Below, one piece after another: positions 1 to 47,560 of a stretch of DNA of 47,560 bases. How positions within the stretch are numbered: the stretch's first letter is position 1; every line of letters begins with the position of its first letter. The stretch is from a virus. Where the stretch lies: positions 1 through 47,560 of IMG/VR virus record IMGVR_UViG_3300042400_001382; one strand, 5' to 3'. The position numbers and the translations under genes were made by a program. The notes beneath the pieces were generated by a model. The model searched no databases. It saw only the letters and a list, made by a program, of their open reading frames with translations, and was not told the DNA's origin.

Positions 1-925
1 AAATTGTATTATTTGAACCAACTACTGTATTTGTATAATTTAAATTAAATGAATTTGCATTAGCAATATTAGAGTTTAAAGTTGTTGTATTTGACCCAAC
101 TACTGTATTGGTATAAGTTTTTAAACTGATGTTATTAGCATCTACAACTGTATTGGTATAAGTTTTTAAACTGATGTTATTAGCATCTACAACTGTATTA
201 GTGTAATTTAAATTAAATGAATTTGCATTAGCAATATTAGAGTTTAAAGTTGTTGTATTTGAACCAACTACTGTATTGGTATAAGTTTTTAAACTGATGT
301 TATTAGCGTCTACAACTGTATTGGTATAAGTTTTTAAACTTGTATTATTTGAACCAACTACTGTATTAGTGTAATTTAAATTAAAAGAATTTGCATTAGC
401 AATATTAGAGTTTAAAGTTGTTGTATTTGAGCCAACTACTGTATTGGTATAAGTTTTTAAACTGATGTTATTAGCATCTACAACTGTATTGGTATAAGTT
501 TTTAAAATTGTATTATTTGAACCAACTACTGTATTAGTGTAATTTAAATTAAATGAATTTGCATTAGCAATATTAGAGTTTAAAGTTGTTGTATTTGAAC
601 CAACTACTGTATTGGTATAAGTTTTTAAACTGATGTTATTAGCGTCTACAACTGTATTGGTATAAGTTTTTAAACTGATGTTATTAGCATCTACAACTGT
701 ATTGGTATAAGTTTTTAAACTTGTATTATTTGAACCAACTACTGTATTTGTATAATTTATCACATACGAATTTGCATTAGCAATATTAGAGTTTAAAGTT
801 GTTGTATTTGAACCAACTACTGCGTTAGTGTATGATTTAAGAATAATATTATTAGCATTAACACTATTATCAGTATAAGCTTTTAAAATTGTGCTATTCG
901 AATTAATATTAGAATCTGTGTAAGA
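1..925. repeat. In-frame tandem 45-bp and 33-bp repeats in the fibre gene
   Basis: On the minus strand a 45-base unit encoding (N/T)YTNTVV(D/G)(A/S)NNxSLK recurs more than ten times, sometimes perfectly, for example around 111-200 and 619-720. It alternates with a 33-base unit encoding SNIANANSFNL. Unit lengths are multiples of three, so copy-number change keeps the frame. Toward 925 the units become degenerate. Confidence 0.85.
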
Positions 926-1411
926 TCGTAAATAGCTATTTGCAACAGAAATATCGTTTATTGATGATATTTTGTAATATGTTCCATTTTGATTTATGGT
1001 TACATTATTTGAATTAAATATAACCGTATTAACATTTAAATAATTTATTGATGTATTACCTAAAAATACTGTGTTTGCAAGTATGCTATTCGCTGATAAA
1101 ATTTTTGATGAGATAATATTACCAGATGCAACTATACTTGTATTTGCTGCAATAGTTAATGTATTGTATAAATTTGTTGCATTGTAAATATTTAATAACT
1201 TATTCGACCCTGAGATAGTAACATTACCAGCAAAAGCAGCTGTATTACTAACAATTAATCCTGTACCAGAAGAATCTAGTAATAATGTTCCAGATTCTTT
1301 AGTGTACGAAGAATATTTTAGAGAATTGCTATTATCAATAAGTTGGTTTGTTGCAATTAACCAATGAGCAAAAGTATTCGAATAACTAATTTGAGAAATG
1401 TTATTTGCCAC
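1..1411 (-). CDS. Repeat-rich tail fibre-like protein, C-terminus beyond window
   Basis: The frame opens at a GTG (1409-1411) preceded by AAAGGAAG eight bases upstream, and I find no stop before base 1, so at least 470 residues lie in the window and the C-terminus is missing. The first 150 or so residues are unique (MANNISQISYSNTFAHWL at the start) and rich in Asn, Ser and Thr. After that the protein is built from 15-residue units of the type TYTNTVVDANNISLK, with 11-residue SNIANANSFNL inserts. Such regular polar repeats are typical of extended phage fibre or whisker shafts. It is the last gene of the leftward baseplate operon in view, where T4 carries its own fibre and whisker genes. Function beyond a fibre-type structural role is inferred. 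Confidence 0.7.
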   Translation of the reverse strand, partial: MANNISQISYSNTFAHWLIATNQLIDNSNSLKYSSYTKESGTLLLDSSGTGLIVSNTAAFAGNVTISGSNKLLNIYNATNLYNTLTIAANTSIVASGNIISSKILSANSILANTVFLGNTSINYLNVNTVIFNSNNVTINQNGTYYKISSINDISVANSYLRSYTDSNINSNSTILKAYTDNSVNANNIILKSYTNAVVGSNTTTLNSNIANANSYVINYTNTVVGSNNTSLKTYTNTVVDANNISLKTYTNTVVDANNISLKTYTNTVVGSNTTTLNSNIANANSFNLNYTNTVVGSNNTILKTYTNTVVDANNISLKTYTNTVVGSNTTTLNSNIANANSFNLNYTNTVVGSNNTSLKTYTNTVVDANNISLKTYTNTVVGSNTTTLNSNIANANSFNLNYTNTVVDANNISLKTYTNTVVDANNISLKTYTNTVVGSNTTTLNSNIANANSFNLNYTNTVVGSNNTI

Positions 1412-1444
1412 TGTATTTACTTCCTTTTAAAATTACTTTTACTG

Positions 1445-1690
1445 TTATTTATTCTGGTTAGAATTTATAATTTGAATTAGTAGTTGTTTTAATTCACAAA
1501 ATTCCGATTTAATATCAGATATATCTTTTTTTAATTCAGTAACATCAGAAATTGTTGAATTAAATTGTATATCTTTTTGTTTTTTTAATTTGTATTCTTG
1601 TAAAGCAATTTTATCGGTATTCAAAATTGCTTTATTTGAATCGTTCTTAATCCATCCTGGTGCATTATCAATTTTTAATAATTTTGACAT
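1445..1690 (-). CDS. Small coiled-coil protein between virion genes
   Basis: This 81-residue protein has a hydrophilic N-terminal half (MSKLLKIDNAPGWIKND) and a C-terminal half with heptad-like spacing of Leu and Ile (VTELKKDISDIKSEFCELK), which predicts a short coiled coil. It sits between the 485-residue virion protein and the repeat-rich fibre, only about 33 bases from the latter, so it is co-transcribed with them. A role as a small structural or fibre-attachment protein is suggested by position only. I do not recognise the family. Confidence 0.65.
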   Translation of the reverse strand: MSKLLKIDNAPGWIKNDSNKAILNTDKIALQEYKLKKQKDIQFNSTISDVTELKKDISDIKSEFCELKQLLIQIINSNQNK

Positions 1691-1691
1691 A

Positions 1692-3149
1692 TTAAATTGT
1701 TGCTATAGCTCTTAAATTTTTTATTTTTGGCACAAAACATGGATTATTTGAATACATAACAATTTTTATCGCAAAATATTTAAAATCTTTATATATTGTG
1801 CCATTTTTATCTGAATATATTATATTTAAATTTTGGTATGTTTCTTCAGAATAATCTGATGTATTCGTTGCAACTAAGGATTGGGTAATTCTCGGTAGCC
1901 TGTTCCATGGTAATTCAGAAAAATTTTGAGTGAAGTCGTATTTATTTAAAATTTTATAAAATACTTCAATCTCAGTACCATTAGGTTTATTTGAATCAAG
2001 ATAAACCGTTAACCCATCTGCATCAAACTCATCATTTAATGTTATTTGTTTAGTTGTGTATTTTGCTAACGATAATCCAGAAGATGCTGTCAATTCACTA
2101 TCAGATATAAGTGAGTCGTATCCAACAATATAATTGGTAACAAGAACAGTTCCTGATCGTTGAAGATCTATTAAAGGTGTTATTGCATCATTTTTATTAA
2201 CCATAGTAATTGAAAATGTTACACCATCAGTTGTATTTGCTGTAGCAACTAAATTTAAATCAATATTTTTATTGTAAGTTATTGGTGTCGTTATTGTTTC
2301 AGCTGTTTCACTAGTTACTGTTGTTGCAGTTATACCATCAATGTAAGAAATTTTCCCAAATTCTTGTGTTTTAAGTTTTAAATTTAATGTACTAAAATCA
2401 ACAATATGATTTTTTGTATTTATGGTAAATGATTGCGTTCCTATATTAAATTTTGCTCTATTTAATATAAAACATAAATCTTTTGATTGTTCAGTATTCC
2501 AGGATTCTCCTTGTTGAGAAGTTATTAACGAACCGATATATGGATTAGTTACGATTTTATTTGATCCTAGTTCATTTAACCCCCTTTCAGCAATATATAA
2601 ATTATATTTTGAGGAATTGCTGTGTAACGTGAAACAATAATATCCAGGTTCTAGATACACAGGGAACTCAAACGAGAATAGGGTAGCAGACGAAGCAGTT
2701 AACGGTGGGGTTGCTATTGCAATCATTGACAGGGGAGTCATAGACACGAGCGATAAAGGGATAATTTCTCCTGATGGAACCCCATTAATCAATTTCCTAA
2801 TATCTAACGTTATGGGTGTTTGTTGGTCTATTGTTGAAAAAAATACACCAATAGAAGATAAAAATGTACCATTTGGATATGAATTTGAATCAATTAAAAA
2901 TGTTTGTCCAATATAATCGTTATATCTAAATTGAGATAAATTAGTATCTTGAGTCCCTGAATATACAGTATCAAATTCCGCATTAAATAGTAATTCACTC
3001 CAACTACAATTTATAATTTTGGTTGCCCAATAATGTATTTCTTCTTGGGTATATTTAGTTGTAGCAGAAATATTTCTCGATTTAATATATGCTGAATTTA
3101 AAAATTTATTTTCTACTATAGTTTTTGCTTGCGCATATGTTTTTATCAT
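1692..3149 (-). CDS. Virion structural protein, unassigned (485 aa)
   Basis: This 485-residue protein is rich in beta-forming residues and has no membrane segments. The middle (about residues 75-190) looks like a jelly-roll or carbohydrate-binding-like module, with IGQTFLIDSNSYPNGTFLSS and LEPGYYCFTLHSNSS. The C-terminal third has further beta-sandwich-like stretches ending in NPCFVPKIKNLRAIATI. It starts 25 bases after the giant 2500-residue protein and abuts the coiled-coil gene, inside the baseplate/fibre operon. I infer a tail or fibre-associated virion protein. No specific T4 homologue is recognised. Confidence 0.7.
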   Translation of the reverse strand: MIKTYAQAKTIVENKFLNSAYIKSRNISATTKYTQEEIHYWATKIINCSWSELLFNAEFDTVYSGTQDTNLSQFRYNDYIGQTFLIDSNSYPNGTFLSSIGVFFSTIDQQTPITLDIRKLINGVPSGEIIPLSLVSMTPLSMIAIATPPLTASSATLFSFEFPVYLEPGYYCFTLHSNSSKYNLYIAERGLNELGSNKIVTNPYIGSLITSQQGESWNTEQSKDLCFILNRAKFNIGTQSFTINTKNHIVDFSTLNLKLKTQEFGKISYIDGITATTVTSETAETITTPITYNKNIDLNLVATANTTDGVTFSITMVNKNDAITPLIDLQRSGTVLVTNYIVGYDSLISDSELTASSGLSLAKYTTKQITLNDEFDADGLTVYLDSNKPNGTEIEVFYKILNKYDFTQNFSELPWNRLPRITQSLVATNTSDYSEETYQNLNIIYSDKNGTIYKDFKYFAIKIVMYSNNPCFVPKIKNLRAIATI

Positions 3150-3174
3150 ATTAGTATTTTTGTTTAAATTTTAA

Positions 3175-6100
3175 TTATTTATCCCAATTATTATATATAT
3201 TAGTTATATATGATAATAGTGCTACTTCTCTCCAGAACAGATTATTTAATATATGAGGTGTCCCGCTTTCTTGTTCTGTAGGGTTGTATTTTAACGACTT
3301 TAACAGATTTACATAAGTTTCTTGTTTTTTTATGTATGTTGCTAAAGTTTCTTTTGTGAATGTATACCCAACAAAATCTTCTCGATACGTATTACCGGAT
3401 AATGCTATATTAGTGGAAAAATTTACTTTTAACCAATCAAACCAATCTTGAAAACCTTTTGCATTTATTGGATCATTTTTTATTGATGGGAAAGAGAAAA
3501 CAAAATCATATAGAGCCTGTTTTCCTGCTGGATTTAACGACCCAATTACCCCAATCGCCCCATTATTTTTATCAATAGTTTGTCCTAGTAATGCAGCGGC
3601 TTCATAAGAGCATTCCCAAACATCACCCCATCCCCTATCTGTCGAAGTAGATGTAGAAATAATAGCGCCTGTGGTCGAATTAATTACGTCTGTTTTTGTT
3701 GTTACTGTTATCCACTCTCGTAACACCACACCATAATACCTAAAATCTGGAGCAGTGTGTTTTAACAACCAATTCGTTTTTGCTATTCCTCTTTGACCGT
3801 CGCTCCAAGAAGGATTACCAGGTTCATACAAAGGTCGATTATTATAAGTATCCTGTTCGAGAATTAGGGTTTGAAATACAACAGAATAATTATCTTGACT
3901 TACCATTTTAAATGGAGGAGCTCCTGCGCTTACAGCAAGCCCACTTTGTGTGTATTCTTTCCACTGCGTTTTTTCGTCTAGAGGTATTGAGTACTGTCCG
4001 ATTAGTGTCCCGTCAAGAGAATCTAGTTTTACATTAACACCTGCCCAACCGTCCGGTTTTGAGTCGCCGCCTACTATTCCATCTATAAAACAACTTAACG
4101 TTACATTGAAACTTCCTTCTTTTGATTGATTCGATATACCACTATTATCCCATCTAAATACTGGTTCTACTCGTACTGCACCAGAAGAAATAATTTTGGT
4201 TGATGTTTTGTCGATTGCGACACCAGGAATCCATGTATCTGGGCTTATTTTTCTTTTAGTCCATACTTCATATTCAACATTTGTTGTAAAAGTTTTTTGT
4301 GTGTATGTTGAAATATTAGTATTTATGTTTGTTAAACCTACTTTCGCGCTAGTAAATCCATTTGGGTCTAGAGCAGAAAAACCTGCAACCAAATTGATAT
4401 TGTACGCTACTGTTCCATCAACAACACTATCTGATTGCCCTGTTACTTGAACTACTTGTGTAATATTCCAATTAGAAGGAGTAAATGTCAAAGAACTACC
4501 TGATGTAATTACACCTTCTGCTGTATTATCAGAAGTAGCAGTGACTGTTATGTTAGTTAATGGTGCTCTACTTAATGAAACTTTTATTGTGACATTAGTT
4601 CCAGATTCTGATGTTTGAGTTCCTGATGTAGAAGTAATAATAGACCCCGCTGGTGGTGCGGCTTTAGCTAAATTTATTAAATCATAACTATATTTTAATT
4701 TATCGTATACAGAATCGATTGATGATGTATTTACTGATATTGTATAAGAATCATTACCATCTTTATATGAACTATCATCTTGACCAGTAACAATTGTTGT
4801 TTGTGGTACGTTCCAATTTGATGTAGTGAAAGTTAACATACTACCTGCTGTAATTTTACCCTCAGATAAATTTGAGCTACTGTAGGATACAACAACAGAA
4901 TCTGATGGAGCAGAATCTAATTTAGTCGTAAATGTTACTGAGTGCCCGCTTTCAGATGTTTGCGATCCAGATCGAGTAATTGTTAGCGTACCAGGAGATT
5001 TATATGGTACTGTTGTGTCAATATTAGCTATTGGTGCTGTATTTGATACTAGATAAAAATTTTTATCGTTAGATACATAACACAAAAAATCAACATTATA
5101 GTTAGCTGTCCCATCAACAACGGAATCTGGTTGACCAGTAACCACCACATTTTGTGGTGTATTCCAATTTAATGGAGTGAAGTCCATTATATGGAAACAT
5201 TTACCTTCAATTTCATTACTAGATTTAGCACTCATGAACACATTCGTAGTAGGAGCTTTACTTAAACTTACCTGTAATGTTACTGTGTTACCTGATTCTG
5301 ATGTTTGTCTATTACCATTTAAATATGAATAATATATGAATCCAGGAATAACTGGTGGGATAACTGTTGTGTCTCTATTTTCTATAGCGGCATTAGCTTG
5401 TAGGTTATTCCAATACCCATTAGCAGAACTAGATCTTAAATTAACGTTATAGAGTACTGTTCCATCAACAACAGAATCTGGTTGTCCTGTTATTTCTATT
5501 GATTTTGGTTCTTTCCAATTAGATGTAGTGAAATTTATTGTATTTCCACTAACAAACGTTAGCGCATTATTTGCTACTCTCGTAACCACCCCTTCAGTTT
5601 TATTTGTTGATATAGCATAAATAGCAACATTAGTGTTTGGTTGTGAACTTAATACAACATCAATAATAGCAGTTTTTCCGTCTTCAGTTGTGTATAGTGT
5701 TGATTCTGAACTAGGTTTAATCAAAATTTCTGGTAGAGCAGGAGGTATTGATGTGCCTATATGTGTAAAATTTGCTGTTGTTTGTATATTGTTCCAATAC
5801 GTATCTGTAGAAGTACTGGTTATTGTAAATGCAGCATTGGCGTTTCCGACACTAGAGTAATTAACAGCAACAGTAAAATACTGTAAATCGTCCAATGAAT
5901 CAATAACTACCTGATTTGATTTTATAAGAGAATTTTTATTTGTAGAACACTTATAAATCCCATCAACAGTACAAATAGATGTATTTGAAGAACTTACTGT
6001 AAATGTTATAGGTAAATATTCGTCAAATTTTTGTCCAGAAATAGAAACAGTAAATTGAGTAGATCCTGTTTCTTGTGCAGTAGGTATAGTGGACGCAGAA

Positions 6101-9100
6101 ATAGAAGCAGGTGTAGTGATTGCTCGTTTTTTATTTATAGGATTAAGTTGTGTGTAAGAAATACCTGGAGTTGTAGATGATGTATTCCAGAGTTTAGCAG
6201 GTTTAGTGCCGGCATAATTGAATCCTGTGTCATCAGAAGTACCGTAATATTCTAAATATGAAAACAGTTTATTCAAATAATTTGTTGGTCTATCGCCTAA
6301 ATCATAAGTTAATGTAAAGTATTGTTTTGTGTTATAATTCGTATCAGTAAATGTTAATGTTGCAGGTGATATTGAATATGTTGTATTTGAAGATTGATCT
6401 CCTGATGCGTTCGACGCAACAACAGTCACAGATGAATTCGGTTTTTTATTTAAAAAAACAGGTAATTGGATTGTTCCTGTTTTGAACACTGTGTAACCCA
6501 TTTCATAATTATTAACAATATAATCTTCTGATGCATCAACAACAATTTTTCCTTGTTGTGTAGGGATTATAGGAGCCCACCCGACAAATTTAATATAAGG
6601 CTCTCTTATAGAAGTAACCGTTTGTTGTGAGACAGTAGATCTTCCTGATGAATAGAATATAGCTTCAGCTTTAGAAATTGCTTGAGATGGATCATAATTT
6701 GGATTATCGCAAACTATAATGTGTAAATCCCCTGATGGAAATTTCAATAATTGGTCATTTGGAATCTCTAAAACTCCTGAGCATTCTCCATACTCGTCAC
6801 TATATAAATCTCCACCAAGAGGTTGGATTGTAGATACAAGTATTGCTCCATTAGAACCACTTCCGTTTAATGTGGTAGCTAAAGTGTTTGCAACTTGTGT
6901 ATAACCAGTACCATTTTTAGTGAATTCAATTCCAGATATAGTAGATCCAAGAAAATTTAATTCAACTGTTGCTGTAGATGTATTCGCTCCAATAAACGAA
7001 ACTGTGGTATTTCCAGAATAATAGCCTTCTCCAGGATCGGTGATACAGATTGAAGAAAGACTACCTTTAATATTTTTATTTGGCGTTATATATCCATTTA
7101 CTAATTTACCGTTAATATACACAAACATTTTAGTTAGAGGAGCTAAATTCGTAGCCTTAAACTGTATTGATTTTGATCTAGCAAATGGTATAATTGAATC
7201 TGATAATATTTTTGTTACGTCCGATTGTGTAACTAATGCAGAAGATATACTATACATAGCTCTGTCATTTTGAGTCACAACAGTTGTATTTGTATTATCA
7301 ATAGAATATAAATTCGGTGTTGATGAATAAAATTTATTCCATTCATCATAAACAAGACCAGGAGTGATAGTGGAAGTAGCTAATGCTTCCGTATCAGGAT
7401 TAATTATATTAATAATTGGTTTTGTTTGAGTGTCTACCCAAACATCAGATTGCGGGTTTAAAAATAATTTCCCAGAATATGAAATAACATCAAATGGATT
7501 ACAATTTATTGTCGATGTTGCTAAAATTTGAGATGTTAATTGAGTTTCAGTGTAATTAAAACTGATTATATCTGATTTGTTTAATAATGTTGACGGTAAA
7601 GTTTTCATATCAACATTACTATCATAATATTCTGTTCTGAAAGATGGTCTTAATGCTTGTTCGGTTAAATCTAAAGAACAATTTTTATAATTGTCTGCAA
7701 TTGACATCACACCATAACCAACAAATGGATCTACAACAAACCCATTTTTCATTCTGTTTCCGGCAACATTATCGTAAATATTTCTAGACATAACATCTTT
7801 TTCAACCATATTTAAAGATGTATAATATTCAACATTAGAGATACGCTGTTCTAATTTACCGATATCATCCATTGTGTATCTACGATGTTTTTTGTATTTA
7901 ACAGAAATATCTTTTAATGATGCTGTAAATGGAGAAATTTCTATTGTTGCAATTGTCATTGCATTAACAAGATCAGTTGGCGGTACTTGATTTGTGTATG
8001 CAGGAACCCCTTTTATCCACTGAAATGATTTATTATCGGTTAATACTAATTTATCAATTCTTCCAAGATAATATGAAAAATTGTAATGCATATCAGAAAA
8101 AATTGTAGATGGAATTTCGTAATTATCAAAAATTAAAGATGTTGAATTATTCGTTCTACGTGGTCTGAAATCTATATAATTTTTTAAATCGTAATTAATA
8201 CTATTTAATTGTACAGATGGGATATTTGTGTATGGTATTCCACTGTAAGAATTAAATGTTAAATATTCTCCTGTAGAATGAGTATAATAATCGAATAACA
8301 CAAATACCAATTTTTCATCTAAATTAGTTTTAGCAGTTATTGTTCCATGATCGTAAATTGATTGAGTTTGACCGTTATTAAAATTATAATTAGATGTTAC
8401 TGTTTCCAATACACTCCAATTTGAAGTTGTTATTGAAGGTCTAACGTTTATATTGGAATCTATATTAGAACAATATAAACGCCCACCAGAAAAAACAACA
8501 TTATGTTGATTATATGTTATACTAGAATTCCACTCACCTATATAAGATGCATCTTTATGCGGAGAATAATACACTCCTGTGAAGTTTGCGATATCAGCAA
8601 ACCCTAAAGAAGTAGGAGTTGTTTTTGCGAAAACTCCTACGACTTGATTTTTATTAGCTAATTTAATTTTTTGAGTTGTCGATGTAACATCGACAGCATA
8701 TTTTATTGAGATAGATCCAGTATAACCGCTGTTAAATGTTATCGAAGCAATATATTCTGCTCCTGATTGGGTTACAACAATGGATACGTTATCTAAATCA
8801 ACATACTCCCCTATTGAATATACTCCAGAAGACGCTGTAGTAACAATAACAAAATTAGATTTTTTTACATCAGAAGATAAAGTTCCTATGCCACTTGAAA
8901 AATGTTTACCTGAACCTGAATGTAGTATATAATTATTTGAAGTTACAGTTGCTGTGGAAAATTTATCTATAGATAATGTAACATCAGATAATGACGCAAC
9001 GTTTTTATATGGTAATTCAAATAAAAGAGAATTAAATGATGAATCAACTATTGACAATTTCCCGTTTTCTTGAATTGTATCTGCTGCGAATGTAAAAGAA

Positions 9101-10677
9101 GAATAATCAGATGATGTTGGAATAACAACAGACTGTACAGTGGATAATTGAGTTTCAGTTGCAGAAATATTATACAGATACAAATAATATTCTGTGTCGG
9201 AAATATATTTTATATTTCTAACATAAGCATACGCAATAAATGTACTTTTATTTGCAGAGTTTTTTGTTGTGCTGTGTAATTCAACTCTTGCTGAAGATTG
9301 CGGATTTAATAAAATTCCTGTAGGTTTTCCGATTGAAATGTGATTTCCGTAATAGATTGATGTATAATAATTATCGATATTATTTGTGTCTCTACCTTTA
9401 TCAATATCAAAAAATTTTGGATACGATTGTTCGAATTCGTGTCCAAAAACATAAGCTTTTCCTGATGATAATTCAGCTTTTAATTTTGATTCGTTATCTG
9501 TAAAAGCAGAATTGTGAAAAGATAAAGAAAAATCTTTTACTATAAAGTTTCCTGCATGATCGTACATTTGTTTAGCTAAAACTTTTTCTAATTCGCCTAA
9601 TGTCGGTTGAGTATTATCTTTTATAATAATACCATTTTTAATTCTTATTAATTCGATAAATTTAGTTGATGTTAAATTTTTAATTTCTCCATCAACTAAA
9701 GGTTTTGATACTAAATTTAAATAAATTTTATATCTATCTGCTCCTGGAGCAGAATAATTATAAGAATTTTGAGCTGGATCTAACAGCGAAGAGTCATCAA
9801 TAAAATCTACAATTGCCTCAGTAACTTCATAACCAACAACGCAAGTAGGGTATTGTGTTTTAGTATTAGGGATAACAGTTAATGGTAGCGCTTTTACAAA
9901 ATGATTATTTGTAAAATATACCCCCTCATCAAAACCTATTTCCATAATATTTCTGGACGCAGTTTTTTTGACTATTGTTTGTACATTGCTATATGTTTCG
10001 TCGAGAGGTTTATTTACTCTAAATACAGAATTTTTAACCAATTCTGTGACAACATAATTATCATATGGATTATTTGAATCAGGAAAAGTTAACACGTCGC
10101 CAAGTTCAATAGCAACAGAATTTATAGTGAATTCGTAAGAATTCACTATACCATACACTCCTGATATAGAAAATGATGTGTCAACATCCAAATTACATGT
10201 ATACTCAGATTGGATTTCTGATGTTGATGGAGAACTAGAATACATTAAAGCATTAATCTTACTAGAGAATATAGACAATTCTTCTCCAGAAATAAAATTT
10301 TTTGTTGTATTATTTAATAATTTTACTGTAATGTAATTATTGACAATATCTATTGATGTAATTAACCCAAAACATGAAGAAGAAACACCAACAATATATT
10401 TACTTTTAAATTCTTGAATATCTGTAGATAAATTTGAAGTTACAGCTAATTTAAGATATTTAACATTAGTGTCAATAAAATATCTTCCACCAGTTACTTT
10501 TGATCCATCAGATAAAACAAATTTACCAAATTTACCAATTTGATCTTGTAATATTGATTGTAGTTGCGTTAATTCTCTAGCCTGAACAGACACACCTGGT
10601 TTAAATAAAATTTTATGAAAATTTTTATTATCGTTAAAATCGTCATAGTATGGTTGGGTGTTAAAATTTAAAGCCAT
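3175..10677 (-). CDS. Giant baseplate/fibre protein with DUF4815-like N-terminus and Calx-beta-like repeats
   Basis: This is the largest gene of the window (2500 residues). The N-terminus (QPYYDDFNDNKNFHKILFKP, then GVSVQARELTQLQSILQDQ) matches the pattern of DUF4815-type virion proteins of T4-like phages. Near residues 1200-1290 there is a glycine-rich GEGYYSGNTTVSF ... GTGYTQ module like those in the neighbouring baseplate proteins. From about residue 1650 to 2100 there are at least four repeats of roughly 100-120 residues of the form TSESG..V...LS.AP...V.V...S.N.(A/S)EG......LTFT..NWN..Q.V.VTG..DS...DG...Y, which resemble Calx-beta or Ig-like adhesion domains. The last 400 residues are distinct and Trp-rich. 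It lies downstream of gp8, where T4 has gp9/gp10, so it is likely a host-contacting baseplate or fibre protein. Confidence 0.75.
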   Translation of the reverse strand: MALNFNTQPYYDDFNDNKNFHKILFKPGVSVQARELTQLQSILQDQIGKFGKFVLSDGSKVTGGRYFIDTNVKYLKLAVTSNLSTDIQEFKSKYIVGVSSSCFGLITSIDIVNNYITVKLLNNTTKNFISGEELSIFSSKINALMYSSSPSTSEIQSEYTCNLDVDTSFSISGVYGIVNSYEFTINSVAIELGDVLTFPDSNNPYDNYVVTELVKNSVFRVNKPLDETYSNVQTIVKKTASRNIMEIGFDEGVYFTNNHFVKALPLTVIPNTKTQYPTCVVGYEVTEAIVDFIDDSSLLDPAQNSYNYSAPGADRYKIYLNLVSKPLVDGEIKNLTSTKFIELIRIKNGIIIKDNTQPTLGELEKVLAKQMYDHAGNFIVKDFSLSFHNSAFTDNESKLKAELSSGKAYVFGHEFEQSYPKFFDIDKGRDTNNIDNYYTSIYYGNHISIGKPTGILLNPQSSARVELHSTTKNSANKSTFIAYAYVRNIKYISDTEYYLYLYNISATETQLSTVQSVVIPTSSDYSSFTFAADTIQENGKLSIVDSSFNSLLFELPYKNVASLSDVTLSIDKFSTATVTSNNYILHSGSGKHFSSGIGTLSSDVKKSNFVIVTTASSGVYSIGEYVDLDNVSIVVTQSGAEYIASITFNSGYTGSISIKYAVDVTSTTQKIKLANKNQVVGVFAKTTPTSLGFADIANFTGVYYSPHKDASYIGEWNSSITYNQHNVVFSGGRLYCSNIDSNINVRPSITTSNWSVLETVTSNYNFNNGQTQSIYDHGTITAKTNLDEKLVFVLFDYYTHSTGEYLTFNSYSGIPYTNIPSVQLNSINYDLKNYIDFRPRRTNNSTSLIFDNYEIPSTIFSDMHYNFSYYLGRIDKLVLTDNKSFQWIKGVPAYTNQVPPTDLVNAMTIATIEISPFTASLKDISVKYKKHRRYTMDDIGKLEQRISNVEYYTSLNMVEKDVMSRNIYDNVAGNRMKNGFVVDPFVGYGVMSIADNYKNCSLDLTEQALRPSFRTEYYDSNVDMKTLPSTLLNKSDIISFNYTETQLTSQILATSTINCNPFDVISYSGKLFLNPQSDVWVDTQTKPIINIINPDTEALATSTITPGLVYDEWNKFYSSTPNLYSIDNTNTTVVTQNDRAMYSISSALVTQSDVTKILSDSIIPFARSKSIQFKATNLAPLTKMFVYINGKLVNGYITPNKNIKGSLSSICITDPGEGYYSGNTTVSFIGANTSTATVELNFLGSTISGIEFTKNGTGYTQVANTLATTLNGSGSNGAILVSTIQPLGGDLYSDEYGECSGVLEIPNDQLLKFPSGDLHIIVCDNPNYDPSQAISKAEAIFYSSGRSTVSQQTVTSIREPYIKFVGWAPIIPTQQGKIVVDASEDYIVNNYEMGYTVFKTGTIQLPVFLNKKPNSSVTVVASNASGDQSSNTTYSISPATLTFTDTNYNTKQYFTLTYDLGDRPTNYLNKLFSYLEYYGTSDDTGFNYAGTKPAKLWNTSSTTPGISYTQLNPINKKRAITTPASISASTIPTAQETGSTQFTVSISGQKFDEYLPITFTVSSSNTSICTVDGIYKCSTNKNSLIKSNQVVIDSLDDLQYFTVAVNYSSVGNANAAFTITSTSTDTYWNNIQTTANFTHIGTSIPPALPEILIKPSSESTLYTTEDGKTAIIDVVLSSQPNTNVAIYAISTNKTEGVVTRVANNALTFVSGNTINFTTSNWKEPKSIEITGQPDSVVDGTVLYNVNLRSSSANGYWNNLQANAAIENRDTTVIPPVIPGFIYYSYLNGNRQTSESGNTVTLQVSLSKAPTTNVFMSAKSSNEIEGKCFHIMDFTPLNWNTPQNVVVTGQPDSVVDGTANYNVDFLCYVSNDKNFYLVSNTAPIANIDTTVPYKSPGTLTITRSGSQTSESGHSVTFTTKLDSAPSDSVVVSYSSSNLSEGKITAGSMLTFTTSNWNVPQTTIVTGQDDSSYKDGNDSYTISVNTSSIDSVYDKLKYSYDLINLAKAAPPAGSIITSTSGTQTSESGTNVTIKVSLSRAPLTNITVTATSDNTAEGVITSGSSLTFTPSNWNITQVVQVTGQSDSVVDGTVAYNINLVAGFSALDPNGFTSAKVGLTNINTNISTYTQKTFTTNVEYEVWTKRKISPDTWIPGVAIDKTSTKIISSGAVRVEPVFRWDNSGISNQSKEGSFNVTLSCFIDGIVGGDSKPDGWAGVNVKLDSLDGTLIGQYSIPLDEKTQWKEYTQSGLAVSAGAPPFKMVSQDNYSVVFQTLILEQDTYNNRPLYEPGNPSWSDGQRGIAKTNWLLKHTAPDFRYYGVVLREWITVTTKTDVINSTTGAIISTSTSTDRGWGDVWECSYEAAALLGQTIDKNNGAIGVIGSLNPAGKQALYDFVFSFPSIKNDPINAKGFQDWFDWLKVNFSTNIALSGNTYREDFVGYTFTKETLATYIKKQETYVNLLKSLKYNPTEQESGTPHILNNLFWREVALLSYITNIYNNWDK

Positions 10678-10690
10678 ATATTTTTAAACC

Positions 10691-12088
10691 TTAATAATTT
10701 ATTGTTAATCTAAATTGTTCTAAACCAGAAATTGTTCTTTGAATTTTGGTTCTGTTTTCAACGTATACGATATTGCCGGAAAACGGTTCAACATTTTCAA
10801 TTGCTTCTTGGTATACAACTCTTAAAGAATATGAGCTACTTCCTCTAATTAAATCATTTGTAACTATAGTACCTTTAGTATTTATAAGGTATAATATGTT
10901 ATTTGTTGCGTCAAAATTTAAAACTTTTCCTGAATATGTTGCTGTTTCTAATGAATTTCCTTGATAGACTATTTCGTCTTGAACAAATGGGTCTCTTCCA
11001 GGAGAGACAAACACGTCATGAGTATATTTATATATGTACCCATTAGCGAATTGATAATTAGAATTAACCTTTATTGTCGGATTTACTAATAATCCAATTT
11101 GTCGATAATCTATATCACTTGGAAGAACCCCATTTTCTGTTGAATCAAGGGTTGATGTCACCATTAATGTTCTGCATCCAAGTTCTTGTAGAATATTGTA
11201 TCCATGACCACCAATAGGAGAAATGTGTGGAATTAATTGCGCTCCATTACCTGAGAAATTTTGGTTCGGTGAAATTGAAGCTGTAGCATAAGTATAATTT
11301 GAGCCTGTATTGGCCATTAAAACTTTAAACACGCTATTACCAGTAATAACAGCAACTGCATTAGCTCCAGTACCATCACCATCAATAGTAATTGTAGTAG
11401 AAATCCCTAATCCTGCGTCGTTAGTATATCCAGAACCTGCGTTGTAAATATTAATATTAGTTATTTCACCTGATCCAACAGAACTTTCCATGTTTATGTT
11501 TTTTCTGTGTGATTGTAGAGGAATAGGAATCCATTTATCATCAAAAAATTTAAATTTTGATCCAGGATTAATCGAAAATAAAAATTTCCATTTATATCCA
11601 TCACCAGTTTCAATATAGTTTGATGAAGCATCATAAGAAAAATCGACAACTGGTTGAATTGTTGACATTGACCCGTTTGGATTAGTTACATTTGTTGCAT
11701 TATCCAAACACTTAAAAATTTGATCGTATGAATTTCTTACATAAAATTGTTTTATTAATTTATTATCTAAATCTACTTCTAACATATTCTCATTATCAAC
11801 ATATTGAGAATAAACTGTATTAGCAGTCCAATCAATTCGTTGTATAACAGGAGAAATATCATTACTGTTAACTTTTTTAATTGAAACTATATTTTTATGT
11901 ATATCTTTTAAAAATTTATCAGTTATAATTGGAGTTGGCGGAGAATTTTCATTATCCCATGGTTCAATTCTTGAGATAAAATAATATAAATTTTCGAAAT
12001 TCTCATTATTTAAAGATAAATTAGGAGAATAAAAATATTTTATTATTTCTTGAGTTATACCATTATTAGTAATTGTTCCGTGAACCAT
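10691..12088 (-). CDS. 8: Baseplate wedge protein gp8
   Basis: This 465-residue protein has gp8 hallmarks: an early PWDNENSPPTP segment, then ETGDGYKWKFLFSINPGSKF followed by DDKWIPIP. T4 gp8 has 334 residues. The extra length is largely a glycine-rich insertion (NAGSGYTNDAGLGIS ... NTGSNYT, about residues 210-275). gp8 joins the wedge and links the inner wedge to the peripheral baseplate. It follows the gp7-position gene by eight bases and precedes the 2500-residue protein, which matches T4 order. Assignment is strong by motif and order. Confidence 0.85.
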   Translation of the reverse strand: MVHGTITNNGITQEIIKYFYSPNLSLNNENFENLYYFISRIEPWDNENSPPTPIITDKFLKDIHKNIVSIKKVNSNDISPVIQRIDWTANTVYSQYVDNENMLEVDLDNKLIKQFYVRNSYDQIFKCLDNATNVTNPNGSMSTIQPVVDFSYDASSNYIETGDGYKWKFLFSINPGSKFKFFDDKWIPIPLQSHRKNINMESSVGSGEITNINIYNAGSGYTNDAGLGISTTITIDGDGTGANAVAVITGNSVFKVLMANTGSNYTYATASISPNQNFSGNGAQLIPHISPIGGHGYNILQELGCRTLMVTSTLDSTENGVLPSDIDYRQIGLLVNPTIKVNSNYQFANGYIYKYTHDVFVSPGRDPFVQDEIVYQGNSLETATYSGKVLNFDATNNILYLINTKGTIVTNDLIRGSSSYSLRVVYQEAIENVEPFSGNIVYVENRTKIQRTISGLEQFRLTINY

Positions 12089-12096
12089 ATGATTAT

Positions 12097-14772
12097 TTAT
12101 ACCGATAAATATTTGATGACATTATTTGTTGATAGTGGTTTTATTACTGTTATCAACTGAGAATTTGCTGTATTAGAAATTAATTGTATATTATTATTAG
12201 AAGAAAAATATAAAATATTATCAATTTTATCTATAACTGGGTAATTATTTCCTTTCACAGTAATGTAATCACCAACTACAACAAATGTATTTACTGAATA
12301 TATTTCGTTTGTTGCATCTTGTTGTATTATTACTGAATTTGCATTAGCAATACCGCTATACACATTAGAATATTTATATTGTATATAATCAGACAAAATT
12401 AAAATGGAATTTGTTTGATCTATTTCAAGTATTTTTGAATATACATTCATATAATTATTCGACATAATTGATAATATAGTATCTACACTTAATTCTGAAA
12501 TATTAGACGAAACTGTATACGTGTTAGAGTAATTAGTATTCCCTGGTAACAACGTAATAGTAAAATTATTTTGAGATCTAATACCAAGATTAACATTTGA
12601 TTGAGTATTTTGAGAAATATTTGTATTAGACCTTAATAAATTTCTTGGAACTATTCTGGAAGATATTGGATGCACTAAATTTAAAATCGGTTCTTTGTAC
12701 TCATCATAACTAACTTCAGAAGATAAAAAATATGTTGATGAATTATAGATATCACTTTGCAGAATTGAGAATGCTGATGGTTGACCATCAGCATTCAAAT
12801 ATGTTCCATCTCCAATAATTAACCCATTTAAAAATTTCGCAGTAGCAGATGCTGTTCCATCCCCGTAAATTTTATTACCCGAATCCAACCCACCAATTGG
12901 TGTTGAAGTTATGGTATATTCATCCAAATCTACGGAACTTATTATGTCGTATAATTTTAAATTCTGATTAGGCGAAAATGTTCCTTTATAATTATAAACT
13001 CGTATTCTATAAATATCATCAGAAAATCCAACAGACTCATCTGATATTTTTAAAAACGATTCAGGATAACCAGAAAAAGTGGCTTGATTATACGAACTTC
13101 CTTGATACACAGCCGTATTTAATATGGTGGCATTTAATACATTACTAACTGCAATATCTTGTATTCGTAGAAATACATTTGGAGTAGAAATATAATCTTC
13201 ACCATTTTCTATTAATTTAATTTGCGTGATTGAGCCAATTTTTTCTGTTTCTAACGTATATTCAACACCAGTTCCCATAATTCTTGGAACGATTAATGAT
13301 GCATTTGAACCTGTGTTAGAAGAGATCGATACTGATGGTAAATTTGAATTTTTGTACCCCATACCACCAACAACATAAGGGGTATTGTTGCTAGAAAAAT
13401 ACTCGACACCAGTAATAGTACCATTAGCAGATAAACTGGATATTCGTGCAAACACAAAATCTCCATCCCCTCCATTTATGGATATGCTATCATTTGCTGT
13501 ATAATTAATACCTCCATTTAAAATTTGTATTGGAGCTAAAATACCAAAACTTTCTATAATTTGGTTATTATTTGATGTATCATGGACTAGTGAATTTATA
13601 TTTAAAGATGGTGGTGAAGTGTATCCACCACCACCATTTTTAATAGTTAAATCTGATATTGGATAAGTTGTAAAATTTAAAAACGAAAATGTGTTTGCAA
13701 GAGTAGAATTAATGTTAGCGTTAACGCTAAAATTGTAAACATTACTGTACAAATTAACTGAATAATTTTGAGCAATGCTATCAACAGGCAATTTGTAAAT
13801 CCCCGAGGGTTTTGATGTGTCGACTAAACTAACAACGACATTTGCTACTGTATCAATTTGCCCGTTGTATAATACATCAACGCTTGAGTCAGGAAAAATA
13901 TTATAACCTATTCCACCATTAGTTACTGTTGCATTATTTATAGCTCCTAATGTTACTGCGGAAATTTCCGCAGTTGCTGCAATAGGATTTTCTGATTCAG
14001 GATTAAGTCCACCTAAAATAACAACAGGATCTCCAACACTATAAAATTGCCCTCTTCTATCGCTATCTATTGTAATGCCAGATAAAGCCCCAATAATTTT
14101 CGCAGACAACGATTCAGCATTTACAGGAAGATTTTCAAGTTTTTGATATTCAACTGGGTGTCCATTTACAAAATATATTTCTTTATTGTTTCTATCTAAA
14201 ACTTTTATTTCTTCTCCTGAATAAAATAATCGTTCAATATTTGACAAATATATTTGCGTAAATTTGCCATTAATTTTTGCAAATTCTACTATACCAAAAG
14301 TTTTTGATTGAATTCCAAATATAATATAATTGTTTATATTTAAAAATCTTGGATCTAATGATTTTATTTTTATAGATTTTGGTACTACCCATTTACCGTC
14401 GCTTGCTTTGAATACAAAATCTCTAGTTGGAGTAACTTCTGAATAACTATCATACAATGCTTTAAATAAAAATTTAAAAGAATCACCAATACCTTTTGCT
14501 TTATATAATTCTTTTACAATTTTTAATAATTTTATTTTATCTGTGGCTATATGATGAGGAAAATATGGTAAAAAATCTGCTTGGTAGTATTGTAAAAACG
14601 AATCATAATCAGAATCAATATCAATTGTATCAGAAAAATTAGTTAAATTATAGGTATCATTAAACCAATTATAGTATTCCTCAAAAAAAGATATAAAATT
14701 TGTGTATTGTGGATCTTCTACAATATATGCAGGTAATTTTGATTGTAATATCGTCGAATAATTTTTATCCAT
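12097..14772 (-). CDS. Baseplate wedge protein at the gp7 position
   Basis: This 891-residue protein starts [20 protein letters not shown], followed by FISFFEEYYNW and DFLPYFPHHIATDKIKLLK, a pattern reminiscent of P2 gpI-like wedge proteins that partner with baseplate-J proteins. The centre contains several glycine-rich units (NGGGGYTSPPSLNIN, NGGINYTANDSISING, GGMGYKNSNLPSVSIS) typical of beta-rich phage structural repeats. It overlaps the gp6 start by one base and precedes gp8, the slot of T4 gp7 (1032 residues). I infer that it forms the wedge heterotrimer with gp6. Sequence identity to gp7 itself is not evident by eye. Confidence 0.7.
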   Translation of the reverse strand: MDKNYSTILQSKLPAYIVEDPQYTNFISFFEEYYNWFNDTYNLTNFSDTIDIDSDYDSFLQYYQADFLPYFPHHIATDKIKLLKIVKELYKAKGIGDSFKFLFKALYDSYSEVTPTRDFVFKASDGKWVVPKSIKIKSLDPRFLNINNYIIFGIQSKTFGIVEFAKINGKFTQIYLSNIERLFYSGEEIKVLDRNNKEIYFVNGHPVEYQKLENLPVNAESLSAKIIGALSGITIDSDRRGQFYSVGDPVVILGGLNPESENPIAATAEISAVTLGAINNATVTNGGIGYNIFPDSSVDVLYNGQIDTVANVVVSLVDTSKPSGIYKLPVDSIAQNYSVNLYSNVYNFSVNANINSTLANTFSFLNFTTYPISDLTIKNGGGGYTSPPSLNINSLVHDTSNNNQIIESFGILAPIQILNGGINYTANDSISINGGDGDFVFARISSLSANGTITGVEYFSSNNTPYVVGGMGYKNSNLPSVSISSNTGSNASLIVPRIMGTGVEYTLETEKIGSITQIKLIENGEDYISTPNVFLRIQDIAVSNVLNATILNTAVYQGSSYNQATFSGYPESFLKISDESVGFSDDIYRIRVYNYKGTFSPNQNLKLYDIISSVDLDEYTITSTPIGGLDSGNKIYGDGTASATAKFLNGLIIGDGTYLNADGQPSAFSILQSDIYNSSTYFLSSEVSYDEYKEPILNLVHPISSRIVPRNLLRSNTNISQNTQSNVNLGIRSQNNFTITLLPGNTNYSNTYTVSSNISELSVDTILSIMSNNYMNVYSKILEIDQTNSILILSDYIQYKYSNVYSGIANANSVIIQQDATNEIYSVNTFVVVGDYITVKGNNYPVIDKIDNILYFSSNNNIQLISNTANSQLITVIKPLSTNNVIKYLSV

Positions 14773-16847
14773 TATTTTGTATTTAAATTAACTAAAATTG
14801 AAGTTTCGTCCATAGCATCAAGAGTAATTATTTTATCTTTAGTTGAATAAAATATAGATGATTGTGGGGTAATAAAAATTGACATTACACCAAATGGATT
14901 TGTTGTGTCTGACGAAGATATGTAAGGAATAAAATTATTTAAAGTTACAGTACCTTTAATATAATTTATTTCGCCAATATTTGTTTGTAAAATATTTTTT
15001 ATTCCACCATTATAGTAGAAAGACCGTAATGGAACTACATTACCGCTTAGTGTAATGTAGACACTAGCTCCAGACCCACCGCCACCAACAATTTGAGCAA
15101 CAGCTTGCGTATAACCCGTACCAGAATTAACTATGGTAATCGAAGTAACAACTCCATTTACAACTTCTGCTGTTGCAATTGCTCCAGAACCATCACCGTA
15201 AATTTCTACAGTTGGTGCGGTTATATATCCCGAACCACCAGTTAAAACTGATATGGATTGAATTGAATTGATTAATATTGGAGATTCTTCAATAGCAACA
15301 TTATTTACTATTGATCCTGTATCAGGATCAATATAATTAAAATATTTACTAGATAAAGTTCCTTTTTGTATAGCAGTATCAAAATTTAGAGTTATTGAAT
15401 TATAAGATCCAAATATTGGATAAAATTTTTTCTCTAATTGTATAGTTGATTCGCAAGTAATTATCGAAGAATCTGTAGATTTTATTTTTGTAATTAAATC
15501 TGGTAAAGAAAAAATAGAATCAAATGTGTTTAATGTTGTATTAGAAAAAGATAAAATTTGTAATTTAATATAATTAATTAATTCTACATAAGTTAATGTT
15601 GTTATAGAATTATTATACAGTACATTTGATGAAATTTTAACGTAAGTATAATCAACATCAATAATTTCAGGAACAACAGTAACAATACTAAATGGTTTAA
15701 TAATTTCGTTAATTAATTTGTATTTTTGAGAAGTTGTTAGTGTATAACCCCCTTTTGGTTTTATGCAAATATACATTTTACCAAATTCTGGTGGATTATT
15801 TTCTTCACCACCCCAAACGTTAACTGCTTCTATTGGAATAATAGAAGAATTATTTTCTAATAATTGGATATAATCTGATTTTGTTACCGCTCTATTTTGA
15901 GCGGCATATGCTTTTGGTGCATTATATTTAATTGAATTTATTGATTCTTTTACTTTACCGCCAATCGCTGGTGTATTTTTTGTAATTTGTGTAGATAAAA
16001 ATGCGCTACCTGATGGAGTAATATTATCCATTAATGTGAATTGCGAAACTCCATTTGGTATATTTGCTTTTGTTGTTATATATTCAATAACAACAATATT
16101 ACCAGTTTCTAGTGCTTTCCCTAAAACCCCATCACCAAAATAAATTTCATAAAACCCGTCAATTGCTTCTTGGATAAAGAATACAGCTGTAGTTGAATCT
16201 AACGTTAAATGTTTTATTGATTGATTAAATTTCGTAAATGTCGTCGAACCAGAATTTGGGTAAACATACACAAATAAAGTTGATATATCAATATTAGAAT
16301 CGGGAATTTTAAATACTGTTGTCGGGTTTTCCAACAAATTTACTGAAAACGAATATTTTACAGGTTGACCTTGAGTCAACTCAACAGAAGAAAATGTTGC
16401 GGAATTTGACACGACAGGAACATTTATGGCTTCTTGAGTTACAAATGGATAATTTATATTGTCGATAGATTCAGAATAAAATTTAGTGTATTTTGGAATA
16501 GTGAGTGTAGCAGGAACTATTTTTGTTGGATCAAAATTAAATACTATATTAACCAAAGCTTTTGATGCTAAATCTGATGTTGGCGTATAATTTAATAATT
16601 TAGCATGAGAAACTACAGAACTGCGTTTTAAAGCAGTATCCAAAAACATTTCATTGGCAACCATATTTAAATAAAAACTATTGTAATGGGTATTGTATGC
16701 CAATAAATCAAGAATAGTTGACATAATTGAACTTTCGTAATCGTAATCTTGGATATTTGGTTGCGATTTTAAATAAGTTTTTAGATTTTGTTTAATTTTA
16801 TCAAAATCTAATTCTGCTATATTTATTGATGAGTTGGCTGTTGCCAT
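14772..16847 (-). CDS. 6: Baseplate wedge protein gp6 (baseplate J family)
   Basis: This 691-residue protein (T4 gp6 is 660) begins with an Asn/Ser-rich helix and the typical [20 protein letters not shown] motif, followed by [20 protein letters not shown]. It then has the baseplate-J signature around [20 protein letters not shown] (about residue 315) and [19 protein letters not shown] glycine-rich double unit ([20 protein letters not shown] ... NSGTGYTQ) lies near residues 530-595. gp6 forms the continuous inner ring of the baseplate that triggers sheath contraction. A late-promoter element (16875-16882) and an AGAGGA ribosome site precede the ATG. Confidence 0.9.
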
Positions 16848-16874
16848 CGATATTCCTCTAAATTATATTTTATA

Positions 16875-16882
16875 TATTTATA
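16875..16882 (-). promoter_or_regulatory. T4-type late promoter element before gp6
   Basis: The minus strand reads TATAAATA about 28 bases upstream of the gp6 ATG, and a good ribosome site follows. This is the canonical T4 late -10 element. In AT-rich DNA some matches occur by chance, so the placement just ahead of a virion gene is the main support. Confidence 0.5.
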
Positions 16883-17275
16883 TTATCGTAAACGAGTTAA
16901 TATAAAATTTGCGCTAAGCGGTTGGATTAAATTTTCTATATAAAATTCTATTGTTACTTCATAATAATTATAATCAAAATTTGCAACAACATCAACTGTT
17001 TTTAGTGTTGCTCTTCTTTCGTAATTTTTTATTGTATATTCTATTTCTTTTGCAATCGATTGAGCAGTAAATGGAGTCATTAACTCAAATAATAATTTTC
17101 TAATATTTGATCCATAATCAGGTTGAAACGGTTTTTCGTAATGGTTAGTTAAAATTAAATTTTTTAATGCTTTTACTACAGCCATTTGACCTGTTGAAAT
17201 CATTAAATCTTTTGTTACTGGGTGTGGATTGAACGTTAAGTCTATATCCGAATATCCATTTGTTATTATATCCAT
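16883..17275 (-). CDS. 25: Baseplate wedge protein gp25
   Basis: This 130-residue protein matches T4 gp25 (132 residues) in size and layout. It has an N-terminal GQMAVVKALKNLILTNHYEK segment, then PFQPDYGSNIRKLLFE, then the conserved arginine core (NYERRATL) and a C-terminal beta hairpin. gp25 is a small lysozyme-fold-like protein that couples the inner wedge to sheath polymerisation and is universal in contractile machines. The start overlaps the last base of the spike gene, so the two are translationally coupled. Confidence 0.92.
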   Translation of the reverse strand: MDIITNGYSDIDLTFNPHPVTKDLMISTGQMAVVKALKNLILTNHYEKPFQPDYGSNIRKLLFELMTPFTAQSIAKEIEYTIKNYERRATLKTVDVVANFDYNYYEVTIEFYIENLIQPLSANFILTRLR

Positions 17276-18291
17276 TAATTTAACCTAATATTTGGTGCTT
17301 TGATAACTGTATCGCCACCACTTTTATGATTTACTGTCCCACCAATATCGGTAGTCCAATTACCACCAACAGTAGCTGCCCAGTTCCCTTTGACATTAAA
17401 ATTTAAGTTACCATCAACTTTTAAATCGCAATTTTGTTTAACATAAACTTTTGCATTACCTTGTACTGTAACTGAACATTCCCCCATTACATAAACATGG
17501 TCGTCTTTCATTACAATAGTATATTTATCTTTGACTATTTTATTAACATGAGATCCGTCTGGGTGCGTTTCATTAAAAGTTCCTGACCTATGGTATAGAT
17601 GAGTTCTTTCGTAACCTGGAGTATCATCCAATTCAAAGTAATGACCAGATTCTGTACTGGTAACTTGATTATATGGGTATTGAGTGTTGTATTGAGTTGT
17701 AGGTTCTGTCCAATTTGCACCTAACGCATCCTGTACTGTGACAACACTATCTTGTTTAGATTTTATGATTGTTTCTGTAATACCTTCGTTTCTACTCAAT
17801 CGACTTGTAGTTGGTTCGTCTAATCTATTTGGATATGCTGTTGGTTTATCGTTTTCAGTCAGAGTTGCTCCAGAACCATCTGTATTATACGCAATAGATT
17901 TTGGTTTTTTTGGTGCTAATTTTAGTTGTTCATCTGTTCTTGGATCAGAAAATCCTGATTGCGGATTGGCGCTTTCTTCTGGTATTCCATGGAACATACC
18001 AAAAATTACAGGATATTGTGCTGCATCGCCGTCCATAAAGAACCCAATAACCATATCTCCTTCTTTTAATGTTGATGGCGTTGAATTAGAATTATTAATT
18101 GGGAATAATGGTTGAGCCCAAGGCAAAGATTCCGTTTCTATCTGAGTTTTTTGTTCTGAATGTAATCCCTTTATTCTTACTTTACATCTACCCAAATTTA
18201 AAGGATCAATTCTATCTTCAACAACCCCAATCCACCATACAAACCCATCATGACCTAAAAAATTTCCTCTTCTTGAATTGTTAAATTCCAT
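17275..18291 (-). CDS. 5: gp5-like baseplate spike without a lysozyme domain
   Basis: This 338-residue protein has an N-terminal OB-fold region (WWIGVVEDRIDPLNLGRCKV, then GDMVIGFFMDGDAAQYPVIF). After a linker comes a C-terminal spike-like beta region of short valine-rich strands (YVMGECSVTVQGNAKVYVKQ) ending in GGDTVIKAPNIRLN. T4 gp5 (575 residues) carries a muralytic lysozyme domain between these parts. Here the interval is a short linker rich in Pro, Asp and Thr with no lysozyme motif. The protein should form the trimeric membrane-piercing spike. Cell-wall digestion may be supplied instead by the domain in the tape-measure-like protein. Confidence 0.85.
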   Translation of the reverse strand: MEFNNSRRGNFLGHDGFVWWIGVVEDRIDPLNLGRCKVRIKGLHSEQKTQIETESLPWAQPLFPINNSNSTPSTLKEGDMVIGFFMDGDAAQYPVIFGMFHGIPEESANPQSGFSDPRTDEQLKLAPKKPKSIAYNTDGSGATLTENDKPTAYPNRLDEPTTSRLSRNEGITETIIKSKQDSVVTVQDALGANWTEPTTQYNTQYPYNQVTSTESGHYFELDDTPGYERTHLYHRSGTFNETHPDGSHVNKIVKDKYTIVMKDDHVYVMGECSVTVQGNAKVYVKQNCDLKVDGNLNFNVKGNWAATVGGNWTTDIGGTVNHKSGGDTVIKAPNIRLN

Positions 18292-19640
18292 TATCTATAT
18301 CCTGAAACTTTTTGGTTATTGAAATCTTCATAAGATTTCGGTGTCGATTCTTTACAAATTTCTATACAAGTAAAAAATTTATTTTCTTGATTAAATAAAT
18401 GCCTCACAGCTGTAACAAGGTATTTACCAGAAAAATATTCGTCGTTTTCTTTTTGGCGATTAGAGTTATTATACGAAATTTGAGGTAAATTAAATTCAAT
18501 TACTCTTCCTATTGTCATATCAACATCACCAGGAATTAATAATTTCAATCTATTTGTACAAAATAATGCTAATTGAGCAGTCCTTAGTGGGACCGTTTCT
18601 TCTATTCGATTTTCATTGATCGTTACGTTTTTATTTTTGATGTATTTATTTTCGCTTTGGCCTGTTGTAGTCATGCAAAATTTAACCACACCTGGAGTTT
18701 CCGTCGCTGTTTCCCCTAGTCTATTTGTTCCAGATGTTGGTAGAGAACCTTTATTTAACGAAGCAGCATCCATTTTTTTACTATAATCGTCATAATTAAA
18801 TGTTGTTTCGCCCAATTTTAATCTTACTGGGTCTACTGTATGCATTTTATTTGATAAAGCACCAGATCTTACTGCAGTGATAGAATCAAAACTTTTAATC
18901 TGTTCATATTGTAACACATTAACTAATTCTTTATTAAAATCTAATACCATATTATTTTTAGGATCATTTAATCCTTTTACATCATAGTGATATTTTCTAT
19001 ACACATTTTGTTGAAATAAGGTTAACATAGATTTAAATTTAAATCCGTCTTTATCTTCATAAAATAAAAATGGAGAACCAACATTTTTTTTATCGTCTGA
19101 TTTAGCGAAAGTGGACAACCAATTTATTGATTGTATTGGTTTAAAATTTGGTATAACGATATCACGTAATCCGATTGTTTTATCAATCTCAACTTTTTTT
19201 TCTGGTATTTTTAAATATTCGGTACATATACTTTTTATAATATCAGTAACCGTTGTATTTTTATATGATTTAGAAATTTTATATTGCTCATTAATTAATA
19301 ATTCTTCGGAACAAAAATTTATAACATAATTTTCGTTAGTTGCTTTTGTTGCTATTCTGTTAGAGATATTAGAAATTCTAAAATTCTTTTTTATTGGTTC
19401 TTCTAATCCAGGTTTATCAATTTCTAATATTAAAACTTCATACCCTTGCAATTGCATAATATTAATATAACCCATAGAGTCATTTATTAATAATGAACCG
19501 CTAATCCCAGTTGCAAAAATATCTTCAAAATAATTAAATTCGACAATTAAATATTTAAATTCCATTGCTTGACCAGAAGATCCTATAATTTTACAGGATT
19601 TTATTGCAATATCTTGAGCAGTTAATAATCCATCAGACAT
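18291..19640 (-). CDS. gp27-like baseplate hub protein
   Basis: This 449-residue protein lies directly upstream of the spike gene and overlaps it by one base. Its N-terminal half has the beta-barrel pattern of tail hub proteins (KYLIVEFNYFEDIFATGISG, then INFCSEELLINEQYKISKSY). A central segment VIPNFKPIQSINWLSTFAKS resembles the gp27/gpD hub family. A DTSFLFYEDKDGF-type stretch (here GSPFLFYEDKDGFKFKS) and a C-terminal barrel region follow. T4 gp27 (391 residues) forms the trimeric collar that binds gp5. Position and fold pattern support this, but the identity is moderate. Confidence 0.7.
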   Translation of the reverse strand: MSDGLLTAQDIAIKSCKIIGSSGQAMEFKYLIVEFNYFEDIFATGISGSLLINDSMGYINIMQLQGYEVLILEIDKPGLEEPIKKNFRISNISNRIATKATNENYVINFCSEELLINEQYKISKSYKNTTVTDIIKSICTEYLKIPEKKVEIDKTIGLRDIVIPNFKPIQSINWLSTFAKSDDKKNVGSPFLFYEDKDGFKFKSMLTLFQQNVYRKYHYDVKGLNDPKNNMVLDFNKELVNVLQYEQIKSFDSITAVRSGALSNKMHTVDPVRLKLGETTFNYDDYSKKMDAASLNKGSLPTSGTNRLGETATETPGVVKFCMTTTGQSENKYIKNKNVTINENRIEETVPLRTAQLALFCTNRLKLLIPGDVDMTIGRVIEFNLPQISYNNSNRQKENDEYFSGKYLVTAVRHLFNQENKFFTCIEICKESTPKSYEDFNNQKVSGYR

Positions 19641-19641
19641 A

Positions 19642-20289
19642 TTATAATTCCATTAGCGTTTTAAATTCTTGCTCGAATTGAGAAACATATTCCAATTTTA
19701 ATAATTTTATGTTTCTTTTTTGTTCGTTCAATTCAGCTTCATAATCATATATTGAAATTGTTTCTGTTGTTTGTTCTAATGTAATATTTCCTTCTTGTAC
19801 GACCATATCTGCATAATTAAATGTCGGATCAGTATAACTACCATTGTATGCATTTTCGTCAATAAAAAATTTTTGTGAAGTAGAAACACCACTAATACCA
19901 TCTGTAGTTGTTAGTATTGCTCTATATCCAGGAGGATTTATATTTATAGTTTTTCTTGCATAATTTGCTCCAGAAACAATAGGATCAGACAATTGTCCTT
20001 GAATTTTATATTTTTTGTCTAGATAATTTTCAAAATTTAAATACGATAATGGAAAATCAAAATTGGCATCAAATATGTTATTAATTAGCATTATAATCCA
20101 ATGTTTTTCAGGATCACCATAATATTTTGATGCAACAATTTCAGGGGTATCTCCATCTTGAAGAGGATAAATGTAATACAACGATACTTTATCGGTATAA
20201 TCTGTTCTTAAGTATATTCTGGTTACTATATCTGTTGCAATTTTATTGTTATAAATTACTTTTGGATATTTTGCAAAAAATGAAGCCAT
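19642..20289 (-). CDS. 53: Baseplate wedge protein gp53 (LysM-like)
   Basis: This 215-residue protein (T4 gp53 is 196) begins MASFFAKYPKVIYNN. It contains a LysM-like segment at about residues 42-67, PLQDGDTPEIVASKYYGDPE followed by KHWIIMLINN, then FDFPLSYLNFENYLDKKY. This series is diagnostic of gp53, which binds gp6 and gp25 and completes the wedge so wedges can join around the hub. The C-terminus is a charged helix. It is spaced two bases from its neighbours on either side. Confidence 0.9.
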   Translation of the reverse strand: MASFFAKYPKVIYNNKIATDIVTRIYLRTDYTDKVSLYYIYPLQDGDTPEIVASKYYGDPEKHWIIMLINNIFDANFDFPLSYLNFENYLDKKYKIQGQLSDPIVSGANYARKTININPPGYRAILTTTDGISGVSTSQKFFIDENAYNGSYTDPTFNYADMVVQEGNITLEQTTETISIYDYEAELNEQKRNIKLLKLEYVSQFEQEFKTLMEL

Positions 20290-20291
20290 AT

Positions 20292-21266
20292 TTAATATCC
20301 CTGTTCTCTAATTTTATTTTTATCAAGAATTTCTATTTCTTGGAATTGAAGAGTTAATCTCGTTTGGACTGGCATACCATCTTCGTGAGTAACCCACCCC
20401 TGTGGAGCATAATCAGTAACAATAGCAGTTAATACAGCAGGGGCTAATTTATGGATATTGGTATTTATTTTTCCATCTTTATAAAAATTTATATCAAATC
20501 TTGATGGTACAATAAAATATCTCCCTCCACTAGCTGAATCAATTTCTGGTGCAGCGTGAATTTTAAACATTTGTATAATATTTCTTATGGAAGCGGTTTC
20601 TTGTTGATTCCTTGGTGTAAACAAAAAATCAAATTGAAATGCCCTAAATTCGATTTGCGTAAACAATACTTCCATTTGAGGATTAATAGCCATCCCTTGG
20701 GTGTTTAATCCAATACCGGAAATATCTTGTGCATTTTTCCCACCAAATTTTGCTGCACCCAATTCCATACCAAGATTTTGAATAGTTTGCCCACCACCAT
20801 CATTTGCATCTACAGCTGAAGCTACAGCCGCAGCTTGTCCTAATGCTCCCATTGAATTAGTTAAACTCGTATGCGTATAAGACATATTTTGCGAGATAGA
20901 TATTGTATCTGGTGTATACAGAGAAATACTTGCAACTTGAGTTACTGCAGGAGGTGTTGAAATAAAATTCCATGTTTTCGTAACACCACTACTGATTAAA
21001 TTTAATGGAGTAAAATCGCTATTAGGATCAAGAAATGCCTCTGCAGTACTTCCTATAAGAGAAGAAGCAGAATCAATTATATTTTTTAACATCCCAGATG
21101 AATCAACCGAAGAAGAAGATTCATTACTATAAGAAGATTTTTTTGGTACACCAATAGAAAACGTGACCCAATGACCTTTTCGCGACGATCCTAAATCTGA
21201 TGGATAATGATGCATATCCATCCCATATTGATCTTGATATAATCTGTCTAATGGTCCAACTAACAT
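20292..21266 (-). CDS. Tail-tube cap or initiator (gp48/gp54-like)
   Basis: This 324-residue protein starts MLVGPLDRLYQDQYG and carries a Ser-rich low-complexity stretch, then SPRNQQE-type homology: FLFTPRNQQETASIRNIIQM, then GGRYFIVPSRFDINFYKDGK. It ends with TRLTLQFQEIEILDKNKIRE. The order TPR..., SRFD..., and a final strand with Q.EI is that of the T4 gp48/gp54 group. These proteins sit on the hub and start tail-tube polymerisation. It is the first gene of the leftward operon, with TAAGGAAAATT before the ATG and a late promoter element 36 bases upstream. I cannot choose between gp48 and gp54 by eye. Confidence 0.75.
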   Translation of the reverse strand: MLVGPLDRLYQDQYGMDMHHYPSDLGSSRKGHWVTFSIGVPKKSSYSNESSSSVDSSGMLKNIIDSASSLIGSTAEAFLDPNSDFTPLNLISSGVTKTWNFISTPPAVTQVASISLYTPDTISISQNMSYTHTSLTNSMGALGQAAAVASAVDANDGGGQTIQNLGMELGAAKFGGKNAQDISGIGLNTQGMAINPQMEVLFTQIEFRAFQFDFLFTPRNQQETASIRNIIQMFKIHAAPEIDSASGGRYFIVPSRFDINFYKDGKINTNIHKLAPAVLTAIVTDYAPQGWVTHEDGMPVQTRLTLQFQEIEILDKNKIREQGY

Positions 21267-21301
21267 AATTTTCCTTACATAAATAGAAATTAACTAAATA
21301 C

Positions 21302-21309
21302 TATTTATA
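21302..21309 (-). promoter_or_regulatory. T4-type late promoter element for the leftward baseplate operon
   Basis: The minus strand reads TATAAATA, followed by 36 bases containing a ribosome site (AAGGA) and then the ATG of the first leftward virion gene. This lies in the only intergenic space between the diverging structural operons, so it is the best-placed late promoter in the window. Confidence 0.7.
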
Positions 21310-21334
21310 TCAATATTTTACATTTATATTCGTT

Positions 21335-21778
21335 ATGACAAGGAATTATAAACAAGGCATATATGCTCCTAAAAATCCCGAAAAATATAGAGGGGATGCA
21401 AATAATATCGTGTATCGATCTTCCTGGGAATTAAGAGTGTTTAAATGGATGGACGATAATTCTTATGTGTTAGAATGGGCATCAGAAGAATGCGTAATTC
21501 CGTATAAATCTCCAGTTGATAATAAGTATCATAGATATTTTCCTGATATTTGGGTAAGAATATCAGGAGCTGACGGTAGAACAAAAACATATCTATTAGA
21601 AATAAAACCTGCAGCACAAGCAACAGAACCAAAAGTTAAAAAAAGGGTAACTAAACAGTACATAACAGAAGTTTGCACTTGGGGTATAAATCAAGCAAAA
21701 TGGAAAGCTGCTAGAGAATATTGTTTAAACAGAAATTGGGAATTTAAAGTTCTTACAGAAAAAGATTTAGGAATTTAA
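21335..21778 (+). CDS. 4: Head completion protein gp4
   Basis: This 147-residue protein (T4 gp4 is about 150) has the family pattern: NYKQGIYAPKNPEKYRGDAN, then YRSSWELRVFKWMDDN, then PDIWVRI ... TYLLEIKP and a C-terminal WKAAREYCLNRNWEFKVLTE. The ELR, D and EIKP spacing is that of PD-(D/E)XK (TnsA-like) nuclease folds. gp4 acts with gp50 and gp64 to complete the packaged head before tail joining. No good ribosome site precedes the ATG. The gene ends on the ATG of the next (TAATG). Confidence 0.9.
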   Translation: MTRNYKQGIYAPKNPEKYRGDANNIVYRSSWELRVFKWMDDNSYVLEWASEECVIPYKSPVDNKYHRYFPDIWVRISGADGRTKTYLLEIKPAAQATEPKVKKRVTKQYITEVCTWGINQAKWKAAREYCLNRNWEFKVLTEKDLGI

Positions 21779-22392
21779 TGGATAATAAATTAGACTACAA
21801 ATTTGAATATAAATTCACTTTACATAACACATTTGATGCTATATTGTGGTTTAAAGAACAAGTAAAATCTCTACGTGTAAATACAGATCCAAATTTAAAA
21901 AAACAACGAGAAAAAGATAAAAAAGAAATATTATCCGCACCAAAAAAACAAATAGATACGTTTGAAAGAGGAAAAATGTATTTATTTCATTATGATCCAA
22001 AAAGTAGAAAAGAATTACCATATTATGACACATATCCATTAATATTATTAACAGGAATACACAGAAACGGATTTAGTGGATTAAATTTACATTATATACC
22101 AGTAGAACCAAGAATGATATTGTTAAGTAATTTAATACAAAAATCTGTATTTAAAGATGGTGAATTGAATAGATTAAATATTAAATATGAAAATTTAAAT
22201 AATGTGCAAGAATTTCAATTTTTTCAACCGTGTTTTAAACAGTATTGCACATCAAATATAAAATCTACAATAAAATTAATTGAACCGCAAGATTGGGCTT
22301 TTGCTGCATCTTTACCAATTGAATCATTTAAGAAAAAAACGAAAAAACAAGTTTGGTCTGAATCTATGAAATCTTTAGATATGACTCTTTAA
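21778..22392 (+). CDS. Conserved T4-type assembly or structural protein
   Basis: This 204-residue protein begins with a charged helical region (KSLRVNTDPNLKKQREKDK). The core is GKMYLFHYDPKSRKELPYYD, then TYPLILLTGI and FSGLNLHYIPVEPRMILL, a strongly patterned motif that I associate with conserved tail or head assembly proteins of T4-like phages. Which T4 gene it corresponds to is not certain. Its start overlaps the gp4 stop and it precedes the tail-tube-fold gene by 11 bases, so it belongs to the virion assembly operon. Confidence 0.65.
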   Translation: MDNKLDYKFEYKFTLHNTFDAILWFKEQVKSLRVNTDPNLKKQREKDKKEILSAPKKQIDTFERGKMYLFHYDPKSRKELPYYDTYPLILLTGIHRNGFSGLNLHYIPVEPRMILLSNLIQKSVFKDGELNRLNIKYENLNNVQEFQFFQPCFKQYCTSNIKSTIKLIEPQDWAFAASLPIESFKKKTKKQVWSESMKSLDMTL

Positions 22393-22403
22393 AAGGATAA
22401 TAA

Positions 22404-23108
22404 ATGGCTTCACAATATAAAGAAACATTGCAAGAATTATTAAAATATGATATCGGTAGAAATGCATATTTTGACGTAAAAATATTTTCAGGATCATCAA
22501 CCGATAGAACATTCACATATTTATGTCATTCAGCTGAATTGCCTGGAGAATCTACAGCAACAGTAAACCAAAAAATATATGGCATAGTTGAAAAATTTCC
22601 TATTATGACAGCATATAATGATACAACATTATCATTTTATTCCAGAGGATCAGATGTAGATATTACTCGGCTGAAATTTTTAGGTTGGATTACTACAGCT
22701 ACTGGAAGAGGAGAAGTATTAAATTCTGTTCCGACAACATATAATGTAAAATATAAAAATGATATAACTGGAAAAATAGAAATTACGCATTATGCTGTGT
22801 CAGGAGAACCATTGACAAAATGTATTTTGTTTGACGCTTTTCCACTCGCGATTGCACAAACACCATTATCATGGTCGTCAGCAAATCAAGCGGTTGAATT
22901 GAATGTTACTTTCGCATACACTGAATATACATATGAATTTTTACGAGTTGACAATAACAAACCAATAATACCACAAACAATTAATCCTGCTAATAGATAT
23001 TCTCTAGGAGTTTCTCAACAAACTGCTATAGATACCCAAAAATCTAATTATGGATTATCGAAATTTACGGTGACATCACCAAACCTTGGAACAACACTTA
23101 TATCATAG
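22404..23108 (+). CDS. Tail-tube fold protein (gp19/gp54-like)
   Basis: This 234-residue protein shows the tail-tube pattern: early FDVKIFSGSSTDRTFTYLCH, then SAELPGESTATVNQKIYGIV, then KFPIMTAYNDTTLSFYSRGS and RLKFLGWI, with a late strand VTFAYTEYTYEF. It may be the tube initiator or the major tube subunit. The T4 tube protein gp19 is only 163 residues, and this copy sits beside hub assembly genes instead of the sheath gene, so an initiator or hub-associated role is favoured. AAAAGGATAATAA precedes the ATG. Confidence 0.75.
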   Translation: MASQYKETLQELLKYDIGRNAYFDVKIFSGSSTDRTFTYLCHSAELPGESTATVNQKIYGIVEKFPIMTAYNDTTLSFYSRGSDVDITRLKFLGWITTATGRGEVLNSVPTTYNVKYKNDITGKIEITHYAVSGEPLTKCILFDAFPLAIAQTPLSWSSANQAVELNVTFAYTEYTYEFLRVDNNKPIIPQTINPANRYSLGVSQQTAIDTQKSNYGLSKFTVTSPNLGTTLIS

Positions 23109-23120
23109 GAATACAATATT

Positions 23121-23843
23121 ATGTCTTTACTACCAAAAATAGATTTACCAACATACACAATTACTTTACCTGTTTCTAAACAACAAGTAAAAATAAAACC
23201 ATATACAGTAAAAGAACAAAAATTGCTATTGATGGCAACAGAATCAGGAGATAAAAATTTTCTCGTTGATACTATTTTACAAATTGTGAATAATTGTATA
23301 GTAAATCCAATTGATGCCAAAGAGTTACCGATTACTGATGTTGAATATGTATTTTATCAATTAAGAGCTAGATCGCAATCTGAAATAGTAAATTTAAGAT
23401 ACAAATGCGAAAATAAAATTGATAATAATATTTGCGGAAATATTATGACTCACGATTTAAATTTATTAACTGATTTAGAAATATCTGAATCATTATCGCC
23501 TACAATTGAATTAGATCACAAAATTGGAATAAAATTAAAACACCAAAAATTTGAAAAAGACAAATTAGAAGAAAAAACTGTTCCAAAACCAGAAGAATTA
23601 TTTGAGTTGATTGCCAATAATATAGAATTTATTTATGATGAAAAATCTTCTTATAGCCCAAAAGATGTTCCTATCCAAAATGTCATAGAATTTTTGGGCG
23701 AATTGAACACTAAGCAATACGAAAAAATAGAACAATTTTTTTTAAACGAACCAAAAATTTACAAAAATTTACAAATAACATGTAAAAAATGCGGAACAGT
23801 TCATAATATTACAGTAGAGGATATTTTTGATTTTTTTATTTAA
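23121..23843 (+). CDS. 26: gp26-like tail/baseplate assembly chaperone (zero-frame product)
   Basis: This 240-residue protein matches the T4 gp26 family (208 residues in T4). It has an N-terminal MSLLPKIDLPTYTITLPVSK segment, IKPYTVKEQKLLLMA, EYVFYQLRARSQSEIVNLRY, a long helical C-terminal half, and four cysteines in two pairs (C-x-n-C at RYKCENK ... NICGN and TCKKCGT) that may bind zinc. In T4 gp26 takes part in hub assembly. By analogy with lambda gpG it probably chaperones the tape-measure protein encoded next. The reading frame ends just after a run of seven T, where a -1 shift would extend the protein (see 23831-24025). Confidence 0.88.
   Translation: MSLLPKIDLPTYTITLPVSKQQVKIKPYTVKEQKLLLMATESGDKNFLVDTILQIVNNCIVNPIDAKELPITDVEYVFYQLRARSQSEIVNLRYKCENKIDNNICGNIMTHDLNLLTDLEISESLSPTIELDHKIGIKLKHQKFEKDKLEEKTVPKPEELFELIANNIEFIYDEKSSYSPKDVPIQNVIEFLGELNTKQYEKIEQFFLNEPKIYKNLQITCKKCGTVHNITVEDIFDFFI
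23831..23837 (+). promoter_or_regulatory. Candidate slippery heptamer for -1 frameshifting
   Basis: The sequence T TTT TTT occurs as the last full codons before ATT TAA of the gp26 frame. In the -1 frame a TGA ends exactly at 23830, and the downstream frame is then open for 65 codons. The two stops (23828-23830 and 23841-23843) bracket a 10-base gap that holds the heptamer, so slippage would have to occur here. Confidence 0.75.
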
Positions 23844-24025
23844 TTCTTGGTGATGCTACTCTTGCAAGTTATTATAAAACCAATTTTGCGTTAATGCAAT
23901 ATCACAATTATAGTTTGCGAGAACTTGACGAAATGATCCCATGGGAAAGGGATATTTACATTGGATTATTATTACAATATTTAAAAGAAAAAGAAGATAG
24001 ACAAAAACAACAAAGGAATAGATAA
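23831..24025 (+). CDS. gp51/GT-like extension, probably made only by frameshift
   Basis: The -1 frame runs from the T-run to a TAA at 24023-24025 and encodes 64 residues including LGDATLASYYKTNFALMQYH, then SLRELDEMIPWERDIYIGLL and a charged tail (KEKEDRQKQQRNR). The MIPWERDIYIGLL motif is like the T part of G-T tail chaperones and the small gp51-type hub assembly proteins. There is no ATG, GTG or TTG with a ribosome site at the beginning. The first ATG (codon 22) would remove a third of the domain. A -1 shift would give a fusion of about 301 residues. The gene ends three bases before the tape-measure ATG, as in lambda G-T-H. Confidence 0.8.
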   Translation, partial: FFYLILGDATLASYYKTNFALMQYHNYSLRELDEMIPWERDIYIGLLLQYLKEKEDRQKQQRNR

Positions 24026-24028
24026 ACA

Positions 24029-27000
24029 ATGGCTAATAACGAAGAAACTGCTGCATTATTTTCTCCTAAACCAACATTTGATGTAGGGACAGAACAACAA
24101 TTTATTAAAGATTACAGTAGAGATAAATTAAAACAATCTTTTGACAAATTAAATTCAAAAAATGGTTCAACAGTTTCTTCTGACACAACAAACAATACTC
24201 AGTCTGTTGCAGGGAAATCAAGACCGATTATTTCAAATACAGAATCGAAATTCGGGTCTATATTTGACTCAATCAATAATGCTAGAGAATCAACAAAACA
24301 AAAATTCAATCAAAATAAAACTATTAACACTTTAACAGAATCTCCATTCGTTAAAACTGTGTCTGAAGGTATAAATACGGCAAAACAAACAGTTAAAACT
24401 GTACCTTCAATGTTTAAATCAAATTATGAGAAATTAACCGAAACATTGCCGATAGAAAAAACTCAACAAATTTTTAAACCGCAAATTAATAATAGATCAA
24501 CTCAACAAACGCAATATTCAAATAGATTACCAACAAAAAAAGAAATTGGTATATTTTCAAATGAATTGAAAACAAAAATTAATGCAAATGTTATTTCTCC
24601 GGTAAAACAAAAAACTAGCGTTAAATTTAACCAAATTAAATCCACATTATCACCAAAACAAAATAATAAACAAACAGCAGCAAATACTGTAGGTAAAACA
24701 TTTAAAGGTAATATTGCTAAAGGAATTTCAAAAATTGAGAGCGCTTGGGACAGAGTTGGTCCAGTTGCTTCTTTTGCAAATGATCTTGGTCGTGCAGCAT
24801 TTTCCCCTAATTTAATGTCAGCGTATAATATTTTATCAGGAAAAAAATTACCCCAAACTGGTGCGTCAGGATCCCATATAAAAGATGTTGATGATTCCAG
24901 TACAGGATTATCTAGCGGGTCATCAATGCAACAAAATATTTCCGGTGGAAATATGGGAACTATTCTTGGTGGTGGAAGTATAGGAGGAGAAGATTCGCAA
25001 CCAACAACAGTTAGTGGATCCGATAAAAATGCAGTATCAGTTTTGAATAAAATTTACCAAATACTGTCAATGACACATAATAAAATTAATAAAATAGGAG
25101 AAGATACAGCATTTATAGCAAAAAATGCTAAAATAAATCAAGCACAAGATAGTTCTGATTACGCAAATAGATTAGCAAGACTCAACGAAATCGGAGAAAA
25201 TTATAGAGCATCACAAACAGCTAATGCTCCTCATCATGAGCACCATGAACACGAAGAAGATAAAGAAGAACCAACGTCATACGATATTGATTTATCGAGA
25301 AAAAATAAAACTAATTCAAAACAACAAAAAAGAACCAACTCAACAAAAGGTAGAAAAGGAGTTAGAAATAAAGTAAGTAAACCAACAAAATCCGGTAAGA
25401 GCAAAGTATCTATACCAAAATCTACATTAGAACAAGTTACAAAAAATGCTGGAAAATTATCTGTAGCAGAAAAAGGTTCTGGAATATTATCTGATTTAGG
25501 AAAATTTGCTAAAGGTACTACCGAAGTTGTTGGAGATGTATACGCTAAGTCTAAACCTTTAGTTGGTAAGGCAATAGAAGGGTTAGGTGGTAAATCCATG
25601 TCAACATTAGGTAAACTTGGATCGGCTGCAGGTATTGTTACCGGAGGATTTGATGCATATGATAATATAAAAGAAGGAAATTATGGACAAGCAGCTTTAG
25701 ATGTTGGGGGAGCTGCTTTATCATACGTTAATCCAGCAGCTGGATTAATTATGGCAGGCGGAAGCGTAGTTGGAGAAGGAATGGATTGGATGAACAAAAA
25801 AGCTCATTCAGCAATTTTCGGAGATAAACCGGAAAAAAATTCTTTTGAAGAACATCAACAAGAATACCAACCGAGAAAATCTGATGAACAAGCCAAAAAA
25901 ACTCAAATTGGAGCAGTTTCTACTCAACAACCATTAAATAATGAAAACCAACAAAAGGCATTAGAATCCGAAACTGAACAATTATACAAAAAAAATCTTA
26001 GTAATTATCCTGAATCGATTCAACAAGATAAAGCATTTCAGGTTAGTTTAAGAAACGAAGCAAGAGAAGAGGTAGAATTAAATTCGAAAGCAAAAGTCCA
26101 AGAATACCAACCGAGAAAATCTGATGAACAAGCCAAAAAAACTCAAATTGGAGCAGTTTCTACTCAACAACCATTAAATAATGAAAACCAACAAAAGGCA
26201 TTAGAATCCGAAACTGAACAATTATACAAAAAAAATCTTAGTAATTATCCTGAATCGATTCAACAAGATAAAGCATTTCAGGTTAGTTTAAGAAACGAAG
26301 CAAGAGAAGAGGTAGAATTAAATTCGAAAGCAAAAGTCCAAGAAATTCCAACAGCAACACCTATTGCTAGTACCCAAAATATAGACGAACAACAAAAGGT
26401 GACAGCAACTCCAGCAATAACTCCAATGTTAGAAGGCGCTGTTCATGCTGATGATGAACTCCAAGACCCTAATGTAACACCAATGTTAGAAGGCGCTGTT
26501 CATGCTGATGAATATGACACGACAAAATCAGAATCAAAAAATTATGAAACAGTTACAATTGACACTCTTGATGTTAAAGAATTAAAAATTGAAACTTTAT
26601 ATTCACCACAAGGAACGGGTGTATTCGGTGGAGGAGAAACCGGAGCTTCTGGTGGCGGGTTTTTTGGTAAAGTTAAAAAAGCATTAGGTTTCGGTGGAGA
26701 AGAAGTAGAAGGAACCTCTCCAGGAGGAACTGGAGCTCCATCTGCAACTAAAGCTAGTAAAGGTGATGGCAAAGAATTTGCAATGCCTGCAGATAAAGTT
26801 TTTGGTATCGCAGGAAAATTTGAAAGTGGTAATGATGCAGGAAAAATTTCAAGCGGAGTAGGAGATGCTGGCGGAAAAAGTTACGGTCAATTCCAATTAT
26901 CATCAAAAACAGGAGACGTCAATAAATTCCTAAAAGGTTCTGGATACGAAGAGCAATTTAAAGGATTAGAAATCGGATCAAAAGAATTTGATGCTAAATG

Positions 27001-27724
27001 GCAAAATTTAGCAAAAAATGATGAAAAATTTTCTCAAGCTCAAAAAGAACATGCTAAGAAAACGCATTTCGACCCTCAAATGACAAAATTACAAGAAGCT
27101 GGTGTGCATTTAGAAAGTAGAGGAGATACAGTAAAAGCTGCCGTTTTCAGTACAGCAAATCAATATGGTGCAAATACCAGTACCATAACCAAAGCATTAT
27201 CTGGAAAAGACACATCAAAAATGTCTGATGAAGAAATTGTAAATACTATTCAAGATTATAAACAAGCAAATGTTAAATCTAATTTCAAGAGTAGTAACGA
27301 AAACGTACAAGCAGGTGTGTCAAAACGTATTGAACAAGAAAGAAAATTATTAAATCAACAATTAGCTGAAGAGAAGAAAGCAAAAGAATTAACTCCTGAG
27401 CAAAAAACAACCATAGAATTAGCAAAATCTGAACAACAAGCTGTTTCTATGTCACCTGAACAAAAACAAACTGCATCATTAGTCCAAGAACAAAAATCTC
27501 AAGAACCGTTGTTAAGTGCTGCATTGAAAGCTTCAGTATCAGTAGGAGAAAAACCTGAACCTAAACCAATCCAAACATCTCTGGCTCAGCAACAAGTTTC
27601 TGCACCAGCTCCTCAAACAAGGCAAAAATCTGCAGAAACTGGATTCGGTAATAAACTTATGAAAGTACGAAATGATGATCCTTTAATACTAACATTGCAA
27701 TACGGAAATGTAAGAACTGTATAA
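24029..27724 (+). CDS. Tape-measure-like hub protein with muralytic domain
   Basis: This 1231-residue protein follows the chaperone genes, the position of a tape-measure protein (T4 gp29 is 590). The N-terminal 250 residues are Lys/Gln/Asn-rich. Around residues 480-600 lies a Gly/Ala-rich hydrophobic stretch (AAGIVTGGFDAYDNIKEGNY ... AAGLIMAGGSVVGEG) that could interact with membrane. Residues 612-771 contain an exact 80-residue duplication. A short TPMLEGAVHAD repeat follows (26423-26454 and 26480-26511). Residues about 920-1060 resemble a lysozyme or transglycosylase-like domain: FESGND (Glu932 candidate catalytic), then GDAGGKSYGQFQLSS and a Trp-containing helix. Long Gln/Glu-rich helices finish the protein. 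The function is inferred from order and domains. Confidence 0.75.
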   Translation: MANNEETAALFSPKPTFDVGTEQQFIKDYSRDKLKQSFDKLNSKNGSTVSSDTTNNTQSVAGKSRPIISNTESKFGSIFDSINNARESTKQKFNQNKTINTLTESPFVKTVSEGINTAKQTVKTVPSMFKSNYEKLTETLPIEKTQQIFKPQINNRSTQQTQYSNRLPTKKEIGIFSNELKTKINANVISPVKQKTSVKFNQIKSTLSPKQNNKQTAANTVGKTFKGNIAKGISKIESAWDRVGPVASFANDLGRAAFSPNLMSAYNILSGKKLPQTGASGSHIKDVDDSSTGLSSGSSMQQNISGGNMGTILGGGSIGGEDSQPTTVSGSDKNAVSVLNKIYQILSMTHNKINKIGEDTAFIAKNAKINQAQDSSDYANRLARLNEIGENYRASQTANAPHHEHHEHEEDKEEPTSYDIDLSRKNKTNSKQQKRTNSTKGRKGVRNKVSKPTKSGKSKVSIPKSTLEQVTKNAGKLSVAEKGSGILSDLGKFAKGTTEVVGDVYAKSKPLVGKAIEGLGGKSMSTLGKLGSAAGIVTGGFDAYDNIKEGNYGQAALDVGGAALSYVNPAAGLIMAGGSVVGEGMDWMNKKAHSAIFGDKPEKNSFEEHQQEYQPRKSDEQAKKTQIGAVSTQQPLNNENQQKALESETEQLYKKNLSNYPESIQQDKAFQVSLRNEAREEVELNSKAKVQEYQPRKSDEQAKKTQIGAVSTQQPLNNENQQKALESETEQLYKKNLSNYPESIQQDKAFQVSLRNEAREEVELNSKAKVQEIPTATPIASTQNIDEQQKVTATPAITPMLEGAVHADDELQDPNVTPMLEGAVHADEYDTTKSESKNYETVTIDTLDVKELKIETLYSPQGTGVFGGGETGASGGGFFGKVKKALGFGGEEVEGTSPGGTGAPSATKASKGDGKEFAMPADKVFGIAGKFESGNDAGKISSGVGDAGGKSYGQFQLSSKTGDVNKFLKGSGYEEQFKGLEIGSKEFDAKWQNLAKNDEKFSQAQKEHAKKTHFDPQMTKLQEAGVHLESRGDTVKAAVFSTANQYGANTSTITKALSGKDTSKMSDEEIVNTIQDYKQANVKSNFKSSNENVQAGVSKRIEQERKLLNQQLAEEKKAKELTPEQKTTIELAKSEQQAVSMSPEQKQTASLVQEQKSQEPLLSAALKASVSVGEKPEPKPIQTSLAQQQVSAPAPQTRQKSAETGFGNKLMKVRNDDPLILTLQYGNVRTV
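25861..26340 (+). repeat. Perfect 240-bp tandem duplication inside the tape-measure-like gene
   Basis: Bases 25861-26100 and 26101-26340 are identical over all 240 positions as printed. Each copy encodes 80 residues starting EYQPRKSDEQAKKTQIGAVS. The frame is kept. The absence of even silent differences implies a very recent duplication or an assembly artefact. Confidence 0.97.
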
Positions 27725-27729
27725 TGAAA

Positions 27730-27753
27730 AAAAGGGGCTGAAAAGCCCCTTTT
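27730..27753. terminator. Bidirectional terminator between converging operons
   Basis: AAAAGGGGCT and AGCCCCTTTT form a 10-bp stem with a GAAA loop. The U-run is present on both strands. It stands six bases after the tape-measure-like stop and about ten before the end of gene 32, so it serves both converging transcripts. Confidence 0.9.
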
Positions 27754-27763
27754 AATTTATAAT

Positions 27764-28693
27764 TTAATCATCGCCGATTAAATTAGAGAAATAACTCATA
27801 TCATCATCTTCGTCATCAATTACTGCTGTAGCGAATGATGCTGTTGTTTTCTTTTCAACAACAGCCGATTGAATGAATTGTTCATCTTCAACTTCATCAA
27901 GAGATTTTGCTGTAAAATCTTCCGCAGTTTTATATTTGGTTTGATTAGATTGACCTAACACTCTTTTCAAACGATTTTCCAACTCAACATAAGATTTAAA
28001 GTTTTTAGGATCTAAAATATCTTTTAAAGAATATTCAGATTTCCAAATTTTTTCTAGTTTGTCATCATCATCAAATAACGCCGATGCACTATCAAATTCT
28101 GCTAAATCATAATTTTGATAACCATCAACTTTACGAATTTTTAATTTAAAATTCGCTCCAGTCCATAAATCAAATGGATCTACTGGTTTATCATCTTCAA
28201 ACTGCGGGTTCATCGCTTGAGTGATTTTCTCAAAGATTTTTTTACCATAAATATATTTGAAGACTTTACCTTCGTTTTCTGGATGTTTTGAATCTTTAAC
28301 AACATAAATATTAGACACGTAATGTAATCTACGTTTCTGTTTTCTAGCTTGTTCTTTATTTGCTTCGATACCAGATTCCCACAACTCGCTATTATATTTA
28401 CCTAGTGGATCATCTAAACCAATAGAAGTTAAAGATTTTTCAATATACCAACCACCTGGACCTTGAAAACCATGATCATGATATTTAATCCATGGAAGAC
28501 CATCTGAATCAACATCTTGAGGAGGAGTAGGCAGGAAACGGATAACAGCATATCCATTACCACTTTTATCTAGTTCGCATTTCCAATATTCATCAGCATC
28601 ACTGTTTTGATTATTCGAGCCCATAGATTCAACAGCTTTTGCTAATTTATCCAAGTTTGAACCAGACGCTTTTTTTAATTTACTAAAATCCAT
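27764..28693 (-). CDS. 32: Single-stranded DNA-binding protein gp32
   Basis: This 309-residue protein (T4 gp32 is 301) has NGYAVIRFLPTP, HGFQGPGGWYIEKSL, NIYVVKDSKHPENEGKVFKY and GANFKLKIRKVDGYQNYD, all gp32 landmarks, plus an acidic tail (DDEDDDMSYFSNLIGDD). gp32 coats ssDNA and organises replication, recombination and repair. The region that binds zinc in T4 (CSSTHGDYDSCPVC) reads KSLTSIGLDDPLGKY here, so the zinc cysteines are absent. AAGGTGTAAAAT precedes the ATG. It is last in a leftward replication block ending at the shared terminator. Confidence 0.95.
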   Translation of the reverse strand: MDFSKLKKASGSNLDKLAKAVESMGSNNQNSDADEYWKCELDKSGNGYAVIRFLPTPPQDVDSDGLPWIKYHDHGFQGPGGWYIEKSLTSIGLDDPLGKYNSELWESGIEANKEQARKQKRRLHYVSNIYVVKDSKHPENEGKVFKYIYGKKIFEKITQAMNPQFEDDKPVDPFDLWTGANFKLKIRKVDGYQNYDLAEFDSASALFDDDDKLEKIWKSEYSLKDILDPKNFKSYVELENRLKRVLGQSNQTKYKTAEDFTAKSLDEVEDEQFIQSAVVEKKTTASFATAVIDDEDDDMSYFSNLIGDD

Positions 28694-28753
28694 ATTTTAC
28701 ACCTTATTTACAGTTTATTTAACAATATATAACACTCGTATATACAACTTATT

Positions 28754-29350
28754 TCACTCAGTAAATTCTTTAACAATATTTAATAATGTTGCTTTAAATT
28801 TACTTCGATCATATTCTAAAAACGACCTATACTTAAACATTTTATGTTTAATTTTCGGCCAAATGAAATCGTCTTTTATAGTTTCTTCCCATTTAGGTAA
28901 AAACCCAATAAACTCATTCATTATTATAACAGTTTCCGAAGAAACTTCATTTCTCAACAATTTTGTTAATAACAACGGAAAATCGTTGGAATTCGATTTA
29001 AATAATTTTTTGTGATTAGGCTCACTAAAAATATTTATTAATTCATTTTCAAACACATAAGATAATGATTGTTGTTTTTTATTAAACTGTACAAAATTAT
29101 CATACGCATCCTGAGACAATAAATCTTGAATCCACACAACATCATTTTGTAAAAAATTAGCAATATAAAATTTTTTCAAATCATCGTCAGAAAATTTTTT
29201 TGCTAATTTTTCGTAAACATAACGATGTTTATTTTTGTCAAATTGACTTGGAGTGTATTTAAGTTTACCGTGATATTTATTGTAATCATAATCTGTTGTA
29301 AAATGTAATTTTAAAGCTCTATATAGACAACAGGCTTTATATGCAGACAT
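28754..29350 (-). CDS. 59: Helicase loader gp59
   Basis: This protein is all-helical in composition, about 198 residues if the ATG at 29350 is used (MSAYKACCLYRALKLHF), which has AAAGGTGA eight bases upstream. A GTG three codons earlier is possible but has no spaced ribosome site. The pattern ALKLHFTTDYDYNKYHGKLK, NKHRYVYEKLAKKF and FYIANFLQNDVVWIQDL matches gp59 (217 residues in T4), which loads the gp41 helicase on gp32-coated forks. Its place just upstream of gene 32 fits T4. Confidence 0.85.
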   Translation of the reverse strand: MSAYKACCLYRALKLHFTTDYDYNKYHGKLKYTPSQFDKNKHRYVYEKLAKKFSDDDLKKFYIANFLQNDVVWIQDLLSQDAYDNFVQFNKKQQSLSYVFENELINIFSEPNHKKLFKSNSNDFPLLLTKLLRNEVSSETVIIMNEFIGFLPKWEETIKDDFIWPKIKHKMFKYRSFLEYDRSKFKATLLNIVKEFTE

Positions 29351-29393
29351 TTCATTCACCTTTACACAAAAATAAAATTATACTATACAACCC

Positions 29394-29618
29394 CTAAAAA
29401 GTTAAGCGAGCTGACGAATTTTTTATTAAACGTAATCCAATAGCTTCTTCTTCCATTTTTGCTTTAAGCGATGGAGAGATTAACGTTATAATGGAATCTA
29501 CCTCTAGTTCTTTTTCTTCACAATAACTAACTATAGCATCAATATACTCAATTTTACCTGAATTTACTTTATCAAAAATAATATTTGAGAATCGATGCAT
29601 TTCTTCATAATTTTCCAT
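29394..29618 (-). CDS. 33: Late transcription coactivator gp33-like
   Basis: This 74-residue protein has the compact gp33 pattern seen in marine T4-like phages: an N-terminal helix (MHRFSNIIFDKV), then YIDAIVSYCEEKELEVDSII and LISPSLKAKMEEEAIGLRLI with a basic/hydrophobic C-terminus. gp33 bridges host RNA polymerase and the gp45 sliding clamp to activate TATAAATA promoters together with the gp55 sigma factor. T4 gp33 is longer (112 residues). The ATG overlaps the hydrolase stop (TAATG). Gene 59 follows at 43 bases. Confidence 0.75.
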   Translation of the reverse strand: MENYEEMHRFSNIIFDKVNSGKIEYIDAIVSYCEEKELEVDSIITLISPSLKAKMEEEAIGLRLIKNSSARLTF

Positions 29619-30109
29619 TAAGCACTCTTTTTACTATAGAAATTTGATTGACCTAGCTTTGCAGCTAATTTATATTCTCTGCCCCATTTATATCTAGAAT
29701 GAACACTTTTAAAAAATAATACATCTGGACTAAAATTTGGTAAAGAAACTCGTTTGTTTAAAATATCATCAGATAAATCTAAACTATCTTTCCATGAATT
29801 GCTGCCATATTTTATTTTAGTTTTGCGTGAGCAAACCCAAGAAAATTGGCATAATTTTTTTCCATCATCAAAATTTATTTGATTTACTACGCCACAAATA
29901 GTTTTTGGGAATTTTTTATGATTAGTTCGATTTAAAACTACTTTGGCCACGCCTTTTTTACCAACAATAGGTTCCCCTTTTGCTTCATGATAAAGGGCTT
30001 TGGCCAAACATATTTTTTCTGATTCTTTATTTACTTGTTTTGCGAAACTCGCTGTAGGTATTATTGATATTATAATAGCAAGAATTATCGCTTTCGTATT
30101 TGAATACAT
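29618..30109 (-). CDS. Secreted cell-wall hydrolase (SleB/Hydrolase_2-like endolysin)
   Basis: This 163-residue protein has an N-terminal hydrophobic segment (AIILAIIISIIPTASFA) that looks like a cleavable signal peptide with an AFA-type site, or an SAR anchor. The mature part has CLAKALYHEAKGEPIVGKKG, VAKVVLNRTNHKKFPKTICG, FSWVCS and FFKSVHSRYKW, typical of SleB-type hydrolases (Glu in YHEAKGE as likely catalytic residue). It should cut peptidoglycan during lysis after export by the host Sec system. A strong AAGGAGA site precedes the ATG, and early- and late-type promoters lie in the 180-base leader. Confidence 0.85.
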   Translation of the reverse strand: MYSNTKAIILAIIISIIPTASFAKQVNKESEKICLAKALYHEAKGEPIVGKKGVAKVVLNRTNHKKFPKTICGVVNQINFDDGKKLCQFSWVCSRKTKIKYGSNSWKDSLDLSDDILNKRVSLPNFSPDVLFFKSVHSRYKWGREYKLAAKLGQSNFYSKKSA

Positions 30110-30125
30110 CTTTGTTTTCTCCTTG

Positions 30126-30160
30126 AGAAATATTCAAATAATCTACAACAGAATATTTCT
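30126..30160 (-). promoter_or_regulatory. Leader hairpin just upstream of the hydrolase ribosome site
   Basis: AGAAATATTC (30126-30135) and GAATATTTCT (30151-30160) are perfect 10-base inverse complements. In the mRNA the stem ends about two bases before the AAGGAG ribosome site (rc of 30119-30124). It may affect translation or mRNA stability. It does not hide the ribosome site. Confidence 0.45.
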
Positions 30161-30242
30161 AATTATGAATTAGGACTTTTTCTTTTCCTGAAAAGCTACT
30201 AATTTGTTTAAAATTGACTCACAAAAATCATAGTATAAAGAG

Positions 30243-30250
30243 TATTTATA
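30243..30250 (-). promoter_or_regulatory. T4-type late promoter element for the hydrolase gene
   Basis: The minus strand reads GGTATAAATACTC about 135 bases upstream of the hydrolase ATG. A late element ahead of a lysis gene is expected in T4-type phages. Chance matches are possible in this AT-rich DNA. Confidence 0.5.
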
Positions 30251-30264
30251 CCATACAAGTATAT

Positions 30265-30293
30265 AGTCTAACTTAAAACTCTAAAAAAGTCAA
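30265..30293 (-). promoter_or_regulatory. sigma70-type promoter, leftward, overlapping the nuclease stop codon
   Basis: On the minus strand TTGACT, a 17-base spacer and TAGACT occur. The -35 begins within the TGA stop of the PD-(D/E)XK gene (GC TTGACT), the same GCTTGAC core as in the rightward promoters of this window. It would drive the hydrolase, gp33, gp59 and gp32 genes. Confidence 0.65.
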
Positions 30294-30940
30294 GCAGTTT
30301 TTTCAAACTGTTTTCTACGATCTACTAAATCTTTGATATACGGTCTAATTTGTTTGATAAACACTTGAGGTCTATCATCTTCTACCGCTATAATTGTTAC
30401 GATTTGTTTAATCGTAGTTCCTGTCATTTCCATATACGCCAGCGCATAAAAAGTTTCCTGAAGAAAATAGTCGTGTATAATTTCTTCAGTTTTTAATCGT
30501 CTAGAATTTTTAAAATCTATTACAGATAAAATACCGTCAAATTCTCCGATACAGTCAACACTACCCGCTATCTTTAATTTATCGCTGTATAGACATGCTT
30601 CCTGAGCATGAATATTATTGATTCTATGTAAGATTGATTTTAACGAATAAAACATCTCAAGAGCATCTGGCATCTTACAAGATAGAGGTTTGTTGTTGAG
30701 ATAGTCTTCGCACATTTGATGCAAATTAGTTCCGCGTTTAGCAGAATTGTTGGTAATCTTATCTGCAGCATCATGACCTATTCTGTCACGCCATTCTTTT
30801 AAGTAAAATTTATCTGATGTAGAACCAAGTACAGTGGTAATAGATGGTAAACATAGATGACCTATTTGATAATGGCGTCGTCCATCTATGTTCACACGTG
30901 GATAAGATATTATTTCAACTGGTACATGACAAAAATTCAT
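30290..30940 (-). CDS. PD-(D/E)XK exonuclease (Cas4/RecB-like)
   Basis: This 216-residue protein has AKRGTNLHQMCEDYL (RGT..H motif), then AGSVDCIGEFDGILSVIDFK with the D and D-x-K metal and catalytic residues, and a Q..Y motif (FLQETFYALAYME) typical of RecB/Cas4-family nucleases. Such genes often accompany phoH in T4-like phages. It may process DNA ends in recombination or degrade host DNA. Its ATG lies two bases after the phoH stop, and the AGGA ribosome site is within the phoH end, so the two are coupled. Confidence 0.82.
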   Translation of the reverse strand: MNFCHVPVEIISYPRVNIDGRRHYQIGHLCLPSITTVLGSTSDKFYLKEWRDRIGHDAADKITNNSAKRGTNLHQMCEDYLNNKPLSCKMPDALEMFYSLKSILHRINNIHAQEACLYSDKLKIAGSVDCIGEFDGILSVIDFKNSRRLKTEEIIHDYFLQETFYALAYMEMTGTTIKQIVTIIAVEDDRPQVFIKQIRPYIKDLVDRRKQFEKTA

Positions 30941-30942
30941 TT

Positions 30943-31644
30943 TTATAATCCTAGAGATTCTTTGGCGATTAGGTAGTTCTTGACTAGCCCTGAACGAACA
31001 CAGTCATCCATAGTAAACTCTACTAAACCGAATTCGTCAAGCTTTTTCATGATGTTCAAGAAATCTTTCATACCACTTGTTTCTTTACGTTCATTTAAGT
31101 CACACTGTTTAATATCCCCTGCAAAGATTATTTTAGTACCTTCACCAATACGAGTAAAAATTGTATTTAATTCATGAAAAGCCATATTTTCCATTTCATC
31201 AACAAAGATTAAACAATTAGAATATGTTAAACCACGTAGGAATGATGTTGATTCAAATTCTATAATATCTTTTTGTTTAAGTATGTCATAAGCATCATCT
31301 CTACCAAATAAGTCGTTAATTATAGATCTATAGGGAGCCTCATATACAGAAATTTTTTCGCGTTCAGTACCAGGAAGAAAACCTAAATCTCTAGAAGCAA
31401 CTGCTGAACGTAGTATTACAACTTTACTAAATGTTCCTGCATCTAACATTTCTTTTATACCCAGATATAAACTTAAGAAACTTTTACCAGAACCTGCGCT
31501 ACCATATAAAACTAAATTTTTACCTTCATCGTAATAATCGAATACTCGTTGTTGATTATCGGTTTTGGGTTGAATAGTTCGTAATTCAAAATTCAACGCA
31601 GATACACGATTAGAAGATTTTTTTACTTTTTTTGGTTTGATCAT
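30943..31644 (-). CDS. phoH: PhoH-like ATPase
   Basis: This 233-residue protein has a Walker A motif GSAGSGKS (residues 48-55), Walker B CLIFVDEME, the PhoH landmark PGTEREKISVYEAPYRSIIN, and FAGDIKQCDL near the C-terminus. PhoH proteins are P-loop ATPases, related to superfamily-1 helicases and linked to RNA metabolism or phosphate stress. They are common in marine and freshwater T4-like phages, but their job there is unsettled. AAAGGC precedes the ATG. The upstream gene is closed off by a terminator. Confidence 0.92.
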   Translation of the reverse strand: MIKPKKVKKSSNRVSALNFELRTIQPKTDNQQRVFDYYDEGKNLVLYGSAGSGKSFLSLYLGIKEMLDAGTFSKVVILRSAVASRDLGFLPGTEREKISVYEAPYRSIINDLFGRDDAYDILKQKDIIEFESTSFLRGLTYSNCLIFVDEMENMAFHELNTIFTRIGEGTKIIFAGDIKQCDLNERKETSGMKDFLNIMKKLDEFGLVEFTMDDCVRSGLVKNYLIAKESLGL

Positions 31645-31673
31645 AAATGCCTTTTTGATTGATTTAAAATGAA

Positions 31674-31711
31674 AAACCCGTTTACCAACTAAAAATTGGA
31701 ATAACGGGTTT
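31674..31711 (-). terminator. Terminator of the upstream leftward small-gene unit
   Basis: AAACCCGTT (31674-31682) and AACGGGTTT (31703-31711) pair, with an inner CCAA/TTGG stem. On the minus strand the stem is followed by TTCATTTT. It separates the 87-residue gene from phoH. Confidence 0.6.
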
Positions 31712-31735
31712 CTAGTTAAATACTATAAGTACATA

Positions 31736-31999
31736 TCAATATTCTTTTGGTATTTGAAACTTTCTATCTGATAAAGTATTTCCAGGTAGGGAAGCTTTAA
31801 TCCTACCTATAACATTTTTCTGAAAATCTGCTGGCGGTTTTTTTATACCTAACCTAATTGGATCTCCAAATAATGGCGTAGATTCATAATAACGTTCAAT
31901 ATGCGGATTTTGTTGTAAGTATTCAGTATACTCTGAAATTTTCATATTTTTTTCAAAAATTTCGCCCGTGGTTTTATTTTTTAAGGAATATATTGGCAT
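31736..31999 (-). CDS. Conserved T4-type small protein (87 aa)
   Basis: The start MPIYSLKNKTTGEIFEKNMK followed by SEYTEYLQQNP resembles the N-terminus of FmdB-like and T4-type small proteins that begin MPTYEF...TGE.FE, but no zinc-binding cysteines are present. The C-terminal part (KPPADFQKNVIGRIKASLPG, then NTLSDRKFQIPKEY) is a conserved-looking basic tail. Function unknown. A TATAAATA element lies about 28 bases upstream, no clear ribosome site is seen, and a terminator follows. Confidence 0.65.
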   Translation of the reverse strand: MPIYSLKNKTTGEIFEKNMKISEYTEYLQQNPHIERYYESTPLFGDPIRLGIKKPPADFQKNVIGRIKASLPGNTLSDRKFQIPKEY

Positions 32000-32026
32000 A
32001 AAATAATGTATCTGTTATATTAAAAT

Positions 32027-32034
32027 TATTTATA
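32027..32034 (-). promoter_or_regulatory. Possible late promoter element before the 87-residue gene
   Basis: The minus strand reads TATAAATA at the end of the preceding gene, about 28 bases before the ATG at 31999. Placement is reasonable, but a chance match in AT-rich DNA cannot be excluded. Confidence 0.4.
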
Positions 32035-32338
32035 CAGAAGCCATATATTCTTTATATGCTGTTGTGCGTTTATCAACGTAACCAGTAGGTAATCTAGGTA
32101 AATGTTCTGGATATTGATCTAGATCTTTTGATGCTAAAATATTTTCTGTTATAAGTTGAGATACTGGAATTGAAGCAGAAAAACGAGATTTAAATGAATC
32201 AAAAGATTCATCAATTACTCTAAATGTATTTTCATTAAAGTGAACGACAGTACCATTATCTCTAGTGGGTGAAGCATAAATGATATTTGTTTCATTAATT
32301 AAAAGTTCAGTGCCATCTTTTGTTTTTGTTGTAATCAT
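32030..32338 (-). CDS. Small protein, FlbD-like pattern, unknown function
   Basis: The chosen start is the ATG at 32338 (MITTKTKDGTELLINETNII), because GAGGT lies five bases upstream. A longer frame from 32377 has no ribosome site. The protein (102 residues) shows a short beta-barrel pattern (INETNIIYASPTRDNGTVVH, then FRVIDESFDSF) that loosely resembles FlbD-type proteins, followed by a polar C-terminus (YVDKRTTAYKEYMASV). It lies across from the promoter of the structured RNA. No function is assigned. Confidence 0.6.
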   Translation of the reverse strand: MITTKTKDGTELLINETNIIYASPTRDNGTVVHFNENTFRVIDESFDSFKSRFSASIPVSQLITENILASKDLDQYPEHLPRLPTGYVDKRTTAYKEYMASV

Positions 32339-32390
32339 AATAACCTCAGGGTAATTTTGCAATAATAAATAGTTCAAGCATAAAAAATGC

Positions 32391-32419
32391 TTGACAAAAT
32401 TTAACTATTACTATATAGT
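32391..32419 (+). promoter_or_regulatory. Strong sigma70-type promoter for the structured RNA
   Basis: TTGACA (32391-32396), a 17-base spacer and TATAGT (32414-32419) form a near-consensus promoter, with transcription expected to start near 32426. The -35 overlaps an inverted repeat TCAAGCAT-AAAAA-ATGCTTGA (32374-32394). Confidence 0.8.
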
Positions 32420-32425
32420 AGTAAT

Positions 32426-32760
32426 ATACAAGTGTCTATATAAAGGTTGATGTGCCGACAGAATCACATTGGCAACCTATCCCGCAATTAAGTGTTGAGG
32501 ATAGCTATGCCGTTACAAATACAGGAGTCCAGATACTACTCCGACACTTCTAGGTGAAACTAGATGGAACTATAACTATACCAAACAAGAGATGATCCAA
32601 TAAGGCGCAGGATCTTCAATATCGCTACAGGTGTGGAAAGCAGCAGAACCAATCTTGGGTTATAGTGGTAAAAATACCTGTCTTGTTCAAAAAAAGAACT
32701 TGGTTTGCATAAGCCTTGTTCAACCAAAGAAAATCTAATAGAATATTCTAATGAAAAATC
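32426..32760 (+). ncRNA. Candidate structured non-coding RNA
   Basis: No convincing plus-strand reading frame exists here, yet the transcript from the 32391 promoter folds well by eye. AAGTGTC (32430-32436) pairs with GACACTT (32543-32549), enclosing three hairpins: AGGTTGATGTG with CACAT..CAACCT (32444-32478), ATCC with GGAT (32479-32502), and GGAGT with ACTCC (32524-32542). TCTAG/CTAGA (32549-32564), GATCC/GGATC (32594-32614) and ACAGGT/ACCTGT (32627-32681), with an inner AACC/GGTT, follow. The multi-branched layout suggests a stable functional RNA. The 3' end is uncertain. I do not recognise the family. No tRNA, tmRNA or group I intron core is seen. Confidence 0.6.
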
Positions 32761-32779
32761 AGATTTAAAAAGAAAAACT

Positions 32780-32860
32780 CTGCGTAGCAGATCCCCGAGC
32801 GAAGCGAAGGGGATTAAATTAAGCATCAATTAAATTCGCTTCGCGAATCCTGCTACGCAG
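32780..32860. repeat. GC-rich inverted-repeat element
   Basis: CTGCGTAGCAG (32780-32790) is the exact inverse complement of CTGCTACGCAG (32850-32860), and GCGAAGCGAA (32799-32808) of TTCGCTTCGC (32835-32844). An alternative local stem is ATCCCC/GGGGAT (32791-32814). It is markedly GC-rich compared with its surroundings, like a REP-type or mobile palindromic element. It may also end or stabilise the upstream RNA. Confidence 0.8.
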
Positions 32861-32888
32861 GAACCTTATAAGTAAAGTTAATGTTTAA

Positions 32889-33287
32889 ATGGATATTACT
32901 TTAAGATTAATTATGACTAGAAAAGAAAAACAAATTACTTATCATAAATTTTATGATGTAGATAACAAATTCAATAATATTATTAAATCTAAATCAGATT
33001 TAGTGTCAAAAGAAACTTTGTTAAACGATCTGTATTCAAATTATAAAGATTATTTTATTGCTGATACTATTTTAAATCCTGTTAGGAAAAAATCAACAAT
33101 AAAAAAGAAAAATAGCAATAAAAAACGTTCAACAATGTCTGGTGTTTATTTTAACAGTTTAAAGAACAAATATTCTGTTTTAATAGCTGCTGATGGAATT
33201 AATCAAAAACATTATGGTTATTATAATACATTAGAACAAGCTGAACAAAAATGTATTAGTGTTAAACAAAAATTAAATTTACAATAA
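32889..33287 (+). CDS. AP2-like DNA-binding domain protein
   Basis: This 132-residue protein is Lys-rich. The C-terminal 50 residues (SGVYFNSLKNKYSVLIAADG, then HYGYYNTLEQAEQKC) match the three-strand plus helix pattern of AP2-like domains found in phage proteins and HNH homing endonucleases. No HNH or GIY-YIG catalytic motif is present, so it is a DNA-binding protein or a remnant of a homing endonuclease. Neither ATG (32889 or codon 9) has a clear ribosome site. It follows the GC-rich inverted repeat. Confidence 0.6.
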   Translation: MDITLRLIMTRKEKQITYHKFYDVDNKFNNIIKSKSDLVSKETLLNDLYSNYKDYFIADTILNPVRKKSTIKKKNSNKKRSTMSGVYFNSLKNKYSVLIAADGINQKHYGYYNTLEQAEQKCISVKQKLNLQ

Positions 33288-33317
33288 ATAAAATTGATAC
33301 AAAAAGGAATTTAAATT

Positions 33318-33482
33318 ATGGAATTAGATAAACAGAAAATTATTCGAGCCTTAGATACTCTAAGGGAATATAATAAATGGCGAAGAGGAAAAATTAATGA
33401 ATCACCTAATGCTAGTTCTATTGGTGAGTCAATTGATTATGTAATCGAGTTTATATCAACAGAAGTATTAAACAAAAAATAA
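33318..33482 (+). CDS. Small hypothetical protein (54 aa)
   Basis: An ATG with AAGGAATTTAAATT upstream opens a 54-residue frame, MELDKQKIIRALDTLREYNK ... SIDYVIEFISTEVLNKK. The composition is helical and charged with a phage-like codon pattern. It lies in a series of small rightward genes and ends four bases before the next ATG. Function unknown. Confidence 0.6.
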   Translation: MELDKQKIIRALDTLREYNKWRRGKINESPNASSIGESIDYVIEFISTEVLNKK

Positions 33483-33486
33483 ATTT

Positions 33487-33918
33487 ATGTTAAAAAATGT
33501 GTATGAAATTTTAAAAGAGATTGAATCTGTAGAAACTGATCAACAAAGAAAACAAATATTAGAGCAAAACAATAATTATTACTTTATTCAAGTATTAAGG
33601 TATGCTTTTGATCCTGCTTATCAATTTTATATAGAAGATTTTCCAGCAGAATATATTAAACCAGATACAGCTCCAGGAATTCGTTTTGCTGGTATCGAAT
33701 CAGAAATTCGTAGAGCCTATTTGTTCTTAAAAGGTGATCCAACCGCTGATAGTCTTTCTGAAGAAAAACGTAAGGTTCTATTGTTACAGTTATTAGAATC
33801 TTTTGAACCACAAGAAGCTGTTGTTTTTGTTAATATGATGAACAAAGATTTAAAAACATTAGGACTAACAGAAACTCTTGTTAGAGAAACTTTTCCAACC
33901 CTTTTACCAACAACATAA
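33487..33918 (+). CDS. Conserved T4-type protein, DUF6433-like
   Basis: This 143-residue, mostly helical protein has NVYEILKEIESVETDQQRKQ, then FIQVLRYAFDPAYQF and a long C-terminal helical region (FEPQEAVVFVNMMNKDLKTL GL split around residue 125). I associate the pattern with the DUF6433 group common in cyanophages and other T4-like phages, but that is from memory. No catalytic motif is visible. It belongs to a co-directional series of small genes with short spacers. Confidence 0.65.
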   Translation: MLKNVYEILKEIESVETDQQRKQILEQNNNYYFIQVLRYAFDPAYQFYIEDFPAEYIKPDTAPGIRFAGIESEIRRAYLFLKGDPTADSLSEEKRKVLLLQLLESFEPQEAVVFVNMMNKDLKTLGLTETLVRETFPTLLPTT

Positions 33919-33930
33919 TATATAATCACA

Positions 33931-34104
33931 ATGACACAAAAAGTTAATTTCTTTTCTGATGATGAGTTTAAACCAAGAAAAAATAAATTAAATGGCTCAA
34001 GTAAATCTAAACAAGTATCGATTTATGAATTAGATAATTCTGATACTACCACATATAAACCAAATAAAAAGAAGTTTAAAAATGTCGATTTTAAAAGATA
34101 TTAA
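33931..34104 (+). CDS. Small basic hypothetical protein (57 aa)
   Basis: The frame MTQKVNFFSDDEFKPRKNKL ... NKKKFKNVDFKRY (57 residues) begins 12 bases after the previous stop. It is Lys-rich and has low predicted structure. It overlaps the next start by 23 bases, which is common in phage gene strings. Function unknown. Confidence 0.5.
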   Translation: MTQKVNFFSDDEFKPRKNKLNGSSKSKQVSIYELDNSDTTTYKPNKKKFKNVDFKRY

Positions 34105-34240
34105 AGATATTTATAGTAATATTCCTAAATCAGAACCACCTAAACAAATAGTAAATCCATTACCACCAGAATTACTAGATAAAACGATGGAACATTTAAA
34201 TAAGCAACCTATTGTTGCTCCTAATATTACCAGGAAATAA
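34082..34240 (+). CDS. Small hypothetical protein (52 aa)
   Basis: MSILKDIKDIYSNIPKSEPP ... IVAPNITRK (52 residues) begins inside the end of the preceding gene and stops one base before the next ATG. Its Pro-rich centre and short helical N-terminus give no family hint. Confidence 0.5.
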   Translation: MSILKDIKDIYSNIPKSEPPKQIVNPLPPELLDKTMEHLNKQPIVAPNITRK

Positions 34241-34241
34241 T

Positions 34242-34454
34242 ATGATACCAGAAGATTCTACTTTACGCAGACATTATCTTACTGAATTGAAATACAAACA
34301 ACAATCACAATTTGACGGTTTTATTTCTTGCGCAGTTGAAGGTACGAGCAAGAAATTGACATCACCACAATTTTCTGTTGCTCCAGAATCAATTCCTTAT
34401 AGTTCTTATCTAGCAGCATTTGCTTTTGTTTTATTGTTGATTGTTTTATTTTAG
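34242..34454 (+). CDS. Small C-terminal membrane-anchored protein
   Basis: The chosen ATG at 34242 has CCAGGAAATAAT upstream. A longer frame from 34212 has no ribosome site. The 70-residue product is hydrophilic (MIPEDSTLRRHYLTELKYKQ) and ends with a single membrane segment (YLAAFAFVLLLIVLF), so it is probably tail-anchored. Function unknown. It is last before the next promoter. Confidence 0.6.
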   Translation: MIPEDSTLRRHYLTELKYKQQSQFDGFISCAVEGTSKKLTSPQFSVAPESIPYSSYLAAFAFVLLLIVLF

Positions 34455-34457
34455 TGC

Positions 34458-34486
34458 TTGACTTTTGAGAGCTTTCGCGGTATGAT
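34458..34486 (+). promoter_or_regulatory. sigma70-type promoter
   Basis: TTGACT (34458-34463), 17 bases and TATGAT (34481-34486) precede the 85-residue gene by about 30 bases. The -35 has the shared GCTTGAC core. Confidence 0.75.
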
Positions 34487-34496
34487 GAAAGCTCTC
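34467..34496. promoter_or_regulatory. Inverted repeat overlapping the promoter, candidate operator
   Basis: GAGAGCTTTC (34467-34476) and GAAAGCTCTC (34487-34496) are perfect inverse complements around a 10-base centre that holds the -10 box. RNA from this promoter would start inside the right arm, so the palindrome would act as DNA, for example a repressor site. An RNA hairpin could form only on read-through from upstream. Confidence 0.6.
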
Positions 34497-34518
34497 AACT
34501 ACTTTATAGGATTTTATT

Positions 34519-34776
34519 ATGACTACTTTTTCTAAAGAAGATATTAAACAATTATTGCAAAATAATGTTGGTACTGTAACTTTCACTAAAACTGATGGTA
34601 CAGAACGAGTTATGAAATGCACTTTACAATCTCATGTGTTACCTATTACTGAAATTGTTGAGGGTAAAGTAATTAAAACCGAAAATCCTAATGTGTTATC
34701 TGTTTGGGATTTAGATAATAATGGTTGGCGTTCTTTCAAAATTGATTCTGTACTTTCATTAAATATTAATATTTAA
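34519..34776 (+). CDS. Small protein with SH3-like DUF2693 pattern
   Basis: This 85-residue protein reads TTFSKEDIKQLLQNNVGTVT, then FTKTDGTERVMKCTL and VWDLDNNGWRSFKIDSVLS. The pattern of a helix, a TDG.ER.M.CT strand and W.....WRSF....V resembles DUF2693-type small phage proteins. The specific function is unknown. It has its own promoter with an overlapping palindrome, so its expression is probably regulated. It meets the HNH gene tail to tail with a four-base overlap. Confidence 0.65.
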   Translation: MTTFSKEDIKQLLQNNVGTVTFTKTDGTERVMKCTLQSHVLPITEIVEGKVIKTENPNVLSVWDLDNNGWRSFKIDSVLSLNINI

Positions 34777-35522
34777 AGATATTGTTTGAATTCTGGAGCA
34801 ACCTTAATTAAATTAGCTTTATCATAACAGTGCTTTGACTCAATAAGACAGAAAAATTGTTTTCCGAATATTGAATTTTCTGCTGCATTTTTGATGTGTG
34901 TTTTTGATAATGTTCTGCCTGGATACCATTTTTCTGGGATTATTTGATTTTTAGGAATTCGTTTATTATCGATACCATTAGTTATCCAAATTTTATTAAA
35001 ACAAGGATTATTTTCCCCTTGTTTCGCGGATTTCATTTTTTGTATAGATTTATCGGAATGAGTCTTATTATAGAATGGGTTATTTTCGCCTTTCATATTT
35101 TGCGAAAGAGATGTTGATCTTATTCTTTTTACCCATCCATATTCTTTATTAGTTAATCTTTTATTATATTTACTGTAAACAAACATCATATTTGCTACAT
35201 AAATTAATGATTCCATGTAATCGAATGTGGAGGAAAAACATTTTATTAATAATAAATGGACTGTTAAGTGTTCTTCTGGAGTTAATTTAACTAAATTATT
35301 TTTGTTATTTCCTGTTCCACCTAAGAATCCAATTTTACCTTTTCTTTTTCTTTTGGTGAAAAAACATTCAGGGACAATATGGTGAGTTTCTGTGTATCCA
35401 AGTATTTCTCTATTTACAGCATTTTCTATGAGTGAAATATACCGCTTTAAATATTTACTCGCCTCTCGTGATTGTATAGAAAGGGTAGAAATAAGATTAA
35501 TATAAGTATTTTTGCTGGACAT
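34773..35522 (-). CDS. HNH homing endonuclease with NUMOD-like DNA-binding repeats
   Basis: I chose the ATG at 35522 (MSSKNTYINL), with GAGA six bases upstream. An ATG four codons earlier is also possible. The product (249 residues) has the HNH core TETHHIVPECFFTKRKRKGK, then NNLVKLTPEEHLTVHLLLIK. It is followed by NUMOD3-like repeats (KGENNPFYNKTHSDKSIQKM and GENNPCFNK) and a C-terminal helix-turn-helix-like tail. These are typical free-standing homing endonucleases that cut a cognate site in related phages. It is on the opposite strand from its neighbours, immediately beside the topoisomerase gene, and AT-rich, consistent with a selfish insertion. Confidence 0.8.
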   Translation of the reverse strand: MSSKNTYINLISTLSIQSREASKYLKRYISLIENAVNREILGYTETHHIVPECFFTKRKRKGKIGFLGGTGNNKNNLVKLTPEEHLTVHLLLIKCFSSTFDYMESLIYVANMMFVYSKYNKRLTNKEYGWVKRIRSTSLSQNMKGENNPFYNKTHSDKSIQKMKSAKQGENNPCFNKIWITNGIDNKRIPKNQIIPEKWYPGRTLSKTHIKNAAENSIFGKQFFCLIESKHCYDKANLIKVAPEFKQYL

Positions 35523-35582
35523 AGGTATTCTCAATTACTAGTGAAAATATGTTTAGAGTCAATGGATGGTGACACATCGCGA

Positions 35583-35612
35583 TTGACTTTTATTTTATAT
35601 TTATAATATACT
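35583..35612 (+). promoter_or_regulatory. Possible promoter abutting the topoisomerase start
   Basis: TTGACT (35583-35588), 18 bases and TATACT (35607-35612) precede the ATG at 35618. Transcription would start at or next to the ATG, giving a nearly leaderless mRNA. No ribosome site is seen. Confidence 0.4.
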
Positions 35613-35617
35613 ACAAA

Positions 35618-37486
35618 ATGACAAAACACATACAACAAACATATAAAGTTCTTGATGAAATAGAACACGTAAGAGCTCGCACTGGAATGTATTGCGGGTC
35701 TACTTCAATCCAAACAAGCCAAGAATGGGTTTATAATACTCAATCTAAAAATATGGAAAAGCGGGATATTTCATATATTCCCGCTTTTATTAAAATCTTT
35801 TCTGAAATTCTTGATAATTCTATTGACGAAGGAAAAAGAGCGCCTGATGTATTAAATCAAATTAAAGTAGATATTACATTCGATGAAATTTCTATTCAGG
35901 ATAATGGTCGAGGTATTCCCGTAGAAATTCATGATCAAACTGGAACATATATTGCAGAAACAGTTTTTTCTAATTTGCGCGCAGGTTCCAATTTTAATGA
36001 TGATGAAGATCAATCATTAATTGGTACTAATGGTGTTGGTTCAACATTAACTAATGTTCTTTCTACAAATTTTAAAATTGAATCTTGCGACGGTAAGAAA
36101 AAATTAACTCAAGATTTCTGGAATGGAATGCGAGAGCGTTCAGAACCTAAGATTAAAGAATATTCTAAAAATGGAACTAAAATTACATTCACGCCAGATT
36201 ATGAATTCTTTAAGTTAACAGGTTTAGATGCAGACCATATTTGTAAAATACAAAAGAAAGTGCTTGATGCTGCTGCAAATAATTTAAATATTAAATTTTA
36301 TTTTAATGGCGAATTAATTAAATTTAAATCATTTGATGATTATATTTCGTTATATTCTACTGAGTATTACACAGATAATACTGATGATTGGAAAGTTGGT
36401 ATCAGTTCTTCGGATGGATTTGAGCAAATTTCTTTTATCAATTCGGTAGAAACTTATCAAGGTGGAACTCATGTCAATTATGTTGTTGATCAAATCACCA
36501 CTAAACTTCGTGAACACTTTAAGAAAAAACATAAAGTGGATGTAAAACCTAGTGATATTAAAAATCATTTTAGAGTTTATATTGCTGGTACAGTAAATCG
36601 ACCAAGGTTTTCTAGTCAAACAAAAGAAAATATGATTAGTTTGCCAACCGAATGGAAAACTTCCTGGAGCGTTAGCGATAAATTTATTAAAAATATTCTT
36701 AAATCGGAGATTATTCAGTCTATTTTAGATTGGGTTCAGGCTAAAGAACGTGCTGCTGAAGCTGCTGAATTGCGTAAAGCTAATAAAAATTTAGATAAAG
36801 CAGATCCACGTAGAGTTGAAAAGTTCCATGATGCATCTACCAAACAACGTAATGAAGCAATGTTATTTTTAGCAGAAGGAGATTCAGCGTTATCTGGTCT
36901 GTTATCAGGTAGAGATCCTAAGACAATGGCAGCATTTCCGTTAAGAGGAAAACCTATCAATGTTTATCCTATGGAATTAAAAGATATTCTTGAAAATAAA
37001 GAATTCAAAAATATTATGACAATTACCGGATTACAATTTGGTATTCAAGTTAAATCTGTTGAAGATATTCGTTTTGGTAAAATTGTATTATCAACTGACC
37101 AAGATTTAGATGGATTTGGTATTCGTGCTTTACTGTTAAATGCGTTTTACAAATTCTGGCCAGAGTTATTCTCGTTGGGAGTTATTCATATTTTAAATAC
37201 ACCGATTGTTAAAGTTAAGTATAAAAAAGATACTTTAAGTTTTTATGATTTAAGTGTATTTGAACGATGGAAAGAACAACATGTTGGTGAGAAATATGAT
37301 TCCAAATATTATAAAGGATTAGGAACTTCTTCTAGTAAAGAGTGGAAAGAATATTTATCTGATTTAAGTAATAATTTGGAAAAAGTTACAACAGAATTTG
37401 GTGATAGTGATATTTTCAAGTTACAGTTTTCGAAAGAAATTGGTAGCACAGATAAACGTAAAGAATGGTTGGGGATCGAAGGATGA
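35618..37486 (+). CDS. 39: Type II DNA topoisomerase large subunit (fused gp39-gp60)
   Basis: This 622-residue protein has the GHKL ATPase motifs EILDNSIDEG, DNGRGIP and GTNGVGSTLTNV in the first third, a transducer domain, and Toprim residues in LAEGDSALSGL and STDQDLDGFGIR. T4 splits this subunit into gp39 (516 residues) and gp60 with a 50-nucleotide bypass. Here one unbroken frame covers both, as in many other T4-like phages. With gp52 it relaxes and decatenates phage DNA at replication forks. No ribosome site precedes the ATG, but homology begins right after it (YKVLDEIEHVRARTGMY), so the start is secure. Confidence 0.95.
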   Translation: MTKHIQQTYKVLDEIEHVRARTGMYCGSTSIQTSQEWVYNTQSKNMEKRDISYIPAFIKIFSEILDNSIDEGKRAPDVLNQIKVDITFDEISIQDNGRGIPVEIHDQTGTYIAETVFSNLRAGSNFNDDEDQSLIGTNGVGSTLTNVLSTNFKIESCDGKKKLTQDFWNGMRERSEPKIKEYSKNGTKITFTPDYEFFKLTGLDADHICKIQKKVLDAAANNLNIKFYFNGELIKFKSFDDYISLYSTEYYTDNTDDWKVGISSSDGFEQISFINSVETYQGGTHVNYVVDQITTKLREHFKKKHKVDVKPSDIKNHFRVYIAGTVNRPRFSSQTKENMISLPTEWKTSWSVSDKFIKNILKSEIIQSILDWVQAKERAAEAAELRKANKNLDKADPRRVEKFHDASTKQRNEAMLFLAEGDSALSGLLSGRDPKTMAAFPLRGKPINVYPMELKDILENKEFKNIMTITGLQFGIQVKSVEDIRFGKIVLSTDQDLDGFGIRALLLNAFYKFWPELFSLGVIHILNTPIVKVKYKKDTLSFYDLSVFERWKEQHVGEKYDSKYYKGLGTSSSKEWKEYLSDLSNNLEKVTTEFGDSDIFKLQFSKEIGSTDKRKEWLGIEG

Positions 37487-37704
37487 GTATAATAACGCAT
37501 GCAGAATTAATTTATGATGAAGGTACATATGAACCTAAACTTAAATTTTCAGGAGAAATTCCTTTAGAGAGGATTCATTATATGGGTGATTTACCTCTTG
37601 GAATTACTGACGAAGATTTTGATCGAGCTATTGGTGAATTGTTAATGAAAGATATGCGAGATTATCTTAAACCAGAAAAACCTGATTACCAAACATGGGA
37701 ATAG
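37483..37704 (+). CDS. Small unknown protein between topoisomerase subunits
   Basis: The ATG overlaps the stop of the large subunit (GGATGA), with GAAGG immediately upstream. The longer frame from 37465 starts inside the conserved C-terminus and is not used. The 73-residue product MSIITHAELIYDEGTYEPKL ... MKDMRDYLKPEKPDYQTWE is acidic, with no recognised domain. Translational coupling on both sides suggests a link to topoisomerase or replication, but function is unknown. Confidence 0.7.
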   Translation: MSIITHAELIYDEGTYEPKLKFSGEIPLERIHYMGDLPLGITDEDFDRAIGELLMKDMRDYLKPEKPDYQTWE

Positions 37705-37705
37705 T

Positions 37706-39013
37706 ATGAAAGAAATTACAATTGATAGATTATTTCAGGAACAATATCGTCCATATGCCAACTACGACAATGAGCGTTCATTACCAAATTTAATTGATGG
37801 ATTAAAAATTACTCAACGTAAAGTTTTGTATACTTGTTTGTTGAAAAATACAACAAGTGAAATGAAAGTCGCTCAATTAGCGTCCTCAGTTGCGTTTGAG
37901 ACGCATTATCATCATGGTGAAGCGGGTATCGGTGGCGTAATTTGTAACCTTGCACAGGATTTTGTTGGATCTAATAGTTTAAATTGGCTGGAACCTATTG
38001 GTCAGTTTGGTTCTAGATTAAGTCCAATTCCAGCAGCTCATCGTTATATTTTTACAAAATTGTCTAATAATTTTAGAAAGTATTTTCGTAAAGAAGATGA
38101 TATTATTTTGGAGCATTTATACGAAGACGACTATAAAATTGAACCCAATTTTTTTATTCCAGTCCTCCCTGGAGTCCTGTTAAACAGTACCCAGGGGATT
38201 GGTACAGGATTTGCTTCTACGATTCTCTCTCGCGATCCACAGGAACTCTCGTTCTATATTAAAAATAAGATGTCTGGTGGAATTCAAAATTATACATTAT
38301 TGCCTTATTTTTCTGGATTCAAAGGTTCGGTTGAACGAGTTGAAGAAAACAAGTATAAAATTAGTGGCTGTATTGAGAGAGTTAGTGCTACTCAAATTAA
38401 AATTACTGAATTACCAGTTGGCATGTATCTTGATGATATTAAAAAACAATTAAATAAATTAATTGAATCTGATTCTATTAAAGATTATGAAGATAATTCT
38501 ACAGAAGAAAATTTTGACATAGATGTGTACTACCAACGGGGAATATTAAATAATTTGCTTGACGAAACCTTACTTGATAGGTTAAAATTAACTACAACAG
38601 TAACGGAAAATTTAACTTGTTGGTTACCGACTGGTAAGTTACGAAAATTTAGTTCTGTTGTTGATATTATTGATTATTTTATTGAGTGGCGTTTAAGTAA
38701 ATATTCAGAACGTATTTCTAGATTACTTGATGTTTTAAATGATGATGTTAAAAGTTTAAATGAGCGAATTAGATTTATTAATTTTTATTTAGAAAATGTT
38801 ATTTTGTTTAAAAATGCATCAAAACTTGAGTTAATTTCAATTTTAGACGAAAATAATTTTGATGATAAATTATTAGATATGAAAATTTGGAATTTAACTG
38901 GAGATCGTATTAAAGAATTGGAAAAACAAGTAAAAGATTTAAATTCTAAGAAAAAAGAGTTACAAAAAACAACTAATGTACAACTATATTCAAAAGAACT
39001 GGAGACACTATGA
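37706..39013 (+). CDS. 52: Type II DNA topoisomerase medium subunit gp52
   Basis: This 435-residue protein (T4 gp52 is 442) begins with RPYANYDNERSLPNLIDGLK, then QRKVLYTCL and THYHHGEAGIGGVICNLAQD. The catalytic tyrosine lies in AAHRYIFTKLS (Tyr114). The C-terminus forms a coiled coil. The subunit cleaves and rejoins DNA together with the large subunit. It follows the 73-residue gene by one base and overlaps the next gene by four (ATGA). Confidence 0.95.
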   Translation: MKEITIDRLFQEQYRPYANYDNERSLPNLIDGLKITQRKVLYTCLLKNTTSEMKVAQLASSVAFETHYHHGEAGIGGVICNLAQDFVGSNSLNWLEPIGQFGSRLSPIPAAHRYIFTKLSNNFRKYFRKEDDIILEHLYEDDYKIEPNFFIPVLPGVLLNSTQGIGTGFASTILSRDPQELSFYIKNKMSGGIQNYTLLPYFSGFKGSVERVEENKYKISGCIERVSATQIKITELPVGMYLDDIKKQLNKLIESDSIKDYEDNSTEENFDIDVYYQRGILNNLLDETLLDRLKLTTTVTENLTCWLPTGKLRKFSSVVDIIDYFIEWRLSKYSERISRLLDVLNDDVKSLNERIRFINFYLENVILFKNASKLELISILDENNFDDKLLDMKIWNLTGDRIKELEKQVKDLNSKKKELQKTTNVQLYSKELETL

Positions 39014-39198
39014 GTGTAAATTTAACTGAACAAGAATTAAAAGAATTAAAATCAAGATTTTCTAGTTTTGTCATTAATGAAATGGTAGAAAACGATGTTA
39101 TTGTGCATACATTATCTACAGGTAAAATTGTAAAAGGTAATGTAACAGTAGAAGGTGTGTTACAAATTAAATCTGTATCTAATTTTTTGTGCGGATAA
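39010..39198 (+). CDS. Small hypothetical protein (62 aa)
   Basis: MSVNLTEQELKELKSRFSSF ... VEGVLQIKSVSNFLCG starts in the ATGA overlap with the gp52 stop. A helical N-terminus precedes a short beta region with an HTLSTGKIVKGNV pattern. It stands between gene 52 and RNase H in a coupled string. I do not recognise it. Confidence 0.6.
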   Translation: MSVNLTEQELKELKSRFSSFVINEMVENDVIVHTLSTGKIVKGNVTVEGVLQIKSVSNFLCG

Positions 39199-39213
39199 AT
39201 TAAAGAGAATATT

Positions 39214-40065
39214 ATGAATTATTTAATTATAGATTTAAATCAAGTTGTAATTAGTGGATTGCAATCTCAAGTTAAATCTAACAAAATAAATGTTTTGAAT
39301 AAAGATTTATGTAGACATTTAGTTCTTAATTCAATTAGAGCTATTGTCTACAAATTTAAACGAGATTATCCTAATGTAATTATTGCAGCAGATTCTAGAA
39401 AATATTGGAGAAAAGAAGTATTTCCTTTCTACAAAGCAGGTAGAAAAAAAGCTCGCGAAAAATCAACACTAGATTGGACTTTAATTTTTGAAGTTTTGGA
39501 TGAAGTTCGTACTGATTTAATTAATATTTTTCCTTATAAAGTTATTTTAGTTGATAGAGCTGAGGCTGACGATATTATTGGTACTCTTGTTCCTAGGTTA
39601 TCTGCTCACGGTAATGTTTTAATTGCTAGTTCGGATGGAGACTTTAAACAATTACACAAATATGGTAATGTTAAACAGTACAATCCTATGTTGGGAATAT
39701 ATGTTACTTCGCCTAATCCAGAATTAGAATTAAAAGAAAAAATCTTAACAGGTGATAGTGGAGATGGTATCCCTTCTTGTTTGTCTAATGATAATGTTTT
39801 GGTGGAAGGTATCAGGCAAAAGCCATTAACGGCTAAGAAAAAAGCTGAATTGTTATCGCAAGATTTAAATAATCCTGATATTGAGTTTTATAGAAATATT
39901 CAACGTAATAAATTGTTAATTGATTTGACTATGACCCCGCAGGATATTAAAGATAAAATTGTTGAGGAATTGGAATCTGACCAAACTGGTTCTAAACAAT
40001 TGGTAATGAAGTATTTTATTGAAAAAAGGTTAAATAGATTATTGGAGTGTATTGATGAATTTTAA
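39214..40065 (+). CDS. rnh: RNase H / 5'-3' exonuclease (FEN family)
   Basis: This 283-residue protein (T4 RNase H is 305) has the metal-binding carboxylates of the FEN fold: IIDLNQ at the N-terminus, IIAADSRKYWRKEVFPFYKA, DRAEADDIIG, SSDGDFKQL and TGDSGDGIPS. The insertion FVEG-type loop (here NVLVEGIRQKPLTAKKKAEL) is typical of T4-like enzymes. It removes RNA primers from lagging-strand fragments and works with gp32 and the clamp. AAAGAGAATATT precedes the ATG. Its last codons overlap the next small gene. Confidence 0.93.
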   Translation: MNYLIIDLNQVVISGLQSQVKSNKINVLNKDLCRHLVLNSIRAIVYKFKRDYPNVIIAADSRKYWRKEVFPFYKAGRKKAREKSTLDWTLIFEVLDEVRTDLINIFPYKVILVDRAEADDIIGTLVPRLSAHGNVLIASSDGDFKQLHKYGNVKQYNPMLGIYVTSPNPELELKEKILTGDSGDGIPSCLSNDNVLVEGIRQKPLTAKKKAELLSQDLNNPDIEFYRNIQRNKLLIDLTMTPQDIKDKIVEELESDQTGSKQLVMKYFIEKRLNRLLECIDEF

Positions 40066-40207
40066 TGACATTGAATTAGAAGAAACAATTGGTGATATTA
40101 TAGATAATGTTGCTGATATATTTGGTACTGTAGATGCTTCTTTAGTGGAAAAATTGCGCGATATTGCTCTTGAATTTGCGTCTGATTTTGATCGCGATTA
40201 TTATTAA
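40055..40207 (+). CDS. Small acidic protein (50 aa)
   Basis: An ATG 11 bases before the RNase H stop opens MNFNDIELEETIGDIIDNVA ... FASDFDRDYY (50 residues). GGAGTG lies upstream inside the RNase H gene. The product is strongly acidic and helical. It converges with the HNH gene, with the stops overlapping by four bases. Function unknown. Confidence 0.6.
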   Translation: MNFNDIELEETIGDIIDNVADIFGTVDASLVEKLRDIALEFASDFDRDYY

Positions 40208-40527
40208 TTTTTATAATAATTACAAAATAATTGTATCTCTTTATCTGTGAGATCATTTTTAGCTCGATTGGCTTTGACTGAAATAATTTCTATGTTATCT
40301 ATTTCATATCCTTTCGAGCTATCTATTCTATCGAAACTATAACTATCGTCTTGTGCTGCTCCACGATGCCATTTTAAAGGTATTCCCAACACAGGACATG
40401 TTATAGGAAAACTTAAATTATTTAACTCTGGAATTGTTAGGGTAAACTCTATTTTTCTACGTTTAGCAGATTGTTTAAGTCTTTGATAAATTTCCCGAAT
40501 TTCTGGCGGTTTTATTCTACAATTCAT
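40204..40527 (-). CDS. Small HNH endonuclease
   Basis: This 107-residue protein shows the compact phage HNH pattern CPVLGIPLKW ... SYSFDRIDSSKGYEIDNI ... ANRAKND, with a basic N-terminal helix (IYQRLKQSAKRRKIEF). A single cysteine replaces the usual pair in part of the zinc site, so activity is uncertain. It is opposite in strand to its neighbours and lies between RNase H and small early genes, like the other HNH gene near the topoisomerase. A homing or recombination role is inferred. Confidence 0.75.
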   Translation of the reverse strand: MNCRIKPPEIREIYQRLKQSAKRRKIEFTLTIPELNNLSFPITCPVLGIPLKWHRGAAQDDSYSFDRIDSSKGYEIDNIEIISVKANRAKNDLTDKEIQLFCNYYKN

Positions 40528-40539
40528 ATATTATTTTTT

Positions 40540-40728
40540 ATGTACATATTAGTATTAATTATATCTCTTAAATCTCAATTTAATCATGCATTAGATATTA
40601 AATATCAAGATAATCTTTCTTCTGAACGAATATGTCACGATTTAGCCGAAGAAACTATTACTGGATTAAAATCTTATAACAAAGATGTTGAGACTAAATA
40701 TTTTTGTAAATTAAATGCAACTAGATAA
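40540..40728 (+). CDS. Small protein with N-terminal hydrophobic segment
   Basis: The likely start is the ATG at 40540 (MYILVLIISLKSQFNHALDI). A longer frame from 40471 would run through the divergent HNH start. The 62-residue product has a short hydrophobic N-terminus that could be an anchor or a signal, then a polar region with two cysteines (ERICHDLAEETI, KYFCKL). Function unknown, and the ribosome site is weak. Confidence 0.45.
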   Translation: MYILVLIISLKSQFNHALDIKYQDNLSSERICHDLAEETITGLKSYNKDVETKYFCKLNATR

Positions 40729-40737
40729 GGAATTCCA

Positions 40738-41115
40738 TTGATAGATTATTTAAAAGATGTATATAAAGAAGATGAACATGATGGATTTATTTTTGTATTA
40801 GATAATGACGAAATGTTAGATATTTCAGCATTTACCTATAAAGACCCTTCTCCTCCAATTGAGATGCATGAATCCCTTGGTTATAAGTATCATATTATAA
40901 CATATAGAGAAACTGTTGATGGTGATATTGTTGAACCTGATATGTTTGAAGCTATTTTAGGTAATCCTTGGTATTATTCATCAAATTTAATTAAAATGGG
41001 TTTTTTTGGTACTATATGTAAAAAAACTGTAACATCATTTCAAACTGTAAATGCTATGTTTCAAGATTTAGTTAAAACTGTAAATGATCAGGAATTCAAT
41101 GAACAAACAAATTGA
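40738..41115 (+). CDS. Hypothetical acidic protein with TTG start
   Basis: No ATG fits the start of this frame. A TTG at 40738 has AAGGAATTCCA directly upstream and gives 125 residues, MIDYLKDVYKEDEHDGFIFV ... NDQEFNEQTN. The protein is acidic with mixed alpha/beta pattern and no recognised domain. It overlaps the next gene by 17 bases. Regulation may rely on the weak TTG start. Function unknown. Confidence 0.6.
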   Translation: MIDYLKDVYKEDEHDGFIFVLDNDEMLDISAFTYKDPSPPIEMHESLGYKYHIITYRETVDGDIVEPDMFEAILGNPWYYSSNLIKMGFFGTICKKTVTSFQTVNAMFQDLVKTVNDQEFNEQTN

Positions 41116-41341
41116 TAAATTACTAGAAGAATATTTCCCATCAGATAAAATTAAAGCAGAAAGTTTAATTCGAGTATTTGCTGTTGGGTTAACAAAAGAA
41201 ATGGAAAGATATGCCGAGAGTCAATATAGAAAATATAAATCTAGTACGAGTCAAACTGTACGTAGTGACCCTTGGGTGTTAGGTACAAGCGAAGGTTCTG
41301 ATCATTGTGTAGAAATTATTAAAAAAATGCTTGACGAATAA
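41099..41341 (+). CDS. Hypothetical protein (80 aa)
   Basis: The ATG at 41099 is preceded by AGGAATTCA, nearly the same leader as the previous gene. An upstream frame extension from 41084 has no ribosome site. The product MNKQIDKLLEEYFPSDKIKA ... DHCVEIIKKMLDE is helical and charged. Function unknown. The end of the gene carries the -35 of the next promoter. Confidence 0.6.
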   Translation: MNKQIDKLLEEYFPSDKIKAESLIRVFAVGLTKEMERYAESQYRKYKSSTSQTVRSDPWVLGTSEGSDHCVEIIKKMLDE

Positions 41342-41359
41342 GATGGATTAGGTTAAACT
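41331..41359 (+). promoter_or_regulatory. Possible sigma70-type promoter
   Basis: TTGACG (41331-41336), 17 bases and TAAACT (41354-41359) lie before the gene at 41392. The -35 has the shared GCTTGAC core but the -10 is weak. Confidence 0.5.
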
Positions 41360-41391
41360 ATTGTTATGTTAATAGAAGAGGAAATTATATA

Positions 41392-41760
41392 ATGTGTAAA
41401 ATTAAATTTGTGGAAGTATCGCAAATTATGGAAGATGGTAGAGCTGTTGGGATGCAATATCGCGATAATTGGATGGTTGTTACTAATTATAAAGATGTTG
41501 ATGAAGCATTTTTAAATTTTAAATATGTAATTAATACAGTTGTAACTGATAATCAATCAATTATTTTGTGTCGAGATGATGTTAAACGTTTTTGTAAAGC
41601 TATACAAACAAATATCGGTGATTGTGGTTCTAAAAAAACTATTTTTGGTAAATTAAAAGAGTTTCTATATAACAATTATGAAGTAAAGCGTATTATTATG
41701 AATCCAAGAACTCTAGAATATTATCCTCAAAATAAAGCATTTATTATTAATAAATTATGA
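41392..41760 (+). CDS. Hypothetical protein (122 aa)
   Basis: AGAGGAAATTATATA precedes the ATG. The 122-residue protein MCKIKFVEVSQIMEDGRAVG ... YYPQNKAFIINKL has mixed alpha/beta character, with FCKAIQTNIGDCGSKKTIFG in the middle. No domain recognised. Its stop overlaps the next start (ATGA). It belongs to the early-type small-gene string. Confidence 0.6.
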   Translation: MCKIKFVEVSQIMEDGRAVGMQYRDNWMVVTNYKDVDEAFLNFKYVINTVVTDNQSIILCRDDVKRFCKAIQTNIGDCGSKKTIFGKLKEFLYNNYEVKRIIMNPRTLEYYPQNKAFIINKL

Positions 41761-42020
41761 AACCGATTTATTGGGTAGAAGTATTAGAGCGAGAATATGG
41801 TAGTTTAAATTCACATAAAGTTATCCAAGAATATCCATTTCCGGATGTTGAATTTGAACCCTTTGGATTTGATTTAGCATTATTTGAGCAACAAATATTT
41901 AAAATTGAAGATAAATTAACTAGATTTGCTACGCATAGGAGATTTAGGTTTATCGTTGACATATGGCATCCTAAAAACTATTTTAGGGTAGTTATTAAAC
42001 CATGGAAATATAAAAAGTGA
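41757..42020 (+). CDS. Hypothetical protein (87 aa)
   Basis: MKPIYWVEVLEREYGSLNSH ... YFRVVIKPWKYKK begins in the ATGA overlap with the previous stop. It is rich in aromatic residues and has alternating strands. A small ferredoxin-like fold is possible but not shown. Function unknown. Confidence 0.6.
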   Translation: MKPIYWVEVLEREYGSLNSHKVIQEYPFPDVEFEPFGFDLALFEQQIFKIEDKLTRFATHRRFRFIVDIWHPKNYFRVVIKPWKYKK

Positions 42021-42026
42021 GGAATA

Positions 42027-42206
42027 ATGGCAACAATTTCAAAAGCAAGTAGAAAAGCAAATCCAATGAAAACACGAAATGAGCGTGTTCGATTAGGTAA
42101 CTATTCTACTGCAACATTGCGCGAAATGGTTGAAAAAGCTAGTTCAAAAAAGCAAAAACATAAAATTGAAAATCGTATTAAATACAACGTTAAAAGAGGT
42201 GTATAA
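42027..42206 (+). CDS. Small basic protein (59 aa)
   Basis: An ATG with GTGAGGAATA upstream opens MATISKASRKANPMKTRNER ... KIENRIKYNVKRGV (59 residues), strongly basic, so possibly a nucleic-acid or polymerase-binding peptide. The next gene starts in the same TAATG. Function unknown. Confidence 0.55.
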   Translation: MATISKASRKANPMKTRNERVRLGNYSTATLREMVEKASSKKQKHKIENRIKYNVKRGV

Positions 42207-42355
42207 TGAGTGGTGTTGAAGTTAAAAAATGTAGTTGTTCAGGAACTCCTGCTGCTGAATTCCAGGATAAACAGTATGGAAAAGGTATGAGAGTAATGAA
42301 TCAAGACGCTAAAAAAGGTTATTCTTGTACTGTTTGTGGAACTAAACACAAATAA
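42206..42355 (+). CDS. Small zinc-ribbon-like protein (49 aa)
   Basis: MSGVEVKKCSCSGTPAAEFQ ... YSCTVCGTKHK carries C-x-C and C-x-x-C pairs about 30 residues apart, consistent with a small zinc ribbon. The ATG overlaps the previous stop. It is the last gene of this rightward string. A hairpin that may act as terminator lies just downstream. Confidence 0.6.
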   Translation: MSGVEVKKCSCSGTPAAEFQDKQYGKGMRVMNQDAKKGYSCTVCGTKHK

Positions 42356-42556
42356 TTAATTAAAGATATATCCTAATCCTAATATAAGAAGCCAGAAAAG
42401 AAACTGATTTACAGTTATTTCTACTGGCTTCTCTTTTCTTGTTGATCGAGTTGTGCTCGATTTTGTTCTTTGTTTTCTTGGATTAAATGCAGAATATCGA
42501 TCTCGATAAAATTTCTTTGTAGGGTTTTTTCTGTATTTTTTCCCAAAATTACTCAT
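42356..42556 (-). CDS. Small basic protein with C-terminal membrane segment
   Basis: This 66-residue protein has a very basic N-terminal part (FGKKYRKNPTKKFYRDRYSA) and one C-terminal membrane helix (FLFWLLILGLGYIF), so it is likely tail-anchored with a charged cytoplasmic face. The ATG overlaps the preceding stop (TAATG). It is last in a leftward trio with a holin-like gene, which suggests a lysis or membrane role, but this is inference. Confidence 0.55.
   Translation of the reverse strand: MSNFGKKYRKNPTKKFYRDRYSAFNPRKQRTKSSTTRSTRKEKPVEITVNQFLFWLLILGLGYIFN
42387..42432 (+). terminator. Possible rightward terminator embedded in the opposite-strand gene
   Basis: AGAAGCCAG (42387-42395) and CTGGCTTCT (42424-42432) pair, with an inner AACTG/CAGTT stem. 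CTTTTCTT follows on the plus strand. It lies 32 bases after the last rightward gene. The T-run is interrupted. Confidence 0.4.
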
Positions 42557-42852
42557 TATTTTTTCGCAGCTTTTGCAACGTTTTTAGCAACTTTTGCAAC
42601 TGATGTGGATCCTTCAGATTCTGCTACTTCACCTAATGTTTCAGCTACAACGCCAACAACATTATCTGTGTCAGCTAATTCTTGTCCTATTTTAACAGCT
42701 GCAGCTCCAGCTTTTTCTGTTAAAGGAACTAATTCTTCATTTCCTGTTATAATTTGTACAGTTGTTGCGGCTTTTGTTAAAAATGGTGCAAATTTACCAA
42801 GACCAACAAATCCCATTTTAATTTTTGATAATATATTTGTTAAAAAATTCAT
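42556..42852 (-). CDS. Ala/Val-rich small protein (98 aa)
   Basis: AAAAGGAGTATGAA precedes the ATG. The 98-residue product (MNFLTNILSKIKMGFVGLGK ... SVAKVAKNVAKAAKK) is rich in Ala, Val and Lys. It has amphipathic helices and no clear transmembrane segment. The Lys/Ala-rich C-terminus could contact membrane or DNA. It stands between the holin-like gene and the small anchored protein in one leftward unit. Not recognised. Confidence 0.55.
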   Translation of the reverse strand: MNFLTNILSKIKMGFVGLGKFAPFLTKAATTVQIITGNEELVPLTEKAGAAAVKIGQELADTDNVVGVVAETLGEVAESEGSTSVAKVAKNVAKAAKK

Positions 42853-42872
42853 TTCATACTCCTTTTAGTTAT

Positions 42873-43082
42873 TTAAAATTTAATATCAGTTTCTGGTGCA
42901 GCTTCTTTAAAAAATACTCCAAGGATACCGAATACAACAGCAGCACCGTTCATTGCTGTATTCCATTGTTCATCAGGGATTTGTTGGCCAACTAACGCGA
43001 ATAATGCAGCTAAAGATGCGTGTGTACTTGGTTCTCTTAACCTTTTAAATACATATAACAATTTTCCTATTATGTTCCCCAT
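42873..43082 (-). CDS. Holin-like small membrane protein
   Basis: This 69-residue protein has the pattern LREPSTHASLAALFALVGQQ, a short polar loop (PDEQWNTAM), then NGAAVVFGILGVFFKEA. A short basic N-terminus, two membrane segments and the REPST..(S/G)LAAL motif resemble small phage holins. AATAGGAGATTTTT precedes the ATG. If it is the holin, it would time access of muralytic enzymes to the wall. It lies away from the hydrolase gene (29618-30109), so the lysis functions are split. Confidence 0.6.
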   Translation of the reverse strand: MGNIIGKLLYVFKRLREPSTHASLAALFALVGQQIPDEQWNTAMNGAAVVFGILGVFFKEAAPETDIKF

Positions 43083-43121
43083 AAAAATCTCCTATTTTTA
43101 TTTGTATTTAGTAAAAATAGC

Positions 43122-43150
43122 TTGACTAAATCGAACTTGTACGGTATAAT
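43122..43150 (+). promoter_or_regulatory. Strong sigma70-type promoter of the pmoC unit
   Basis: TTGACT (43122-43127), exactly 17 bases and TATAAT (43145-43150) form a near-perfect promoter. The -35 again has GCTTGAC. Transcription starting near 43157 would cover three small genes and pmoC. Confidence 0.85.
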
Positions 43151-43182
43151 AAATAAGAGGAAACTAAAATTTGAGGCATAAT

Positions 43183-43410
43183 ATGATACAATCAGTTGAA
43201 GATTACCATGAAGGGGTTGCAGTATTTAATACCAATGAAGTGAAACTCGTTCATGAGTTTAAGCAAGGATCTAACCATTCTATGGTTAGAGAAAAAAACG
43301 GAATTTATATCGTTGATTTATTTAGTCAACGTGGTATTGAAGCTAGAACTAGATATGATAATTTAGAATCAGCAAAACGGGTAGCTGAAGATTGGGTGTT
43401 AAATAAGTAA
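43183..43410 (+). CDS. Hypothetical protein (75 aa), first gene of the pmoC unit
   Basis: The ATG at 43183 is chosen, because GAGG lies about eight bases upstream. A TTG four codons earlier would overlap that site. The 75-residue product (MIQSVEDYHEGVAVFNTNEV ... SAKRVAEDWVLNK) has an alternating beta pattern then a helix (YDNLESAKRVAEDWV), like small DUF-type domains. Function unknown. Its stop overlaps the next ATG. Confidence 0.65.
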   Translation: MIQSVEDYHEGVAVFNTNEVKLVHEFKQGSNHSMVREKNGIYIVDLFSQRGIEARTRYDNLESAKRVAEDWVLNK

Positions 43411-43625
43411 TGTTAAATTGGATCGGAACTGTTAATTTTTTGGTTGCAGGAACTTTGATTGCAACAAATGTTGAACCTTATAGTAAATATGCATTTATAT
43501 TTTTTATGTTGGGGCATGGTTCTTGTCTATTAAATGCGTTTAATAAAAATATATATTCGTTAAAAGTGCGATATATTTTCTTTTGTATTATAGATGCAGT
43601 TGGTATCTGCAATTGGTTTAGTTAA
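43410..43625 (+). CDS. Small integral membrane protein (71 aa)
   Basis: MLNWIGTVNFLVAGTLIATN, then YSKYAFIFFMLGHGSCLLNA and VRYIFFCIIDAVGICNWFS show two or three hydrophobic segments. It starts in a TAATG overlap with the previous gene, so translation is coupled. Such small membrane proteins occur in T4-like phages, but none is recognised here. Its closeness to pmoC, another membrane protein, may be coincidence. Confidence 0.65.
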   Translation: MLNWIGTVNFLVAGTLIATNVEPYSKYAFIFFMLGHGSCLLNAFNKNIYSLKVRYIFFCIIDAVGICNWFS

Positions 43626-43634
43626 GGAGTACTA

Positions 43635-44096
43635 ATGAAATCGTTTAAACAATTTACGGATGATATTGTTGAAGATAAAGATCCATGCTGGAAAAATTAT
43701 AAAATGTTGGGTATGAAGAAAAAAGGATCAAAAATGGTTCCTAATTGCATACCTGAAGAAGTTGAAGAAATTTTTGAAGTTACTGGCACTGAATTGTATG
43801 AAGATTGGCAAGAACTTGACGAAGAAGCTGAAAAAAACGGCAAACGAGTTAAATTAAATAAACCGTTTTTAACTCCAGGTGGTCCAAAGAAACGTTCAGT
43901 GTATGTTAAAAATGATTCTGGTAATGTCGTTAAAGTAAATTTTGGTGATCCAAATATGGAAATTAAACGAGATAGTCCTGAGCGTAGAAAAAGTTATAGA
44001 GCTAGACATCATTGTTCCGAACCAGGTCCAAAATGGAAAGCTAATTATTGGAGTTGCAAATACTGGAGTTCTACCCCAGTATCAAAACTAGATTAA
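43635..44096 (+). CDS. Conserved phage protein with Cys/Trp C-terminal motif
   Basis: This 153-residue protein has two parts. The N-terminus (DPCWKNYKMLGMKKKGSKMV, then PNCIPE) is a short motif seen in phage head-associated proteins. The acidic middle (residues about 45-70) is followed by a basic C-terminus: LNKPFLTPGGPKKRSVYVKN, then VKVNFGDPNMEIKRDSPERR, then RHHCSEPGPKWKANYWSCKY. The C-terminal pattern is familiar from T4-type virion-associated proteins. I infer a conserved phage gene, function unknown. AAGGAGTACTA precedes the ATG. pmoC starts 75 bases after it. Confidence 0.65.
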   Translation: MKSFKQFTDDIVEDKDPCWKNYKMLGMKKKGSKMVPNCIPEEVEEIFEVTGTELYEDWQELDEEAEKNGKRVKLNKPFLTPGGPKKRSVYVKNDSGNVVKVNFGDPNMEIKRDSPERRKSYRARHHCSEPGPKWKANYWSCKYWSSTPVSKLD

Positions 44097-44127
44097 AGAA
44101 TCTCCCCGCGATCTAGAAAACACAACC

Positions 44128-44143
44128 GATACAGTAATGTATC
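44128..44143 (+). promoter_or_regulatory. Small hairpin in the pmoC leader
   Basis: GATACA-GTAA-TGTATC forms a 6-bp stem about 30 bases before the pmoC ATG, followed by AATTTTAAT. It may be a weak terminator or mRNA-stability element. No separate promoter for pmoC is evident between 44097 and 44171. Confidence 0.35.
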
Positions 44144-44171
44144 AATTTTAATCTGAAATAAGGAGTCTTAC

Positions 44172-44933
44172 ATGGCTACTACATCTGAAATAATTAAAGC
44201 AAGTGCTACAGAAAAACCATTGTTAAATAAATTAAATTTGACATTAGGTATTGCTCTGTATTTAATATTCTATTCATTTATTAGGTGGTATGAAGGCGTT
44301 TACGGCTGGTCTGCGGGATTAGACTCATTTGCGCCCGAATTTGAAACCTATTGGATGAATATGTTGTATATCGAAATCGTTGCAGAAGTAGTATTATTTG
44401 CAGGTATTAATGGTTATATTTGGAAATCTCGTGATCGCGCAATGATTGCTGGTGCGGCATTAGCTCCTCGTGAAGAATTACGTCGTCATTTTACTCACTG
44501 GACATGGTTGGTTTGCTACGGTTGGGCTATCTATTGGGGTGCTAGTTACTTTACCGAACAAGACGGTACATGGCATCAAACTATCGTTCGTGATACTGAC
44601 TTTACTCCAAGTCATATTATCGAATTCTATTTGAGTTATCCAATCTATATCATCACTGGTACAGCTAGTTTTATGTATGCAAAAACAAGATTGCCTACTT
44701 ATCAACAAGGTTTACATTTGATGTATTTGATCGCGGTTATCGGTCCTTTCATGATCTTACCGAACGTTGGTTTAAACGAATGGGGGCACACATTCTGGTT
44801 TATGGAAGAATTATTTGTTGCTCCATTACATTATGGGTTTGTATTTTTTGGTTGGGCTGCTCTCGCAGTAATGGGTGTTGTGAACACCGAAGTAATGGCA
44901 ATTTCTAAATTATTGAAAAATGATTTAGTATAA
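44172..44933 (+). CDS. pmoC: Particulate methane monooxygenase subunit C (PmoC)
   Basis: This 253-residue protein is full length for PmoC (about 250-290). It has landmarks RWYEGVYGWSAGLDSFAPEF, ETYWMNMLY, PREELRRHFTHWTW, AIYWGASYFTEQDGTWHQ, TDFTPSHIIEFYLSYPIYII, NEWGHTFWFMEELFVAPLHY and about six membrane helices. The C-subunit copper-site ligands known in methanotrophs are present as Asp131, His135 and His148. The sequence is closer to gammaproteobacterial PmoC than to AmoC by recall. It would assemble with host PmoA and PmoB, which are not in this window, in the membrane complex that oxidises methane to methanol. AAGGAGTCTTAC precedes the ATG. GC content is locally high (31 of 60 bases at 44281-44340), in line with host origin or constraint. 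Confidence 0.97.
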   Translation: MATTSEIIKASATEKPLLNKLNLTLGIALYLIFYSFIRWYEGVYGWSAGLDSFAPEFETYWMNMLYIEIVAEVVLFAGINGYIWKSRDRAMIAGAALAPREELRRHFTHWTWLVCYGWAIYWGASYFTEQDGTWHQTIVRDTDFTPSHIIEFYLSYPIYIITGTASFMYAKTRLPTYQQGLHLMYLIAVIGPFMILPNVGLNEWGHTFWFMEELFVAPLHYGFVFFGWAALAVMGVVNTEVMAISKLLKNDLV

Positions 44934-44944
44934 GTTAGAAGAAA

Positions 44945-44967
44945 GGAGGCTTTAAGCCTCCTTTTTT
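44945..44967 (+). terminator. Strong intrinsic terminator after pmoC
   Basis: GGAGGC-TTTAA-GCCTCC followed by six T (44962-44967) lies 11 bases after the pmoC stop. It closes the transcript that begins at 43122-43150. Confidence 0.92.
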
Positions 44968-45025
44968 AATATAAATTTTTATTTTACCTAAATACAATAA
45001 AATATTTTTATTTAACGGTAGAATA

Positions 45026-46168
45026 ATGAGCGAATTAAATGATTTCCTAAACCTTGTATCAGAAGCAAAAAAAGAATCTGAAAGTAAGATAGGCAATCAT
45101 ACGATTATCGATTTGTCAGAAAAGATTAAAACTAATCCATTTTCTAATTTATTAGAAACTACAAAAATTATAGCGCCAGTTGCTGAAATTCTAACAGAAA
45201 ATCCAGTATCCGAGCCGTTTCCTCAAAAAATAACTCCTCTCAAAAAACCAAAACTTCAGCGAGTATCTTTAGATTTCAAGGATACATCTTTTCTTGATAT
45301 TTTAGAATCTGAGATAGTTAAATCAAAAGAACAAGAAAAAGAACAGCAAGTCAAAGAAGAAATATTTACTGAATTTTTTGAATCATTAGCTGTTAATCTG
45401 AACCCGATTGAATCTACCGTTACTGATGATTCAATTGTTGAAACAGAATCAATCAGGGATAATGAAATTTTACCTGATGTTGATTTAGGCGAAATTGTTG
45501 TTGAAGATAATGTTGTAGATGATAGTATATCGGTTGCTGAAATTTCAACTCAATCCATTGTAGCGCATCCGGATGAACAAAAAATTGTAGAAGAAATAAA
45601 GAAACTGGATTTAACTGATCCGTCTCACTACGATAAACTGTTTAAAACAAATACAGACCATTTTTCTCAACCAGATGCGCCTAAAATTGATCCGACTATT
45701 AAAGCTTTAACTGATAAAGTTAAATATATGGAAGATTGGTTAACCAAAATATCCATGGCTGGTCCAGGATCCGGTGAAGTTAATCTTAGATATCTAGATG
45801 ATGTTGATAGACCTAGTATCTATGATGGTCGATATTTACGGTACAATGATTCCATCAAAAAATTTGAGTTTGCGGAAGTAAATCCTCATGATATTATCTA
45901 CACCACCACATTAGTTACCACACCAACATACACAGTAGATAACGATGATTATTATATTGGTATAGATTATGCTGGTCCAGTAACAATAACATTACCATTA
46001 ACACCAAGTTCAGGTAGAATGTTAATTATAAAAGACGAATCTAGTAACGCAGAAACTAATCCTATTTTAGTCCTAGGCAATGTAGATAACGATGCTGGTG
46101 GATTCATTATTCAAACTAATAACGGTGCCACTCAATTAATATACAGAAGTGGTTGGAGAATTGTATGA
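45026..46168 (+). CDS. Virion protein, probable fibre or neck-fibre component (380 aa)
   Basis: The first 200 residues are acidic and low in predicted structure (EKEQQVKEEIFTEFFESL and nearby). Around residue 230 a coiled-coil-like segment (LTDKVKYMEDWLTKISMAG) leads to a beta-rich C-terminal domain: RYLDDVDRPSIYDGRYLRYN, DDYYIGIDYAGPVTITLP, GRMLIIKDESSNAETNP and LIYRSGWRIV. That domain is typical of phage fibre proteins. The ribosome site is weak (AACGGTAGAATA). Its stop overlaps the next ATG. Confidence 0.65.
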   Translation: MSELNDFLNLVSEAKKESESKIGNHTIIDLSEKIKTNPFSNLLETTKIIAPVAEILTENPVSEPFPQKITPLKKPKLQRVSLDFKDTSFLDILESEIVKSKEQEKEQQVKEEIFTEFFESLAVNLNPIESTVTDDSIVETESIRDNEILPDVDLGEIVVEDNVVDDSISVAEISTQSIVAHPDEQKIVEEIKKLDLTDPSHYDKLFKTNTDHFSQPDAPKIDPTIKALTDKVKYMEDWLTKISMAGPGSGEVNLRYLDDVDRPSIYDGRYLRYNDSIKKFEFAEVNPHDIIYTTTLVTTPTYTVDNDDYYIGIDYAGPVTITLPLTPSSGRMLIIKDESSNAETNPILVLGNVDNDAGGFIIQTNNGATQLIYRSGWRIV

Positions 46169-47427
46169 CCTATTTGTTTAAACCGTATGATGGCGAAATT
46201 AAAAATGATATTGGTAATCCCATACCAGTTTCATTTCCTAATGGAGTATCAGATGCATTTGGTAGACAACGAGTATCTGAGCCATTTACATTGGGTGATT
46301 ATAAACATCTATATGGAATTGATCCTACCTTCATTGATAAATCTGCTAATGGTGGGTCAATAACCTTTGTTAAAAATAAAGCGTGTTGTACCATGACAAC
46401 CACTAGTGATCCTGCTAGTTATATTGTACACCAAACCAAATTCTATCATCATTATATGCCTGGCAAGTCACAAGTAATAATGAGTAGTGTCAACTTTGGT
46501 CTTCCTACAGCAAATGTCATTAAACGTACTGGATATTTTGACGATAATGATGGTATCTATTTTGAACAAGCTGGCGATGGTACATTGTCATGGGTTATAA
46601 GAAGTTTTGTTTCTGGCGCTCCAGTTGAAGTTAGAAAAACTCAATCAGAATGGAATTTAGATACGGTATCATGGTTAAATATTGCCAACACGCAATTAGT
46701 AGTGATCGATTTTCAGTGGTTGGGCGTTGGTAGAGTACGTGTTGGATTTGCACATCAGGGAAATATTGTATATGTACACGAATTCTTACATAGCAATAAT
46801 TTACCAACCGTTTATATGAGTAATCCAAATCTTCCTGTTAGATGTGAGATTAGAAACATCGGTACTACTACTGGTGGTTCTATGGATCAAATCTGTTCTA
46901 CTGTATTCAGTGAAGGTGGATATGTTGAAGCTGGACAGGATTGGTCATCGAGTACACCAACATTAAAAACAATCGCTGCTGGCGTTACTGCGCCAGTTAT
47001 GGCAATTAGATTAAAAAATACTTTCCAAACATATTCGAATAGAATTATTGTTCGTATGGGTAATTTGAATGTATTCAGCGATGGTGCCAATATTAAATGG
47101 CGATTGATAAAATTACCAGCACAATCTTATCTAACAGGTAATACATGGGTAGATGTTAATTCTGGTTCTAGCGTTCAATATAACGTTACTGCTACTGCAT
47201 GGACAGATGGTCAAGAAATGGATGCTGGATTTGTTGGTGCATCAACTCAAGGTAGTCAAAAAGCTGGCGGAGCACCTGCGAGTAATTTACCGTCAACTGC
47301 AAAGAAAAATTACATAGTACAAAACTTTGATAGTACGGATTCCGAGATATTCCTGGTAGTTGCATCAAATTTAGGTGCACAATCTACTAATGTTGGGGTT
47401 GCCATGCAATGGCGTGAAGTATATTGA
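46165..47427 (+). CDS. Virion structural protein (420 aa)
   Basis: I choose the ATG that overlaps the previous stop (GTATGA, 46165). A TTG four codons earlier is less likely. The protein begins MTYLFKPYDGEIKNDIGNPI and has DAFGRQRVSEPFTLGDYKHL, then FYHHYMPGKSQVIMSSVNFG, KRTGYFDDNDGIYFEQAGDG and WLGVGRVRVGFAHQGN. This is a large beta-sandwich pattern seen in many tailed-phage virion proteins of fibre or decoration type. The C-terminus (DSEIFLVVASNLGAQ, then MQWREVY) completes the fold. The exact role is not known. Confidence 0.7.
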   Translation: MTYLFKPYDGEIKNDIGNPIPVSFPNGVSDAFGRQRVSEPFTLGDYKHLYGIDPTFIDKSANGGSITFVKNKACCTMTTTSDPASYIVHQTKFYHHYMPGKSQVIMSSVNFGLPTANVIKRTGYFDDNDGIYFEQAGDGTLSWVIRSFVSGAPVEVRKTQSEWNLDTVSWLNIANTQLVVIDFQWLGVGRVRVGFAHQGNIVYVHEFLHSNNLPTVYMSNPNLPVRCEIRNIGTTTGGSMDQICSTVFSEGGYVEAGQDWSSSTPTLKTIAAGVTAPVMAIRLKNTFQTYSNRIIVRMGNLNVFSDGANIKWRLIKLPAQSYLTGNTWVDVNSGSSVQYNVTATAWTDGQEMDAGFVGASTQGSQKAGGAPASNLPSTAKKNYIVQNFDSTDSEIFLVVASNLGAQSTNVGVAMQWREVY

Positions 47428-47449
47428 ACAACTGAGATAAGGAATATGG

Positions 47450-47560
47450 ATGAGATATAATATTATATGCGAGGAGTGCGATTCAGAATATCAAATTGAA
47501 TACGAGCATGGAATGCTCTCAGATGATATTCAATATTGTACAGTATGTAAATCTAAAGTT
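47450..47560 (+). CDS. Zinc-ribbon protein, partial at window end
   Basis: An ATG with ATAAGGAATATGG upstream opens MRYNIICEECDSEYQIEYEH ... YCTVCKSKV, still open at the window end. C-E-E-C and C-T-V-C pairs mark a zinc ribbon. An ATG four bases earlier leads straight to a stop. Similar small zinc-ribbon genes occur in T4-like phages. Function unknown. Confidence 0.6.
   Translation, partial: MRYNIICEECDSEYQIEYEHGMLSDDIQYCTVCKSKV

Follow-up and report, generated by a model that had tools for sequence, protein, structure and literature searches.

The tail assembly chaperones of phages lambda (gpG/gpGT) and HK97 were reportedly described by Xu, Hendrix and Duda in 2004. In these systems a short form is extended by a −1 frameshift ahead of the tape measure gene. 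In E. coli dnaX, the slippery heptamer is accompanied by an internal Shine-Dalgarno-like stimulator located about 10 nt upstream. Concerning T4-like phages, Vladimirov, Gautam and Davidson (Virology 2022, 566:9-15) are said to have identified the genes of the gp26/gp51 family as tail assembly chaperones (TAC-N / TAC-NC); frameshifting is reportedly conserved in several T4-like groups, and T4 is said to use its genes 26 and 51. This work appears in the reference list of PMC9603447, according to a passage of PMC10274946 frameshifting is replaced in some T4-like phages by one short and one long, fused gene, and poly-T slippery sites within the TAC-N genes of this phage group are cited in a passage of PMC12846349. 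A frameshifted chaperone pair is already known for T4-like phages, and the locus presented here is a new example of it. Since the general result was published in 2022, the gain lies in annotation, in breadth (an invariance over 49 clusters) and in an upstream element.

We analysed a stretch of 47,560 nucleotides of a viral record (IMGVR_UViG_3300042400_001382), hereafter the window. On the plus strand, positions 23121-23843 encode a 240-aa homologue of T4 gp26 according to profile searches (PF12322, E = 2e-47; phrog_150, E = 1e-53), which these matches and an AlphaFold2 model identify as the short form of a tail assembly chaperone (TAC-N / G-like). The gene ends with GAT TTT TTT ATT TAA. Reading the sequence directly, we found, exactly to the base as the initial annotation had it, seven Ts at 23831-23837 in the phase T TTT TTT; both stops are also where it had placed them, the zero-frame TAA at 23841-23843 and a −1 frame TGA at 23828-23830. 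After this TGA the −1 frame reads TTT TTT TAT TTA ATT ..., opening exactly at the T7 run. It was said to be open for 65 codons, whereas it holds 64 sense codons (23831-24025, including the final TAA at 24023-24025). This extension (TAC-C / T-like) matches phrog_634, the T4 gp51 "baseplate hub assembly catalyst" (positions 56-117 of 121, E = 1e-27), as well as the C-terminus of phrog_150; together with its homologues in relatives, this agrees with the conserved gp51/T-like domain that had been proposed. The extension was also rightly described as devoid of a start signal: the earliest ATG of the −1 frame in the window is at 23894 (codon 22, 21 codons past the run), no ATG, GTG or TTG precedes it, and the likeness to relatives starts at the run, ahead of this ATG.

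The body (PF12322 / phrog_150) and the C-terminal domain (phrog_634) of the T4 gp26/gp51 family are thus both present. The locus shares this family with TAC-N/TAC-NC of Vladimirov et al. 2022, for which passages of later citing works mention poly-T sites, but it belongs to an uncultivated AT-rich relative and is not annotated so. T7 runs are common in the window (50, vs about 107 on average in shuffles) and their rarity was dropped as an argument. The case for a frameshift therefore rests on comparison with relatives.

Homologues of the extension were found in 663 phage records, from cyanophages, Vibrio, Rhizobium, Sinorhizobium and Caulobacter phages and T4 types. We assembled 143 distinct 120-nt junctions from annotated phages and from IMG/VR loci obtained by three scans, one of which was keyed on a peptide motif well away from the slippery run and did not presuppose it. 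An in-phase run of at least six Ts is present in 142 of the 143 junctions, and the remaining one is a natural in-frame fusion, L061. Only four heptamers occur among the 142: T TTT TTC (79), T TTT TTT (46), T TTT TTA (14) and T TTT TTG (3). Synechococcus phage S-ShM2, a cultured relative, has T TTT TTC. In 134 of the 143 junctions the zero-frame stop follows the run at +7 or +10, and in 140 the gp26 frame is open for at least 100 codons upstream of the run. When the junctions were clustered such that extensions are less than 75% identical to one another (n = 49), TTT TTT was kept in 49/49 clusters; elsewhere, TTT and TTC are used for Phe in a ratio of 63:23 in the extension and 310:153 in gp26. 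Given the codon use of each locus, the log10 p of finding TTT TTT in all clusters is about −20, a value that ignores descent, by which the 49 clusters are related here as well as in the upstream-element statistics below. In a further, fourth set of 78 loci, 77 have T TTT TTC and the exception is again L061/L201. Residues F1 and F2, coded by the run itself, are invariant throughout the extension family. These comparisons indicate that the conservation of the T run in phase exceeds chance.

Comparing related T4-like loci had been suggested as a check, and both run and frame relation turn out to be conserved. Two observations in relatives had been named as counter-evidence, a start belonging to the small gene and the lack of a run. 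An ATG overlapping the gp26 stop does exist in some of them (KVP40-type, Cr30 and Rhizobium phages), yet all of these retain the in-phase slippery run; among the 143 junctions L061 alone is without it, and is itself an in-frame fusion.

We also considered the stretch that precedes any start in the extension. Substitutions were counted from the gp26 stop to the 20-codon point. In the 66 junctions without ATG or GTG in the first 20 extension codons, third-position substitutions in the extension frame amount to 4761, vs 2374 and 1734 at the other positions; in the 41 of them that also lack TTG they amount to 1742, vs 972 and 753, all of these being pairwise counts that are not independent. Such a bias indicates that the pre-start stretch is under selection as coding sequence in the extension frame and, with no usual start codon ahead, it suggests that ribosomes come in from gp26.

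Relatives have a purine stretch, most often GGAGGG, in positions −15 to −10 relative to the run. At least 4 nt match the Shine-Dalgarno consensus in 43/49 clusters, vs 24% of control stretches. Pairing with the 16S 3' end at the element averages −6.1 kcal/mol, vs −4.8 kcal/mol in synonymous shuffles (p = 4e-5, 49 clusters), and at control positions −1.7 vs −1.7 kcal/mol (p = 0.48). In addition, Glu at the element position is encoded by GAG in 18/30 cases, vs 27% elsewhere (p = 1e-4). By these measures, the Shine-Dalgarno-like element is stronger than the protein sequence requires, and it sits at a dnaX-like distance from the run, unlike the spacing seen ahead of a start codon. In the window it corresponds to AGAGGA at 23816-23821 (plus strand), in the same register as the GGAGGG of relatives, shorter than this common form and pairing with −5.8 kcal/mol; 10 nt separate its GAGG from the slippery run. 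Judging from register and anti-Shine-Dalgarno pairing, AGAGGA is a probable stimulator of the frameshift. The window resembles the dnaX cassette in having such an element about 10 nt ahead of its heptamer, but has no downstream stem-loop, and the function of dnaX is unrelated. We see roughly even chances that a dnaX-like internal Shine-Dalgarno at a fixed spacing, with the end of GGAGG some 10 nt ahead of T TTT TTY, belongs to the cassette by selection and sets the ratio of short to long chaperone in T4-like phages, whether their hosts are cyanobacteria, proteobacteria or uncultivated. We found no published description of the upstream element, the 2022 paper on T4-like chaperones being covered through the works that cite it.

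A stimulatory stem-loop was considered as a general feature and rejected. Downstream of the run the mean z is only −1.2 in relatives, and no stable stem-loop follows the run in the window (z = 0.2); such a structure is therefore not general. Stable predicted RNA folds do occur 12-72 nt past the run in L086 (z = −6.4), L119 (−5.7), L104 (−4.7) and L109 (−4.3), and they may be lineage-specific stimulators.

In T4, both the short form and the full fusion of the window have homologues, which are encoded by two separate genes on opposite strands, without a frameshift, whereas the long form of the window needs a change of frame. T4 gp51 (249 aa) comes from one uninterrupted ORF. Its residues 1-201 cover PF12322 in full (E = 4e-52) and are followed by the extension, an order collinear with that of the predicted gp26-extension fusion. 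T4 gp26 (208 aa) is a short paralogue of gp51. The T4-type gp26 and gp51 groups are sisters in the tree (support 0.85), beside the KVP40-type frameshift gene (0.89), and tree and gene order suggest that T4 acquired its separate genes 26 and 51 when, within its lineage, a duplication took the place of the frameshift. A T4-type gp51 match was obtained in 1339 phage records. Among the ORFs scanned in the partial contig of the window we found one gp26-type gene only, and not the T4 two-gene arrangement.

L061 (IMGVR_UViG_3300049043_000112, 1470-1540) contains an in-frame gp26-gp51 fusion, with a 2-nt deletion in the run relative to its closest relative, and a single copy of PF12322 was found in its 236 kb. 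This fusion may be real or a contig error; a fused form with a single PF12322 copy suggests either that a separate short form is perhaps not always needed or, again, such an error. The old zero-frame stop of L061 persists in another frame, so that a shift there would now yield the short form.

AlphaFold2 models were obtained for the L061 natural fusion and for gp26 of the window (pLDDT 92 in both cases). In a VIA second look against the PDB, the fusion model gave 3fgx (RBSTP2171, Z = 8.1), 2ob9 (the HK97 tail assembly chaperone, gp13; Z = 7.7) and 3klu (YqbN, Z = 7.5), the next match being at 4.7. The same three chains are on top for the window gp26 model (Z = 6.7, 6.5 and 5.9), followed by matches at 4.5 and then 2.6. 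The chaperone match covers about residues 1-96, with 84-86 residues aligned. All three proteins are named phage tail assembly chaperones in PMC9603447. Z values of 5.9-8.1 speak of fold similarity and are not functional proof, and a common arrangement could by itself account for Z values of 6-8; that three known chaperones come first with both predicted models is hard to ascribe to chance, though the values are moderate. With Foldseek alone, no PDB chain matched at E < 0.001, the chaperone match coming only from the VIA second look, and a profile search of PDB sequences returned nothing useful.

Conservation of the site, coding bias ahead of any start, collinearity with T4 gp51 and a chaperone fold together support the programmed −1 frameshift that had been proposed to join gp26 to the gp51/T-like extension, and we therefore regard the locus as the G/GT (TAC-N/TAC-NC) pair of T4-like phages. 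Based on frame relation, conservation, coding selection, homology and predicted fold, it is very probable that a −1 programmed frameshift at T TTT TTT yields a short and a long tail chaperone from one gene, as in lambda. Most ribosomes would end at the TAA at 23841 and produce the 240-aa short form (TAC-N, T4 gp26-like). In a minority, the P- and A-site tRNA-Phe would re-pair one base back at T TTT TTT (23831-23837), presumably by simultaneous slippage and with the help of the upstream Shine-Dalgarno-like element. After the slip, 62 further codons would be read, giving the long form (TAC-NC, T4 gp51-like), a fusion of about 302 aa with the predicted junction peptide EDIFDFFYLILGD. By analogy with lambda G/GT, both forms would coat the tape measure protein, recruit tail tube subunits and leave the finished tail. 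That ribosomes slip here, how efficiently they do so, the ratio of the two products and their binding to the tape measure are what we infer. The predicted fold of gp26 matches that of the HK97 chaperone, but gp26 has an additional C-terminal region that makes it longer, its site is T6 and not the G GGA AAG of lambda, and we found no sequence similarity between gp26 and the lambda/HK97 chaperones.

The extension could instead be a separate small gene, with its own or coupled initiation past the gp26 stop and no fusion. Annotators usually call it so, and an ATG overlaps the gp26 stop in KVP40-type, Caulobacter Cr30 and Rhizobium phages. However, these phages also keep the in-phase T6, the Shine-Dalgarno-like element aims at the run and not at a start, extension-frame selection precedes any start in the 41 junctions without ATG, GTG or TTG in the first 20 codons, and T4 gp51 carries both parts in one protein; we consider this reading highly unlikely. 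Homopolymers can also cause transcriptional slippage, and with its T7 the window could owe the fusion to RNA polymerase slipping on the T run rather than to the ribosome. However, the run of most relatives is six Ts long and no more, with C, A or G at the last heptamer position, and six Ts are short for such slippage; moreover the X XXY YYZ phase does not vary and a selected Shine-Dalgarno-like element is present at about the dnaX spacing, which leaves slippage of the polymerase very unlikely. As homopolymers are error-prone and L061 has one ORF, the change of frame might finally result from faulty sequencing or assembly of the T run in what is truly a single ORF, but the same frame relation recurs in all but one of the 143 distinct junctions, among them isolates from many sequencing groups, and the probability of such an error is negligible.

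A ribosomal frameshift would also bear on annotation. In the relevant passage of Sullivan et al. 2010 (PMC3037559), cyanophage gp51 is without its first ~200 residues, no cause being given there; these missing residues would be gp26, joined by the frameshift. None of the gp26-type phage records examined has a joined CDS annotated: they show two hub genes, or only the first. The initial annotation, which was not aware of the system being commonly annotated for T4-type gp26, was right about these records, but the system itself is known for T4-like phages. In NC_015290, NC_015281, KU686210, KJ019054 and others, the extension CDS begins at varied downstream codons or is unannotated.

Downstream, positions 24029-27724 (plus strand) encode a 1231-aa protein whose only domain match is lysozyme-like (PF21277, E = 1e-57; aa 927-1105). 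It is the sole tape-measure candidate among the tail genes scanned in the window. The L061 protein at this place has weak matches to tape-measure PHROGs (E = 1e-4), and in Cr30 a tape measure is annotated two genes on. From position and weak similarity in relatives, a tape-measure role is plausible. Of the gene order likened to lambda G-GT-H, chaperone and extension are borne out, and the tape measure is plausible from this position and similarity. The lysozyme-like domain (26807-27343) of this probable tape measure protein corresponds to a T6SS VgrG3-like C-terminal domain; genes of the endolysin family are present here in P-SSM7 and absent in L061. The same gene contains a near-perfect tandem duplication (25859-26352; period 240 bp, 2.1 copies, 99% match), which repeats 80 residues in frame. 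On the minus strand of the window, a 2500-aa ORF at 3175-10677 contains DUF4815 (PF16075, E = 5e-57) and is perhaps a very large baseplate or fibre protein.

Follow-up and report, generated by a model that had tools for sequence, protein, structure and literature searches.

What does a virus keep in a stretch of its genome that holds no convincing gene? The window, by which we mean the whole of the DNA analysed, is the 47,560-base virus fragment of IMG/VR record IMGVR_UViG_3300042400_001382, and the gap in question runs from a 115-aa ORF (minus strand, ending at 32377) to an ORF at 32889, with a G+C content of 34-40% over the RNA region against about 27% in its surroundings. The first-pass annotation had described a region without a convincing gene, and there is none between these two ORFs; it had read the region as a multi-branched structured phage RNA, and homologues at the same locus do keep the promoter and the pairing, the latter through compensatory changes. 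We give a probability of roughly 0.75 to the reading that the gap holds an RNA gene, about 300 nt long and standing alone, in a T4-like methanotroph phage that carries pmoC, and that this RNA acts in trans, its invariant 3' domain binding a partner and its 5' domain serving as a scaffold. The sequences directly show conservation, compensatory pairing, the promoter sequence, the lack of a conserved frame, a single copy per record, and a fixed locus. The main features are as follows.

32391-32419, plus strand: sigma-70-type promoter TTGACA-17-TATAGT, 11 of 12 consensus matches
32426-32735, plus strand: structured RNA gene, placed by homology, consensus fold, and kept pairs, with predicted transcript ends
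32780-32860, no strand assigned: imperfect palindrome CTGCGTAGCAG ... GCGAAGCGAA ... TTCGCTTCGC ... CTGCTACGCAG, 3' of the RNA

The near-consensus promoter reported earlier is present, with its -35 box TTGACA at 32391-32396, a spacer of 17 bases, and its -10 box TATAGT at 32414-32419. Of the region's 10 promoter-like sites, a number no different from that in shuffled sequence, it scores highest, and four relatives (L003-L006) keep it as TTGACT-17-TATAGT. An inverted repeat, TCAAGCAT-AAAAA-ATGCTTGA (32374-32394), overlaps the -35 box, and a similar repeat, GTCAAGCA..TGCTTGAC, is present in the second group of relatives described below (group B); these repeats may mark divergent promoters placed back to back, or an operator.

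The phage itself is T4-like in gene content, with topoisomerase II subunits, a gp32-like single-strand binding protein, an RNase H-like exonuclease, and a PhoH-like ATPase assigned by inspection. It also carries a complete pmoC/amoC gene, encoding methane monooxygenase subunit C (44172-44933, plus strand; Pfam AmoC, E 7e-124), for which a tblastn search of the GenBank phage collection returned no relative. AmoC/PmoC was found in 7 of 16 records searched, the window counted, and all seven have one of the two RNAs described here; the six other pmoC-bearing records of the clade represent both RNA groups. We infer that the host is a methanotroph because pmoC phages, known from freshwater lakes, were assigned methanotroph hosts (PMC7674155). 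In one record, L013 (G025), pmoC lies in two pieces (13221-13808 and 14058-14183) about 250 bases apart, resembling the fragmented pmoC of phage LR_6 (PMC7674155); the gap between the pieces could be an inserted element.

Relatives of the locus were collected with the PhoH gene as bait, which yielded 17; the nearest gene used as bait yielded none. Four of the 17, L003-L006, share the window's RNA at the same locus (group A) and are 77% identical to it from the promoter through to 32733; about one base separates L003/L004 from L005/L006, so that group A is effectively two lineages, the window included. Some 10 other relatives have a longer sequence, group B, in the same slot behind a promoter of the same kind, and one, L069, has the same gene order and the same next gene and lacks the RNA, with just a short promoter spacer in its place. 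The RNA is single copy in each record searched, and its slot lies between the PhoH/gp33-like gene block and the topoisomerase gene block. Wider searches with core 17-mers of group A against IMG/VR and with a group A 20-mer against GTDB genomes returned only the known contigs and unrelated matches, and a second core pattern, for group B, added no new lineage except one truncated contig. More distant gp33-like relatives had no matching RNA upstream, and a comparable gap beside the DUF6433 gene was not found in Cr30, P-HM2, or Pelagibacter phage Mosig.

Mobile genes are clustered around the RNA locus. A NUMOD3 homing endonuclease (34773-35534, minus strand) adjoins the topoisomerase gene, and the 132-aa ORF just 3' of the RNA (32889-33287, plus strand) resembles the C-terminal part of HNH endonucleases. 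In L009 and L010 an extra reading frame, by its look a candidate GIY-YIG homing endonuclease, lies between the homologue of the 115-aa ORF and the group B promoter; it is missing in closely related records.

Does the gap fold as an RNA? The earlier claim of more pairing than expected by chance fails for the window taken alone: 32425-32720 folded by itself is unremarkable (z = -0.54, with 53 of 200 shuffles as good), and the fold of 32425-32880 reaches z = -4.3 owing largely to the palindrome at 32780-32860. The pairing signal is visible only in comparison. The RNAalifold consensus of the window and L006 has an energy of -59.8 kcal/mol against a shuffled mean of -28.5 (sd 4.0; z = -7.9), and none of 200 control alignments, shuffled within conservation classes without preserving dinucleotides, folded as well; by part, z is -7.5 for the 5' domain and -2.9 for the 3' domain. 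With the window, L006, and L004 aligned, the group A structure, which was drawn with both sequences in view, comprises 54 pairs with 100% of cells paired and 6 two-sided changes, compared with 2.0 in letter-shuffled controls and 0-1 with slid partners. Homologues with covariation, proposed earlier as a check on the structure, thus exist in two lineages. The covariation of group A alone is modest, since a blind helix search found 2 helices with at least 2 compensatory pairs against 0.74 by chance. Support for group A rests mainly on the consensus energy and on agreement with the window-only fold; when that fold is carried over to L006, 9-13 of the changed pairs still pair (6-7 of them by two-sided changes) and 10-15 break. 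The parts of the structure are these.

32432-32437, plus strand: 5' strand (GUGUCU) of a proposed pseudoknot, pairing with AGAUAC at 32531-32536 in the loop of the 32524-32542 hairpin
32445-32448/32722-32725, plus strand: possible closing helix GGUU/AACC, proposed, invariant in all three sequences
32449-32470, plus strand: hairpin GAUGUG/CACAUU, 2 two-sided changes (GUG/CAC to ACG/CGU)
32477-32504, plus strand: hairpin CUAUCC/GGAUAG, 1 two-sided change
32524-32542, plus strand: hairpin GGAGU/ACUCC, 2 two-sided changes (to GAGGU/ACCUC)
32549-32564, plus strand: hairpin UCUAG/CUAGA, pairs invariant, loop length variable
32580-32685, plus strand: conserved 3' domain, about 95% identical to L006 over 32580-32661
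32594-32598/32610-32614, plus strand: hairpin of the 3' domain, pairs invariant
32627-32633/32675-32681, plus strand: stem of the 3' domain enclosing hairpin 32647-32650/32658-32661, pairs invariant
32696-32721, plus strand: 3' hairpin GAAC-UU-GG/CC-UU-GUUC, 1 two-sided change (GAAU/AUUC in L006)

This map keeps much of the architecture first drawn by eye and corrects it in places. Each of the three hairpins said to be enclosed by a 7-bp outer stem (32449-32470, 32477-32504, and 32524-32542) shows two-sided changes. The outer stem itself (32430-32436 with 32543-32549) forms in the window's fold, but two of its seven pairs are broken in L006 (ATGTGTC/GTTACTT). The pseudoknot would compete with that stem; its six pairs are kept in L006, where one G-U becomes G-C with no two-sided change, and it is a weak case, only a proposal because the sequences are so few. 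Further on, the stems within 32594-32614, 32627-32681, and 32647-32661 are kept but invariant, and invariant pairs of the 3' domain are uninformative about pairing. The stems first drawn stopped at 32681; the RNA reaches further, to the covarying hairpin at 32696-32721.

The divergence of the two lineages is uneven along the RNA. Neighbouring DNA is 71-77% identical and an adjacent 103-residue protein 50% identical; against this baseline the 5' half of the RNA is divergent yet covarying, and the 3' half is about 95% identical. Indels separate the window from L006, and each of the six frames is interrupted in at least one of them; this, together with the conservation pattern, implies that selection acts on the RNA or the DNA itself. 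G-U pairs occur when the plus strand is read, which points to an RNA transcribed in the plus direction.

Beyond the RNA, the palindrome is built of GCGAAGCGAA and CTGCGTAGCAG modules, both of them motifs unique to this site within the window, and in both groups, A and B, a related GCGAAGCGAA hairpin comes after the RNA; in L011 this hairpin carries a compensatory change, GAGCAAAGCG/CTTTGCTC. The palindrome is a possible 3'-end, terminator, or insulator hairpin.

The sister phages provide a second case in the same slot. The group B RNA is about 400 nt long, lies behind its own promoter (TTGACT-17-TACACT, TAAACT, or TATACT), and ends in an 8-bp terminator-like hairpin followed by a U-run, UUUUUCUUU; a further promoter precedes the next operon. 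Because of its own promoter, its terminator-like hairpin, and the separate operon promoter, group B would most likely be a stand-alone RNA gene. Its structure, supported by five distinct sequences, has 90 pairs, and 98.9% of their cells are paired; two-sided changes number 18, where shuffled controls give 3.8 and slid partners 0-2. A blind search recovered 9 helices with at least 2 compensatory pairs, against 0.21 (maximum 1) when columns were shuffled; some of these helices are mutually exclusive, and five are included in the model. One of the helices is a pseudoknot, in which GUCACA pairs with UGUGAC in a hairpin loop, and the pairing recurs as GUCGCA/UGCGAC in one lineage and as GUCACG/CGUGAC in another.

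Groups A and B are alike in locus, promoter type, and downstream palindrome, and in both the 3' domain is nearly invariant and the 5' domain variable and covarying. By blastn the two share nothing but the promoter region and the palindrome downstream, and of two covariance models, R1 and R2 (for the B 5' domain and the A 3' domain), neither matches the other group. The two could descend from one RNA and have diverged extremely, or one could have replaced the other in the slot. At least two unlike RNA genes thus appear, from sequence comparison, to use the same slot in pmoC phages. More tentatively, and at somewhat less than even odds, pmoC methanotroph phages may reserve a single slot, flanked by the PhoH/gp33-like block and the topoisomerase block, for a large structured RNA; different lineages would fill it with A (about 300 nt) or with B (about 400 nt, bearing a covarying loop pseudoknot), two families without detectable common origin. 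If true, this could reflect a shared task in host takeover met by unlike RNAs, or extremely rapid RNA evolution.

How would the RNA of the window work? The enzyme that transcribes from 32391-32419 would most likely be the host RNA polymerase carrying its main sigma factor, or a phage-modified form of it. In the product, an RNA of about 300 nt, a fast-evolving 5' domain with four hairpins, which the loop pseudoknot perhaps locks, would act as a scaffold that needs its shape alone, while the nearly invariant 3' domain would most likely do the work, by binding in trans to a protein or complex of the phage or the host. Transcription and its timing, the ends of the transcript, and action in trans are the parts of this explanation that we infer.

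Alternatively, the RNA could be a cis-acting leader, riboswitch-like or an attenuator, belonging to the operon downstream, whose start is at 32889 here and at 33318 or 33487 in relatives. It lies upstream of those genes on the same strand, and neither a clear intrinsic terminator nor a U-run terminator was found 3' of the window's RNA. However, the next gene differs, the 132-aa ORF at 32889 not being found in relatives; between RNA and operon stands the conserved palindrome, joined in L006 and in group B by a promoter-like sequence of its own; group B ends in its hairpin and U-run; and L069 has the same next gene but no RNA. Together these make a leader unlikely.

A stand-alone RNA could also work by base pairing, as an antisense regulator or sponge whose 3' domain pairs with host or phage RNA. 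The sequence of that domain is strongly conserved and partly unpaired in the model, but complementarity to the rest of the window and to the E. coli rRNA operon is at chance level, and we regard this mode of action as distinctly unlikely. Mimicry of rRNA was rejected in the same comparison, in which nothing rose above chance.

That the conserved unit is DNA, a replication origin or palindromic regulatory region with no working RNA, is very unlikely. The element sits between divergent transcription units with replication genes adjoining and the palindrome downstream, and T4 origins use transcripts as primers. The compensatory changes, however, include plus-strand G-U pairs, which are mismatches in the other strand, and the loops vary freely while the stems still pair, whereas DNA-binding sites would conserve sequence instead. 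A small protein gene or remnant, for which overlapping ORFs of 33 and 35 aa (plus strand) and 89 aa (minus strand, TTG start) might speak, is scarcely credible and largely refuted by the breaks in all six frames and the indels between the window and L006, which also answer the earlier question of a conserved protein frame through the region. Two further candidates were rejected: an intron, there being no interrupted gene and the element lying between divergent genes, and a retron or an IscB or TnpB guide RNA, none of the corresponding genes being seen among the neighbouring ORFs.

The stand-alone RNA gene that we favour is most likely a family outside the catalogued ones. The first-pass annotation could not match it by eye to any known large phage RNA, and Rfam 15 (4227 families) gave no match at curated thresholds in the window, L006, L009, L011, or L012, weak matches to VrrA, snoRNAs, and Qrr being below gathering score and at chance level, and an ARAGORN scan of the window and eight related loci found no tRNA or tmRNA. 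In RNA A, compensatory changes preserve the pairing, the mark of a new family, across just two lineages. A literature search found no paper on a noncoding RNA of methanotroph phages. Reads in a pmoC-phage transcriptome study were mapped to protein-coding genes, so RNA A could have been missed there (PMC7674155). The locus adds at least one, and probably two, compact RNA families in phages that are believed to affect methane oxidation. Both RNAs are small enough for biochemistry, with clear stems and pseudoknots to mutate, and the fixed locus together with the RNA-free relative L069 offers a built-in comparison.

To our knowledge, large structured phage RNAs are few, and the best-known ones all lack a settled function. 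Among small stand-alone structured phage RNAs are the phi29 pRNA, which serves DNA packaging, and the T4 stable RNAs C and D, which are located in a tRNA cluster; RNA A differs from these in having no Rfam match to them and no such context. An RNA of about 800 nt from a gap without ORFs is the most abundant transcript of phage ICP1 (PMC7567579); RNA A likewise lies in an ORF-less gap, and the ICP1 RNA, longer and from another phage and host, is likened to it by description, not by sequence. GOLLD and ROOL, with which the first-pass annotation had compared the element, are phage and prophage RNAs of unknown function, ROOL being a stand-alone structured RNA with pseudoknots (PMC12286853). GOLLD is often longer than 800 nt, often lies beside or contains tRNA genes, and is marked by a homo-oligomeric cage; the solved ROOL is 659 nt. 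RNAs A and B, at about 300 and 400 nt, are shorter than both, and their loci have no tRNA genes and lie away from tRNA islands. Across the RNA regions of the window, L006, and L012 the GOLLD model gave no match, even with E relaxed to 10, and the Rfam covariance model of ROOL matched neither RNA A nor RNA B. The comparison therefore stands for the kind of RNA but not, by the Rfam models, for descent, and RNA A is best read as a new family that is like GOLLD and ROOL in kind.

Follow-up and report, generated by a model that had tools for sequence, protein, structure and literature searches.

The window analysed here is the complete 47,560-base IMG/VR virus record, a 47.6-kb fragment of an incomplete genome. 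It contains one match to the AmoC family, an intact and intronless pmoC (Table 1; related viral loci and contigs carry L numbers). The 253-codon ORF bears out the first-pass annotation, which had called the gene full-length: residues 9–250 of the product match Pfam AmoC (PF04896) at E 7.3e-124, with a score of 412 bits against a curated cut-off of 26.7 and coverage of profile positions 6–244 of 245. Among PDB entries, 7s4l and 6cxh (pMMO C subunit) match best, with about 456 bits over the full length. No PmoC match was found in the INPHARED phage collection, and an AlphaFold2 model built on 28 sequences reached a mean pLDDT of 57, too poor for use.

The contig is of T4 type, carrying baseplate wedge, hub and cap genes, genes for a DNA end protector and for head closure, and genes for a gp32-like single-strand DNA-binding protein, a gp59-like loader, topoisomerase II subunits and RNase H. 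The first-pass annotation had placed T4-type replication and baseplate genes on both sides of pmoC; their T4-type character holds, but they lie on the left only, and the right flank consists of a tail-fibre-like gene followed by a virion structural gene. The 153-aa product encoded just upstream of pmoC contains the motifs CWKNY...NCIP and RRKSYRAR. Small proteins with a CWKNY...NC(V/I)P-like pattern adjoin pmoC in two lineages (L186, 11822–12331, and the window, 43635–44096), and a similar CWKNY-type protein occupies the same place in L187 (10914–11318), which has no pmoC. Elsewhere in the window, a 1231-aa protein (24029–27724) has a long internal repeat (EYQPRKSDEQAKKTQIGAVSTQQ...), present twice.

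Table 1. Features of the window, and introns and homing endonuclease genes at pmoC of related loci
Feature	Position	Strand	Evidence or remark
Baseplate/tail block, T4-type (wedge subunits, hub/lysozyme, tube cap)	10691..21266	-	
Single-strand DNA-binding protein, T4 gp32-like	27764..28693	-	phrog_224, E 4e-109
Homing endonuclease with NUMOD3 motif	34773..35534	-	phrog_655; Pfam NUMOD3
Topoisomerase II large subunit, T4 gp39-like	35618..37486	+	phrog_543, E 1.5e-182
Topoisomerase II medium subunit, T4 gp52-like	37706..39013	+	phrog_551, E 7.8e-129
T4-type RNase H (5'-3' exonuclease)	39214..40065	+	Pfam 5_3_exonuc_N and RNaseH_C
Endonuclease VII/HNH-like, possible free-standing homing endonuclease	40204..40527	-	phrog_3322, phrog_1035
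153-aa phage protein, function unassigned, 5' of pmoC	43635..44096	+	phrog_7595
Structured 5' leader of pmoC	44097..44171	+	sequence comparison
Ribosome-binding site AAGGAG, 6 nt before ATG	44160..44165	+	kept in L002, L003, L005
pmoC, intact, intronless, 253 aa, ATG start	44172..44933	+	ORF, Pfam, PDB matches, ligands, dN/dS
Intrinsic terminator directly 3' of pmoC	44942..44967	+	hairpin conservation
Tail-fibre-like protein, right flank of pmoC	45026..46168	+	phrog_30742
Virion structural protein	46153..47427	+	phrog_1645, E 9e-103
Intron in pmoC	L022 10659-10916		site G222/F223 (also L023)
Intron in pmoC	L033 10643-10893		site A217 then P218
Intron in pmoC	L035 9784-10032		site F208 (also L037, L039)
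Intron in pmoC	L036 10615-10863		site F208
Intron in pmoC	L040 10124-10376		site between G45 and W46
Introns in pmoC	L041 ~10616-10864, 10916-11167		sites ~F210/M211, G227/W228
Homing endonuclease genes	L184 11975-12628; L036 11023-11673; L014 10783-11583; L004 1317-2114	-	3' of pmoC

Since pmoC has been reported often to confuse assemblies (Chen et al. 2020, PMC7674155), an assembly chimera, with a bacterial pmoC joined to a phage contig, was considered. Four separate metagenome records in IMG/VR bear on this: L001 is identical to the window over 44123–47560, L002 is 94.2% identical over 42434–47534, and L003 and L005 are 93–94% identical from about 39.2 kb through pmoC, with the same, more diverged, right-hand neighbours thereafter. 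In L002, L003 and L005, contigs from other metagenomes, pmoC thus lies between the same phage genes, in agreement with the earlier view that it sits on a phage genome. An assembly error would not place pmoC beside these neighbours again and again in copies that have diverged, so the join is real. Moreover, no host pmoA follows the window pmoC, and its third-position GC (0.30) differs from that of host pmoC (0.45–0.50); it falls between these values and those of the tested phage genes (0.14–0.22), an intermediate value that would be expected while a gene adapts to its phage genome. The chimera is refuted, with a negligible chance of being correct.

The gene is flanked by signals of its own. One leader hairpin is formed by GATACA/TGTATC at 44128–44143 and reads GATGCA/TGCATC in L003 and L005; across the window, L002, L003 and L005 the pairing of the leader hairpins is kept through compensatory changes. 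Compared with L002, the window leader is missing 11 nt, which make up one arm of the second hairpin. An Rfam search of the leader gave no credible family match. On the 3' side, the terminator region (44934–44975) has a folding energy of -18 kcal/mol, and compensatory substitutions preserve the terminator stem in L004, L005 and L014. No clear T4 late promoter was seen 5' of pmoC, where TATAAATA is absent. The leader motif AGAATCTCCC also precedes pmoC in L015, which has a different backbone. Published pmoC-phages show high expression of pmoC alongside their late genes (PMC7674155).

A PmoC tree of 107 rows, the kind of check proposed in the first-pass annotation, identifies the window gene as a true PmoC nested among bacterial ones. 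The window, L001, L003 and L005 form a phage clade (support 98) inside an 18-row set (support 97) with Methylomonas and Methylomonas-like MAGs, and the window PmoC is 90% identical to its nearest bacterial counterparts. As far as sequence can tell, this shows that the window pmoC descends from a Methylomonas-like PmoC, and the host is most likely a gammaproteobacterial methanotroph, Methylomonas or a close relative, with the limit that a captured gene marks its source and not certainly the present host. The host CRISPR spacers suggested earlier as a check did not materialize: in 37 genomes of the genus Methylomonas and 237 of the family, each compared with a single 20-kb section of the window, none linked the phage to a host, and the six short matches examined lay outside CRISPR-like arrays. 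Published sources of viral pmoC are Methyloparacoccus, Methylocystis and Methylobacter (PMC7674155) and several proteobacterial methanotroph genera for 25 viral pmoC genes (Nat Commun 2024, PMC10904782), of which Methylobacter, Methylomagnum and Methylocystis are named; with the Lac Pavin paper (PMC9875498), the sources across the three papers comprise Methyloparacoccus, Methylocystis, Methylobacter and Methylomagnum. The name Methylomonas is absent from the main texts of all three, so that, within the open-access main texts, the Methylomonas-like source lineage is a modest novelty.

All residues expected to bind copper are kept in the window PmoC. N202, H206 and H220 are those we take, from pMMO structures, to be the CuD ligands; the CuC ligands, D131, H135 and H148, are residues named in PMC7674155. 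All six are invariant in the 158 phage and bacterial sequences compared. Between the window pmoC and those of L003 and L005, dN is 0.05 and dS 0.51–0.57 (ratio about 0.09), with ratios of about 0.03–0.08 in other phage pairs and 0.06 in one bacterial pair. Purifying selection and conserved metal ligands support a functional product, and the window PmoC looks functional on these grounds.

At 12 of the 183 positions that are near-invariant in 80 bacterial PmoC sequences the window protein departs from them, in residues 3–15, 91–98 and 250, leaving the core unchanged; changes in phage PmoC were likewise found concentrated at the termini by Chen et al. (PMC7674155). A 3-aa insert at residues 93–95 (window 44448–44456) reads AGA in the window, L001 and L002, and SGQ at the same place in L004 and L038. 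The positive charges around it suggest that it is probably located in a cytoplasmic loop. The insert is thus common to two phage lineages, the nearest kin of each being without it, which may reflect intragenic exchange or two gains. It is conceivable, if unlikely, that phage PmoC alters the enzyme instead of sustaining it, for example through changed cytoplasmic contacts, at the N-terminus and at the insert in the 91–98 loop, that either escape host control or turnover or poison the host complex: the departures are confined to the N-terminus, the 91–98 loop and the C-terminus, and the insert is present in 5 phage rows and 0 of 80 bacterial sequences, but the sister phages L003, L005 and L014 are without it, which speaks against an adaptation general to phages.

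Neither pmoA nor pmoB was seen as an ORF in this 47.6-kb window, as noted in the first-pass annotation, nor were pmoA (PF02461) and pmoB (PF04744) found in 21 related phage contigs of 16–372 kb, which may be fragments; the same searches recovered both in methanotroph genomes used as controls. Chen et al. 2020 (PMC7674155) described pmoC-phages, and the window adds a new one to this published kind, in keeping with the earlier remark that pmoC is known on phages. It shares with those large T4-related myoviruses a PmoC close to the bacterial protein with changes mostly at the termini and, within the 47.6-kb fragment, a pmoC that stands alone without pmoA and pmoB. It differs in that the source is Methylomonas-like rather than Methyloparacoccus, Methylocystis or Methylobacter. 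The published genomes are of at least 159 kb. The viral genes of PMC10904782 are similarly host-derived pmoC on viruses of methanotrophs, in a main text without Methylomonas or introns. The viral amoC of ammonia-oxidising archaea, as cited in PMC7674155, is alike in that the virus carries subunit C only, but is set apart, by its description there, through other hosts and viruses and through ammonia instead of methane.

Inserts of about 250 bp interrupt pmoC in 9 of 80 viral loci, some of which are near-copies of each other. The Rfam group I intron family RF00028 matches those of L022, L023, L033, L035, L036, L037, L040 and L041 (which has two inserts) with 64–94 bits, in L033 and L035 only when the insert stretch was searched alone; L039 has the same insert as L035, and RF00028 was not reported for it in a whole-locus search. 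In-silico splicing, with the rule that the cut follows a T and the intron ends in G, was tried in seven loci; the remaining two, L023 and L037, resemble L022 and L036. Full-length PmoC was restored in L022, L033, L035, L036, L039 and L040, and in L041 upon removal of two introns, the first junction being ambiguous by one or two bases. Because the predicted junctions were chosen by the best restored protein, these proteins are biased to a good result by construction, and the Rfam match is the independent evidence for introns. Six sites were found in all, given in window residue numbers in Table 1; they fall mostly in codons of the active site, five of them in or just behind the segment with the CuD ligands. 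No interruption was seen in 80 bacterial genes, in a search favouring full-length matches. Chen et al. (PMC7674155) described four phage pmoC genes (TP6_1, BML_3, BML_4 and LR_6) as 'fragmented', and in LR_6 the stretch between the pmoC pieces is little transcribed, which would fit an excised intron. Group I introns, a term absent from the main text of that paper in the form 'intron', probably explain these fragmented genes. If spliced, pmoC copies scored as broken may yield full PmoC, which bears on earlier counts.

A homing-type endonuclease gene, encoded on the strand opposite to pmoC and 22–36 bp 3' of it, is present in eight loci, both intron-bearing (L035, L036, L037 and L039) and intronless (L004, L014, L018 and L038). 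It is missing from the intronless sisters L006, L008 and L011, and also from the intron-bearing L022, L023, L033, L040 and L041. The products from L184 (same contig as L039) and L014 match homing endonuclease families of PHROGs; a Pfam search of these two gave no hit. In the psbA gene of cyanophage S-PM2, a free-standing endonuclease and a group I intron aid each other's spread, a process called collaborative homing (PMC6083498). The pmoC loci resemble this psbA/F-CphI system in that i) the phage is of T4 type, ii) a host-derived energy gene contains an intron, and iii) a free-standing homing endonuclease is adjacent, the last two in relatives of the window only. They differ in the gene, pmoC, and in the endonuclease, which is GIY-YIG-like, not Endo VII-like, and a candidate for cutting the intronless allele at the intron site. 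The window itself has neither an intron nor a homing gene next to pmoC. Its pmoC differs from that of L002 at 2 of 762 positions, compared with 99 of 1275 in the next virion gene, which suggests that the pmoC stretch was exchanged recently.

When gene maps were aligned on the RNase H gene, three pmoC arrangements emerged: 1) in the window clade (window, L002, L003 and L179/L180), pmoC is flanked by the 43635 ORF and the tail-fibre gene; 2) in a sister backbone (L183–L186 and L192; RNase H 79% identical), it lies 115 bp behind RNase H; 3) in a third backbone (L016–L021 and L196–L199; RNase H 56%), pmoC again follows RNase H, at a distance of 338 bp. Each has relatives with an empty site: L193–L195 for the first, with the flanking genes close together, L181, L187 and L188 for the second, and L200, L203, L205 and others for the third. 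Comparison of L181 with L186 delimits a module of about 1.4 kb (pmoC and a DUF6321 gene) between AATAAACT and AAAAGGAGC. Forcing the window-clade and L006-clade PmoC into one clade was rejected (p-AU 0.0017, a guide only, because the groups were chosen after the first tree had been seen). Together, these comparisons show apparently independent acquisitions of pmoC, at neighbouring positions, by phages of related backbone, which, like the introns and the endonuclease genes next to pmoC, goes beyond published work on pmoC-phages. We tentatively propose, as a possibility somewhat short of an even chance, that pmoC has been captured repeatedly in the replication-module region of independent T4-type lineages, that introns and homing endonucleases spread it in the manner of psbA, and that the 'fragmented' copies splice to intact ones.

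The same data could be read as pmoC being kept mainly as mobile, homing-assisted cargo that gene conversion moves from phage to phage and that brings little metabolic benefit or none. The introns at six sites and the adjacent endonucleases in relatives, the near-identity of pmoC in the window and L002, and the different positions of pmoC among kin would agree with this; we nevertheless consider it quite improbable, given the strong purifying selection on PmoC, the fact that several phage lineages have each retained a bacterial pmoC independently, and a window copy free of intron and adjacent homing gene.

We judge it likely that a T4-type phage of a gammaproteobacterial methanotroph captured a host pmoC, which it retains as an auxiliary metabolic gene. 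The ribosome-binding site and terminator of its own suggest that the phage would express PmoC from its own unit; the protein would then enter the host membranes and pair with the PmoA and PmoB of the host, in place of its PmoC or in addition to it, and oxidation of methane to methanol could continue during phage replication. We infer who the host is, that the gene is expressed, that its product assembles with the host subunits and that the phage benefits, and the metabolic role of the window pmoC is put forward as a hypothesis, the one published by Chen et al. 2020 (PMC7674155), that phage pmoC keeps or remodels host methane oxidation. For the pmoC-phages, the window contributes a source lineage that is Methylomonas-like, along with signs that selection acts on PmoC, and the repeated capture together with the intron comparison is the part worth following. 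By carrying a portion of the main methane-oxidising enzyme, such phages may influence the amount of methane that lakes release.
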